Below are positions 1-64,000 of a stretch of 64,000 nt of DNA, piece after piece. Position numbers and translations under genes: made by a program. The notes beneath the pieces are model-generated. The model searched no databases. It saw nothing but the letters and a program-made list of their open reading frames with translations, and had not been told where the DNA came from. Numbering within the stretch: the stretch's first letter is position 1; each line of letters begins with the position of its first letter. The stretch comes from Nereocystis luetkeana (lineage: Eukaryota; Sar; Phaeophyceae; Laminariales; Laminariaceae): assembly GCA_031213475.1 (NCBI GenBank), contig JARUPZ010000024.1, forward strand, positions 5,426,038 to 5,490,037. Direction: 5' to 3'.

Positions 1-252
1 ATATTATATACCTGGGGTACCTCCTTATTATTATGTATTATCCATTCCCATTGTACGTACCGCACACAGATCGTGTGTTCGTACCACAGACCAGAGTACG
101 TACAATGATACACGATACTGTTGTACCGCTGTGTGTGTATAGTGTGTAATGAGGTTACCAACCGGGGTGCACAGTCATATACATCGTGAACAAGCATGCG
201 TATGTATGCGTACATACAGACGACCAACTACACACCTACCTATAGTACATCA

Positions 253-436
<184 letters not shown>

Positions 437-570
437 TTGTGGTAATATACTTCGGAAACATCTGTGGGTACACACATACATGTGTTTTTTTAGTTCATCC
501 ACGTACGTACGTACAATAGGCCAGCCCCGTACAACCTTACACTTGTTGTGTATATATGATACAGACACTA

Positions 571-677
571 TTACGGGGGACCACATAGTAAATAGGACCA
601 AATATTGTCGGTAAAAATAGCGAAATATATAGGTTTGTGTGTCTACCGTAGGTCCTATTTAATATGGTCCCCCGTAG
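571..677 (+). mobile_element. family A MITE
   Basis: Starts TTACGGGGGACC and ends GGTCCCCCGTAG, with AGGACCAAATATTGT inside. TA flanks the left end. Typical length for the family. Confidence 0.8.
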
Positions 678-2242
678 TACTATACGTGAAAAGGATTTTC
701 TGTGTGATTTATTCAACAGTACGAAACACACACATACCAGGTACATATTCGTACAACACCCCCCGGCGGGGTGATTTTCAGACCTGATTTTCTCCAAAAC
801 CAGGGGGGCGCTGTGGGAAAATTGTGTCGTCGATATATCCCTTCTCAGAGACGCGTCGCCCGTCGTCTGCACCCTCTCCTCGTTGCCGAGGGGAGGTGTT
901 TATCCTGCTATTATACGGATACACAGATACACGGAGGTATCAATAGCAAGCAGCAGCTGCTCACAGCTCCGAGATAATATAATACCTTTACCCTCAAAAG
1001 TCCGGGCGGTGTGTTATTGCTCCAACTTGTCGAAAAAACATCCAGCCAACGCGGTGGGTTGTGGGTATACGTATAGATAGCCCTTTTTTTACTACTTACT
1101 GTATGTATGTACCAGGTATGTATACGGTATACCCGTACCAAAACCGCATAGCGAGCGAAGCCACAGTTAGTTACCAACAATTATGACGGGGGGGGTGAGG
1201 CGGAGCTCTATAGGTGCCTGCCCAACATCTTCGGAATCACTTTTTTTCGTATTCAATTCGTATTTTACTTTTTTTATTATACCCGTTCGTCATCGGGTTT
1301 CAGTAACACCCCCATCGGGACCCCGAGATAAAACTACCAAAGAAACAACGACAACGTTAGTTGTGATCAACTGTCTACGAGCACAGCGCGAGAGAGCGCT
1401 CAGAGAACGGGAGGGATCATGTTGCGGCGCCCGCGCGGTGCGACTCCTCGCTTTGTAACTCGGGCACCAATTTAGCACGGTGTCCCCCCAACCACTCGGC
1501 GTTGGCCGATGCTGTAGTCGCCAGTTTACCACGTATCGTCTTGTGTTCCCCTTTCTCAAGTAAGTCCGAAATGGGTTAATAAGGCGTACTACTGGTAAGT
1601 TTTTTTTTTTTTAATCAAAGGTCAGTTTTTGGGTGAATATCGAGCTTCTTACGTGAGAGCAGGGAGCCTCCGAAAATGCTCCTTGTCTCTCTCTCTCTCT
1701 TGTACCACCCCGGGTGATATGCTACATCCAATCCTAAATTAGCCTCCCACATTCATCACCGGGCGTACGTACGTTGTATATCAACCCCCCTCCCGCAATA
1801 TAACACACTGGGTGATGAGTGTTTGAGAGTTCCAAATGTTATCACCGGGTGTGTGGTATATTTACACCGCCGTGTACGGTATGTGGAGAGCCTCAGAAAA
1901 GGCTACTACTGCTGCTGCTGTAGGTGCATCCGCACCCTATCTATGGCATGCATCGGGAGAGAGAACGTAGCCCCTTCCTAAAAATGCCCTCCCCCTCCTT
2001 CATCGATTTCATTCACCCTTCCACGCGCCACGTCCAGGCGGTATGCGCAACACGCGGATATCTATGACAAAAACACGCCCGAAAAAAACAGACAAAACGC
2101 GCACGCCTCCCGTGCCGAGCCCACAAAATACCGGGAACGAAAAAAAGCCACCGGGTGATACGGAAAAAGCCATCCCACAGCAGGATGGGTGCACCAGAAG
2201 TTCCTGGGCCCCCCACATTATGAGCTCAGTATCTCAACCCGT

Positions 2243-2339
2243 TCAACCCCTTTAGAACCGCAGTCCCGTTTTGGGGACAAACTACTTGAAATTTGAGTGG
2301 TTTGTCCCCAAAACGGGACTGCGCTCCTGAAGGGATCAA
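2243..2339. mobile_element. family B MITE
   Basis: Palindromic copy: CGCAGTCCCGTTTTGGGGAC at left is mirrored by GTCCCCAAAACGGGACTGCG at right. Confidence 0.8.
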
Positions 2340-2392
2340 ATACTGTTGGAAGAAATTCGCGAGTGCTACCCGACCGGCACTTGTATGCGCTA

Positions 2393-2497
2393 CTACGGGG
2401 GACCATAGTAAATAGGACCAAATGTTGTCAACAAAAATAGGTAAATATGCAGGTTTGTATGTGTACCGTAGATCCTATTTACTATGGTCCCCCGCAA
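2393..2497 (+). mobile_element. family A MITE
   Basis: Full copy with inverted ends, CTACGGGGGACCATAG and CTATGGTCCCCCGCAA. It lies 50 bases after a family B copy. Confidence 0.8.
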
Positions 2498-2543
2498 TAG
2501 TCCTAAAACGAACATACGAGTACATTTTCCATCCTAACTGGTA

Positions 2544-2649
2544 TTACGGGGGGCCATGGTAAACAGGACCAAAACATTGTTATTAAAAATAGGGAAACAT
2601 ATAGGTTTTTGTGTGTACCGTAGGCCCTATTTACTGTCCCCCCCCGTAA
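2544..2649 (+). mobile_element. family A MITE
   Basis: Full copy, TA on both sides, same orientation as the copy 50 bases to the left. Confidence 0.8.
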
Positions 2650-3093
2650 TAGTTCCTCCCTTAAGGCACTCAATTGGTCAGAAACCTTTGGCCCGAAAAG
2701 CGCAACCCCTACCGTGGGTTTGACTCGAAAGGCCTCTCGTGCCATCGGGAACAGAAGAAGACGGGACGGAAAGAGACAACCGGAGAGTTTTTTTGGTGGT
2801 GTTTCTTGGCGGAAGGGAACGGTACGAGGCAGCGGTAGATGGAATTGTCTTGACGGGACGGGGCACCGCGGCACCATTTCGACGACGGTTTTACCGTACC
2901 GCCCCGTCCCGTGCCGTCCCGTTGATACAGTCAATACCGCTCCGTAAAAAAAGAAGCCTTGTTTTATGCTGCGTACTCCTAGGCAGATTTTATTTTTCTC
3001 TTCTTCTGGCGGATGAGTTAAAGCTCAGGCTTAAGCTTACCACTCCTGCACACACAAACGAAAAAGTGCCGTGAGTCAACACAACTTTGTTTC

Positions 3094-3197
3094 GACCTTT
3101 TCGGAACTCCAGTCCCGTTTTGGGGACACACCACTCAAATTCCAAGTAATGTGTCCCCAATTGTCCCCGAAACGAGATTGCAGTGCTAAAAGGGTTG
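3094..3197. mobile_element. family B MITE, variant centre
   Basis: AGTCCCGTTTTGGGGACA at left and GTCCCCGAAACGAGATTGC at right. The centre CAATTGTCCCC is shared with 37347-37460 and 60608-60713. Confidence 0.75.
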
Positions 3198-3199
3198 AA

Positions 3200-3309
3200 G
3201 ACGGGGGAACATAGTAAATCATTACCAAACATGGTGTGAAAAACATAGGGACACACACACCTTCTTTCGGGCCCATCGTGGGTTCTTATTACAATAGCCC
3301 CTCCGGAAT
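3200..3309 (+). mobile_element. family A-related MITE, decayed
   Basis: The left end ACGGGGGAACATAGTAAAT is clear. The right end is degenerate (CCCCTCCGGAATA). A similar diverged form lies near 14,730-14,850. Confidence 0.45.
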
Positions 3310-3669
3310 AGAAAGCAACACGGTGTTATACATACTACGTGGTGGTTCGTACTGTAGTACCCAACGACACTACCGTCGTGACGGAGCCGCAAAACCTAAC
3401 CCACACGACCAACCAGTCTACCATGGTCGCCGGGAGCGTCTGCGTCTGAGCCAGCTGTCCCCTCCCTGGCCCCCCGAACCCCCCTCAATAGCGTCTCAAG
3501 CATCTTCCGGTGTACGCCACGACGTGACGGGTCACTCGCGGAAAAAAAATACCTTCTCTACAAAAAAAAAAAAAGAAGAAACGTACGAGCCTGCGTCTGT
3601 CTGCGTCCGTCCCCAAAACCTAGTGTAGTATTTACATGTATGTGTGCGGGAAAAGTACGCCCCACCAAG

Positions 3670-3840
3670 ATGGCAGAACTCTACCCACATGGCGCAGCAG
3701 CAGAAGCGGTAGGAGCGGGAGCAATGACAGACTTGCGAAAAATTGCGCGAAGCGTTCAAAAGAAGTTTGGCACGCGCCCTCGTACACGCGCCCTCGCACG
3801 CTCCCTCTATGTCGCACGCCACACGCCGCAACAAAAATGA
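3670..3840 (+). CDS. small unrecognised open reading frame
   Basis: ATG in the context CCAAGATGG, 56 codons, with a basic, Ala/Arg-rich sequence starting MAELYPHGAAAEAVGAG and containing MTDLRKIARSVQKKFG. It lies tail-to-tail with the mTERF gene. Composition and start context look coding-like, but there is no family match I know. Confidence 0.25.
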   Translation: MAELYPHGAAAEAVGAGAMTDLRKIARSVQKKFGTRPRTRALARSLYVARHTPQQK

Positions 3841-3900
3841 TAGTTCGTCGACACGAACCCAAAACGGGAATATCGGTGAACTTCACCACCCTCCTCCCCA

Positions 3901-3931
<31 letters not shown>

Positions 3932-4368
3932 CCCCAAGCACTGAAAACTACTGGCTAACGTCGTCCGTTCCACGCACGCTCTCAACCTCTTCTCGGAACC
4001 TAGTACAAAAACGTTCATCGCAATCGCGCGTGACGAGCTCCATCGTGGTTTAGTCGCAACCCCTTTAGGGGCGGAACGCACAACACCAATCTACGCATAT
4101 CGTGTCAATAGCCCTCCTACTACATTGTTGACAAAATCCCCCGCGAAGGAAGACGACGTTTCAGGTCTTAGTACCTTGCCAAATCCTTGGAAGTAGCGCT
4201 TAGTATTGGTTCCTCAACATCGCCGACGGACGTACGTAACCCACCAGCCGCCGGTTGTGGACCGAAATTGTATGTTTTTTTTTTCTTTAATATTCGGCAA
4301 CACCATCTGGCCTGACGGCTATCCGAAGAACGCTCTTCTCTCAACTTCCTCCACCACTCCTGCCGTCA

Positions 4369-4484
4369 GTAACACCCTTCTGGTACCGCAGTCCCGCATT
4401 GAAGGCGCAAAAATACTTGGCATAATTCGAGTGGGGTTTTCCCCAAATCGGGACAGACATTTTTTCTTGTCCTGAAACGGGCAG
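4369..4484. mobile_element. family B MITE, decayed
   Basis: ACCGCAGTCCCGCATTG at left and a weak mirror to the right, with the family spacing. Confidence 0.4.
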
Positions 4485-4534
4485 AACATTCAAACCAGGC
4501 ACCAGGTAGCTCCTGGGGGATACAGCAGGGTTAT

Positions 4535-4639
4535 TACCCCTTTTTTACCGCCGCATTCCCGTGTTCTGGACAAAACGCTAAAAATAACAACATATGAAAA
4601 AAAAAATAAAAAAAAATCACGAGCTGCAAAAGGGGTTAA
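4535..4639. mobile_element. family B MITE, strongly decayed
   Basis: TTACCCCTTTTTTACCG at left and GCAAAAGGGGTTAAG at right. The interior is replaced by A-rich sequence. Confidence 0.3.
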
Positions 4640-4700
4640 GGCACGAGACCCCTTCTACAAGAAAAGGAAACAACTCCGGGTATATAGGCCGGGGCACCGC

Positions 4701-4706
4701 TTTATT
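4701..4706 (-). promoter_or_regulatory. polyadenylation signal of the mTERF gene
   Basis: AATAAA on the minus strand, 66 bases past the mTERF stop codon. The position suits a 3' end signal, but no transcript data are available. Confidence 0.5.
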
Positions 4707-4771
4707 GTTTTGTTTTAATCCTGACGCAACAACCTGCACCGGCCTGGCCATATCCGCGCTTTCTCTCGGTT

Positions 4772-4915
4772 TCATCTCCGCATCAATCGCGCCCGGCCGC
4801 GTCGATCACCACGCCCCCCGCCCCCATCTCCTCGCCCGACACGCCCCGCCGACGCCCCGAAAGCTTCATCTTTTAGCCACTGGCGAAACACAGCGTCGCT
4901 GGCGAAAAGCATAAT
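4772..4915 (-). CDS. mTERF gene, last exon
   Basis: Acceptor ATGTCGCGCAG before 4915, stop TGA at 4772-4774, 47 codons. [18 protein letters not shown] resembles the short helix that closes many mTERF proteins. A Gly/Arg-rich tail follows. Confidence 0.75.
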   Translation of the reverse strand: MMLFASDAVFRQWLKDEAFGASAGRVGRGDGGGGRGDRRGRARLMRR

Positions 4916-4945
4916 CTGCGCGACATGCACGGATCGGGAGGGGGG

Positions 4946-5001
<56 letters not shown>

Positions 5002-6505
5002 CGGGCAGGCGCGGGGACAACGCGCGGGAGTCTTGAGAGGAGGAAAAAGGTTGACCCAACTTCATCGCTCCAAGCCATGGGGTAGGGGCATCTCACGGGA
5101 TATCCCATGGGATTCCCATGAGAACATAACCATCCCGTGGGATCCCACATATCCCATCGGATCCCACATATCCCATGGGATCATAATTATCCCGTGGGAT
5201 CCTAATTATCCCATGGGATCCCACACATCCCACGGGGCCATGGTTTCCCCGCGGGAAGCCCACATATTCCAAGGGACTCTGATTTTCCCACGGGGTCTCA
5301 CACATCCCGTGGCATAATACTTATCCCACGGGACATCCCATGGGGTTTCCCACATATCCCAAACTGCTGTATCACAAGCAAAACTCACCCCGTGATGCGA
5401 CTGCCATGAAGGTGTGAAACCCGCGCCCCTTAGCTCTTGTAATCGCGGAACCAGCCGCGTCTCGAGGCTCATGCCCAGCAGCCGCGGCTGCTTCACCACC
5501 GCCTCTCGGATCTACCGGGAGTTCGTTCAGGAGGAGGAGGAGGTGTGCGAGCGTTGTATGTACGTGCCACAGGTGCAGATCATATTTTCATCGCATTTGC
5601 GATACTACTGTTAATATTCGCTACGGTTATCTATGAGGGTTTTTATTCTACCCCCCCCCCCCAAAAAAAAAACTGCCGTTTCTAAGCAAGAAACACCGGA
5701 GGTGACGATGAGTCGGTCATACCAGTTGATAATAATGTTCAGTCAGTCGGTCGGAAAAAGTCCGTCGGTAAAGTCGGTCGGCATCTGACAGTTTCAAAAT
5801 TGAGTAGCAACCCACTCCAATCGGTCCAACTCACAGCTGACGCGATTGTAATACTTCAACCAGGGCTATCCCCGGTACTTTTACCGCGGTAAATTACCGC
5901 GGTAAAACCACGGTTGCGGGTAAATACCGTGAGTCCGTGAAACGCCGTGGCTGTCGGCTGCCGCGGACGCAGTTACCAACTTTTTGTTTTTTTTCATTGA
6001 CCGTATCGTGCAAACAGTTACCACACATGTTTTCAACCACCGTAACCGTGCCGTGCAAATGTGGATATATACCGAGACGAAACCGTGGTCTTCCCTCACC
6101 GCGGCACCATTTACCGAACAGGCAACCATTGTACCGCGGAAACGGCAGCACGCGAGCAGTACCTTTCATCTTCCGAGCATATCCCCGAAATTCAGCACGG
6201 TTTCAACACAGTACGCACGAGTATACCTTTTTGTAACAGGTATTGGAATAACATGAGCTGGTTGGTATGCATTAAAAGTGCACGTATAAAGCCTTTCGGG
6301 ATGTTCAGGACAGCAAGTCCCGTTTTGAGGGGCAAACCACTTCAAGTCCAAGTAGTCTGCCCCCCAAAATGGGTTAAACACCCACTGTCCGTAGATCACG
6401 CGCAGTGGGAATCAATGATCTGTACGAGGAGTGAAAAAAATAAACAACCCGCAACACGTTTTTGAGAAAACAAAAAAAATGAAAACGAAAAAACGCCCGC
6501 ATGAG

Positions 6506-6552
<47 letters not shown>

Positions 6553-9500
6553 GAGCACGCACGCACACCCACATACACACCTGCATTTTTGTCGCGCCAA
6601 GCTCGTCGAGAAAAAACTCGATGGTTGGCACCTGTCGACAAAAAAAGAAAAAAAAAAAAAAAAAGTGCGCGCAAGACGGCACCTGTCGGTAACGAAGGCA
6701 TGATTTTTGTGTTTATCGTAGGTCCTATTTTAATATGGCCCCCCGTATTATTACGGGGGGGGCATAGTTAATAGGACCTATGGTATACATAAAAAAACCT
6801 ATATATTTAACCGTTTTTACTAACAATATTTGGTCCTATTAACTATAGTCCCCCGTAGTAGTAGCCAACTACCACCATCACGGGGTGCCGAAGTAAGCAG
6901 GGCTACACCATGCACTCAAAAAGCTGTATATTCCAGTATTTTTACTCAGCATCTTTTGGTCCCGATTCTTCTGTTCCCACCAAAATAGGAGATCTCGGAG
7001 ATCAGATACTGCCTGAATTATCTACGGTAGATGGTGAAGCAGAGGAACGATCTGCGGATGATGTGTCCGAGGCGGAGGTTTTTCGAGATGGCGACCAAAA
7101 CAATGGTTGAAATTTTTGGCGTCGTCTCAACCGTCGCACGACCAGCGTGAGAGAGCGACCAGCCAACTCACGGCCCTACTGCTATCTATTCATGGAACCT
7201 GTCTATACAGCCCACTAACAGCTAGTCGGCAACTCATGGCCAGCCGACTCAGTCTTAGCAGTATGGAACCTGCCTAGTCAAACTAATAACTATTCGGCGA
7301 CTTATAGTCAGGAAACTTACATCCTTACTAAGCACGGAACCTACCGTATTAAGCTAAACATGCCTGGTAGTCGGCGACTTACGGTCAGCCAACTCCCAGC
7401 CTTACTAATAATGGAACCTACCTAGCCAACTAAAAACTAGTCGGCGACTCATAGTCAGCCAACTCACAGCCGTACTAATCATGGAACCTACCTAGCGCCA
7501 ACAACAACTAGTCGGCGACTTGTAGTCAGGCCACTTGCAGCCTTACTAATCATGGAATCTATCTAGCTAACTAAAAAAAATGATAGTCGGCAACTTACGG
7601 TCAGCCAACTCACAGTCCAACTAATCATGGAACCTTCATAGCCATCTAACAACCATTAATAGTCGGCGGCTTACGGTCAGCCAACTCACAGCCGTATTAA
7701 TCAGGGAACCTACTACCTAAGTAGCCAACCTATGCCTTGCCGGCGACTGATAGTCAGCCAACTCACAGCCCTAGTCATCATGGAACCTACCTAACGAACA
7801 ACATTAATATTACTAATGCGCACATACCGTATCACACTAGGGTGATACGATAACACACCCCCTCGGACGATTTTTCAAAGCTGGGTTTCTGGACCACGGG
7901 GAGGGCGTACTGAATACGACGAGCGATGCATGCGTCTATGCAACTTTCTCGACGAAATACTTCCATAGGCACCATTCTCGTTGTATGTGTCTGCCCCTTA
8001 GGTTTTGGAGGAAACCGGGTCCGATATTCGTCCCAGGGTGTGTGTTTGCTCATCACCCGGTGTGATACGGTAGTCAGCCAACTCACTGCCTCCGTCATCA
8101 TGCGATACTAGGTATATATTCTCGCAGTGCTTGCTGTGACGTTTTCTTCGTAATTGTGTGAACGGCTTGGGGGGGTCAGCGCTGTTGACGCCCCCCCCCA
8201 AAAAATCGTGACACATCGTATGGCGTGACTCCAGGTACCCGGTGCCAGTCCCTCCGTATCGGGTCTGGTACCAGGCTCAACCATGGGACTCACCAAGCTC
8301 CGCTCGGCGCTGTAGGCAAGTACGGTATGACACACCAGTGTAACACGATACAATACGATAGGATGTATCAATATAACATGGTACATCAAGATCATACTCG
8401 CATGATATATAAATGGCAGCTACAGTAGTACGTAGTTCACAACTATACGTACCACGATAACACACACTTAACCCTTTTAGAACCGCAGCCCCGTGTTGGG
8501 GACAAACCACTCAAAACCATTCAAGTAGTTTGTCCCCAAAACGGGACTGCGGTTCTAAAGGGGCTAAAACAAAATGCCTGATACCAGGTATCATTTACCA
8601 GTACCATATCGCGCACTATTTTTTCGTACGCTATCATCTTTCACAACAACGCATCAACATGACATCCAAAAAAATTGTACTCCGCAATCATACCGCGATA
8701 ATACATACCTGGTACCAGGTACCTGGTACTCAACACAATACCTGGTATTATATATAAAACGCCATACCGTAACACTATTACTGTACCCTATGCAATATCT
8801 TTCAGAACACTACTGTGTATCAGTATCACATCCATATCACCCTCCATCCGGGACACCAGGACGACTTACTCACCAGATTTCTCTCGGCGCTGTACGCGAA
8901 GACCGAGGGGCATCGACTCAACACCCCCTTAAGCTCCTTCCGGTCGAGCATGAGCTCCTCTCGCAACCATCGGGCCTTCCAGGTCATGTTGTCCAGGCTG
9001 AAATTAAACAACTGCGAAAGCGTGAGTTGAAATTGAACAACAAGTCGGGAAACTGGAAAGAGTCAGCTTAGGTAGGTAGATAGGTAGGTAAGTAGATAGG
9101 TAGGTGGGTAGGTAGGTGGGTAGGTAGGTGGGTAGGTCGGTAGGTAGGCAGGCAGGTAGGCAGGTAGGTAGGTATGTAGGCAGGTAGGTGGGTAGGTAGG
9201 TGGGTAGGTAGGTGGGTAGGTAGGTAGGTAGGCAGGCAGGTAGGCAGGTAGGTAGGTATGTAGGCAGGTAGGTGGGTGGGTGGGTGGGTAGGTAGGTAGG
9301 TATATAGGTAGGAAAATAGGTAGGTAGACAGGTGGGTAGGTGAGTGGGAGGTAGGTAGGTAGCTAGGTAGGTGGGTGGGTGGGTGGGTGGGTGGGTAGGT
9401 AGGAGGATAGCCTTCGCGTGGAAATCATTTTCATGTCGTTTCGGCCGAAACATCATTGCACAACGCACCGTGCAAAAAAAACTCCTTCAGACGATAATCA

Positions 9501-12500
9501 AAGGCGCATCAAAATTGAGTGACGCAAGGAGGTAGGTCGCTACGTAGGCATGCCGGGCCGTTCCCCGGCCCGGCCCATCACGTTTTCAAATTTCCTCGGC
9601 CGATACCGGAAAAGTTGCCCTGCACGGCCCATACGTACGCGCGTAAGGCCACACGCAGCCGAAAGACACCGCAGTGATTGCTTGGTCTTATTTCGTGCGT
9701 TCTTGCTTTCCTTGACGACCGCCAAAAAGGGAGCCAGCGCTGCGTGCCCCGTTCGGCTCGTGAACCGAACACCCCCCCCCCCCTCCCCCCTCCCAAACAA
9801 TGATAAAGCACGAAAAAAAACAGGCAAACCAAACACTGGAGCAACCATATTGAATAGGACCTACGGTACACAAAAAAAATAAATACAATTACATATTTTT
9901 ACTGACAATATTTGGCCCTGCTTACTATGGTCCCCCCCGTAATATCGCACACCAAATAAAAAACAGGTACCATGGTATGCACGGGAGTCAGGTATCAGTC
10001 CAGCCTCGTGAAAGAATATGGCCGAACGGCGGAACCCCCCCCCCCCCCCCCCCCCTAAACCTTGAGATGCTTGACCTCACGTCGGCGGGCGGCTGTCGCT
10101 GCGATCGTAAAATCTAAGGTTTTGTTGGATGCTTGGTGGCCATCTAAAAGTACCCCACAGCCAGTACTCACAAGGGCTCTTCACGGGCCAGGGGATCTAA
10201 AACAACTCACGGGTCAAGTCGAGTCGGGTCGAGTCGGGTCGGGTCGGGTCGGGTCGGGTCGGGTCGGGTCGGGTCGGGTCGGGTCGGGTCGGGTCGGGTC
10301 GGGTCGGGTCGGGTCGGGTCGGGTCGGGTCGGGTCGGGTCGGGTCGGGTTAGGTGGGGTCGGGTCGGTTCGGTTCGGTTCGGTTCGGTTCGGTTCGGTTC
10401 GGTTCGGTTCGGTTCGGTTCGGTTCGGTTCGGTTCGGTTCGGTTCGGTTCGGTTCGGTTCGGTTCGGTTCGGTTCGGTTCGGTTCGGTTCGGTTCGGTTC
10501 GGTTCGGTTCGGTTCGGTTCGGTTCGGTTCGGTTCGGTTCGGTTCGGTTCGGTTCGGTTCGGTTCGGTTCGGGTCGGGTCGGGTCGGGTCGGGTCTGATC
10601 GGGTCGGGTCGGGTCGGGTCTGATCGGGTCTGATCGGGTCAGGAGGTATCCGAAATGTCACGAGTCGGGGTCTAGTCGGGTCGGGTCAGGATATACATAG
10701 ATTACCCCATCCGACCCGGCCCGCGACTTTCTCAGCCGACCCGTTGACAGCCCTTCGTGCCGTGTCGTGTTTCCAACGAGGGCGGTACGAAATGCCGATA
10801 CAGCTTCGAAAGGTCAGTGCAGCACGCGGCGCACCTGAGGGTATCGGACCAACATGCCTCCGATCGAAGTTCTCTCTATCCCTATTCGCTTCTCGAAAAA
10901 ATCCAGCTTCGGCAGGAAGTTCGACGACACGGACTTCACCAAGAGCTGAGGGCACGACCTCACCACCTTCCCGACCTGTTGGATGGAGCACGCGGCAGGG
11001 AAGAGGCCGAAAGGTTCACATGGGATTAGGTTGGGTTGGGTTGGGTTGGGATAGGTTGGGTCGGGATAGGTTGGGTTGGATTGGGTTGGGTTAAGTTGGG
11101 TTGGGATAGGTTGGGCCGGGGTGGGTGGGGTCGGGTGTGGGGTATATAATAGGAGGTGGGGGTGACGTCTTTGCGAGAAGGCAAGCACTGAGCGTACACG
11201 GCGCACGATTCATGTTTCCCCTCAGAAACCACCACCACCACTCTCACCCAACATGACGTCCAAAGGCTGCCGAACGGTGCCTGTAACCCCCCCCCCTCTC
11301 CTGCCTTACTCCCTCCCTCGCTCCCTCTACAGTAGACACACACATATCCTACTAAGAAAGACTCAGGACGGAAGCGGGCACCATCTACACAGCAGGAACT
11401 TTGGAGCCGAAGTACACTAACGGGAGACCGCGGTTTGATCTCACCGTCCACCATATTAAACCTACCAGAGATACGTGATATGTTAAGGCCAGCCGCCTAT
11501 CTCGGGGGGAAAGCAGAAACCAGCACCAAACATCGCCTAAAAAACAAAGGCGGGGGGGTATTCAATTTTTGGGTCTATATAGCGGGTTCTGAATAGTACA
11601 CGCCTCCCCCGAACACTCTGTTTCGCTCCGATGGCGACGGTCGCTGCTTCAAAAATTCCGCCGACACGCAGCACACACCTAAGGACTCTCGGGGGGGGGG
11701 GGAGGGGAACGAAGGAAATCGACCCCCCCAGGTCCCGATCCCGATCCCCCATCCCCTCTCTAACTCCCTCCCTCCCCCGTCTCCCCCCACCCGCCGTTCG
11801 CCTACGTGCTGCGCCCACCTCTGGTCTTGTCAGTCCGAGGTCGTTCTCGAGCCAGTTCAGGTTCGGCTGCAGCTGGTGCTTCACGCTCTTGATCACCTGT
11901 GTGCGGGTGCGTGCGAAGACCAGACGAACGGAGAGCGCACCAAGACGGAACGGGCGATATATAAGGCCGACGACGCACAGGCAGCGTCACGACAGTGGAC
12001 ACTAAATCACCGCTCTATGGCAGGCTGGCAGGCCGCGCGGGTGTGCGTACGGTCAGGCGCAACGTGGCGAAAAAAAAAAGACTCGCGGTTTCCGGACACC
12101 ATTTTCTAACATGGTGTCCTTCCTGACACGAAACAAAAAATGAAATAAAGCCAAGAATCGACACAACACCCCCCCCCCCCCCCCCCCCCCCCGCTCCCCC
12201 CTCCCCCCCCCGTCACCTACAAAAGAGGGTACACGAAAAAAACAAAAGAGTGTACACGAAAAAAACAAAAGAGGGTACACGAAAAAACAAACCTAAACAC
12301 GACACACAAAAACCTATACCTGGCATGTATATATATATATATCCCTTATATACTTTTGCCCCCCGTAATAGGTTCTTCGGGAAACACGACAGGAGGACAG
12401 AGCAAGACACCGTGATACTGCTGTATGTTTCAGGAGAGCAGGAGTTAAAAGGGGTATACTAAAATCAAGTGGAAAAAAATGAACATGTTTTATTTCATTT

Positions 12501-15500
12501 CTGACAAAAAAATCCCGACCCGCAACCGGTACGTAGTCGCACTTTGTTTTCATTTCCGACATGGTGGGAAGCGTGCCTCTATTTTGTCTTTTTTTGTTTC
12601 CCGGTACACTAATTATTTTTCGCGAACCGTTGTGTGGCCTTGAGGCGCGGAAACGTGTACATATCGGGTATGTAGAACATAATCCCCATTCCATAGAGCT
12701 CTGCCAGCCGGCAGGGTTTCACGACTAACAACTGATCGGTCGTAGAGTGGCGTTATCCAACTGACTGACGTTGGGCTAGTCGGTATGAGCCAGGTGACGG
12801 CCGGCCGACTCGCCGACTTGGGTCAGGAGCCGAATCAGCCCCCCGCGGCCCAGAGAGCCAGCCAAAACCAGCCCTCCACGGCGTCGAGCCCCGCCCCCCC
12901 CCCCCCAAAAAGGCATCCCGCATTCAGCAATCCTAGCAATATACCAGTATGGAAACCCTGTTTGAGTCGACGGATAGTCGCCACCTCCGGGAAACGACTG
13001 ACTATGAATCCGATCCGACAACTAAATAAGGCAATATTTCTGCAAGGCTCAACACACCCGTGAACAGAAGAGCTAACTACCCAATCAGACATGAGGGCCT
13101 GCCTCATCCCCTTTATGATAGACCACCATAGGAAGATCGATCAGCCTATAACCCTACATCTTTCGTTTTCACCTGCCAGTTTTGGCTGGAGGATTTACCG
13201 AGTTCTTCAAGCGAAGAGGCACAACAAAAATAGGAAAACACGAGTATTTACCCCACCCCCCTCCCCCCCCGCTTTTCGAAACGGTTCTATTCCCCCCGCC
13301 GCCCCAAACGGCTACTTTCTCCCAAAAGGGTACTTACTCCCCAGCACCTCAAAAGGGTACTTACCCCCCAGCACCTCGAAAGGGTACTTACTCCCTCCCT
13401 AGCCCTCTAAAAGGGTACATACACACTTACTCCCCCCACTCACGATGGGAGGATGAGACAGCACCAGCTTGGCCACGTGCTCCTGTGTCATCCCCACCGT
13501 TTCCACCAGCCACTCCACGCACCGCCCCACGTTGTACCCCGACACCTGGCAGCAGCAGCACCAGCACCAGCACCAGCACCAGCACCACCAGCGCCACCCG
13601 CACACACCCACCCACACCCACACCCGGCGCGACGGAGAACAGCCGACGGGCAGAACAAAAAAGTGAGGAGACGCGCACGTGCTGCGAAAGTAAAAAAAGG
13701 TACATGCATGCTGTACCTTTTTTTTTGGCAAAAATGTTTCTGGCTGACGGCAGGGGGGGGGGGGGGGAACTCGGCCGCGGAATCACCCCAACCATTGTAT
13801 CGCCGGAACGACATTTTCGGTGCTCCCTTTCTTTCCCCCCCCCCGACAAATACCTTAAAAGCCATGGATATTCCTTGCTTATCGGGCCGCACTTTCATTT
13901 TCCTTGGGTTTAGGTTTTGCGGTGAGATACTATCACGGGGGGGCATAAAAAGTAAATAGGATCAACTATTGTTAAAAAAAATAGCGAAATATTTACGGTT
14001 TTTGTGTGTACCGTAGGTCCTATTTAATATGGCCCCCCCAGTATAATGACTTCCTACAGTAGTAGTATAGAGCTCTTCAAGTGAGGAACCTCAAAAGGCA
14101 AAAGTAGGTGCAGCCCCTGAGAGGCAAAATACGCACTTTCAGTTTTCTCGAGTTCAAGTTTTTGGTTGACTTACCGATAAACATACAGCTCCTCAAGTAA
14201 GGAGGGCCTCAGAACAAACGAGGCGCAGCCCCTGCAGGACAAAACACGCATCGACACACGGGGGGATACAACGAAAGGACACCTTCCGCGCGGAACGCCT
14301 ACAGCAGCGATGTAACCCCCCGTGACGACGCCAGAAAAACGCGGTCTGATCTGCAAAAACATGATTTTGTCATTCACTACTGAAAAAAATGGTCCCATAC
14401 TATATTTTAAGTACGAGTGCTTTCTCGTGACAATCTAATGCACCTAGTCTCATCTCTACCGTGGCGTTAAACTGGATCGTCTGAACCAAAGGGCACACCG
14501 CCGCAAAACGAAATACTCACGGGGACCGCCATCGACGTAACGTTCGGCTACTAGGGCGGAAGAACAGAGCCTAAGACACCCCACGCTCTGGGCGTGAATA
14601 GAGGGACCGGTTAGTCTTCATATTGATGTATAAACGGTCCTATCTTACCGACCAGAGGCGCGCCAGTATGTTTTTGGGATACATCGCAGGTTCTGAGTAC
14701 TGCAGTATGTCCCCGTGTAAATAGCCTACTGTGGGGGGAACACAGTAATCAGAACGAAAAAGGTTGGGCAAGTGTTAGGGGGATGCCTTGGGTGTTGAGT
14801 CCATCGCGGGGTTTTGATTAATGTACCCCCCCCCCGTACGTAGTACCTCTTACGGGGGAACGCAGCACACTCCGGATACATCATCTACAGATAGATCATC
14901 TATCACAGATAGACATCTAAATCATCTACAGGTAGGTCATCTAGATCATCTACATCTAGATCATCTACAGATAGACCATCTAGATCATCCACAGATAGAT
15001 CATCTAGATCATCTGTCTAATAATCGTGTCTCATCTGCGGTTGTGAGAGAGTTGCGCAGGATCTGCGTACGTACATGGTGCGGATCCAACCCCTAGAGCA
15101 TGCGCTGCTAGATCACGCGCATTTTACGGGTCCCCACCCGAATAAAGCACGAGCTACTGCTGTAGATCATGAATAGGATATCGGGGATAGATGATCTATC
15201 TGCCTTGAAATATCTAGATCATCAACTGGGGATGATCTGTAGATGATCTGTGGATGGTCTGTCCGAGTAGCAGCGACAAGGGCACGTAACAATCACCCCA
15301 CCTCTAAGAGTCTCGGCCACCTGAGCACGAGCCGCTTAACCCTCTCCTTCGACACCCCGAGCTGGACGTGAAGGACCGACGCGATCGCCGGCATCTCGGC
15401 GATGAGCACTTTCCCCGCCGCGGCCGATGCTGCCTTGCCGGCCGCAGCCCTCACCTCCCCCGCCCTCGCTACCTCCCCCCCCGCCCCCCCCACCCCCCCC

Positions 15501-18500
15501 GGCTGCCGTGCGGTCTCACCGCCCCCACGGCTATCACCGCCACCATCACTATCACCACTACCCTCGACATCGTCCAAAGATGAGGAGGAGGAGGAGGAGG
15601 AGGGGGAAGGGGACGCCGCCGCCGTGCTAGACGTCGAAACCATCACCACAGCCGCCGTCGCTGCCGCTGCGCCCGCTGCCGCTGCCACTACAGAGGCGGC
15701 TGCAGCTTCCGCCGCCTCGACCGCGGCTGCCGCTAGCTCCGGGCCGGCCACGGTGATCTCATCGGGGCCCCTCCTCCCCGGGGGCAACGCCCGGTACGCC
15801 GTCGACAGCTTTTGGAGTTCCTGGAGAATGAGGAGGGAGGCGGATCGTGCAGAGACGGGGGGGGGTTCTTCAAGTTAATATGTACACCGCCGATAGCCTT
15901 TGGGTGTTCGTTGATGTCAGCATTGGCATTGGTCTATGCACGTACGTACCTGCCGCAGTGTGTCACCGGAATGTGTTTTGTTTCGTACCGATCATCCCCG
16001 GATCGACAAGTACGGCGTCGAGTTCAACAAGGCACAACCATCGTGTACAGCAGCATTCGTATAAAACATACAGCAGTACTGACTGCTGTGTGTCCTGCAC
16101 GGCTGACTGATACCTCCGGTTGTAGTGCTCGTACAGCTTGCACAGCTTGCAGACTGCGTTTTTTTACGCAATCTAAAACACAGCTTGCAGGATCTCGGAC
16201 GGTAAAAAGCTTATCCCGGTACAACTGCACTGCATGTACAGCAGTACTGCCTTAAATGCGACGTGGTACGCCAGCAGGAAGGAGCGTGTGCCGCGACGAA
16301 GGAACGTGTGCTGCTGCTCTTTCAGCTGGCTCTAGGATCGATCGGTCAGCAGTGCAGGGCACCGCATAAGAGCCGGGCCTGCAGCGTAGACGACTGACTG
16401 CCCTCGATGATAGTTACATTCCCGAGGTTCGAATCTCTCATCGCTCGCCCTTTTTCGTTTCTCGAACTTCGGATATTTTGCACCAGCACGTACACCTTGA
16501 TTTTCTGACCTATTTATGCGCATGATCGCACGAGCAGCGTATTTCCACGCAAGGCCACGGGGTTCGGGCGCGCTTACGCTTGGCGTGCGTTCAACGCTCA
16601 ACCTTTCACAGACGCTCCCACTACTCGGGAGTAAAGCAAAGAATGATCGAGAAAAGTGCTGCAGGTACTTCGTGCACTCTCAGAATTTCGGGTTTATACT
16701 GCAGGCACTGCGAGTACCCGCAGCAGTATTTCGAGGTTCTGCACGTCGAGTACTGTGGATACTCCCGGGCTCGCAGTATTTCGGGATTCGCTACCGCGGT
16801 GAATACTCCCTGTACTTCGAAGAATCTTCGGGGGGTTCTGTCTGTACCGCGGGTACTGCAGGTACTGGCAGTATTTTGTCCGTCGGTGGCGTTCGCACTG
16901 CTAGTGCTCGCAGTACCAAAGCGGCTCTAAATATGCCCGGCATACTTGGAGTATGAAGGATACCTCAACCATCTGTGCACCGTGTCGACAATACATGCCC
17001 ATGGTTCGGCGGAAAACACTCACAGATGGCTCCTACGAGTGGGACTCGGAGCAAATTACCTTCGCCGGGGGCAACTCGAGTACTTAACCCTTCTAGGACC
17101 CCAGTGCCGTTTTGGGGACAAACTACTTACAATTTAAGTGCGATGCCCCCACATATGGGACTGCGGTGCCAAGAGGGTTAAGAGTACTGGCAGTATTTCG
17201 GGAATATGTACCGCGAGTACTCTAAGCATTTCGAGGGTCTGTACTGCGTGCGGATATTGTCTGTACTTCGAGCGTTTCGGGGTTCGATACTGCGAGTATA
17301 CAATTGCCTGTACATGCTCTCGGGGTTCTGTACTGCTCATACTCTCAGTACTTTCAGCATTTCGGCCGCCAGTACTCCAATACTCCCAGCACTCGGACTA
17401 CGAAAAGCACTCGGTACTCCGAGCACGGGGAGCATCTATCTGTGGTACTTTTATTCCTAAACGCCAAGAAATGTTTATTTTGCGGGAATGTGTATATATT
17501 TTGAGCAAATGTTCGATCTCACAGCTTCGTTTTTTTTTCATTCTTCATACGTAGAGTAAATATGTGCTGCATTTTACTCAGATGGACACAAAGGATTATG
17601 TTGCAACCTCGACCTCACGCGACTCTTGTATACTTACGTTTACGCCGCAAGCATCGATTGATCGCCGCGAGCCATCACGTTCAGCATCAATGCCCCCTTA
17701 CCTGTACCCTCGTTTTATATTATCGCAGTAGTGATCCCACACTAATCCCACAAACATCAGTATAAAGTCTGTCCCCATAAAAGCGTGTGTGTTCCTTACA
17801 TTAATAAATGGACGGGTGCACTTCTAACCAGGTGTGCAGGTATTTCATATCACACGAGTATTATTTTGTTCTTGCGCCACTCCCCTCGGCACTTCCCGGA
17901 GAGTAACCTTGTCCGACACTTACCCATTCACGAAACACACAGAACATCGATTCCTGTTGGATGACCTACAACTTCCAGGAAAGACATATCCCTGATCTGT
18001 ATGATCTGTATGGTCTACGAGCGTGATCTTGCCGGGTGGGACTCGCGTGATCTGCACGGTCTATTACGGGGGGCCATAGCAAAACAGGACCTATGGTACA
18101 CACAAAAACCTATGGGATACATTTACCTATTTATACTAACAATATTTTCTCCTGTTTACTATGGCCCCCTGTAATAGCACATGCTTCCCGGAGTAAATCT
18201 GTACTCCATCAGACCCTGCACAGCCTCTCACAACGGCTGCTGAGCAACACCGAATCCTAAAGGGAAGATAGAGACCTACTTATACACGTATTAATCTTCA
18301 GCGGGCTCGGTTGGCGCATTCCCTGGCCTCTAAGAACTCCCACTCGAACAACGCCTTTCTTCCATTACTTGCCGGCGAGGTTTTTTTTTCGTAATTTCTT
18401 GTGTGCGCGCATGAACTTGGGAGCACGGCGACGCGGGCGAGCGCGGCGCCATCGCGGGCGTCCGCGGGCGCCCGCGGGTGGAGAGGTGGGGAGGGAGGGG

Positions 18501-20626
18501 GGGGAGGGAGGGAGGGTTGGAAGGAGCGTGGTGGTCGTTTGCGTGGCTAGGCAACGCGTGTTCATCGAGACGCTAGGAAAGCACGATAGGGCTCTGTCTG
18601 GCCTCCTGACGTTAGGGTGAATGTAATACCTGGTACCTGGTATGATATGTATGGATCTATAAGGGTCGTTTTGGTGTGTAAAAGAACGCTCACGCGGTGC
18701 TTACGTTTGCGAACAGGCCGAAGTTTTCAGAGAGAGGGAGCTCTGCAGTCTGAGCACCAACACGGTCGAGCTGGCGAACAAGGGCCATGGTGAGCAACGG
18801 GCTTCACGCGAGCGGCCCCACGGGGCTCACTGGGGCAGAGAGGGAGGAAAAATCGACCCGGGCTGAATCAGTAGCGAGGTGGTCGCGAGAGGGGCGGGGA
18901 GCGTACGATGATGACAGAAGCGCGGATGTTCGAAGTTTTTCTTAGCGGGGCTACTGTAGGAGTTCCAGGCATGCGGGAAATATAAATATCAGAGGGGATG
19001 GGGAACCTAATTTTAACATCAAATTTTCTATTTGAATTGAGTTTCATTTTTTTTCCCATGTGTGTGTTGTGTTGTGCCGTGCTGTGCTTTCTCTTTCGTA
19101 CATGTACGAAAATAAGGAAGCCTACCGTACGTAAATATTCATATGTACATACATGCCTGCGTGCATGCGGCGTCCGGGTTGTTTTCCTGGAGCATGGGGC
19201 TCTTGGCATTTGCAAGTCGTGTGCTCGCACCTACCGGTACAATTTCGGACCATTCTGTTCCGTCTCATTCTCCCGTGTGAGCGAGCGTAGCGGGCCGAAC
19301 CGCGCGCTGCGCGAAGCGCCTTGTATTCCTGATTTGTACTTGGTATCTATGATCTATGTACTCGTACCCGTCAGTAGCTGCTCAAAAGTTGGCGCGTGGG
19401 AGCCGTATAATCTGCGCATCATCTCGTACAGCAATTAATAGTAGCACACATTTCCTGGGTTGGGTCTGTACCACGACTATTCAGACCACGCACAATACCT
19501 CATAACTCATAACGGCAGAACAGGATCTACCAGGTAGATGATCTATCTGCTCTATCTGTAAATCGTGATCTGTACGGCGATGCGGGAAATTATCCGCCCA
19601 TGTCATTGCTGTTGCTGCTGCTGCTGACTAAATATATCGTACGAGGTACGAGTACGAGTGCTGACGGAGCGATGCCATCATCCGGGAGTTCCTACAGGGC
19701 GGGCACATCCCGCATTTCACCAAGCCAAGCCGTGTGTATACGCCACCCTCGTGCTGCAGCGCTGCGCTGGAGGCAGCCAGTCCACCCCAGGCTGGCACGA
19801 TCGAATGACGGGACACGCAACCCCACGCTCGTACGTGTTTAGTATGATACCAGGCACTGGTATCTCTCACGGCAGTTAGCATCTACCAGGTACTTGGTAC
19901 CTGGGGCAAAACATGTGTATCCAAGCTCAAAATTCAAGGTGAAACACAACACAGAAGACCTTGACACACCTCGTCAGTCATCCCCAAGAACTCCCTCAGG
20001 TACTCGTGCGCCACCGCAGTAGAGTCTCCGTAGTCCTCTCCGAGCAGCAGGCGGGGCGGCGCTGCCATGGCAGTCGTTGCCCCGTTCGCCCCTGGCGCTG
20101 TCTCCGCATCTGCCACTGCTACTGCTGCTGCTGCTGCTGCTGCTGCGTCTCCACGTCCGCCGCCCTCCTCCCCATGTAAGCAACGTGCGTGTTCAACAGA
20201 ATCACTTCGTGACGCTAGTCGCAATGACGAGGATGTTCGGGCTCTGCGCACACGCATGCCTGCTGGTCTCCGACGAGTCCACAGCGCAGCTGCTGTCGCT
20301 GGCGCTGTGGGTGCCTCAGCAACACGGGGCTGTGGTAATGACCAACCGCTCACTGTCGCTTCAGAAACGCTACTCGACCCATCGCTCCAAGCGGTGGTGG
20401 TGGTGGTGGTGGCGGTGGTTATGGTGGTGGTGATTGTTGCAGCGGCTGTACTTCGTCGTTTAGGAAAGGACCATCGAGCAACAACCCAATGCGTCCGTGA
20501 TTCTAGTGGGCAATGCCGCGAGTTCGGCGTATGGAACCGATATAAGGTAGAAGGCAGTTGAGGGTAGAAACCGGCGGTCCATCGTGTGTGCGTTCCAGCC
20601 AGGAGGAGGACGTACAGTGCCCGCAT
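4772..20626 (-). CDS. mTERF-family protein gene, split over at least eight exons
   Basis: Exons on the minus strand, placed from motifs and splice sites: 20626-19970, 15820-15302, 13545-13444, 11896-11819, 10975-10835, 9011-8874, 5511-5389 and 4915-4772. Every exon is a whole number of codons, so all introns are phase 0, and together they give about 633 residues. After a targeting-like N terminus and two low-complexity linkers, the protein carries successive mTERF helical repeats of about 34 residues, with the pattern L..lG.....v..lv.r.P.ll. Examples are [18 protein letters not shown] and [18 protein letters not shown]. The joins at 13444/11896 and 11819/10975 restore perfect repeats. Two gaps suggest missed short exons: between 19970 and 15820, and between 8874 and 5511 (about 17 residues). 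mTERF proteins bind nucleic acid in mitochondria or plastids and act in transcription or RNA maturation. The exact target here is unknown. The gene lies tail-first toward the left edge, with an AATAAA 66 bases past the stop. Confidence 0.85.
4944..5003 (+). repeat. (GGCA)n array
   Basis: About 14 units in the last mTERF intron, ending 28 bases upstream of the acceptor side. Confidence 0.95.
5088..5355 (+). repeat. CCCATGGGA palindrome-rich minisatellite
   Basis: About a dozen units of roughly 20 bases built on ATCCCATGGGATC and ATCCCACATATCC. Each unit holds its own palindrome. Confidence 0.85.
5389..5511 (-). CDS. mTERF gene, 41-codon penultimate exon
   Basis: Acceptor TCCCGGTAG before 5511, donor GGG|GTGAGT after 5389, phase 0. 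It contains [18 protein letters not shown] and then [15 protein letters not shown] short exon of about 17 residues is expected before it from the repeat register, but I did not find one. Confidence 0.8.
6307..6376. mobile_element. family B MITE, truncated
   Basis: AAGTCCCGTTTTGAGGGGC to GCCCCCCAAAATGGGTTAA, with the outer ends missing. Confidence 0.5.
6508..6553 (+). repeat. (ACGC)n array
   Basis: About 11 units of GCAC, in an mTERF intron. Confidence 0.9.
6701..6747 (+). mobile_element. family A MITE, right half only
   Basis: Only TTTTTGTGTTTATCGTAGG to CCCCCCGTA remains. It directly abuts a full copy in the opposite orientation. Confidence 0.65.
6751..6858 (-). mobile_element. family A MITE
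   Basis: Full copy. It is the best reference for the undisturbed sequence AAAACCTATATATTTAACC, used to see the micro-insertions in other copies. Confidence 0.8.
6910..7141 (+). other. transposon-like coding fragment
   Basis: An open frame of 66 codons contains [17 protein letters not shown] and an acidic stretch. Its last part (7086-7140) is similar to 31846-31900, so the block is repeated in the window and is probably derived from a mobile element of unknown family. It lies in an intron of the mTERF gene. Confidence 0.35.
7148..7795 (+). repeat. minisatellite, about 70-bp unit
   Basis: About nine copies of a unit with GTCGGCGACT, AGTCAGCCAACTCACAG and ATCATGGAACCTACCTAG. A stray unit lies at about 8063-8105. 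Confidence 0.85.
8279..8320 (-). pseudogene. duplicated mTERF exon end
   Basis: The minus-strand frame gives [13 protein letters not shown] followed by GTGAGT. The true exon at 8874-9011 ends [13 protein letters not shown], also followed by GTGAGT. Ten of 13 residues and the donor match. There is no good upstream part, so this is a partial exon duplication or, less likely, an alternative terminal exon. Confidence 0.45.
8468..8566. mobile_element. family B MITE
   Basis: TTAACCCTTTTAGAACCGCA to GCGGTTCTAAAGGGGCTAA, a near-complete palindrome. Confidence 0.8.
8874..9011 (-). CDS. mTERF gene, 46-codon exon
   Basis: Acceptor CTTTCGCAG before 9011, donor CTG|GTGAGT after 8874, phase 0. It contains [18 protein letters not shown] and then [15 protein letters not shown] decayed or alternative copy of its last 13 codons lies 0.6 kb downstream, near 8290. 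Confidence 0.85.
9069..9405 (+). repeat. (TAGG)n tetranucleotide array
   Basis: About 340 bases of GGTA/GGTG/GGCA variants, just outside the exon at 9011. Confidence 0.95.
9843..9942 (-). mobile_element. family A MITE, left end lost
   Basis: Starts at ACCATATTGAATAGGACC and ends GGTCCCCCCCGTAA. The outer bases of the left inverted repeat are missing. Confidence 0.65.
10214..10690 (+). repeat. GGGTC/GGTTC pentanucleotide array
   Basis: GGGTC units at 10214-10350, a switch to GGTTC at about 10366-10570, then GGGTC again with variants. It is G-rich on the plus strand, which is the template strand of the mTERF gene. Confidence 0.95.
10835..10975 (-). CDS. mTERF gene, 47-codon exon
   Basis: Acceptor CATCCAACAG before 10975, donor CAG|GTGCGC after 10835, phase 0. 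It reads [18 protein letters not shown], then [18 protein letters not shown], and ends MLVRYPQ. It continues the previous exon at the canonical ..PE-V.. position. Confidence 0.85.
11025..11140 (+). repeat. GGGTT-type array
   Basis: TTGGG and ATAGG units similar in style to the 10.2-kb array but in the next intron. Confidence 0.9.
11819..11896 (-). CDS. mTERF gene, 26-codon exon
   Basis: Acceptor CGCACACAG before 11896, donor GAG|GTGGGC after 11819, phase 0. It reads [18 protein letters not shown] and then DLGLTRPE. Joined to the previous exon it completes ..SHPPI-VIKSV.., a normal mTERF junction. Confidence 0.85.
13318..13425 (+). repeat. 27-base minisatellite
   Basis: Four units around AAAGGGTACTTACTCCC and AGCACCTC, ending next to the 34-codon exon. 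Confidence 0.7.
13444..13545 (-). CDS. mTERF gene, 34-residue single-repeat exon
   Basis: Acceptor GCTGCCAG before 13545 and donor ATC|GTGAGT after 13444. The exon is exactly 34 codons, one mTERF repeat, containing [18 protein letters not shown] and ending HPPI. A CAG/CTG repeat abuts the acceptor. Confidence 0.85.
13933..14045 (+). mobile_element. family A MITE
   Basis: TCACGGGGGGGCATAA at left and TATGGCCCCCCCAGTA at right, with the family core between. Confidence 0.7.
14870..15025 (+). repeat. AGATGATCT-type array
   Basis: TAGATCATCTACAGATAG variants. Related pieces lie at 15180-15265, 19505-19570 and 25390-25490. Confidence 0.8.
15302..15820 (-). CDS. mTERF gene, exon with Ala/Ser/Gly linker and one mTERF repeat
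   Basis: The acceptor is a clear pyrimidine tract ending in CTCCAG before 15820. The donor is GAG|GTGGGG after 15302. The exon has 173 codons, phase 0 at both ends. It starts [17 protein letters not shown], runs through a long Ala-, Ser- and Gly/Asp-rich linker, then returns to a repeat: [18 protein letters not shown] followed by RWPRLLE. A linker of about 100 low-complexity residues inside an mTERF array is unusual. Confidence 0.8.
16660..17445 (+). repeat. degenerate GTACT/GTATTTCGG minisatellite
   Basis: Many units with GCAGTATTTCGG, CGAGTACTC and GGGGTTCTG, split by a family B MITE at 17084-17181. Confidence 0.75.
17084..17181. mobile_element. family B MITE inside a minisatellite
   Basis: TTAACCCTTCTAGGACCCCA to TGCGGTGCCAAGAGGGTTAA. 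The GTACT-rich repeat array continues on both sides. Confidence 0.75.
18064..18174 (-). mobile_element. family A MITE
   Basis: Full copy with TA on both sides, TTACGGGGGGCCATAG and ATGGCCCCCTGTAA. Confidence 0.8.
18705..18788 (-). CDS. possible alternative first exon or small nested gene
   Basis: ATG at 18788 in the context CTCACCATGG, an in-frame stop just upstream, 28 open codons beginning [17 protein letters not shown], and a donor AAC|GTAAGC in phase 0. It sits in the first intron of the mTERF gene, on the same strand. Because all mTERF introns are phase 0, it could serve as an alternative first exon joined to the exon at 15820. It could also be a small gene: an open stretch near 18,305-18,360 reads [18 protein letters not shown] and then stops. 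I do not recognise either sequence. The plus strand of the same bases also shows acceptor and donor signals, so the strand is not certain. Confidence 0.35.
19970..20626 (-). CDS. mTERF gene, exon 1 (targeting region and first mTERF helix)
   Basis: ATG at 20626, donor GAG|GTGTGT after 19970, 219 codons, phase 0. It starts [20 protein letters not shown], a short hydrophobic segment followed by a Phe-Tyr-Pro block and a Ser/Arg-rich stretch. This resembles a bipartite plastid presequence of stramenopiles (inference). Then come Thr, Ala and acidic low-complexity runs, and the exon ends with [11 protein letters not shown], the first recognisable mTERF helix. A frame continues a few codons past the donor and then stops, which supports splicing here. 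Confidence 0.75.
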
Positions 20627-22417
20627 GGTGCTGGAGCAGCTGTGGAAGGATGTGTCCCGTTTCCAGCTTCGTTTCTCAGTTTTCGTTGATGTTGGAGTTT
20701 TCTTGGTTCTCGAGGCGTGATCTCAAGGGGATATATTATTTTGATTCGATTTTTGAAGGAACTGATCCCTTTCTTTTTATGAGCGCTTCTTGCCTCTGCT
20801 TCGTACTATTTCGATTTTGCCTCTGATTATACAGAAGGCGAGTAGCGCAATGCGGTCCCTTTCTATTGTACGCTGTCACAGCAGCCCTATTGTGAAGGTG
20901 CAAGTTCATTGTTGCTGACTCACTTCCTGTGCAGTACTGACTTACAGTTATTAATAGTGTAGTCCGAACCAGGTTCCGGCAATTCTGGGCTTTTCTGGGC
21001 TTTTACTCATCAAGTAGTACCACACTCGACTCGGAATACAACAGTTACAAGCAACGAACCGTAACTGCTCGAAACTGCTGTGTCGTACCAGTATACCAGT
21101 ATACTGTATCTGGTACCTGGTACCACCCACCCCCACCACACCTCTACCAGCCAAAGTGCACAGTCAGGTGGGCGCATTGTGAACTGTCGAGTTCGATCGT
21201 GGCTGCTAGCTGGGGGTGGAGGGACGGCGATGAGACGGACCATGTAGTATGATTCATTTTGGCGCAACGCTGAGGAAGGGTTGTATGCGCATGTATGTGC
21301 GAGTGTACGAGCTTGCCTGTACTATGCACGGCCGTTCACAATAAACAGACCTCCCGCCTTGGGCCCATTGGCCATTTCGCCCAACGATGTCGAACCACAA
21401 CTAACTACTGTACACTCTGCGTCACTCCATCTGGTCCGTCAAATCTCGGCGCTTTCCCGTCGTCTAGACTACGAATCTCAACAGAAACACACGTCAACGG
21501 ATGGATGCATATATAGTCTGGATGCATAGGAAGACAACACACACGCATCATCCGTACTGTATCGTCTTGAGGTATAAACATACCAGTACTGGATAAAATG
21601 CGTGTATGTTGTCTGTTTACCCAACACCACGCTGTCAGTACACCCATGCAGGATTGGTTCAAGAATACCAGGTATATCGCTACAACAACAACAGCAGAAA
21701 CTTTTCGATTGATAAAGAGAGCGACAAGCCTCGTGGTCACAACCTCCGAAGCACACAACAACATATGCCATGTATGCCTCGGAAGTAAAAGGAGACTTGC
21801 AGACTTGCAGTTACGTAGTGCTGCAGCTACAGTAACCTCCACCTGTAGCCGGTATGCTCTCCTATTTTCTACCATGTTTTTTGCGTACCGTAAGTATGTG
21901 TGCTCTCAGCGATGTGATGTGTGACGACGTGCACCAGCTGACTTTTATAGACGCGCTGCCAGTTAAGACATAGTCTTAGATTGGTATCAAGAAACTTCAA
22001 GCGCTGAGAGTCACATAGTTGAGTCAACTCATACATAAGAGAGATTCGATAGACGCAGATCAGATGGTGTTGGTGACCCCCAGGCCAACATTGTTGATTG
22101 TTCGTTGTGCTCTACAGACCGTTCTGTTGAGGAGCACAGAGTATACGAATAATCAAGACGACGTGGCGGCGCGTGTTTGCCTTCGTAGATGGTCCAAAAA
22201 CCAAACAAAAGAGTATGACCCTTGCCCTAACTGATGATCCAAACAGTTATCGGTGTCCTACATAAAAAAATGCTACGCATATCTTTCGGATACCCCTGGA
22301 TATACCCAATATATAGTTAATTGTACCGTCTACCGGTCCATGGGGCGCCTAACTATCATGACACCCCGTTCAATGCGTACGTACGTACTGGTACGTACGT
22401 ACCAAGAGATGAAAGTG
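20627..22417. other. region upstream of the mTERF gene
   Basis: No gene is recognised. The promoter of the mTERF gene should lie here, but no clear core element stands out. TACCWGGTA words occur at 21114 and 21666. Confidence 0.4.
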
Positions 22418-22787
22418 CCGGGGCATTCCTTGGGATTAATCCGGTGGTCCGTGGAATCACGGTAAATCAACCACAACAGAGATACGAATGAGGAATAAAC
22501 AATGGCGAAATCATCACTAGAAATACCAAATCATGGCGAATCGGATGACGGAGTTAACTTTTTTCGATGTAGGAACTGCGGTGTGACCACGGGATTTTTA
22601 CCACAGGATATCGAAAACCAAAGCCCGTGGTCATACCGCGTTCGTAATAAAAAACGCCGTCATTCGATTCGCCGTGATTTAATATTTCTTATGACGCTTC
22701 TGCCGTGGTTTATCTTTCATTCGTAACTCTGTTGTGGTTGATTTACCGCGATTCCACGGGCCACGTGATTGATCCCGAGGAATCCCG
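22418..22787. mobile_element. foldback (full-length hairpin) element
   Basis: The two halves are inverted copies along almost the whole length: CCGTGGAATCACGGTAAATC at 22449 is mirrored by GATTTACCGCGATTCCACGG at 22740. Arms of roughly 175 bases match at about three quarters of positions, with a small centre near 22606. A 74-codon frame inside is mostly palindrome and is not counted as a gene. Confidence 0.7.
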
Positions 22788-23029
22788 TGGGAAATACACG
22801 TGACTGAGCTCGGAGTACAATACAAGCTTGCAGACACAAAGTGTCGCGTGCCTGCACGCGCCTCTTGCCATACGAGTAGCTATGATATACTACCAGAGCT
22901 GGTCGGTCTTGGTACGCGAACACACAGTAGCATTACTGTAGATCTGCTGCTAGTTGCTGTGTGTGCGCCAGATGAAAACATTAATACCGAACAGATACCG
23001 CGGCCTCCCACAGCACACTTTTTGTGGAT

Positions 23030-24530
23030 TTACTTCCATGGAAGCTTCCGCCAACTTCCATGGAGGTAAATCCAAATTCCATGAAAGTAAATATAATTTC
23101 CATGGCAGCACGGACGTCGCGGTGGAAGCTTCCATGCAAGCGATGTTTCTTCCTTGGAAGTATATGAAATCTTGCATGGAGGTTGGAGTAAGTTTACATG
23201 AAAACGTCCATCAAATTTCATGTTGGCTTCCACCTTTTTGCATGGAAGAACATCTACCTCCATAGAAGTTGAATTTAGGAAGTACATGAAATCTTGCATG
23301 GAGGTTGGAGTAAGTTTACATGAAAACGTCCATCAAATTTCATGTTGGCTTCCACCTTTTGTCATGGAAAAACATCTACCTCCATAGAAGTTGAATTTCT
23401 TCCATGGGAAGTTGTGTAAGCTTTCATGGAATCTCCTTACTTCCATGAAAGTTGTGTAAGCTTCCACGGAATCTCCTTCCATGGAATCTTATTCATGGAA
23501 GCTTCTACCAATTTCCATGGAAGTACACTACTATTTGCCTAAGTTTACTTCCATGGAAGGCCCATTTACTTCCTTCCATGGAAATACATATATCCATCTA
23601 CTTGCATAGACACTTCCATATAACTACAGTAGATCTGTTTTTCAACTACTTCCATCTACTTCCATCCCCCACGGGCCTGATCCCACCCGGACCTGATCCC
23701 ACCCTGATCTGATCCCACCCGGACCTGGTCCCAACCGGACTCGGTCTCATTTGGTACCCTGCTCCCACTCACAAGACGCAAAAAAATAGTTCACCCTCCC
23801 CTCAAGAGCCACCGGAGGCCCACCGGTCACCTTGATCCCATTTAGATGCGTGCACGGAAACTCCCACGTTCACCGCCGGCGGTGGAAAATTCCGTCTACT
23901 TCCATGCAAGCAAAAAATACTTACAACTTCCTCCCGCGGGAGCAATTTTGTCCATGAAGTGACACTTACTTCCACAATTCCTTCCATGAAGGCGCACATT
24001 CCAGTGAAATATACCTCCTCCATGAAAGCTTTCACCAACTTGCCTTCCAGATGGAAATAACATTTACTTCCGTATTTCTCCCATGGAAGGAAAAATTACT
24101 TCCCTGGAGTTATATTCACTTCCACGAAAGCTTTCGCTTGCTTTATGGAAGCTTCCACCACGTTCCATATAAGTATATATTAAGACCGGAAGTTAGTGTC
24201 CGCGGGAGTCCATGGACGAAATCCATGGAAGCTAGTGGAAGCAGATGGAAGTCCGTGAAAGTTACTGCAAGCTTCAGCTACTTGGGGAAATTGATGTAAG
24301 TCAACGGAAGCTGACCATACAAATGGAAGTCGATGGCCTCTTACGGAGGTTTATTAGAATAGAAGTTTAGGAAACTCGTGGAAGCAGGTGGAAGTCTGAA
24401 GGGGTTGATGGAAGCTCAGCGGGAGCTTTTGGTTCCTGGGAGTTGGTGGAAGCTTCCACTTTCCACCAGCAGTGGAAGTTTGCGCGTACCTCCCAAGGAA
24501 GTCATGGAAGCTTCCATGGAAGTAAACGAC
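23030..24530 (+). repeat. CTTCCATGGAAG palindrome-rich array
   Basis: About 1.5 kb of irregular units with CTTCCATGGAAG, TTTCATGGAAG and GGAAGCTTCC. It contains a nearly exact direct duplication of about 121 bases (23155-23275 and 23277-23398). A GATCCCACCCGGACCT array sits at 23665-23735. Confidence 0.85.
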
Positions 24531-25225
24531 AAACGTGAATATCATGGTGGACCCACAGATCTGCGCTACTACTTACAGCTGAAGGGTGCTGACTACGTGC
24601 TGATGGTGTAGCACGAGCTGCACGTATGAAACATGCCTCGACGTACTGCTTTGTGTTATCAAGCATGGTACCGACTTCTGCCGTAATACGTGTCATCTAT
24701 AACATGTGCTCGTGATGTTTAGTATCTCGGGGAGCTGTGTTAGAGTGTTTAAAAGCGACCCACATTGCCAACTCGTGTTGAGTACCCGGGGCTGAAACGG
24801 CACAACAGTATGGACCCGTCAACAATAGCACCTACGAGCAATCCAAGCATGGCCAAAACCTTCTCGTGATGCCAACCTGCAACATGTAGAGGCTATTGAT
24901 CCACCGTTAGGATTTAGAGTAGAACTCGCCGCTGCGAAGGATCCTCTGACCCAAAATTATCGACACCTCAACTATTGTGAGCCTCAACGTCTTCCTGGGC
25001 TGGCTTCTTAAATATACGTGGGCCCTTACTGCGGCCACCGCCCCCCCCCATCTCCCCCTCTCCGTGCGATGCCAAATAGTGGAGTCGTCACCGACAAATC
25101 TACCGTAGACTGCAAACTATGGCACGCCCAAAATCCCACCTCGTGTCCGGTGAAACATGTTACTTATTTTCAAAGCTTGCACATCTCGAACAGACCATAC
25201 AGATCATGATACATCCATCTACTGA

Positions 25226-25258
25226 CCCTATCCCCAACCCTAACCCTAACCCTAAGAT
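25226..25258 (+). repeat. interstitial telomere-type tract
   Basis: CCCTAACCCTAACCCTAAG preceded by worn CCCTATCCC units, matching a TTAGGG-type telomere. Confidence 0.7.
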
Positions 25259-25597
25259 AGTTTACTTCCTCACCTGCCGTCGTCAGAAGTTGTGCAGCAT
25301 CTGCCTTAATAGGGCACAGATCCAACCCCCGAAAAAAACTCATATTATAGACCGTGCAGGCTACATACGGTTCCCATTCAGCAACATAAGCTAGATCATA
25401 GAGGTCAGAAACATATTATATATCTACTGTGAATGATCTAGATCATCGAGTGGGAATGATCTGTACCTGATCTGTACATGATATATGGGAGGTGTGAAAG
25501 GGCGTGCTTATATAGCAGGTTCATACATCGTCTGGGATACCCGAGTAATCAGACCAGGTGTGTTGATCACGCTCGAGGTCTAGAAGCCCCACAAGAG

Positions 25598-25770
25598 GCC
25601 GGGACCCCCCCCCTGCACAATGCAGACGTAGGAAAACCTTGTGGGGATACCAAGCAATGCAGCAAACCATTCGGCGTACCTGAATGATAAGTTGTCGACA
25701 GCTTGAAGGGCTCGCTACATTATATAATGTCCCCACAAAGATTCGTGTTTTGCCCCCCTATGCCAACTGG
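25598..25770 (+). mobile_element. family F repeat
   Basis: Shared with 57768-57960: GCACAATGCAGACGTAGG, GCGTACCTGAATGA and ATGTCCCCACAAAG, with a poly(C) run at one side. Type unknown. Confidence 0.45.
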
Positions 25771-28660
25771 TCAGCGAATGTCAGCTGCGAAATCTTCAAA
25801 CCCCCCTTCTTCTTCCAATCTCTCTCGTGAAAACACCCCGGATACCAACGCAACACTCCCTGCTTGTTGACCGAAACCATTCGGTCCAAGTCCCTGCCGA
25901 ACAAACGGGTCACGCCCCGCCTTCTCTCCTACCGCGGGTATATCCTCCACATGCATACAACCCGGATCATTACACTTCCCTCCCCCATTGAGCGGATCGC
26001 GCGTGCGTCAGCCAGGCACTGCGAAAACTCTCAAAGGCGACAAGAAAAAATTCCATGGCTCGCGTTTCCGCCAAGAAGAACAGCTACACGTGTGTTACCT
26101 GTGACTCCCGTTTCGCCTTGCGACGCCCCCGGGATTTCAAGTTACCTACAACCCGAAGTGGAATCTCGTAGTAATGTAAATATGAAAATCGTAAGATGTG
26201 CATGCCATTGGCTCGATGTCTGCGTCAAGCCGTACAATCGATTGATCACCCTCATTGCACTTCCCGACAACCTACCGCAAAACCCTACCGCAAACGCGTG
26301 TACCTAGTACACGTTTTTCCTCCAGGTCAGATTCCACGAAATAGTTCTCGATATCAAAATGGAACGCATCAAGAACCAGCTTGCACGCCATCTCTATGAA
26401 CCAATGAACACTCGAAACAGCAACAGTGGGTGCACACAGGGATCTGAAATAAGTGATATCCCTCTGCTCATCCCTCCGCGACTGCAAGCCCCGCCGTAGT
26501 TTTCGTGGGCCAACCGTACCCATCAGCCCCCCGATCAAACACCCACATGGCATCGCTGTAGTTGTCCATTGATTGCTGATACACCGGCTCAAACACCCCG
26601 CACCCAACAACCCGCGTACCTCCCGCCCCGTCGAATATTTTCAAAGATGGGTGTACTCCGACCGCATGGCCTCCGTGTGGTTTCCTGAAAGCTCGGAGTC
26701 AGACGCGTAGCAGTGCGGCGGCTTCAGAGGCTAGTAGGACGGCCACTGGTCGCCCAGGGTGGCGTCGATGGATGTAGTCCCGAGTGGTCAGAGACGCCGA
26801 CAAAACACACGTTAGACCCCCCCGTCCTTCCCAGAAGACGGTATCTCCTCGCGCCTGCCGGCCGAGAGTAGCAACTGCCTGCGGCCTTCAACAAGTGGCG
26901 GTTCCATGCGGCGACAGGAATCGACGGCTTCACGCGTAGCCAACATCGAAAGCAGCGCAGTCTTGCTCCTCATCAACAGCAGTCCGACGCCACGATTATG
27001 TCTCTGGTCGATCACCGCTTTCGACGAGGGAGTTGGCTCCTCCGGTGCGGGCTGATAGATGGATCGTCAACGTGCCTGCGAACTGGGGCCGTCTTCGAGC
27101 GGGCACAGGACGCATATCCGCTGCGGCTCCGTGTGCGGCCGTGGACGTGAAAGAGCAAGAGGCGACGAGAATGACAGGGGCGGTGGTAACGGCGGCAACG
27201 GTGGCTGAAGCCCGGTAACGGCGACGACGGCGGCTAAAACGGCGGTGGTAGAGGCGACTGTGACTGGATCGGCGGCGGCGGGGACGGCGACGACGGGGGC
27301 TGGTATGGCGATAGCGGCAGCGTGTAGCTAATGCTGAATTCCGATGCTGTGGGCGCGGTGGCGTGAACTGACCCCCCCACGACCGCCGCCGCTGGAAACG
27401 GCGGCACGGGCGGACGGAGGACGGGGGACCGTCTACGTCGTTTTGCTGGTGTTTAAACGGCCGCCCGCCGAGGCTTTGAGCATATGTTCGGCGGACGCGG
27501 GGTGGTCGTGGACGTTTTTGACAAAGAAAACACAACACCGATCGGACGTTGGATTTGGGACAGCTATTCACCCGCATCATGCTTTCCTGGACGAATGGCA
27601 CCACTTGCAGGCCCGGCAGATGCGAGAAAATATCCTCGTGTGGTGACCGCGCACCCGTTGTTGGTCTTGGTCGCGTGGAGCGGGATGAAGTAGTGGGCAG
27701 CCTAGAGGGCAGCTTCCAGCCACAGACGGTTTCCGTTGGCGTCGAGCTTGGGGGGTTCCAGCGAGAACGACGCCCGGAAATGTCCGCACAATTTTGCAAA
27801 GAGCCGCACGGTCATGCTTCTAGGCGCCCCAGATCGCTCCATTGACAGCCTCGTTCTGTTGTGGCTTACCCACCCGGGGCCGTGAACTCGCGGTGGATCC
27901 CACCGGAGTCGCAGAGATTGACAAAGCTGCGGCTGGTGGACTCCCCACCGTTGTTTGTGTGGAAGAAGTGCGGCCGCCCCATGTCGTTCATGTTGGCTCG
28001 AACTTCTGCACGCACCTTGTGGCTTCGGGTTTCTTCTTCATTTATTGTGGCCGCATCCACCTCGAGGCGCTGTCGGCGAAACGTGTCAGGTAAACAGGCC
28101 CGCCCATGGATGTTTCTTAGGGGCCCCGACCAGATGGATTTACGCCGTCTCCATAGGCATGCCCGCGCGCGACGTCGTCCTCCGCGGTACACAGGCGCGC
28201 CCTCGTATTTCCCTTCTGGCATCCATCACATGACTGCAGCACGATCGTCAGAGTTGCACCATGCTGCCGAGCCGTTTCCCTCATATTGCGCAGGATAAAA
28301 ATGGTCGGAGGAGAAGCGGGATTGGTGAACACTAGTCTTAGCAAAAGGCTTTCTTACCGTGAACGGACGCTTGCCTGATGCAAGGTCGACTGAAGCGGTC
28401 ATACCTACCTTACCAGCACAACAGGTCATGCCGATCTGAACTCTTGTAGGGCTTGCGCTGCCGCAGCATTGAGAGAGGGTGGAACAAAAAGCAGTGTGTG
28501 CAGTGCCGCCTTTACCATCCTCAAGCTGAGCATCCGAGAACGCACGCATATATACATATCTCCTGCAAGTCGGGGGTAGTAGTAGTAAGGAGCCTACTAT
28601 TTCACCGCTCGTTGCTCTTCTCCTGGGGGTGACGCTGAAAGCATCTCGAAAGCGCACCGC
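25760..28660 (-). mobile_element. Copia-type LTR retrotransposon fossil
   Basis: Minus-strand order from high to low coordinate fits Ty1/Copia. There is an integrase core block near 27,870-28,010, reverse-transcriptase similarity near 26,290-26,460, and the region after the reverse transcriptase near 25,770-25,880. No paired LTRs are recognisable and the edges are uncertain. The element is broken in many places (well over five) and looks old. It lies downstream of the sulfotransferase gene. Confidence 0.65.
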
Positions 28661-29820
28661 ATCGGAGGCCCTATGCTCACGACTAGTATCATGCTACACA
28701 TCCGTTGTAGACGTCCTTGCACTGTAGGTCCGCCCCCCCCCCCCCCCCCCCACCTGAACAGTCCGGGTTGTTTCATGCGACGAATGGTTTGGTGGTGGTT
28801 TCTGTTGTTATTAGTTCGTTCGCGTTCCGACCACGGAGATGACGTTGTGTCGCTCAGGATTCAGGATGAAAAGGCTGACGCAATTCGTCGAATACCACCG
28901 TTCTTATAAAAAAAAGCTCTCCTCCCCTGCGTGTACTCAATCGAATACGCACTACCGCCCTTTGCCCTGTTATAGCACCTGTTGTGATGCCGTCATTGGG
29001 TTACTCATATGCTATATCTGTAGTTTGTTATTGCGTTTTCAATCCGTCAGCGCTTAACCGCACGAGCTTCAACGTTGACCCCTCATAAACACTGCCCCGA
29101 GATGATACAATATATATATATATATATATAATCGTCATTTTCTTTTGGCACGTTTCCCATATATATTCTTGATGTCGCAAAGGGGAGTAAATCCACCCTT
29201 TTGGCTTGAGTAGACTGTAGAAGCGACCTAACATTCGAGAAGTAAACTTGTTTTTTATCTCAACCATACAAGTCATGCTGCGCGTGTGCGATGCACCCTC
29301 CTATCTGTGCTACACCTCGAACGCACCAGTACCTACCTCCCACTCGCGCCCCAGCAGCCCGGGCTGCTTCGTGTACGTAGTACGTTGTAGCCGTCTTGCT
29401 TGCCGTCGACACTCTTGTTTACCTCTGATGTCCCGACGAAAAAACGTGCACAAGATGCCGTACGCACGCCGAGATCATCCTGGAGATCATGCCTACCACG
29501 TACAGAGTAGCACAGTCCCTATAAATCCTTTTGACGTCTTGAAGAGTCACTTCTTCACAAGGTGCAGTGTGTATATATGTAGAAAATGCGTTTTTTTTTT
29601 CTTGTATCGCGCAGCCTGCGAAACTGGTGGAGGTGTCGATCGACAGGGATATCCCATTCCCTCACAGCTGACGCATTTTGTGTAGTTTATACCTAGAGGT
29701 GCTAACGAACGCGTTTTCTATCAATAGGGTATGCAGGGGTAGAGCACGCAAGGTTTTTAAGGCTCCTCGCTCTTCAGGAGATCTATTACCCCCCCCCACC
29801 TCCCCACAACCACCACTAAT

Positions 29821-30080
29821 TCATTGAAGCTGCCATCCATATGTAAGTCCGCCTTACAAGCGTTTCTCAGCAGGATGCAGCTCACCCTTTCATGCGACTC
29901 GCCGAACACCTCACGTCACGCTTCGCGCTTGGTGCAAGAAACGTTTGCCTGGTCCGTAAAAACCCGAAGTGCCCCGTCCCGAATTTGTAGGGATGCGAGG
30001 GTCTATGGTCATACGACTACGGCCATGCATGATATGAGTACCCCCCCCCCCCGCCCCCCCCCCCTCCCCCTCGCCCCCAC
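29821..30080 (+). mobile_element. family D repeat with poly(C) end
   Basis: Shares TGCAGCTCACCCTT, AGGGATGCGAGGGTCTATGG and CATACGACTACG with four other loci. It ends in a long poly(C) tract after GAGTA. Confidence 0.65.
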
Positions 30081-30293
30081 ATCCGAGGTCTGAGAAACAT
30101 TGTAAGATATAAGTCCAGATGGCACGATCTCACGGGTTTAAGAATCGGATGAACAACTACTGCGAACGAGACCTCGCTTCAGGAGGGTATAGGGGAGCAC
30201 TCCTCGCAGTTAAGGGAGCCCCTCTCCGGCAGTGACAAATAAACAAAAGGAAATCTAACGCGCAACCAACCCTGGAGTGAGACGTCTCAACAC

Positions 30294-30609
30294 CTATTGC
30301 TCATACCCCAAGTCGGCCATGATACCCGACGCTGCACACTCTGCCCAGACAGCTGCGGCGTGTCGTTCCGGCATTTGTTTCTTCCACTGGTCGACCATGT
30401 CGGCAGAGTGCCTCTTGGTTGAGAAAGGGTCGTTTTTAGATCGTGACAGGTTCTTCGAGCACAAACGGCGCCCGCCGCCGCCACCGTCGCCACCATCGCT
30501 GGCACCACCGCCGCCTCCTTCGCTGGCTTTACGGCCGTGACTGGTGATGTTGGTGCTGCTTGGCTGAACCATACGTCTGACTCCGTCCACGCTATCATTG
30601 TTGATGCCG

Positions 30610-30659
<50 letters not shown>

Positions 30660-31317
30660 GCTGTTGTTGTTGTTGATGCCGTTGTTGTCGTTGTTGCTCC
30701 TGCTACTTGGCTGAAGCATGCGTCGGACCTCTTCCTGGTGTGACTTCGGTGACGAATAGTGAACGGTGTTGCGAGAATGAACCCCGCGGAGATTGCCGGC
30801 TCGACCGGTGTCGCCGCCACCGGCGCCGCTAGCCTTACTCCTCCCGCCTTCCGTATCCCCACGGTAAGTAGTACTGGCGCTATTGCTTTCTTGCAGCGTG
30901 CGCCGGGCCTCTCTCGGATGCGTGCCCGGCAAGGAATCGTGAACGGTTTGGCTGGCATCAACTCCGCTGATATTTTTTCCGCCGCCACCACCACCACCAC
31001 CACCATCTGCGCCACTGTTGTTATGGGTGCTGCTGTTGCTTAGTGGCTGATGCATGCGCGGGACCTCTTCCTCGTGCGTGTTCGGCATTGAATAGTATGT
31101 CTTTTCGCGGACGTCAGTCCCGGGCGGACTGGTCCCCGCGATCAAGCGGCGCGTCGCGCCGTGTTCCGCCGGAGGGTCGCAGTCGGAAATCTTTGTGTTC
31201 TTCGCGACCCACGTCGAGACCGTCGCGGGGGGTTTGCCTAGCCCGGACCAGCCGTAGATTAGCTCCGTCTTCTCCTCGGGGAGCGTGGCGAAATCTTCGT
31301 ACCGAACGATCATATAC
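30294..31317 (-). CDS. sulfotransferase gene, last exon with large low-complexity insertion
   Basis: Acceptor ATATATGCAG before 31317, stop TAG at 30294-30296. It starts YMIVRYEDFATLPEEK, then ELIYGWSGLGKPPATVS. About 240 residues follow that are rich in Asn, Gly and Ser. They contain three to four degenerate copies of a unit with the core S.P..H..E..R.LQP, and an Asn run from a GTT/AAC repeat (30603-30672). The family-like end returns with DQWKKQMPERHAAAVW and ECAASGIMADLGYEQ. Confidence 0.85.
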
Positions 31318-34300
31318 CTGCATATATATGAGAACCAAATTCGAACTTTGGATTGATAGTGGGTTTTGACGATAGGTCGAGTGTGGCTTGCATGCTACGG
31401 GAGGGGAGGGGGGGGTGATGCGGTCACGATCGGCTTGTAGGAGATCATCCAGATCCTGACCTGTATTTATCTGGTGTTGAGCAGGGGGTCTGTACAGTGC
31501 ACATCTCGACTCAGAAAAATCCATATCCTACTGCTGTAGATCGATAACGCCCCCCCACACTTCCGCAACATGAGCTTGATCATACAGAGCAGGGGTCTAT
31601 CCGCCTTTTTGTTCGAGATTTTACAAATTTCAAAGAAGCGGGAACCGAGCCGACAATCTGTCCGGTGTGCGTATGTTTTGCAAAACGCATTGGATCGCGA
31701 AAACAAACGTATCATGCGCAACTTCTCAGGGTGGCCCCCCAAAACCGGGACTTCAATTTCTGCCCTAAAAGGCAAAATGAATAAAAACAAATATATGAGT
31801 GTGGCTGGAAAATATAAGGATGTTATGGTACTCTCTGGGGACCCTCAAGATAGCGACCGAAGCGATGGTTGATATCTTTGGTGTTTTCAACCGTTTGCAC
31901 AAGAAGAGCAGCGTGATGCGTCCGGCTGTAATCCGCACTGGTACGTATGTAGGATCATCTCGCTCCCGTGCCGCACGACTCCACCTTGTCATTATTGTAA
32001 CTCGGACGGCCCCAATTCGTATCACCCCCCCCCCCCCCCCCCCTTCTCCCTTTGGTACAAGCAATGTCTGCCTGGTCGGTGAAAAACCGACGTGCCCCGT
32101 CCCGGTATTGAAGGGATGCGAGGGTCTATGGTCATACGACTACGGCCATGCATGAGATCAAATACATATCTCCTATCGAGTAACCCCCCCCCCGCTCCGT
32201 CTCGAAAGGGATGCGTGGTCAATGGCCAAATGACTAAGGCAAGCAACAAATGAGTACCCCCCCCCCCCCCCCTCTCCCCCCGATCTCGCAGCGACCGTTA
32301 CCGTATTAAATCGTTCACTTTTGTACCGTCAATATTTCCGCCATGGTTTCTTTTGGGACCGACCTTGATTTAATGCTACCCTCTATAGGATTTAGAGTTG
32401 TTTGTGTGCTTCCGAGCCTTGTTCGGTAAGTACCACGTACGCCACGTGAGATGATACATTGCGTCGGGTTGAATATTGTTCAACTTTGTTTCTCACCATA
32501 GCCTGTTTTTGCTTGTGACGTGCGTGCGTGTAAGTAGTGGGAAAATCCTGGCACACGTTTCGGTGCACCCCTACAGCAGTACGTGGTGCCGCTGCTGTGT
32601 TGAGTACCGCGTCCAGTTTTCCCAACAACTGCGCGCACTCCGAGACCGGCCGGCTGTCAAGCACTGGACTTCAGACGTCGCCCAAGGGTTCCACCCCTCC
32701 CTTTAGTCACAGCGCTGCCGTGTTTGTTTTTTCTACTAATTATCGTTTCCGGCTCTTCGATGGCTCACAATGGAGAGTCGATTAATGGTGTATATCTACA
32801 GCAAGCAGCAGCAGCAGCAGCAGTGCAGCATCGAAATGTGTTGGCTTGGTTGCGCTATCAAGTTTCTACGAAGGACATCATGTTTCGGGTGACACTTTGA
32901 GCTCAGAATATAAGGCACCGCCCCCCAAAGGCAGTGCTCGCACTCGAGCGTGTTACGGTACCCCGTCTACTCCCCTGTTGCGGCGCAATGATTTATAGCA
33001 AGCGTCTCCTCATCATACCTGACAGGCGTTATCGCCTGCCTTACCGATGAATGTCTCGCCCCTCTTTGTTCTGAGGATACCGGGCGAGGCAAGCAGCAAC
33101 TAAACATTAATACAAGAGTCTATACAACCTGATAGCACTCTAGTCGGTCCCTGTATCAGGTCCGTAGAACCTTATTATTTAACAAAGGGCTCTATTATTG
33201 CTCACCCAAACACCGATTATGCGACTCTGAGAAATGCCTCTTGGTGAGAATACAAACCCGACGGCCTAGACCTACAACGAATACTGCAGCTACTCGTAGT
33301 ATAGTACCTGGTACGCGACACGACCTGTGTTAAGAACTTCGAAGTTAGCAATTTTAGGCTGATATTTTCTAGTATTTTCTAGAAATTAGAGCTGACAACA
33401 ACGTAGTAGAACTCGAGTGTATTAAAGGTAAGAGAATGGGAGGTAGAAACCATTCGAACTGGCATGGGAGGTAGCTCCTCTAATCTTGTTCAGGAGACTT
33501 CTTGTGTTGTTGCGTTTTTCTTCTGCATGATGAGAGACGGAAGGGAACTGTTGGGAGTGATTCGATAGGGGCTCGATTCAAGGCAGCTGGACGGGTAAAT
33601 ACACTCTTGTCCGAGGAACTTTCCTGGGGAGCTACCCGCTAGACGGGTGAATACACTTTTGTCCGAGGAACTTTCCTGGGGCGCTACCCGCTAGACGGGT
33701 GAATACACTTTTGTCCGAGGAACTTTCCTGGGGCACTTGCCCATGCTCTTCTCTTCTCCCATCGGCTACCCTAACCCTTGTACCACAAGGGAAACACCAG
33801 AGCCCCGGAGATACTCTTCGGCTGTGACAGATACTGCGGGCTATCTCACAACCACTTCTCCTGTAGTAGCCCAATGCTTCTCCATATATTATTACACTAT
33901 TACGCGGGGTCATATTAAATAGGACCTACGGTACACTCAAAAACTATATATTTCGCTATTTTTCCTTACACTATTTGGTCCTGTTTACCATGGTCCCTCG
34001 TAATAAGCGTAACTTAGTGCACAGCGAGGAGCGCCAGTCTAAATCCTTTGTCACGGCCTACATGACAGTCTTTAGGACTGCACTCCCGTTTCGGGGACAG
34101 CCCAGTCAAATTCTGAGTATAGTTTCTCTCCCAAACAGGCATACAGACAAAAAAAAGTCCTGAAAGAGTTAACGGCCTATCTATGGTCAGCGCTGACGCC
34201 AACAATACAAGCCGCAAGCCTTAGCCGGCATTCATTCGTGGGAGACTCTCTATCGTTGCCGTCGTCGCGTACTGTGTAATACCAAGTAACATGTAGAGCA

Positions 34301-37300
34301 CACAAAAAAGGCGCGGTCCTCTTACAATCTGTGAGCCCGGATGCTTAGGTTGGTAGGCTGTTCAGGGGTTTCTCTTCCTGTTGGGATGAAGGTACGGGCG
34401 AAGACCCAACCCAACCCCTGTCCCTCACCCTAGCCCTAACCCTGCCCCTAACCCTGACCCGAAGCCGCAGCCAAAACGGGGCAAAACCGGCCATAAACGC
34501 CGCGGCTGCGCCGCGTTTTTTGCATCGAACCAGGAAATTTCTCAATTGCGGACGACGATTCCGAAGTACGGACCACAGTACGCATTCATTAAGTCAAAAG
34601 CACCCCTAAAGATCCGAGCTCACAGATTGTAAGCCCTACTTTTTTTTACAGGGGGCCATAGTAAATAGGACCGACTATTTTTATTAATTATTGTAAACAT
34701 ACCGCAATATATAGGGTTTTGTGTGTACCGTAGGTCCTATTTACCATGGTCCCCCGTACTAGAACAAACTGACGTTCCAACGGCATATATATTTGGATAG
34801 AGCTTCCTCGGCTAGAAGGGAGCCCCCCCCCGGGCAGTCAGAAGTGCTTGGACTAAATAATTACATATATACCACGCGTCGTCTCTGTACCGTACAGTAT
34901 ACCGCATGGCCCATTTCTCACCGGTGCTGTGTTTAAGTCAAAGGGTTGCCTGCAACCACAGCAAGCAGTACGTAAACGAGCATATATATATCTGCCTGTC
35001 TGTGCAAAAACCTTCCGAATAAAGAAGCCCGATATATAACCATCATCACCTGTCGTCGCTCAGCGTCTCGGACATGACCAGCTGCTGTCTGTACGTGCCG
35101 CAGATACTGTTACGTGGGGTGGGTTTCAGAAGCGGACGCGAGCGGGGAGACACAACAACAAGGAAACCTTCACAGATCAGCGTAGGCCACAGACCCCCAT
35201 TTACTTGTTTCACGATCTATCTCTGTTGTTTGTTGTAGACATTTCGGGGTATCTTCAGCCATCCTGATCCAGGGGCTTTGGACCGCCCACCTGATCCACA
35301 TCCCCTGCACGATCTATTTTTGCAACACAGCCAGTAAGTAGCAGAAGGTTGGGTTAAGGTTAGGCACCCGGCAGACCCTGTTGTGCTGCACGAGCTTCAA
35401 CGTCGATAATTCCGAAGCATTCTGCCGACAGATAGATGAAGAAAACCAAGAAACGATTCGCAAGTCAAATCATCTCTTCTTCTTGCCTGGTGGTGGGGTC
35501 TGTTTGGCACGGCCCTGTGCACGCGTGGTTGCCGAGTGAAACTCTGTACTGCTACGAGCAACTAACTGTAGTATGATGCAGCACATCACGCACACATACA
35601 CCAGGCACCTGGAAATATCACAATAACGGCAAATAAATAGTATAGGGCCTACAGCAAACAGTACTACTACTACTGCTGCTGCAGGTTACCCACAGAAGAA
35701 GAAGTAGGTAGCACCAGGGGTAGAGGTCGTGCCTTGACCGATCCAAAACCTTGTGCAACATATTAAGAACATGTAATCGTAAACGGGGACTATACAGCTG
35801 TATGTAGTAGCATCGAGCTGATCTCGTGAGTAGATGACGAGAAAAACGATTGCCGCGATAGGCTGATGGAGGACGGTTTTGCTTCACCACTCTTCCGAGA
35901 AAATGGGTGACACGTACTACTGTGCACGAGACGAATAGAATAGGGAATACCCCTAACGCTAACCCTAATGGCGCTAACCCCAACCCCAAGCCTAATCCCT
36001 GGCCAATCAGAGAAACCCTACTCCTGACCCAAATAAGCCAACCAAAGCAAATCTCGAACAAGTAAGTGTGGTACAAACTCCACATTTTAGGGCGCTCCTC
36101 AAATTACGAAGTACGACCGAACCCAAATACTTTGAAACATTTACATGCGTACCGTTATTTTTGGGTGGTTCTACAATATTTCCATTACGCCTAGTAAACA
36201 AAAGTACCTGACCCATGGGATTTGTCCGGCAGGGGTTGTTCCCTCTTTCAGTTTTTTTTTGTTCTGCAACTAACTACAGAGCTCCGCTTAACCCTTTTAG
36301 AACCGCAGTCCCGATTTGGGGACAAACTACTTGAAATTTGAGTGGATTGCCCCCAAAACGAGGCTGCAGTTCTGAAAGGGTTAAGGAAGGCTCATCAGAA
36401 AATGTAGGTGCGCCCCTGCTACCGCGGTACATTGGGCGCCCGGCAGTAACTATTTTAGGACTGCAGTTCCATTTTGGGGACACACTACTTAGATATTGAG
36501 TGGATCGCCCCCGAGCCTGCAGTCCTAAATTGGTTCAAAAACGTCAAATTTGGTGTCCAGACTCAACGTAATATATAATATACCAGGGTATATATAATAC
36601 TTCGTATACTTAGTATATATATATATTTCCCAGCGTTTGTGATCTGCAGTAGTGACTCTGTTGTTGTAGATTTTTTAGGGTGATATCCCACGGCTGAGCT
36701 ACAGCAGCAGCAGTAGCTGTTTTCTCAACCTGATTTTCTCGTTGTTTTGTGCCATTCTGTTGAGCCTTTTTTTTTCTTAACGTAACGTTTTCTGTCTGCG
36801 GGCGCCGATTGTAGGCGGCTAGACCACATGTCGTAATGGCCGGACCGATCTTGAATTCCAAGCGAAAGCTACGTGCTTGTACCTTCAAGCTACACGCCCG
36901 GAGCTACTGCCGCACAGCAGCTTGTACCTTCAAGCTACACGCCCAGAGCTACTGCCGCACATCAGCAATTCCCCACCGCATTTCGCGCAATCAATCGAGC
37001 AGCTCACCGCTGTCTCTGCAACACTCCTCCTGGTCGTTTCGTCGGAACTTTTCATTGGCTCAGGGTACAGGTCAGCTTCCACGAGTACGTAAGCATCACG
37101 GAACGTAGCCGTGGGTCGCTCGGTACAATAATGGCAGGTGTACAGGGTGCATACAACTGCTACGTGTAGCCCTATAAGGCGTGAGTTGATCGTGGGCGGT
37201 GGTGCAAGCGCGCACCCTCTCTCTCCCCTGTTTCTCGTTATTATATCGCCCCACTCTTCTTCTTGTAATTTCTTCTTCGCTGGGCAGCGGCAATTTTCGT

Positions 37301-40300
37301 CATGAAAACTCCTCCTTCGATTTTCGAACGCCACAACCAGGCGGTCTTAACCCCCTTGGAACTCCATTCCCATTTTTTTGGGGACAAACCACTCAAATTC
37401 CAAGTAATTTGCCCCCAATTGTCCCCCAAAAAAAGACGCTGCAGTCCTAAAAGGGCTAAAAGGTTTTTAGAACTGCCGTCTCGTTGTGAGGGAAACATAC
37501 TTGAAAAACCTAAAGTATTGATTGACTGGTTTTTTGTCCTTCGAAGCGGGATTGCAATTTTCTCCCACAAGTGTGAATCAGCTACTGCGGGGGGCGATGG
37601 TAAATAGGACCAGCTGTTGTTAGTAAAACTATCGAAATATATAGGGTTTTGTGTGTATTTAGGTCCTATTTACTACTCTATGTGCCCAATTGTACCACCA
37701 CCTGCTAAGGGTGTGTCATACCAACATAATGCCCTACAATAACAGACTGTCCGGCAGGTACGTATTTCCTTTCAGTTTTACTATTGCGGGGGACCATAGT
37801 AAATAGAACCACATGTTGTCGGTAAAAATAGGGAAATGTATAGGCTTCTGCGTGTACCCTAGGTCCTCTTTACTATGTTCCTTCGTAATACATGTACCAC
37901 GCATGCATGTATTCGTTTTGTTTCGTCAGGAAAACGCCTGCGGACGATCTCGTTTGTTTTCTCACTGCTTCGCGAGGGTGCGGTGAGCCCTCTCCGCGGC
38001 GTCCTCGCGGGAAAGGGAGTCCCACCCGTGGAACCAAGGTTCTCGCTTCTTCGCCACTCCGAGGCCGAAGGTTCCCAGCTCAGAGCGAACGACTGCGCGG
38101 GGGTCGCGAACCAGATGCAGGAACTTCAGTCCCGAGGCTTCGCAGCCCGGGCCGCTGATACCAACTCGCGTTCGGATCACTTTCACCACCATAGCCCTAC
38201 ATTGTGAGCATCGGTACGTTGGAGGGGGGGGGCAGCGGGGGGGAGGGGGGGGGGGGGGTGTACTCGGTAGGAGGTATGTACTCGATCACAGGCATGGAAG
38301 TAGTCGTATTAATAGTATGACCATAGACCCTTGCACCCCTACAATGCCAGGACGGAGCATGTCGGGCTTTCACCGACCAGGCAGACACGGCTCGCACCAA
38401 GCTTTGCGAAGCACCGTGAGGTGTCCGGCGAGTCATATGAAGGGTGAGCTATACCTCACTACGAACCGCTTGTGAGGCGGGCTTGCATATGTATGATAGC
38501 ACCCACGAGTTAATGTAATATACCGTGAAACAGGTAGCTACTTCCAGAGACAACATTAGGAGTACGATGTAATTACCTCTTGGATGCCTCACCATATACA
38601 CACTACGTGATAGGACCATTCCCCTTGTGCGGGAGTATAGGTTCTTCACCTCGCACGAATGCTCTAACTCAACCACCAGCTGTGACCGACCGCCAAAAAA
38701 AGAAGAGAAAATAAAAAAGCGGTACCCTGGTCGTCTAGCTCAAGTAGTGAGCGGCATGGTTTACAGTGTTGTTGCCAACCGACGCCAACCCAACCTATAT
38801 AATAGGAATGCATTCTTACGATAGAGGTAGCACATTTCCACATTTTTATTCTGAAAAAGGACGGGATTCCTTGACCCAAAAATTGTCGGAAGGACCAATC
38901 TTGAATCGAAAAATGACGTCTTCGTCTGCTTGGGCCCTTGGATTATCCATCGGGATGCAATTTGAGGTTTGCAGAAGTCAGTTTTCGGGTGACTTACTGC
39001 TAGTATGGAGCTCCTCAAGTGAGGAGCCTCAGAAAAAATAGGGTGAACCTCTATCGTAGAACGCCTCCAGGGGGGAGGAGCATGGCCTGTGCGACGTTAC
39101 CGAACGGATCGGGGTGCTGCATTATCTGTGGAGCAGGCTTTTCTCTGAACAGGTCGTATACCCTTACCTCTACGTGCCCTGCTGCAGCATAACCATCGGA
39201 GTGGGTTTTCATGTAAACGTAAGGATTCGACCACACTCGCGGGAAAATCGGATTTTGGTGAGGCCATCCCAGTCACCTCTACCTAAAGCGAGTTCGTGTG
39301 GCTTTCGGCCCACCTCCCCCCCCAAAAACAAACTAAATGGTTTGTGCAGCACAGCCCAGGCTATGTCGACAACGTCATGAGGTTGGCCGTAGCTGAGGTC
39401 TCCTTTTACGTTGCACCCTTCCGAGCTACCACGTCGGGAGTACGTAGAGCGCTCGGTAAAGCAGGAGGGCAATACAGAGGGCCTGATCCTATCGACACGG
39501 GACTGAAAAAACATGCTGTCCTTCCCGCCTGTTATATGACAATTACAATGGGCTGGGTGGTCAATCGATATTTTGCCCCTACCCACAGCTCGGTAGGTAA
39601 CACCTTCACATTTGGCGCCCGTCGAGGGCACGAGTCCGAATCTCACTTCGAACGTTGATTTTATTGAAACGCTTGCGCGTGCGTTCCTACACGTATGTCT
39701 CCCTGGTTCCCCAGCTAGCTATTGAAACAGAGCTGGTGTAGGTCAACGTACGGCCGTATACGAGTGCCGTTAGTCCCTCGAAGACCCACCGCTCAAGAGG
39801 AACCCCAAGATTTAGAAGGATTACCCTGGGGTCGGGTAATCGATCGATCGTTTGCCCAAACAGCTCAGTAGGTGACACCTTTTCACACGCCGTAGATAAC
39901 AACGCATGTGTCGGCCTCTTTGTTTGTTTGTTTGTTTGCTTGTTTGTTTGTTTGTTTGTCTGCTTGCTTGCTTTTTTGCCTCTTGCGTTTAGCATCCGCC
40001 CATGCCTAACATGAGCTTCATTGTCGATTACTCATGACCCCCCCCCCCCCCCCGGAAAACTGGCAGAAGATCAAGATGAGAACACGGTTAAGGTAGGGGC
40101 GGAGTACCCCCCCCTGTCTAAAGCTGCGAGCCGGCAGGATTTCACGGTTAAATTTATAGTCTGTAGGGTGCCGTTAAACCAACAAACTGACTAAATATTC
40201 GCCCAAGTCGGGTGTGGCGAAGTCAGCTGACAGCCAACCGACTTACCGTCTTGCGCCAGGCGAGCGAAGCGAGCCAAAGTTGCATCCCACGGCCAAGATT

Positions 40301-43300
40301 CCCCCGCCCAATATCCACCTGGTGTATGTCTTACGCATGGGAAAAACACTTCGTTGTGCGGAAACGAGCGAAACCATTCTGTTTTTTGTTTTTTGTCGGG
40401 CCGACGGTCCTCTCTCGCGCGATCTTTGTCGGCTGCTCGACGGGCGCGGGGGCCCACGCGTGCAGCCCGGCGCAAAAGCGCGGGTCCCGGCAGGTCTCCG
40501 TGGAGCGCGTGCTAGTCTGAGCCTTCAAAGTCGCGAAGTCTGGCGAGTAACCACAGGGAGGGGACAAGTGCCATGTACCCCTACCCGTCTGGCACGCATC
40601 AGCCCGAAGCGTTACTAAAGGGGTTAATGTATTGGGGTGAAATGCTAGGTCCGGGGGGTTAACAGCCTGACGGGCCCTGGACTGTCCTTTTTTTTAGAGA
40701 TTAAACCAGATCGTCCACTGAGGTATCAGTCGGTGGGGTAAATTCCGAGGGCCGTGGGGTTCACGTCCAGACGAACCCCGGGTTGTGCTTTTGTTAGGAG
40801 ATGCACCAAAATAACCGCTGAGCCATAGCAGTCAGCACTGACCGATAGGTCGATGGCAATGGTGTCTGTCTAACGGGAGAACGGCGTGCGCACCATAGTT
40901 TGAGCGGGATACTGTAGGGACCCCCCCCCCCCCCCCCCCAACAATCTGCGCAGTATCGCAGCAAATTGAAATGTTAAATAGGCGTCTCGTTCGTTTTCGT
41001 AGGAACTGAATGCGAGCAGGCTTACCAACCACAGGGTACGTACAGAAGAGGAAGGTAGACTTCGTGCATATAAGTTTCCTATATTCTCTGGTTGTGGTAT
41101 GAATGCATGCTCCGGTGTAGGGGCGGACCGGGATATTTCTGAGGTTCCTGACTTGGTGGCTCAAAACCGATGACTCGTCATGAGAAAAAGGCAAGGCCAA
41201 ATTCCGACACGTCTTCTTGTGACCTTAGGTACCATTGCGAAACACATTTTTATCATACAACAAAATCAATTTTGCTTGAGCAGTTTCTCATATGAGTACC
41301 CCCATCAGTCCCCCAGTGATGAAGAAAAAAATACCAAAACGTGCGACTCCTATTACGGGGGGGCCATAGTAAACAGGACCTGCGGTACACCCAAAAACGT
41401 AGATGTTTCCCTATTTTTACTCATAATATTTGGTTCTATTTACTGTGGTCCCTCGTAATAGCGAAGAACGCGTCCCTTGTTTATCTCCTTTGGGGGAATG
41501 TTTATGGGTGATCATCGTCGAAGACGCCTTCTACGATAAAGGTAGCACATTTCCGCTATTTTGTTTCTGAATGACGGGGCTCCTTAACCCGAAATCGTCG
41601 GAATGCCAATCTTGCTTCGAAAAATGACGTTATTTTCGTATACTTGGGGCATGGAATTATTGATCGGAATGCTATTTGATTTTTGCTGATGTCAGTTTTC
41701 GGGTGAGGGGCCTCTGAAAAACGAGGGTCAACCGCCATCGAGGCGTTCTACGACAGACGTTCACCCTAATTTTTCTGCGGCTGACTCACTTAAGAGCTCC
41801 ATACCTCTTCCAAAAACTGACTTCAGCAAAAAAAACAAAATGGATCGGGACGAATAATCCCATGGCCCGAGTCTACAAAACTTTTTGTTTTCTCGAGATC
41901 AAGATTGACATCCCGACGACTTGGAGTCAAGGAACCCCGTCTTTCAGAATCAAAAGAGCGGAAATGTGCTACCTCTATCGTAGAATGGGTCGAAGTCAGG
42001 TGAGGGGTCTCAGAAAAATGAGGGTGAACCCCTAGCGCCGAACGCCTCCGAAGTTCAATGGTGCTGGTAGTTGTGCACGGTTGTACCAGGCGCACCCTGA
42101 CCGGAAAAAGGCGCGCAGACATCTCAGACGGGATACGTCAGGGGATAAAAACAACGACAACGTCCAGTTTCATCGCAGCAAGCTTTGACAGTAGAACTAG
42201 GCCTCGCGTGCTTTTTTTGTGTAGAAATTCAGCGCCAAACGGACGCACGATATTCACACAAACCGCACGGCCATGTTGAAAGGAATACCCTGGGCTGGTT
42301 AAATCCTTCGATCTTTTACCCCTACAGCTCAATTCAGACGGGGGGGGGGGGGGGTGTTATGAGCATTACCCTTGGCTGGGTTGTCGTTTTACCCTGTTAG
42401 TGCGGTACCGGTAGGTGATACCTTCGCAGCCATCACGATTGCTGCAGGCCGTGATGTGGCACATGCCTCGCCCGGAGCTCTTGCCAACGTATGTAGGCGA
42501 GGGCCGCTTTTTAAGTTCTTTTTTTTTCAGCCACTCGGAGCCACTTCCGGTCTGACCGAGTGAGCGGCTGCGTGCTACCCTGATTCGCGTTGAAGCCGAC
42601 GCGTCCCATGCGGGTAACCGAGGTAGCACGTTTTGTTCAGTTTTGTCTCTGGCTGGGCGCGAGGGGGGGGGGTGTCTCCTCACCGGAACAACTACCCAAA
42701 CAACATCCGTTCTCGCTTACAACGGCTTCGGTGTGTTCCTGCGCAGCCCACGGCGGATCGGTCATCGAGCTTCGTTTTTTTTTCGTTACCCTTTCATGCT
42801 GTCTAAAAAAAAAGTCAGTCATACAGGGGAAAATTAGAACGAAATCTCCATAAAAAGTGACTTTCAGAACCGCAGTTTCGTTGTGGGGACAAAGCAGTCA
42901 GAGTCTTGAGGAATTTGTTTCCAAAACGGTTCTGACCGCAGTCAGTCCTGAAAGGGTTAAGGAACAACCACTACTATATATGGTCGCAGCCTCTCCACCA
43001 TACGTAGTATGCCTCTTTTTTATGACTTTTGTTTTCTTCGCGACATGAGAACCGCCATCACAGCATTATTATTCAACCAAAATCGCGTTTCTGGCTGCCT
43101 CGCGAGTCCTTAAGGGCGCCGAAGAACAACTGAAGCTACCCAAATATCGTCGGGATACTACATATTTGTGCCGTTGTATACCTGCTTAAGGTCGCCGAGT
43201 TTTGCATGCTCACGCCTCCTAAAAGACAGTTTCTGGGTGACTTACCAATAATAGCACTATTGATACTAGTACTTGGTAGTAGTTCAAATGGTGGTAGTTC

Positions 43301-46300
43301 AAATGACTCACTAGTGGCGCTAACGACTTACTAAAAATACCGACGACTTACTAATAGTACGGGGGGCTATAGTTAATAGAACCTATGGTGTAGATAAAAG
43401 CCCATACATTTAACCTTCTTTACTATCAATATTTGGTCCTATTAATTATGGTCCCCCGTAATACTAACAACTTACTAATAGTGCTATTGGCGTACTAATA
43501 GTGCTAACAACTTTTCGTGGTAAGGTAGCACAGTAAGTACTTAATACTGTTACCAAGTAATGGTGAGAACGACTCACGAACAGCATAATAAGGCTCGTCA
43601 AGCGAAGGTCGCCACAGGGAAGCGTAGGTTCGCACCCTATCGCAAGACGTGTCTAGTGTTTACGTACGCTATCTCCACACATTTTTTCAGTGAATCATGG
43701 AGCCGCTCGCCCCGAGGGACCTAAAGACGACAGTGAAAGCCATTCTTCACCCACCCACCCACCCGTCCGTCCGTACGTTAGTGCTTACTTGCTCTTCTTG
43801 CACGTCTCCATGGCCGTGTCGTGTGCCCGAACAAGCGCGTCGACAGCGGAGGCGGCTGCTGCTCGGTGGAGTTCTCCAAGCACCGGCGATCCCGCCTTCA
43901 ACGCTCCCGCATCCCTCGCCAGTCTGTCCGTGTCTCGCAGCGTAAATTCACATCGGCATATCCTAAAATGAAATCGCCACAAAAAAAGGAAAACAAAATC
44001 AGTACAACGTATTGGTGGGGATAGGTGGGGGTGGGGTGGGAGTGAAGGGGGGGGAACGGGGGACGGCGCGGGTATTTGTTGTCATGCATGGCCGTAGTTG
44101 TGTGGCCATGTTGGCCCTCGTATTATTCCTACAATGCCGGGACGGAGCACGCCGGGTTTTCACCGACCAAGCGGACATATGTTGCTCGCACCAAGCGCGA
44201 AGTGCCATCAAGTGTTCGGCGGGTCGCATGAAGGGTGAACTTGCATCTTACTGTAAGGACCGCTTTCTGAGGCGGATATCGGCGCCTTTTGCTCCCAGAG
44301 GTATTGACAGAGAGACGAAAACCGAGAGGGGAAGCAAAGGTTGTGTTTTTTGCTTACGAAAATCGAGAACATATTTTTTGGGTGTTACGTACCCGTAGGA
44401 GATCCCATTTTCCTCGTGAATCACTACGGGCCAGATAATCCCATACATAATAATACTGGGACCACGCGGTGGCCACGTCACTAATATGATTAATTATCAC
44501 TACGAGCCAGATAATCTCGTGCCCAGTACATAAAAAAAACAATTAAACTACACGGTGGCCAGGTGACTAATCTTACTACTAACCACTATTGATACCAGCC
44601 AGACACTCTCATACATAATAATACTGGAACCACTCGGTGGCCACATGACCAATCTTAATAATACTCACTACGAGCAAGACAATCTCAGACATACGTAGTA
44701 CTACTGTGGAACCACACGGTGGCCATTTTCCACTCCCCGAATCCCGCGCTAACGCCGCTAGTCTATCTATTTTGCGTCACCCATTATTTAGGAAAAGACG
44801 GCCCGGAGACACGCGGGAGTGCTGACCCAGCTTTCATTTCTTCCTCGAGGGTACGTACAGTCTGTCAACAACTTCAAGATTTACAACAAAACCGCGCGTC
44901 GGGATTTTGTGTTTTCCTGTAAAGTTACCAACCTGTCTTTCTTAGTAACGTTGTAGTGTTATTCCGTTTGCCACCTTACAATGAATGTCAAGCGCTTTCC
45001 ATGCCAATCATGCCGTCCACATATAAAAGGGATACTGCAACTTGTTAAGGTCTTAGTAATAGTCCGTTGGGCCAAAGATAAAAGGTTAACCAATCGCCTA
45101 CCCAGTCTGAGCCTTACTACACTTTCCCCCCCTGGAACGGACCGGATACGCGGGTCGACGTGCCACGAACACGCGGTTCCAATTTTTGGGGAGATCCAGA
45201 AGTATTTTTTTAGATTCTACGACATCATGAGGCAAATCCCATTTCATCAAAAAACGTTTTCATGGTGGACGTGGCATTCAAACTCACGACCAACGACCCA
45301 TGTCCTGCCGTCGGCGCCGCAACCCATTTGGTAAGGTCTTAGTCCGTTGGGCTGCCGGTGAAAGGTTAACCAACCGCCTACGTCCGCAATCTGAGCCTTA
45401 TAAGACCTGACACTGTTGAGATCATGGGCAGCGGGACACCTTGTATCCCTGGGCAGGTCTGCCTATTGAGCCGGTACTCATTGGTACTCACATGTGTTGC
45501 TTGCTGAGAGATAGAAGAGTCACCTTATTCCTTTCGTGCACGACGGAGACTGAGACCACGCTAGTAGTCTGGTTTTCCACCTAACATACGCCTACTGAGT
45601 ACTACAAATACGATCCCAGTGCCAGCACTCAGGTAATTAATTACCGGGCTTTCAACCTCATACAAAGTAGTATCATAACACCCCACTATCGCCTCATTAT
45701 CCCGAAACCACGTACAGCAGTACATACAGCGGTAGTACCAGGTACGTACGAGCATACGTACTGTAGTATCAAGAAACAGTCATTAATATCATAGCACAGC
45801 GGTGCACACAGTAAATCTGCTTGTGTTCGAGCGAGACCAAAGCACCGCCCCCAACATATCACTGCTGCCTGTGTCGGACGCGCCCACCTTTTGCCCACTC
45901 TGCGTGGACTCATCCCACGGGCGGCGGCGGGGGGGGGGGGGGGGGGGTGCACTTGTTTTGCCTTCTTCAGAGGCAATATTGTCTGACAGGACGGAGGTGG
46001 TTGAGCTTATCAGGTGGGAGACTACCGGCTGTTATACTGCTGTTCTGTGCTGCTTGTAGTAGCATACTGTAGCATCCGGTTTAGGGCTGCAGTATGTAGC
46101 AGCGAATATGAAATGTTGGTCGGTCCGCGCGAATAAACTTAAGGCCTAAGAAGTCACCTTTTCAGCAAGATACTGCTTGCTGCTGCTCAGGTGCGAGGAG
46201 CTCAGGAAACAAGAGGCACTCTGGTCCGCCCCTGTATCGCCGTGGCCGCACAGATAGATAGGCACGCTTTGCAAACGAACGTGAGATGCATGTAGATAGC

Positions 46301-49300
46301 TCTTCCCCATCATCGCGACTACTGTATGTATGTATGTACCAAGAATGGATGTTTCGAATATCGCAGCGCACATGCAGGGCAGCACGCCTCCGTGGGAGTA
46401 CATAGCGCCTTATTCTTCGTGACGTCACGCGACTTATTCTCTCCGAGCTTTATGTATGCCACCGGAAACGCGACCAATTCGGAGGAGAACTTTGTTCGCA
46501 AATACCGACCACCACTACTTCTAGAACGCCTCTTACACTCTTAGTCACGAGGAAACAGAGTAATCAAGACCCCTCATATATATTACGAGTATATATATTC
46601 CAGTATTTGTACTGAGCATATTTCGGGACCATAGTAAATAGGACCAAATATTCTTAGCAAAAACAGAGAAAATATGTAGGTTTTTGTGTGCACCGTAGGT
46701 CCTATTAATTATGGTCCCCCGGATTACGCTCCCCCGGAATAGCCCTAAACAATATATATACTTCGTACATATATATATGCTATTAATTAGGGGGGACCAT
46801 ATCAACTAGGACCTGACGGTACATACAAAAACCTACCAGGTATATATTTAGCTTTTTTTTCTAACAATATTTCGTTCTATTTACTATGATCCCCCAAAAT
46901 AATAAAAATATTGTTTCTAGCCATTGGTTGCTCAGTTATTGAGGAGCTCCACCGGCAGGAGAGTAAAGAGGGGGAAAACACGCAACCAACCCCTACCACC
47001 ACGGGGTGAGTCTGGCACACGGGGCGAGGCTGCTTACCTATGAACGAGAGCGAAACGCTGAGTCCTCTACAAAAAGTTAACCGCCTGTGTTTACCCGCCT
47101 CGCCTATATACTTCCTGTATGCACATATATATGGAGCCACGACCGACTGCGATTCCTCATTTTTTTGTGCCTAAAAACCAGATCATCACAGTAGCGGCGC
47201 AGAGCCCGAAAACGGAAACATGTTTTCTTCGCTTACCTCTGTGCGAGAGCGAAGCACTGCTCCCCGAACAGTTCGCCGCCGGGTGTGCCCATCACCCCTC
47301 TCTTTCCACGAGATCGGCATGGCTCGTACAAGTACAGAACATCCTGCGGAACACGCACGCAAAGACGCGCAGGGCGGCGGGGAGGGGGGGGGGGGGGGGG
47401 GGGAGAGGGTGGTACCCCCTGTGCCTGCAAACAGCATTGTTTGGGTCGACAGCTAGCTGACGATTGGCCTCTCGCGTTATGACCAGATTTCCCTAGAGAA
47501 GCAATAATTTTCGATCGATCATGATGGCACTATCCACGAGCGAACACCTACTACTACGCACCCCTTCTGATCTTCGTGTCACCTTATGTATCGTGTCCTA
47601 TGAAGCAAAGTGTATTCTTGATAAACGCAAATCAAGCTACGTTCATTGGGCAAGTTCACCCCGATTCCCACCACAGCATGCAAGCACATGCGTGCAGAGC
47701 TATACTATTTTTCCCCCTTCCAAAAGGCGCAGTTTGCGCAGTCGAAGTTTCCTCAATCACCTTGGAAATATAAGTTTCGACAAAAACCCTCGACCCTACG
47801 GCTGTCGTTTTTTTTTTTTCTGTTCGATGATATATACTAGAGAATCAACTGCTGGCGCCCAGCAAAAAAAAAATCCCCATAGTAGCTGGTCTCAACATGC
47901 TGTTGTAAATAGCTTCTTCGGGGGTGCTTAACCTCTTTAGAACCGCAGTCCCGTTTTGGGGACAAAGTACTTGAAATTTGACTGATTTGTCCCCACAACG
48001 GGACTGCGGTTCTAAAAGGGTTAAGGAGGGGAGTGGTCATTTTTGGGTGGACGAGATGGAGGGATGTTGGTTGTAGTAGTCTTCATGAGCGTCACATCAG
48101 GTCTGGTTTGTCGTAGGATACTGCCGCGCTTTTGTTCTGGAGAGTTTTTCACTTTCTGTTAGTCGTTGATTAGAGCAACACTACACATTGTCGGATGGCA
48201 AGCATAATAATAATAAATAGTTAAATTCATGCTATGGTACATTCAAGACATGCATTAAAATCCACCTTTTAGGCGCACGACATGATTACACGTAAACTAC
48301 ATACCTGGTACATGCTGTACTCATTTCTTATAAAAAGTTTTTTTCCTTGGGTTTCCACCTCCATTACAAAAAACGACCCACTATTACGGGGGACCATAGT
48401 TAATAGGACCAAAAATTGTTAGTAACAATGGTTAAATATATAGGTTTTTAGGTGTACCATAGGTCCCATTAACTATGATCCCCCGTAATAAATGTTTGCG
48501 AGGACATCACTTGGGTTCTAGCTCATACCCTGGGACACTTTTGAATGCGAAGTATCTGTATCACCTATGTACATGCAGCAACATATACACCCCGAAGATC
48601 TGCGCGTGGTTCAGTAACATTTTGCTTGACAATAGGTCGGGTTATCATATGTTCTTTCTGGCTATTAATAGTACGACTTACCCAAAGGATTGTGGTAAAT
48701 TCGGATTGGTTGTGTCTATGGGATTGATCTTTAGGCTGGACGTTGTCGGGGGACAACATAGAATGATGCCAGGATATTATTTCATTTATTTGCCGTCTGA
48801 CAATGTGCGGCTCTTATATTTCCAACCGTACCATCAACATAACATTATATAGAAGGGTAACTACTGAAGAAGCCATTGACCTAAGTCAAGGAAGGTGCTG
48901 TCACTCAGACCTGAATACTTGACAAAATTACACCAATAATAACGCAGTCCCCTTAATGAATATACTGACTCGATCCCAACCGACGCTCCACCAACTAAGT
49001 CAGAAAGGGCGACATGATGTACTCCAAGCCTTACCAATCAAATCGAACCAAGTGACGAATTCGTCCAAATTGTGTTCCCCGTCCTAGAAATACCAAAGCA
49101 CACTGTCACGAGAGACCATAGCAAATAGGACCAAACATTGCTATCAATAAAAATAGGTACTACTGTAGTTATATAGGTTTTGTGTGTGTCGTAGGTCCTA
49201 TATTTACTGTGCCCCCCCGTAATAATTTATTTCTCATTACACAAAGAAAGATGCTTCGCAACTACCGGCCTACAAAATCCCCAAGCAATATTTTTTCAAA

Positions 49301-52300
49301 CTCGTTTCCTACCCCGTACGACTGCAGGTAGAATGGCCTTCTTCTATGCAACTCTTACAAATCCCTACTCGGCGTCTATGTGCCAAACCCACGTCATACA
49401 CGTTGTTATTTCATGTATACGCGTAGTGCAATACCGTGGGGTTTTCCCACCCAAGACCATCCGGTTCAATACTTTTCGGGATATAGTACCAGGGGAACAG
49501 GCTTGTCAGGAAAACATAGTCTACTTGGGAGTAGTATGGGATGATTTTTGCAGTAGTAAGAGGTACACAAGCATGAATAGAGATGAGAACACATGTAAGT
49601 GGCGTTTTCACGGGGTAATCTTAAAGTGGGTACCCCCACTGTACCAGAGGTATACAACTGTAGAAATACCGCTGGCGTTCCGTCGAAGAGGGGGCCGGGG
49701 TATTTCCCGAATTGCCCCACTCTCTTTTTCTTGATTTGCCCGTAACACATTTAACACATCTTGCTCGGTACCTGGTAGACACTCTTTTTGTCATTGTACT
49801 GGGGCTGACTGTGAATTCGTTGGCTAAAATATGCCGCCGGCTAGATATCAGTCGGCCATGTGCGTGCGTGTCATGGTTCGTTGCTTGTCATTGTGGTGGT
49901 TTGCGGACATCACATTCTCGTCTTTGAACCTGAGTGGAGTTTTCTTTTGTGGTTTCGAACCGGGTCCCCTTCTAGAACCACAGTCTCGTTTTGGGGACAA
50001 ACCACTAAAATTTCAGGTAGTTTGTCCCGAGAACGGGACTGCGATTCTAAAGGGGTTAAAACGAAACACCAAAGAAATGAAGTTGTTGGTGGTTGGCTGA
50101 ACTCGCCACCCGATTCGCCCCTTTAGGTCTGCGGTCCCGTTTTGGGGACAAATGTTGCAGCGCTACACTACGGATAAGGAAGGACGCGGCAGCCGGAAGG
50201 AAGGACGCGGCAGCCGGTTCGTCGGGGAAGTGGAGGAGGAGTTGCCTACGCTGTTACCGGGTAGGGGCCGCGAGACCCGCTGTGCGCCGACGATAGTTAT
50301 GCGTCGGGGAGCGAGGGTGTTGTAGCGCTACGGGCTCCAGAAGTCGCCCAGGAGGGCGACAGGGTATTCTGTGATGTACGTCGACTGACCTGACCAGTGA
50401 CGTATGGAGGGTGCATCGTGTAAGACAGCGATAAGGCCGTAGGAGGGCTCGCTGTCATATCGATGTAGGTATACAATGGAGTGTCCCCGGCGGGAGAGGC
50501 CATTGTCTGGGTCATGGAAACCCCGTATTGGCTGTAGTGGTCGATACGGGTGCTCTGTGGCGCTACCTACCTGGGGTTAGTCAATCCCACCAAAGTGAAG
50601 AAAGAAACAAGTCAAACCATATCCCGTTCACACACCGTGCATGAGTCTTGCTCATCACGCCCCTGTCAGTTGCCCATCACGTGCACGTCAGTTAAATCCC
50701 ACGTCGCATTCGCCGAGCAATACCAACACCCGACTCCGTGACGTTTGGCCACCTCGTGGCCAGCGAAGATTTAGGAGCGAGGTAAGGAGGAAATCCTCAT
50801 AAGGGCTCTCTCAACGAACGACAACAGCTGGCTATCGAGGTGAGACCGAGCCGATGGAGGCCCAAGAGGAGGCCAAGCTGTAACACAAACCACCTAGAAT
50901 TAGAGTGGTTTGTCCCCAGAACGGGACTGCACTCCTAAAAGGGTTAAGATGCATGCTATGACGGGGGTTCGCCAATTTCGGGGGGTCATAGTAAATAGGA
51001 ACAAATATTGCTGGTAAACTAGCGAAATATCTAGTTTTTTTGTGTGCATCGTAGGTCCTATTTAATATGGCCCCCCGTGGTAATATTTTCTGAGGCCCCT
51101 TGCTCGAGGAGCTCTACAGTACTTATCGCCCATGAATTCATTTACGAAAAGGGTGCGCTTAATCCGATAAACAATCCCATGGCCTACGAGGTCTATACAA
51201 CAAAAACAGATTGGAGAAAAAAAACAAACGATGTGTGTATGGGTGCCGCCGGTCCCAGTGACATATTCGCCAAAGAATGCCACCACTATCATCGTAGCAG
51301 GCGTTTCTACGTAGAATTATTATTAATCGTAGCCATGTCGTGTCCAGCCGAAGCATGCCTTGCTCACATACTATACTAAGTATCAGTTTAATGGTTTCGA
51401 AGATTGGAGGATACAACGCGGGCTGTCGCGCTTGAAGTGCCCTGCCCTAGAGAGAGAAATCAGCGACTTCGATTGAACCATCGTGACCGCCGGGGGTAGA
51501 CTTGTACTACAGCAGTCGTCTGTTTTCATCTTGGAAACTTCTTGTGGGCTTATGTCCGAAACCAGGTACGCTCAGCCCGCCACCGTTGGACCTTACACCT
51601 GGGTTCCCCGTTCATGGGGAAATCACCGATTCCGCTTGTACTTGCCCGTGCGTCCTGTGATTGCCAGGGTAAACTCGATTGCTTTAGCGATGCTGGCCCT
51701 GGGTTGAGCGTGTGGTCATTGAGCCCGCCCAATAGTCTCCGTATTGCATCACGGAAACCTACCGTCGAGGTCTTCCGTTCTAACCTAACAGTATTCCCCA
51801 TATCAGTATGTACCAGATATTGAGGTTTTTGATGTGTACCATCCGGAAATTTGCACCAAAGAAAGGGGCTTCATCGTCGATTACTCATCATATACACTCC
51901 CAGAAAGAAGCAATATAACTTATTTGTTTCATTGTGCTTTTTTCCGTCTGACATTTGTGCAACATGAGCTTCAACGTTCACCACTCGTAAACATTCTCCG
52001 AAAGAAGAATGTGAAAAGGGGAACGTTATCATCGTTGTTTCGGTTGTGTTGTAGCAGTGCCCTGAAATACCTTAAGATGTCACGTAAATTACCTCAGTTT
52101 AGGCAAGGGGGGCGCGTTTCTGTTGCGTGAGAAGTGTACCAGGTATCGGAGACGCGACTACTAAGGGGACGGGCGGGACGATTGTCTCGCCCCACCGATC
52201 AGTCTCCTTCGTGGCTCTATTTGGAATAAAGCGAACCTTCTTGTATCTCTTAGACCTGTCCTTCTACATCTAAGCAACGAACCCATGTCAACAGCAACGA

Positions 52301-55300
52301 GAATCTGCTCAATAGACAAACCTGGCAGGGAATACTACACGTCCCTAGGTCAGTCAACTGGCAATTATTGACATCGTCGATATTATGACTCGGGCCACGG
52401 TTTAGAGATGTGGGAGTGGGTTTCGAGGAGCATAATCGACTCGTGTTCTAGTTCATGGAACCCGGTTCTCCCCAAATTTCCCATATTTTTACAATTACCG
52501 CTTATCAGAGTGGGCTAGTGCTACGGTATTGCCTTGAAATACCTTGAAATGTCGGCAACTCCTTGAGTTTAGATATGGAGAACGTGTTTGTATTGTTCGG
52601 GGGGCGTATATAAGATGGGAGGACCGGGAGACGCGCGGGCGGGACGAATGACTCGCCCAACCGTTTGGTCTCCTTCGTGGCCTGGATTGGAATAAAGGTG
52701 TTCTTCTCCCGTCTCTAAGCAACCGACCCACGTGAGTGATGACGATAACCCGCCCGTAGGCAAACCCGGCGGATGAATATTACATGTACATTGTCCCTAT
52801 AGGAAAGTCGCCTCACGTTAGTCATCCGGCAATGTGCAGCAGGATGAGCTTTGAAGTCCAGGTCACTCGTATTAAACACCCTCCGGAAGAAGAAGAAACC
52901 CTACGGTGACAACATACGCGTTTTACTTATTACCCTGGAATGCATTCATTCATATACTTAGAATGTTGTTGGTATCATTTTTATTTTAAGGGAGGCTTTG
53001 CCGCGGCCGACGGATGCCCGCCGCTGCTCCGCGTATGCCCGTGACGGGCGATAGATGTACCTGGTACACAGGTATGCAGTAGAGAGCCAAGGCCCCGAAC
53101 CTACAGCAGCAGCATACTGCAAACCAGCTGTGCTACATATTATTCGTACTGACATGTACAGGGCACTCCACCGTAAAACACGACCCACTGTTGTACCGCA
53201 CTCAGGCTCGGTCTGTCTCATACTCGTATGTACCCCCTAACTAAATATGCCTTCCATGTTTGTGTGTTAATATTCAACAACCCCGATGCACAAACCTCAG
53301 ATATCCTGGCTTCCATCTTACACGTTGATACATGAAGAACAACTCCATGTCCAACGACCGCTCTTAAACAAGCCGCAAAGCAGTTAGGCCTTTCTTTGAA
53401 GTACGTCACTGCCATGGGAAAAATATGGAAAGTTGTGGTCCTACCTCAGCAACACAATACGGAGGGCTTGTCGACGGGTTGCCCACATCCTTCCTGCCGA
53501 AAATATTTGCTGGATACCGAAAAGAAAGGGGGGGAAAACTGCCCACAGCTGGCTCCTGCCCGACGCCGTCCGCACGGGTCACCGGGTAGGCCGTCTAGCA
53601 AACCTTCCTCGGTGCAGTCGAGGGAGGTGGACACGCTGATTGAAAAAGCGACCGAAACCGTTTACCTCTGGTTGAGGAAAAGCGATATCCGAGCACCGAT
53701 CGTTTCATCGGTATAAACACCTAATAATAGCGAAGGAAATACTGCTACAGTCAGTACGAAGCAGCAACAGTTAACTGTTAATACCACTGCAGGTACGGTA
53801 GAATAGGCCGAGGTTGCAAAAAAAGCGGCAGCACTGCCAAGGAAAGGGTTGTACGGCATTCTTTGAGGTTGGATCAATATTACGAAAAAAGCAAAAAAGT
53901 ATCAAAGTATGGCGCTGGACGGGTGGAACCGATTTAATCATTGACGTCACATGATTGTTCTCTATGTATGGGAGAAACTCAAGTAATGAATGCTACCCTT
54001 CAGGTACCAAGTCGTGACTTGCCTTCCATCACCGAGGCACACGATATGGGGGTGTTGTACCTTGATTGGACGTACCTAGCTGTCGAAGCTGGGATTTTGT
54101 GTTGGAAATAAGAACCACTCCGGGCGGAAATGTAAATACCGCTCGATCACCGCACCTAAACTGCTGTACAACCGTCCCTTTCATTTCCGTCTACGAGTAG
54201 AACCATATCTTCCCCATCACCAAGCGGTGCACTTTGTATCTCCGGCGAGCCAGGAAAAACCTCCATGCAAAATATTGGTATATTTTATATAGGATATTGA
54301 CCTCCCCCTGTAGAATACACCCCCCCCCCGTCGAATACAGAAATAAGCCAACTCTATCGACGACAGGGAGGGGGGCGTAAACATCGAGGGCTTGCGTCCA
54401 AAGAAAAATATCAACCAATGAGATCATCGGACGCAACCATTTCCGTCGCGTTTTCCCCCCCTCGTTTCAGGAGAAGTACGTCTCGTAAATCCACCCCGGG
54501 GTGTGTGTGAGATGTCGCGGGTCATGCTGTGCAATGCAATGCACAGGCAAACATCAAAACGATACGTAGCTCCGCCGAAGGTCTTGGCGGGTTGGCACAA
54601 TCAATGCTGTCGTCGTGCTCGCTGTCGATGGCGGTGAGGTGAGGTCCCTGTGGTGGCAAAACGGTCTAGGCGATCGCAGCTTCGGTTGAGTCGTGCTGGT
54701 GGTCGACGAAGAGGTGTGTCGAGCGTCGGCGAGAGAGGATGGTCAGGGAAGGGAGCGTAGGCTGAAAGAGAGGGGGAATGACAGAGATAGATAGATGCAT
54801 TCCCTCCGTGTACGGCATATAAATGACCCGACAAATGCTACAATCACTGCAAACGGTTGAAGGCTTTCAACGTATACATATACACCTGATCAACCATATG
54901 AAAGTGCGACGCGAATTGCACAAAATAGCCCACACTGTCCAGGATTCTCATCCTAGCCACCTGACCAGTGACACAACAACACAGTCGTCATGCTCACGAG
55001 TCCTAAGCGAGCAACCTGGGAATCGAAACGGTGAGATATAGCGGTTGCTCACAGTCTCAAAAACGGTGGTAGTAGTACTAATTCGTCAAAGCAATTTGGT
55101 GTAACATATCTCGCGGGTTTCATACACCCCAGACTGTTGTTGTCGACACAAACACAGCCGAAACCTTCCGTTCGAACTGGTTCTAATACATCGACCTATG
55201 ACCGAATTTACACCACTCAGTACATAGAGGGAGTTTGCGTTAAAATATTTCAAAACATTTTAGGGTTTTGAAATGGCAGCGATAAGCAGGGCGCGCACAT

Positions 55301-58300
55301 GATGAAGTCTTGGGCAGTTTGGCTTACGTCTGCGCCGACGGCGGCTGTACGAGCGCTCGACAACGCCGGGGGGGAGTCCCTCCCCGGGCCAAACCGGGGC
55401 AGGCGGGCACGGCAGCGGGAGAAGCGAAAAACACGATCTCTCGCCTACAAAAGAAACACCTCGTAGCGCGGAGAGGACTCGGAATTACAGTGCTGCGAGC
55501 ACATGCATCTGGATTTTATTATATGCCAGATGCCAGGTGCCACTCTGTCCGAAAATATAAGGATGCGTTGTACATTAATGCTCAATACACCAACGGTCTT
55601 CACATTTCATCCTAAAATATAAAGACCGCTTGTTACGTAATAATAATGTTTAATACAAGCATTTGCTTAGAATTCGGAACAGAGCGGTACAGCTTTTTTT
55701 TGTTTGTTTCGCCATCCGGCAATGGGCGGCAGAATAAAGCCTCCTTGTCGTTCACTCCCGAACGGCTACAGAGAGAAAAATAAAACTCAAAACAATGAAA
55801 CCACCTGAATCCTGTTATTACTATTGGACAGGTATGCTTGAACAGTATGATACTACTAGGTACTGCTCCCCATGCGATATCTACCTCCGGCTTTAACATC
55901 CCCCCACGGGGTTGCCTTTTCAATATTCTTATGTTATCACAGGTTTCCCTAAATTCGTTCATGAATGGGAAGACCCCCCCTCCCCTCTCGTCCCCCTCAC
56001 CCCTGCTCACCACAGTGCATTGTTAAGAAGCACCATATTTAATATGCGATACTTTAAGGATAACTTTTATTGCCACGACAAGATGAATACAAGCCTTACC
56101 TGGTAGTCTGTATGCATACTTGAAATGTACCAGGTACGCACTCCAACAAAGGCTAGACATAGCTGACGCTACCTACCTGTGGGGTGATGTTCGGCTTGAC
56201 AGGGCATCCCCCGACCATATACGCCGGGGTGTGTTCACGTGGCATCATCATGGTGCTTCGCAGTTGCAACTCGTCATTTCCTCGCGTTCTTTATATATAT
56301 ATGCTGGTAGTTCGTTTTACTTGTGTTTCTATATATTCAATAACCTTCACCTCTACTTTTTTTCAGCTCTCTGAACGATAAGCCATGGTCCCAGGGGTCT
56401 TCCCTCCTCCTCCTCTCTGGCACATTGATCGGCATGTACCAGGGACGCATAGGGCACAGCATTCCCACATTGCTCGTCGGTTTTCATCCATTCTTGCTGG
56501 CTCAAGGTCTCGCCTCTTCCGCTACGAGAAAACAGCACATACATACATAATAAAACACCTTTTTTGTTTTTGAGCACCCGCCAGGATTCGAACCCCGACC
56601 CTCTCACGCTGACACTGGCAGTATCCCAAGCCCCGGTGGTCCTCCGCATGCACCGACCGATGCGACCCCAAGCTGTACTGGAGGGACCAAACGAGGCTAT
56701 CGTGGGGATCTCCGTTTTAGCTCGCGAGTCTTTAGTCTATGTACGCGCGAGTGTCCTCCACTTAGGTTAATTCTTATCGGAGAGCGTTTTTTTCATAACT
56801 TCCAAAGTTTGGAAATAGTTGGAGATATGTATCAATATACGGAGGCACCCAAGAGGCAGTTACATAGTACTCCCATTGCTGTCTCTGGAAGTGCCTACAC
56901 CGGAAACTAAATTAACTCATTGAAGCTGTCATCCGTATGCAAGTCCGCCTCACAAGCGGTTCTTAGTAGGATGCAGCTCACCCTTCATGCGACTCGCCGG
57001 ACACCTCACGGCGCTTCGCGTCTGGTGCAAGCACTGTCTGCCTGGTCGGTGAAAACCCGACATGCTCCGTCCCGACATTGTAGGGATGCGAGGGTCTATG
57101 GTCATACGACTACGAGCCATGCATGAGATCGAGTACATCTCTCCTATCGAGTACACCCCCCCCCCCCCCCCCGCAAACAGAGATCCTGACGTTGTTATCG
57201 GATAATTTCTTATCCATAGGGCTATACTATACTTCGCATATAACACCAGTACTGCACTGCACTGCACTGCACTGCACACATAAATAACGTACGTATTTCA
57301 TGATAATTCGTCCCCCGAGGGGAGTTAGGCATATACCTTTAGCCCCACACTGGACGTAAATATAAGGACTCCCGGGTATCCACATTACCATGAAAACGGT
57401 GCTTGAATTTCCGCCCGGTCTGGTACCTCCGTTTCGGGGGCTACGTTCGCGCGGAAGAGGCGTTCTTCTGAGGCTCCCCACTCGAGGAGCTCCATATCTC
57501 ACCCGATAACTGACTTCTGCAAAAATCAAATTGCGCCCCGATGAATAATCCCATGGCCCGAAAATTTAGAAATCCGTCATTTTTTCGAAACAAGATTGGC
57601 ATTTCGACGACTTACCCTGCCATCCAGAAAACATGTTTTTCAGCGAAAATGTGCTACCTCTATCGTAGAACGCGTCGGAGCCAAAGTCATCAGTCTGGGC
57701 GGAAATGTAAGGATCGCTTGGGGGAAACTATGGCAGGTGTACGCAACGGGTGACCGCCCCCCCCCCCCCCCCCCCCGTTGCACAATGTGGACGTAAAATC
57801 ATCCTTTGTGGAGGCATTGAGCAATCAATGTAGCATACCAATAGGCGTACCGAAGTGAGAGGTATTCTCGGGACATCTGGTTGCCTGGGGTTGCTACACG
57901 TTGTTCAACATTGTCTCCACAAGGTTTTGTATACCAAATCCACGTTTTGCAGGGGGGGGGGGGTAGGGGGGGAGGGGTCCCGGCCACCTGCTTGTGTAGA
58001 CGTGATTCTTGTTTGTCTTTGGTGTCCTCACCGAAGATCACACATCTGATCTGGTGGTAGTGTTTATATTGCGACCGGCCGAGAGCCCTGCAGCACTTAC
58101 GTTATTTATTTGGTTCTGTGTCGTCGGTGGCTGGCTGTTGTCGTGCGCATCTTATTGGTTCAAAATATACACGAACGACCACAAACCGTCGCTTACATTT
58201 TCGTCCAAGTAGTGTACGCAGTGTTATATAATATACCAGGTATTACGTGTTCTCCGTAAGGTAAGGACACAGCGCAGTGTGGTAGTATTGGGAATACCCC

Positions 58301-61300
58301 GCTCCTTCCCCTGCGAGGCTGCGCGATGAAAATATCACACCAAACATTGGTACATTGGTACACGCTGCAACAGCGACCACAACTCAGCAACGCTCACCGA
58401 CTTATTGTTGCAACCTGAAAAACTGGGAGATTGAGAGGGGAGCGATCGATGCATTTGGGGCAACAACGAAGGGGGGAGCTTGTTGAGGGCTGGAGATGGA
58501 AGCATCAGCCGCTAAAAAACTTGAAATATTTTACTACTGTACCTGGTAACATCTTCTTCTACTTATTACTTATCGTTATGCCTGCCATCCGACAAAGTGC
58601 AGTGTTCTAAAAAAAAGACTATTATTACTGACAGTGAAGTTAGTTTTTGTATTTACCATCTGACCCTGAATCATGTGCAGCGCTTGTTTCAGTCATCGAC
58701 TTAACATATGTGTCCGCACTCGTACAACAGGGAATTTACAGTAGTAGTAGAATCCAATTACTTCACCCATGAAAGATGTGCTATCCTATCCATCAGGTCT
58801 GAATGCTGGACAAAATCAATCTTGCCAATAATAATGAAATAATGGGCATTTCACCAATCAATCCAATCTAGTTGTTGGGTAGAATATACTATTAAAATAT
58901 TGATAATACCCGTAGCGTTCGTTAAAGCCACTTATAAAAAATGGCATGCACGACACCTCTCTACATATTGAAACCCCTTTGTGTACACCTTCCGGTTTGT
59001 CCTCTCTCTTGTTACCCCCATTGGTTCAACCCCCTTTCTTTGTCATTGCCACATATGCTCCCCCCCCTCGCCAAACGCTACTAGCGCCTACGTAGGGTCA
59101 CAGACAGACCCGTTCTACGATAGAGGTAGCACATTTCCGCTATTTTGTTTCTGAAAGACGGGGTTCCTTGACTCCAAATCGTCGGAATGTCAATCTTGAT
59201 CTCGAAATAAAACGTTTTGTAGACTCGGGCCATGGGACTATTAGCCTCGATGCATTTTAATTTTTGCTAATAAAGTCAGCTTTCGGGTGAGGTATGGAGC
59301 TTGTACGAGGAGCCTCAGAAAAATTAGGGTTAACCTCTATCTATCGTAGAACGCCTCCACACTACTATTATTTCTCTTACAATGTACATATCGAAATAAT
59401 TCATAAGTGTCTACAGGGCGCACGCTCGAAAACAAGAAATAAATAGATATGAAATCGGCGAGATTCGACCCCCCGACCTGCCCTTGGGGACGACTGTACT
59501 ACGGCGGAGCATACGAATTAGGACCTGCGGGGTACTCACTAAAACCAATATATTTCGCTATTTTTGCTAACCCTATTTATTTGGTCCTACCAGGGTACTT
59601 ACTATGGTCCCGACTCTAGCACTGCCTGCTATAAAGAAACCACTCAGCCATAGACCACTCAGCCTGGCTGAGTGGTCTATTACGGGGGGCTGTCCATAGT
59701 AAATAGGACAAAATATTTTTTAGTAAGAATAGGGAAATATATAGGTTTTGTGTGTGTGTACCGTATGTCCTATATTAACTGCTGCGATCCCCCGCAATGG
59801 TATGTATGTAGAGGTGATTCCGCCGACCAATTACTACCCTCTATTATTACTTCAAACCCTGACCGACCTTTAGTGATGGGCTGAAGTATCCGATCGCTGC
59901 CCGAACAAAAAAGTGGTCGGACGGAAACTGAAATTGACGTGCCATGCCACTATTAATAGTACCGACTGTAGTACTGCACTGGAACACGAGAAACAGCCAT
60001 AAACGCGAAGAAGAGGGGGATAGACCCATCTTAGGCTGGAGATACAGCTAGGTGGAGAGTTCAATGGGAATGTTCTTACCATTAATTTAGACCATCTATT
60101 TTTAAGACGCTTCGGGAGATAAGACAGGTATAACATCATCAATCGGCTTGTCACGAGAAAAAAAAACTGCTTATAATTACTACAATATGGTCATCAGTAA
60201 CATATATATGTATGACCATACGTACGTGAGTATCAGAGATGAGAACCACGTGCATTGATTTGTCACCGGGTGGGTACAACCCACTCATTATTGTGTCTGA
60301 CATCCCGACAATGTATCGTAGCATAACAAGCTTTGACGCGGACCACTCTCAGAAGAAACAAATCCCGACATGAAGACGAAACACCGACGGAAACCCACTC
60401 TAGATAGAGGAAACAGGAAAGCTGTAGTCACCACTCTGGGCGTGAATATAAAGACCGCTTGATATTCTTATTAATGCTTGAAAGTTCCTTATATTCCCAC
60501 CCAGAGTGAAACTAGACTGTACACACGCAAAGTCTATGTGAATATTATCTCCCTTCTGTACCTCTACTTCCAGCGGCACACCGATCTACTGATGTACCTG
60601 GTATTACTTAACCCTTTTAGAACTTCAGTTCCGTTTTGGGGGCACACTGTTCAAATTCCAAGTAGTTCGCCCTCAATTGTCCCCAAAACGAGACTGCGGT
60701 CCTAAAAGGGGCAATGCCCTTTTACTCTACGTAGCTCCTTGAAATTGCTATTTTTTCAACACGTACGTACATGCTCCTCTACCTCGTATAATGTGAAACG
60801 TATAGCTTCCCTTGTTTTGATATAGATATTACGGGGGGCCATAGTTAATACCTGGTAGGGCCTATGGTATACATAAAAACCTACCTGGTATATATTTAAC
60901 GATTTTGACTAACAATATTTGGTCCTATTTACTATGTTGGTCCCCCGTAATTATTAAATAGTACATGCACGTACTTACTTACCGTTCCATTGTTTTTTTT
61001 TTCATGTAGAAGAAATCCACCATCTCACAGCTGTTGTTCCTATTTTTTACTATGATGGTCCCCCGTAATCGTACATGCACGTACTTACCGTTCCATTGTT
61101 TTTTTTTTTTTCATGTAGAAGACATCCACCATCATCTCACAGATGTTTGTTTCACTGTTTTTAATTTATAAATAATATAGATTCCAGGTTAACCGGCTAC
61201 AAGTTATAAGGGATCGAGACCTGAGCTCGACCTTAGTCGAGGAGAGACGCCACACCAGGCATTAAAAACTTGTCACGAAAACAACAGACATTACTGTACA

Positions 61301-61573
61301 GCAACAGGGATCGCACACCTTGTTGTGTCGGAATATCTCCCCGAGCATCGTCGAGCCCGATCTCGCCTGCGCTACGATCACAACTCCCACCGGGGACGTA
61401 ACGTTTCCAGCCGCGGTAGACGAAGAAGAGCCATCCCGCAGCATCAACGGGGGGATGTCGCTCGCCACTGCTGTCAGCATCGAGGACAGCGAGGACAGTA
61501 GCAGCGGCAGCAGCAACGTACCCGGACGAAAATGGGCCAACGGCAGCCTGGTGGTGCTAGCGCATGCCCCCAT
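30294..61573 (-). CDS. carbohydrate-type sulfotransferase gene, six exons over 31 kb
   Basis: Exons on the minus strand: 61573-61319, 47343-47237, 43962-43789, 38196-37966, 35106-35050 and 31317-30294. All joins are GT-AG and the phases agree (0, 2, 2, 2, 2), giving about 615 residues. The order of motifs is that of PAPS-dependent sulfotransferases. The 5'-phosphosulfate loop VVIVAQARSGSTMLGEIF lies at about residues 64-81, DVLYLYEPCR at 86-95, the 3'-phosphate block HLVRDPRAVVRS at about 206-217, and YMIVRYEDF at 276-284. A C-terminal helix near DQWKKQMPERH closes the fold. Residues 19-38 form a hydrophobic anchor, as in Golgi type II enzymes, so it probably sulfates a glycan in the secretory pathway. 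The acceptor is unknown. About 240 low-complexity residues are inserted between ..TWVAKNTKI.. and the C-terminal helix, so it is longer than the usual 350-500 residues. The true N terminus may lie further upstream. Confidence 0.85.
31570..31905 (+). other. unrecognised open frame, probably element-derived
   Basis: A frame of 100 codons contains YVLQNALDRENKRIMRNF and GKMNKNKYMSVAGKYKD. Its end overlaps a block (31846-31900) shared with 7086-7140. It lies in the last sulfotransferase intron on the opposite strand. I cannot name the family. Confidence 0.35.
32060..32195 (+). mobile_element. family D repeat, 5' truncated
   Basis: Starts at CAAGCAATGTCTGCCTGGTC and ends in poly(C). A second worn fragment with poly(C) lies at 32196-32282. 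Confidence 0.6.
33590..33740 (+). repeat. 52-base tandem repeat
   Basis: Nearly three copies of a unit with GACGGGTGAATACACTTTTG, TCCGAGGAACTTTCCTGGGG and CTACCCGCTA. The copies are almost identical, so it is recent. Confidence 0.9.
33900..34003 (-). mobile_element. family A MITE
   Basis: Full copy, TTACGCGGGGTCATATT to ATGGTCCCTCGTAA. Confidence 0.75.
34067..34172. mobile_element. family B MITE, decayed right half
   Basis: GGACTGCACTCCCGTTTCGG at left. The right end keeps AGTCCTGAAAGAGTTAA. Confidence 0.5.
34420..34462 (+). repeat. interstitial telomere-type tract, worn
   Basis: CCCTAGCCCTAACCC and CCCCTAACCCTGACC variants. Confidence 0.6.
34646..34758 (+). mobile_element. family A MITE
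   Basis: Full length, with the leftmost bases altered (ACAGGGGGCCATAGTAAAT) and the right end CCATGGTCCCCCGTA. Confidence 0.75.
35050..35106 (-). CDS. sulfotransferase gene, 57-base micro-exon
   Basis: Acceptor CACGTAACAG before 35106, donor GACAG|GTGATG after 35050. It gives ICGTYRQQLVMSETLSDD. One base at its start completes His and two at its end start Arg, so it joins LAK-H-ICGTY.. to ..SDD-R-YMIVRYEDF with no frame break. This exon has no gene-sized open frame of its own and was found by phase and motif. Confidence 0.75.
35952..36000 (+). repeat. interstitial telomere-type tract, worn
   Basis: CCTAACGCTAACCCTAATG and GCTAACCCCAACCCC variants. Confidence 0.55.
36288..36384. mobile_element. 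family B MITE
   Basis: TTAACCCTTTTAGAACCGCA to GCAGTTCTGAAAGGGTTAA. Confidence 0.8.
36447..36536. mobile_element. family B MITE
   Basis: TAACTATTTTAGGACTGCAG to CTGCAGTCCTAAATTGGTT, a shorter subtype. Confidence 0.65.
36872..36963 (+). repeat. 45-base tandem duplication
   Basis: Two copies of TTGTACCTTCAAGCTACACG with CCCGGAGCTACTGCCGCAC. Confidence 0.85.
37347..37460. mobile_element. family B MITE, variant centre
   Basis: TTAACCCCCTTGGAACTCCA to TGCAGTCCTAAAAGGGCTAA. Confidence 0.7.
37583..37675 (+). mobile_element. family A MITE, right end lost
   Basis: Good left inverted repeat and core. It stops after GGTCCTATTTACTAC without the CCCCCGTAA end. Confidence 0.6.
37784..37888 (+). mobile_element. 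family A MITE
   Basis: Full copy, TTGCGGGGGACCATAG to TTCCTTCGTAA. It lies just past the end of the 37966-38196 exon, in the intron. Confidence 0.75.
37966..38196 (-). CDS. sulfotransferase gene, exon with 3'-phosphate binding motif
   Basis: Acceptor CACAATGTAG before 38196, donor AAGCA|GTGAGA after 37966, 231 bases. It contains MVVKVIRTRVG, then FLHLVRDPRAVVRSELG, where the Arg and Ser residues suit 3'-phosphate binding. It ends AERAHRTLAK. Confidence 0.85.
38215..38478 (-). mobile_element. family D repeat with poly(C) end
   Basis: Reverse orientation: poly(G) at 38221-38260, then GACCATAGACCCTTGCACCC and the rest of the family. Confidence 0.65.
38812..39064 (+). mobile_element. family C element
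   Basis: Terminal inverted repeat TTACGATAGAGGT at left and ACCTCTATCGTAGAACG at right. Inside are GCACATTTCC and GAGGAGCCTCAGAAAAA. Confidence 0.7.
39540..39655 (+). mobile_element. tRNA-derived SINE-like repeat
   Basis: ACAGCTCGGTAGGTAACACC resembles a tRNA A box, and GCACGAGTCCGAATCTCAC about 30 bases later resembles a B box. The upstream part GGCTGGGTGGTCAATCGAT is shared with 39830-39900. Confidence 0.5.
39830..39915 (+). mobile_element. tRNA-derived SINE-like repeat, truncated
   Basis: TCGGGTAATCGATCGATCG then ACAGCTCAGTAGGTGACACC, as in the copy 250 bases upstream. No B box is left. Confidence 0.45.
39917..39975 (+). repeat. (TTTG)n array
   Basis: TTTG units with a few TGCT variants. 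Confidence 0.9.
41353..41458 (-). mobile_element. family A MITE
   Basis: Full copy with TA on both sides, TTACGGGGGGGCCATAG to GGTCCCTCGTAA. Confidence 0.8.
41525..41753 (+). mobile_element. family C element
   Basis: Starts TTCTACGATAAAGGTAGCAC and carries the family interior. Its right end runs into an inverted copy. Confidence 0.6.
41741..41984 (-). mobile_element. family C element, inverted copy
   Basis: Reverse orientation, ending GTGCTACCTCTATCGTAGAA. It stands tail-to-tail with the previous copy, sharing GCGTTCTACGACAG. A third fragment follows to about 42055. Confidence 0.6.
42282..42450 (+). mobile_element. tRNA-derived SINE-like fragments
   Basis: Two partial copies around a poly(G) run: CCCTGGGCTGGTTAAATCC at 42287, and CCTTGGCTGGGTTGTCG with ACCGGTAGGTGATACCTTC at 42370-42435. 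Confidence 0.4.
42860..42961. mobile_element. family B MITE
   Basis: TTTCAGAACCGCAGTTTCG to CAGTCCTGAAAGGGTTAA, diverged. Confidence 0.6.
43240..43530 (+). repeat. CTTACTAATAGTGCTAAC minisatellite
   Basis: Short units on both sides of the family A MITE at 43357-43462. Confidence 0.75.
43357..43462 (-). mobile_element. family A MITE inside a minisatellite
   Basis: Full copy inserted in an array of CTTACTAATAGTGCTAAC-like units (about 43240-43530), which continues on both sides. Confidence 0.75.
43789..43962 (-). CDS. sulfotransferase gene, helical middle exon
   Basis: Acceptor TTCATTTTAG before 43962, donor AGCAA|GTAAGC after 43789, 174 bases, phase 2 at both ends. It starts ICRCEFTLRDTDRLARDA and ends HDTAMETCKKSK. 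It has no catalytic motif. The assignment rests on phase, order and a Cys/basic pattern typical of this part of the family. Confidence 0.75.
44010..44278 (-). mobile_element. family D repeat
   Basis: Reverse orientation, G-rich end at 44010-44060, then CATGCATGGCCGTAG, and the head GTAAGGACCGCTTTCTGAGG near 44260. Confidence 0.6.
44416..44728 (+). repeat. tandem repeat, about 100-bp unit
   Basis: Three to four copies of a unit with AGCCAGATAATCTC, ATAATAATACTGG and CACGGTGGCCA. Confidence 0.8.
45262..45345 (-). mobile_element. tRNA-like sequence (SINE head)
   Basis: Minus strand: CTTACCAAATGGGTTGCGG (A-box-like) and GGTCGTGAGTTTGAATGCCA (B-box-like) at tRNA spacing. The adjoining block near 45340-45400 is repeated at 45045-45120. 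Stems are not complete, so this is not called a tRNA gene. Confidence 0.4.
46624..46726 (+). mobile_element. family A MITE
   Basis: Core and right end are clear. The left end is cut to GGGACCATAGTAAATAGG. Confidence 0.7.
46787..46899 (-). mobile_element. family A MITE carrying a CCAGGTA insertion
   Basis: Full copy. Compared with 6751-6858 it reads AACCTA-CCAGGTA-TATATTTAG, a clean 7-base insertion after a TA. Confidence 0.75.
47237..47343 (-). CDS. sulfotransferase gene, exon with YLYEP motif
   Basis: Acceptor GTTCCGCAG before 47343, donor AGAG|GTAAGC after 47237, 107 bases, ending in phase 2. It starts DVLYLYEPCRSRGKRG. It follows FRHNK of the previous exon exactly as FYLFEP follows the PAPS loop in animal CHST enzymes. 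A poly(C) run lies just upstream of the acceptor. Confidence 0.85.
47928..48025. mobile_element. family B MITE
   Basis: TTAACCTCTTTAGAACCGCA to GCGGTTCTAAAAGGGTTAA, one of the best copies. Confidence 0.8.
48384..48488 (+). mobile_element. family A MITE
   Basis: Full copy, TTACGGGGGACCATAG to ATCCCCCGTAA, TA on both sides. Confidence 0.8.
49107..49222 (+). mobile_element. family A MITE
   Basis: Core clear, left end altered (CACGAGAGACCATAGC), right end CCCCCCCGTAA. Confidence 0.7.
49966..50059. mobile_element. family B MITE
   Basis: CCCCTTCTAGAACCACAGTC to GCGATTCTAAAGGGGTTAA. Confidence 0.75.
50117..50152. mobile_element. family B MITE, left half of a split copy
   Basis: CCCCTTTAGGTCTGCGGTCC up to GGGGACAAA, then broken by the insertion at 50153-50885. 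Confidence 0.65.
50153..50885. mobile_element. LTR-like insertion inside a family B MITE
   Basis: About 733 bases starting TGTTGCAGCGC and ending CTGTAACA split a family B copy into halves at 50117-50152 and 50886-50947. CAAA stands on both sides as a target duplication. TG..CA ends and a 4-base duplication suit a solo LTR or small LTR-derived element. The start motif recurs inside it at about 50317. No coding domain is seen. Confidence 0.5.
50886..50947. mobile_element. family B MITE, right half of a split copy
   Basis: CAAACCACCTAGAATTAGAG and GTCCCCAGAACGGGACTGC to AAAGGGTTAAG. It completes the half at 50117-50152. Confidence 0.65.
50977..51083 (+). mobile_element. family A MITE
   Basis: TTCGGGGGGTCATAGTAAAT to TATGGCCCCCCGTGG. 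It lies 30 bases after the right half of the split family B copy. Confidence 0.7.
52044..52340 (+). mobile_element. LTR-like repeat, copy 1
   Basis: About 300 bases similar to 52505-52800. Shared blocks include TTGAAATACCTT, TCTCCTTCGTGGC and GGAATAAAG, which is a polyadenylation-like signal. It looks like a solo LTR or short LTR-derived element. The age is moderate, as the copies have diverged clearly. Confidence 0.4.
52505..52800 (+). mobile_element. LTR-like repeat, copy 2
   Basis: Direct repeat of 52044-52340, with a TATA-like GTATATAAGA, then TCTCCTTCGTGGCC and GGAATAAAGG. The internal order (TATA-like, then AATAAA) is that of an LTR. No coding part lies between the two copies. Confidence 0.4.
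56917..57172 (+). mobile_element. family D repeat with poly(C) end
   Basis: CATTGAAGCTGTCATCCGTA at the head and GAGTACACCCCCC at the end, with poly(C) of about 20. Confidence 0.65.
57461..57673 (-). mobile_element. family C element
   Basis: Reverse orientation, GAGGCTCCCCACTCGAGGAG near its start and GCTACCTCTATCGTAGAACG at its end. Confidence 0.6.
57768..57960 (+). mobile_element. family F repeat
   Basis: Second copy: GCACAATGTGGACGTAAA, GCGTACCGAAGTGAGA and TTGTCTCCACAAGG, with poly(C) before and poly(G) after. Confidence 0.45.
59111..59353 (+). mobile_element. family C element
   Basis: Best copy: CGTTCTACGATAGAGGT at left, mirrored by ACCTCTATCTATCGTAGAACG at right (four extra bases). 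About 243 bases. Confidence 0.7.
59499..59612 (-). mobile_element. family A MITE, decayed, with a CCAGGGTA insertion
   Basis: The family core is recognisable. Near the right end it reads GGTCCTA-CCAGGGTA-CTTACTATGG, where other copies have GGTCCTATTTACTATGG. Confidence 0.6.
59652..59680. repeat. perfect short hairpin
   Basis: TAGACCACTCAGCC faces GGCTGAGTGGTCTA with only a few bases between, directly at the left end of a family A MITE. Confidence 0.75.
59680..59797 (+). mobile_element. family A MITE
   Basis: TTACGGGGGGCTGTCCATAG to GATCCCCCGCAA. It directly follows a perfect 27-base hairpin. Confidence 0.7.
60608..60713. mobile_element. family B MITE, variant centre
   Basis: TTAACCCTTTTAGAACTTCA to TGCGGTCCTAAAAGGGGCAA. 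Confidence 0.75.
60829..60950 (-). mobile_element. family A MITE with two CCTGGTA insertions
   Basis: Full copy. Against 6751-6858 it carries CCTGGTA at 60851-60857 (TTAATA-CCTGGTA-GGGCC) and at 60884-60890 (AACCTA-CCTGGTA-TATATTT). Each insertion follows a TA and ends in TA. Confidence 0.8.
60936..61150 (+). repeat. tandem duplication with a MITE end
   Basis: GTACATGCACGTACTTAC, CCGTTCCATTG, a T run and TTCATGTAGAAG occur twice about 110 bases apart, with part of the family A copy at 60829-60950. Confidence 0.8.
61036..61069 (-). mobile_element. family A MITE end, duplicated
   Basis: Only TTCCTATTTTTTACTATG and GGTCCCCCGTAA remain. It arose with a tandem duplication of the neighbouring 110 bases. 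Confidence 0.55.
61319..61573 (-). CDS. sulfotransferase gene, exon with anchor and PAPS loop
   Basis: ATG at 61573, donor AAG|GTGTGC after 61319, 85 codons, phase 0. It starts MGACASTTRLPLAHF, followed by a Leu/Ser-rich hydrophobic segment, then the PAPS loop. The frame is also open for 23 codons above the ATG (LWYPWTALHTPDTYYY...), back to a good acceptor at about 61643 with a long pyrimidine tract. The exon may therefore be internal and the ATG not the real start. Confidence 0.8.
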
Positions 61574-62243
61574 CCCTATGATCCAACCCAGTGCGTAGTA
61601 GTAGGTGTCCGGGGTGTGCAGGGCGGTCCAGGGGTACCATAAGCTACGTACGAGGCCAGTAAAAACCGCAAAAAAAAGCCTGCTGCTAAAAATGATGCCG
61701 GTTGATGATGCTGTTTGATGATGCTCTCCTTTCGCGCCCTCCTTGTTGTACTCTCGTGCTTTTGTTGCAGAGTTTCGCGAGATGAACCGGGGGTGGGAGG
61801 GTGCTCGACACGAGATGACGGAACGACCTACATTGTAACAGCAAGCTAGCTGTATAGTACAAGAACCCTTCCCACGGTCAAAATGAAGAACAAACCAGTA
61901 CGAGTGCCATATATAATACCTGGTATGGGACTTCTGGAGGAAAATTCGAGAATAATTGACGCTATCTTATTTTTTTCGTACATTTTACTTGCTTTTAGAA
62001 TACCCCGCCCTCGCCTGAGTCTCGCAAAATTTAATGGGTATTAATAGTATACAACGGTGTCGGGATTTCTTGTTTCGTTTGTGTGCGACGTACCTCTCCT
62101 GGATGAACTTAAAAAACTCTCCTCCTCTGCTCCCAAGCAAGAAAGGGTTTCAACAGATAGATAGATACTGAACGAAGAGGGCGGAGATGATGATGGTGGT
62201 GGTTTATATGAGCAGTGAAGCTCAACTGCCCCGTCCCCTGATG

Positions 62244-62244
62244 G

Positions 62245-62280
<36 letters not shown>

Positions 62281-62282
62281 CC
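62244..62282 (+). repeat. (GTT)n array
   Basis: About 12 units upstream of the sulfotransferase start, similar to the GTT run inside its last exon. Confidence 0.9.
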
Positions 62283-62479
62283 CTGCTGCAGCTCACTGCC
62301 GTGCGTTGTCGTTGTGTGAATATCCTATACAACACCTACCTGCTGCTTAAAAATGGGTGTGTGTGTGTTCTTTACACTGCACATACTTCATAAACCGCTA
62401 TTTCTACCTGGCGACATCCAACACAACAACCAGTACGTGTCCGCCGCACCGATTCCTCAGTCAGTCCCTGGAGAGTTAC

Positions 62480-62700
62480 ACAACAAGCTCTGAGGCTACA
62501 AAACTACGACAAAGAGATAGACGGCAGTTAGTTGTACTACTGGTGTTGCCCTCGATGAAATGCACTCGAGCGCGCTCTTCTCTGTTTGTTTGCTTGTCCT
62601 TCTTTTTTTGTGAAGTCGCAGTTGGAGTTGGTGCGAGTGCGGAGGAAGACCAGTCGGTACCGGCACAGACGGCACCCCAGAAGGCCGGGTTTGGCCCAGA
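62480..62700 (-). CDS. weak candidate exon
   Basis: Acceptor GACGTTCAG before 62700, an open frame starting SGPNPAFWGAVCAGTDW, and a possible donor GT|GTAACT after 62480 in phase 2. That phase would fit the open extension of the exon at 61643-61319. The second half looks less like protein. The plus strand also shows a pyrimidine tract and acceptor at about 62615. Confidence 0.2.
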
Positions 62701-62891
62701 CTGAACGTCTGTTTTTTTTTTCCCTTGGAAAACGAAGAACATAAGGCCCGCGCTTCGCGCTCGCGCGCCTCATTGTAGAATACGTGACTATATTACGGGA
62801 CAGAGAGGTATTCCAGTACAGCAGTACGATAGGGCGGCGGGAGCAGGACGCCCACCCACCCCCCAACAGCCATCAATAGGTTGTGGTTTAC

Positions 62892-63038
62892 CTGGTCCAT
62901 ACGGCGATAGTGTACACACTGGAAAGCACGTCTGCCGATATATGTATATCGCAGAATGTCTCCCCTCGCCTCTAAGCAAAGCTCACGGCCCATGGCTCCG
63001 GTTCCGAGCGGCGATGGAAGCCGGACCCCTGCCCGTTC
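62892..63038 (-). CDS. possible upstream exon of the sulfotransferase gene or a separate gene
   Basis: On the minus strand, acceptor CGTACGTAG, 49 open codons, and donor CAG|GTAAAC. It reads ARGDILRYTYIGRRAFQC in the middle. The plus strand holds a competing 46-codon frame (62956-63096, MSPLASKQSSRPMAPVPS). I do not recognise either. Confidence 0.3.
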
Positions 63039-63445
63039 CTACGTACGGAAAGACACACACTCCTTGTACGAAGCATGCTATCATAGCTTCATGTAGAGTC
63101 CAGGCGGTGGTGGATCATTAGGTTCAGCTTGCAAGAAATAACATTGAGCAGGTATTTATTTTTCTGAAATTGTGGAGCCCACTTTTTTTCTCCCCCCCTT
63201 CTACGAACGCTCTTCTACTGTACTAGGTATCACATACACCCCCCACACGCTGCTTTTCTTTCTATGCGAACAGCCACATGGACGCCTCAACGGAAGCCTT
63301 CAGCAAAGCTTTCTGCGAGGAAAAGCGTCGTCCAGGCTATATTGTGACGAGCCCACCGCATGAAAACTCTCTAGGCATTTTGCAGCAGGCGTCGACGGTC
63401 TCGCGCCACGACACAGAGATATACTGCAGTCAGTTAATAATAGTA

Positions 63446-63547
63446 TTACGGGGGGCCATATTAAATAGGACCTACGGCACACACAAAAACATCCATATTT
63501 CGTTATTTTTACGAACAATATTTGCTATTTACTATGGTCCACCGAAA
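63446..63547 (-). mobile_element. family A MITE
   Basis: TTACGGGGGGCCATATT to TATGGTCCACCGAAA, with the family core inside. Confidence 0.75.
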
Positions 63548-63557
63548 TGGTATGATG

Positions 63558-63790
63558 CCTTTCGGAACTGCAGTCCCGTTTCGGGGACAAACCACAAAAT
63601 TTCGAGGTGTCAATACTACGGGGGACCATACTATACCAGTCCTACTGGTAGTAAATATTACCAAAAATACTGTGAGTCACAATAGCAAAATATATACATA
63701 CCTGGTAGGTTTGAGTGTGTACGGTAGGTCCTATTCAATATGGTCCCCCGTAATTGTTCGTCTCCGACACGGGACTGCAGTCGTCCTAAT
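63558..63790. mobile_element. family B MITE split by a family A MITE
   Basis: Left half 63558-63613 (GGAACTGCAGTCCCGTTTCG) and right half 63756-63790 (GACACGGGACTGCAGTCGTC) flank the family A copy at 63616-63753. Confidence 0.6.
63616..63753 (+). mobile_element. family A MITE nested in a family B MITE
   Basis: Ends CTACGGGGGACCATA and ATGGTCCCCCGTAA. It carries extra bases with CCTGGTA (63701-63707) and an insertion near 63630-63650 that is itself an inverted repeat (ACCAGTCCTACTGGT). Family B halves flank it. Confidence 0.7.
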
Positions 63791-64000
63791 GATCTCATCG
63801 TACTGGATACGACACAGGCACGACGTACACATTCTCGCCGAGCTATATACTGCTGTATACCTGGTGTATACATGCCGCGTAAATAAGGCGAAACGCAGAA
63901 TGAAGAAAGAAAGCAGTCGGTACAGCAGAGACGAGGTGCTACGACGACAGAGTTACAGGTGTTTTTGCCCCCAGAACAAATGTGACTATTTTAATGCATG

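Follow-up and report, generated by a model that had tools for sequence, protein, structure and literature searches.

Scars left by the excision of Sleeping Beauty and Tc1/mariner transposons are described as insertions at TA in which the TA is duplicated around a short remainder (PMC7827188). In Sleeping Beauty, the element is first nicked 3 nt within its end, and the scar consists of the resulting 3' overhangs (PMC7827188); for mariner, the scars agree with a break located 2-3 nt within the element (PMC2642840). Both canonical Sleeping Beauty scars have been recovered from zebrafish, and one fish transmitted a scar (PMC520745). Among brown algae, 17 Mariner-Tc1 families with 11,912 copies, mostly non-autonomous, are reported from Ectocarpus (PMC12477816); the words 'footprint' and 'excision' do not occur in that paper's main text. 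Among the matches listed in our search of the open-access PMC literature, there was no genome-wide family of scars, and of 119 papers containing the letters of TACCAGGTA, the 20 listed look unrelated by title.

The nonamer TACCWGGTA of Nereocystis luetkeana has the form of these footprints, that is an insertion at TA with duplication of the TA and a short remainder. Read as an excision scar, it departs from the published kind in length and in scale: the stagger given for the known systems is 2-3 nt (as described in PMC2642840 and PMC7827188), whereas 5 nt, and sometimes 6, would be needed here, and the footprints described in these sources are single ones at known donor sites, whereas 182,395 copies of the word lie in one genome without a confirmed donor.

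Abundance and insertion of TACCWGGTA

We searched the genome assembly (465,085,209 bases in 1,987 contigs) and sampled three overlapping sets of genomic DNA. The first (about 276 kb, or 279 kb where locus L005 is included) comprises the window, which is the whole 64-kb stretch analyzed here, together with twenty stretches of 10 kb each and four loci chosen because of the word. The second (297 kb) adds six transposase loci, and the third (303 kb) adds L042 and L043, which were chosen by a related word. A few sampled loci were therefore picked for carrying the word, and the chain-neighbor count given below omits four of them. An Rfam search of the window at gathering scores returned no matches. 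The plastid rbcL falls within the brown algae, at 98% identity to a cluster in which Alaria esculenta is the named member. As to the assembly itself, it contains 131 rbcL matches, most of them equal-scoring and in small unplaced contigs, representing many unmerged plastid pieces, and contig C809 duplicates a stretch of C2 at 100% identity.

A sequence-only reading of the window had listed 29 start positions of TACCWGGTA against a random expectation of about 0.5. Our scan returned the same 29, every one correctly placed, compared to a mean of 0.51 and a maximum of 3 in 100 dinucleotide shuffles and to 0.79 expected under a trinucleotide model. The excess extends genome-wide, where the word occurs about once per 2.5 kb and the reversed word has only 1,744 sites. 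In the sampled DNA, the copies are mostly exact. In the window, the word reads TACCAGGTA on the plus strand at 735..743, 1110..1118, 8582..8590, 19884..19892, 21666..21674, 45736..45744, 52137..52145, 56128..56136 and 58234..58242, and lies in the minus orientation, with T on the plus strand, at 8739..8747, 21114..21122, 33305..33313, 48302..48310, 49769..49777, 53058..53066, 56097..56105, 58540..58548, 60595..60603 and 61917..61925; the remaining copies are described with the paralogues and the chains.

Comparison with paralogues reveals that the word is an insertion. In this test (303-kb set), we collapsed each word to TA and scored every paralogue for its match to the empty or the filled form. 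After removal of 12 of the 110 words for their simple flanks, 98 were usable, of which 83 lacked a paralogue and 15 had one. The site was mostly empty in 14 of these 15 (176 empty, 16 filled and 86 ambiguous loci), several of which lie in the family A MITE and hence are not all independent, though they occupy different places there. By contrast, control TA-N5-TA sites (n=1,108; 923 usable; 241 with a paralogue) were mostly filled in 205 cases, mostly empty in 25 and tied in 11, amounting to 3,431 filled, 116 empty and 372 ambiguous loci. The related word TACWGTA, mostly empty at 3 of 7 sites in the same test, gave no signal. Two looser paralogue tests were replaced because simple repeats and gapped alignments spoilt their control. 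The first gave an empty paralogue for 13 of 110 words and a filled one for 1, with 141 and 129 of 1,110 in the control; the second scored 8 words as empty only, 2 as filled only and 3 as both (n=98), with 38, 35 and 92 in the control (n=899).

The family A copy at 60827..60949 (plus strand) holds two words, both in the minus orientation, which the sequence-only reading had described as exact insertions of CCTGGTA relative to intact copies. They read as described, and CCTGGTA is not ancestral at either site: paralogues of the word at 60849..60857 were 41 empty, none filled and 4 ambiguous, and those of the word at 60882..60890 were 33 empty, 5 filled and 6 ambiguous. The TA occupied by the latter is also occupied in a second family A copy, by the word at 46834..46842 (plus strand), so that one TA carries the word in opposite orientations in two copies. 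Elsewhere in the window, the paralogues were 2 empty and 1 filled for the word at 19528..19536 (plus strand), and 28 empty, 1 filled and 3 ambiguous for that at 63699..63707 (minus strand). In a survey blind to the word, which collected indels of 3-25 bp between repeat copies at 643 insertion places (276-kb set), the most frequent 7-bp insertion was that of TACCWGGTA, with 7 rows at 6 places, the next 7-mer reaching 4. TACCWGGTA is thus a derived micro-insertion that turns TA into TA-CCWGG-TA, with TA duplicated on either side of the 5-bp remainder CCWGG.

Target preference, chains and decay

Upon examination of the flanks, we found that the insertions favor a palindromic target, R-TA-Y, with a further TA 7 bp away. 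Reading outward from isolated words (n=64, 276-kb set), we found C or T as the first base in 80% of flanks. TA is enriched at distances 2, 4, 7 and 8, reaching 24% versus 6% at distance 7. In the 303-kb set, A or G adjoins the word in 180 of 220 flanks. A TA stands at -7 and/or +7 of 65 of 110 words, chain members included, compared to 2,051 of 17,493 other TAs.

The word itself supplies this preferred pattern, namely GG-TA with a TA 7 bp back, and words do occur in chains. The chain proposed at 8706 is real: it consists of three words in 7-bp steps (8706..8728, with T at 8706, A at 8713 and T at 8720), and a second chain joins the words at 18627 and 18634 (18627..18642, minus strand). In the 303-kb set, 13 of 110 words follow another at a distance of exactly 7 bp, and in the set that excludes the four word-picked loci, 12 such neighbor pairs were counted among 104 words, compared to a random expectation of about 0.04 per spacing. 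Eight of these pairs share their orientation and 4 do not; in the listed part of contig C1, the numbers are 5 and 3. The suggestion that newly made TA sites are used repeatedly fits both the spacing and the presence of both orientations.

Chains, a 7-bp unit and the lean of chain neighbors toward the same orientation are also what one would look for if the word had multiplied by microsatellite-like growth, by tandem duplication of the 7-bp unit or by spread within longer repeats, and one repeat family does bear TACCAGGTACCAGGGTA. Yet 86 of the 97 runs in the 303-kb set are single words (the rest comprise 9 pairs and 2 triplets), the flanks of the 29 window copies look diverse, and plain tandem copying alone would yield a single orientation and no opposite pairs, such that we regard growth of this kind as very unlikely.

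The mutated forms of the word point at free decay. Among its one-step neighbors in the 297-kb set, which contains 102 exact words versus 3.3 expected, transitions are in excess (60 versus 25.7 expected) and transversions are not (50 versus 47.2). Our arithmetic from these neighbors gives a change of about 3-4% per base, and the pattern is as expected of neutral, fairly young insertions. These data bear on the view that TACCWGGTA is a selected motif, for example a palindrome bound by a protein, as its high copy number and mostly exact copies might suggest. An excess confined to transitions, insertion of copies inside MITEs and chains at an exact 7-bp spacing all argue against selection, which we regard as very unlikely.

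Excision as the probable origin of the word and the search for its source

We consider it likely that TACCWGGTA is what remains after excision of a Tc1/mariner-type cut-and-paste transposon that targets TA and is cut with a 5-nt stagger. Such an element would enter at a TA, duplicate it and later excise. Cuts about 5 nt inside each end would leave the 3' overhang CCAGG on both broken ends, and these overhangs could pair save for a central A:A, which repair would convert into CCAGG or CCTGG, turning TA into TA-CCWGG-TA. An occasional 6-nt cut would retain the next base of the end, a G, and yield TA-CCAGGG-TA. The new TA, lying 7 bp from the old one and beside a G, would match the element's own target preference, such that scars would draw further insertions and form chains. 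The middle W is no evidence by itself, since any palindrome of odd length displays both letters once the two strands are considered. What favors excision is the TA-centered palindromic target, together with a second palindrome tied to a MITE and a transposase with a predicted Mos1 fold, both described below. The product is very uniform for end-joining, which speaks against a scar.

A 6-bp variant of the word bears on the end of such an element. The form TACCAGGGTA occurs 8 times in the 303-kb set versus 1.05 expected, and all three copies that could be tested in paralogues are insertions. TACCTGGGTA, by contrast, occurs once versus 1.05 expected. Genome-wide, TACCAGGGTA has 11,422 sites compared to 409 for its reversed control, an upper limit since a single repeat family, to which 7 of 20 fetched loci belong, adds to the count, and TACCTGGGTA has 1,578 compared to 362 for its reversed control and to an expectation of about 1,600 scaled from the 303-kb set. 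This asymmetry argues against slippage, as slippage in C-runs and G-runs would yield both forms. The oriented variant thus suggests element ends of the form CCAGGG, with G as the sixth base. The window contains two copies, one in a TA-rich target (36581..36590, plus strand) and one in a family A copy (59588..59597, plus strand) whose sole scored paralogue is empty. At G000:C1:1304145-1308353, TACCAGGGTA recurs mostly at 528-bp steps in a satellite-like array. Of the blunt fill-in form TACCAGGCCTGGTA, there are only 10 sites genome-wide; pairing of the overhangs would therefore have to be the rule.

The uniformity of the product and the lack of a visible source element could be accommodated by an enzyme acting independently of any transposon, which would make a staggered cut at TA and add a fixed 7-nt piece (CCAGG plus TA) through templated or programmed repair. 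We met no comparable system in this analysis, the oriented 6-bp variant is in keeping with a staggered cut at an element end, and transposition accounts for the target preference and for the MITE-tied second word with no need of a new enzyme. We therefore judge such an enzyme improbable and return to excision.

The sequence-only reading had envisaged full elements bounded by TA-CCAGG and CCTGG-TA. None with both ends was found in any of the following searches; the proposal of a Tc1/mariner scar with a five-base stagger is supported as a mechanism that we infer. The 87 half-sites TACCWGG lacking the second TA in about 276 kb share no common extension by eye, except for the 6-bp variants and for two similar copies in L014. 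The latter carry the half-site TACCAGGTGYCGGGCA at 4058 and 4568, thus at a distance of 510 bp; their orientation is the same and their flanks are similar, and they represent a local repeat. Facing pairs of half-sites gave 9 rows, every one composed of full words. A search for terminal inverted repeats (TIRs) with TA on both sides recovered family A and others, and no repeated family with CCAGG ends. Genome-wide, TIR pairs TACCAGGG...CCCTGGTA spaced 117-177 bp apart numbered 21, compared to 337 for the reversed pattern, a control inflated by its resemblance to family A ends. No source element appeared in the 20 stretches examined beside chained half-sites, of which 1,661 were counted. In these 20, all 4 C-type sites result from a change of TA to CA, and a single repeat family accounts for 7 of the 16 G-type sites.

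Searches from the side of the transposase gave a single lead. No source element was seen at the 6 of 28 DDE_1 loci inspected, and three further DDE_1 stretches were set aside as a duplicated contig and an inverted duplication. A Transposase_1 search returned no matches, its control being equally silent. A DDE_3 search returned none at the default cut-off and, when relaxed, 30 weak matches together with real families. Three further DDE_3 matches do not look like the source, as the similarity near two of them (L073 and L075) stops at a TTACGG-type end and that near the third (L074) at a variant of such an end. A transposase of the Tc1/mariner superfamily is encoded in the genome, and the lead is L070 (G000:C17:1212600-1216600), an intact DDE_3 transposase gene of 599 amino acids. 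Its D, D, E residues (D211, D383 and E497) are intact, the latter two being invariant in 9 sequences, and its predicted structure, modeled at a mean pLDDT of 64.7, has the RNase H-like fold of Mos1. The second D and the E are 113 residues apart, within the 111-123 found among the 9 sequences compared and far above the usual Tc1/mariner spacing of about 34-41 residues.

An end of the form TA-CCAGGGTGATTCAG (TA-CCAGGG) lies 1.2 kb downstream of the L070 gene. This end shows the predicted sixth base G, and its flank, CGTTGTA, fits the target at the 96.6th percentile of TA flanks. The intact catalytic residues and the modeled Mos1 fold speak for L070 as the source, and relatives of the protein occur in other brown algae, including Ectocarpus, which like this genome carries brown-algal Mariner-Tc1 families. 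Against L070 stand the single copy seen, the lack of a convincing left end in the 3 kb upstream and a 110-bp tandem repeat, found elsewhere too, between gene and end. The tandem unit, which is rich in ACCGCC, is common to L070 (3015-3290) and L003 (2600-2872), two otherwise different places. An L070 element as the source would be one case within the excision explanation, whose probability it shares in part; taken alone we find it doubtful, and we treat L070 as a lead only.

A second palindrome and the record left by the presumed scars

A second dispersed palindromic insertion, TATTAATA, appears to be a scar from the resident TTACGGGG MITE. It occurs 37 times with diverse flanks in the 276-kb set and 93,112 times genome-wide, compared to 10,689 for the reversed word. 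In the paralogue test, 39 of 45 copies qualified, and paralogues existed for 9. The site was mostly empty in 7 of these, and the 2 filled copies match one another (87 empty, 5 filled and 12 ambiguous loci). In the control (n=274), 47 sites were mostly empty and 194 mostly filled. Within the window, this apparent second scar lies at 20949..20956, 38307..38314 (paralogues 24 empty, none filled), 48663..48670, 59951..59958 and 62039..62046. Its flanks (n=90) have C at -1 in 52, A at -2 in 46 and T at -3 in 44 cases, and the family A MITE ends TATTACGGGG (n=40) have C at -1 in 22, A at -2 in 19 and T at -3 in 21. The two thus have the flank preference TAC-TA in common, by which a short palindromic insertion is linked, through the target, to a mariner-type TA element in the same genome. 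In a separate place in the window (14892-15208), TAGATCATCTA forms a cluster that is probably a local repeat (10 copies in the 276-kb set; 0.07 expected in the 297-kb set).

Family A (TIR TTACGGGGG) offers a comparison for the source of TACCWGGTA. It likewise targets TA, and the TA-TTAA-TA insertion shares its flank preference. By contrast with the source of the word, family A copies are still abundant, with about 65-70 alignments over the middle of the MITE in the 276-kb set, and family A has different ends, the different target TAC-TA and no 5-bp scar. A transposase family with a TTACGG-type end is also present. This DDE_3 gene family reaches equal top scores in ten listed places of the genome, and two loci, L067 (G000:C19) and L068 (C7), are 99.4% identical over 2.9 kb and share the end ...CCTCCGTAA-TA; a search for the other end of their element did not find it. 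This family and its relatives have 111-123 residues between the second D and the E.

A fuller history, in which a mariner-type element with a 5-nt cut left more than 180,000 scars, is itself nearly absent and had its scars seed further scars, is one we offer tentatively, as somewhat more apt to be wrong than right. Excision scars are normally studied singly at a known donor site. Here, past cut-and-paste transposition could be tallied across a genome, as in a fossil record, even with the element gone. If the scar reading is true, each word would record one excision; target preference could be read from the flanks, age from the mutations and the outcome of repair from the variants, and TATTAATA suggests that other elements may be read in the same way. 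The scars would far outnumber the element copies seen so far and would provide a steady supply of frame-breaking 7-bp insertions that may in turn create new targets. The transposon would then have shaped this genome mainly through its remnants.
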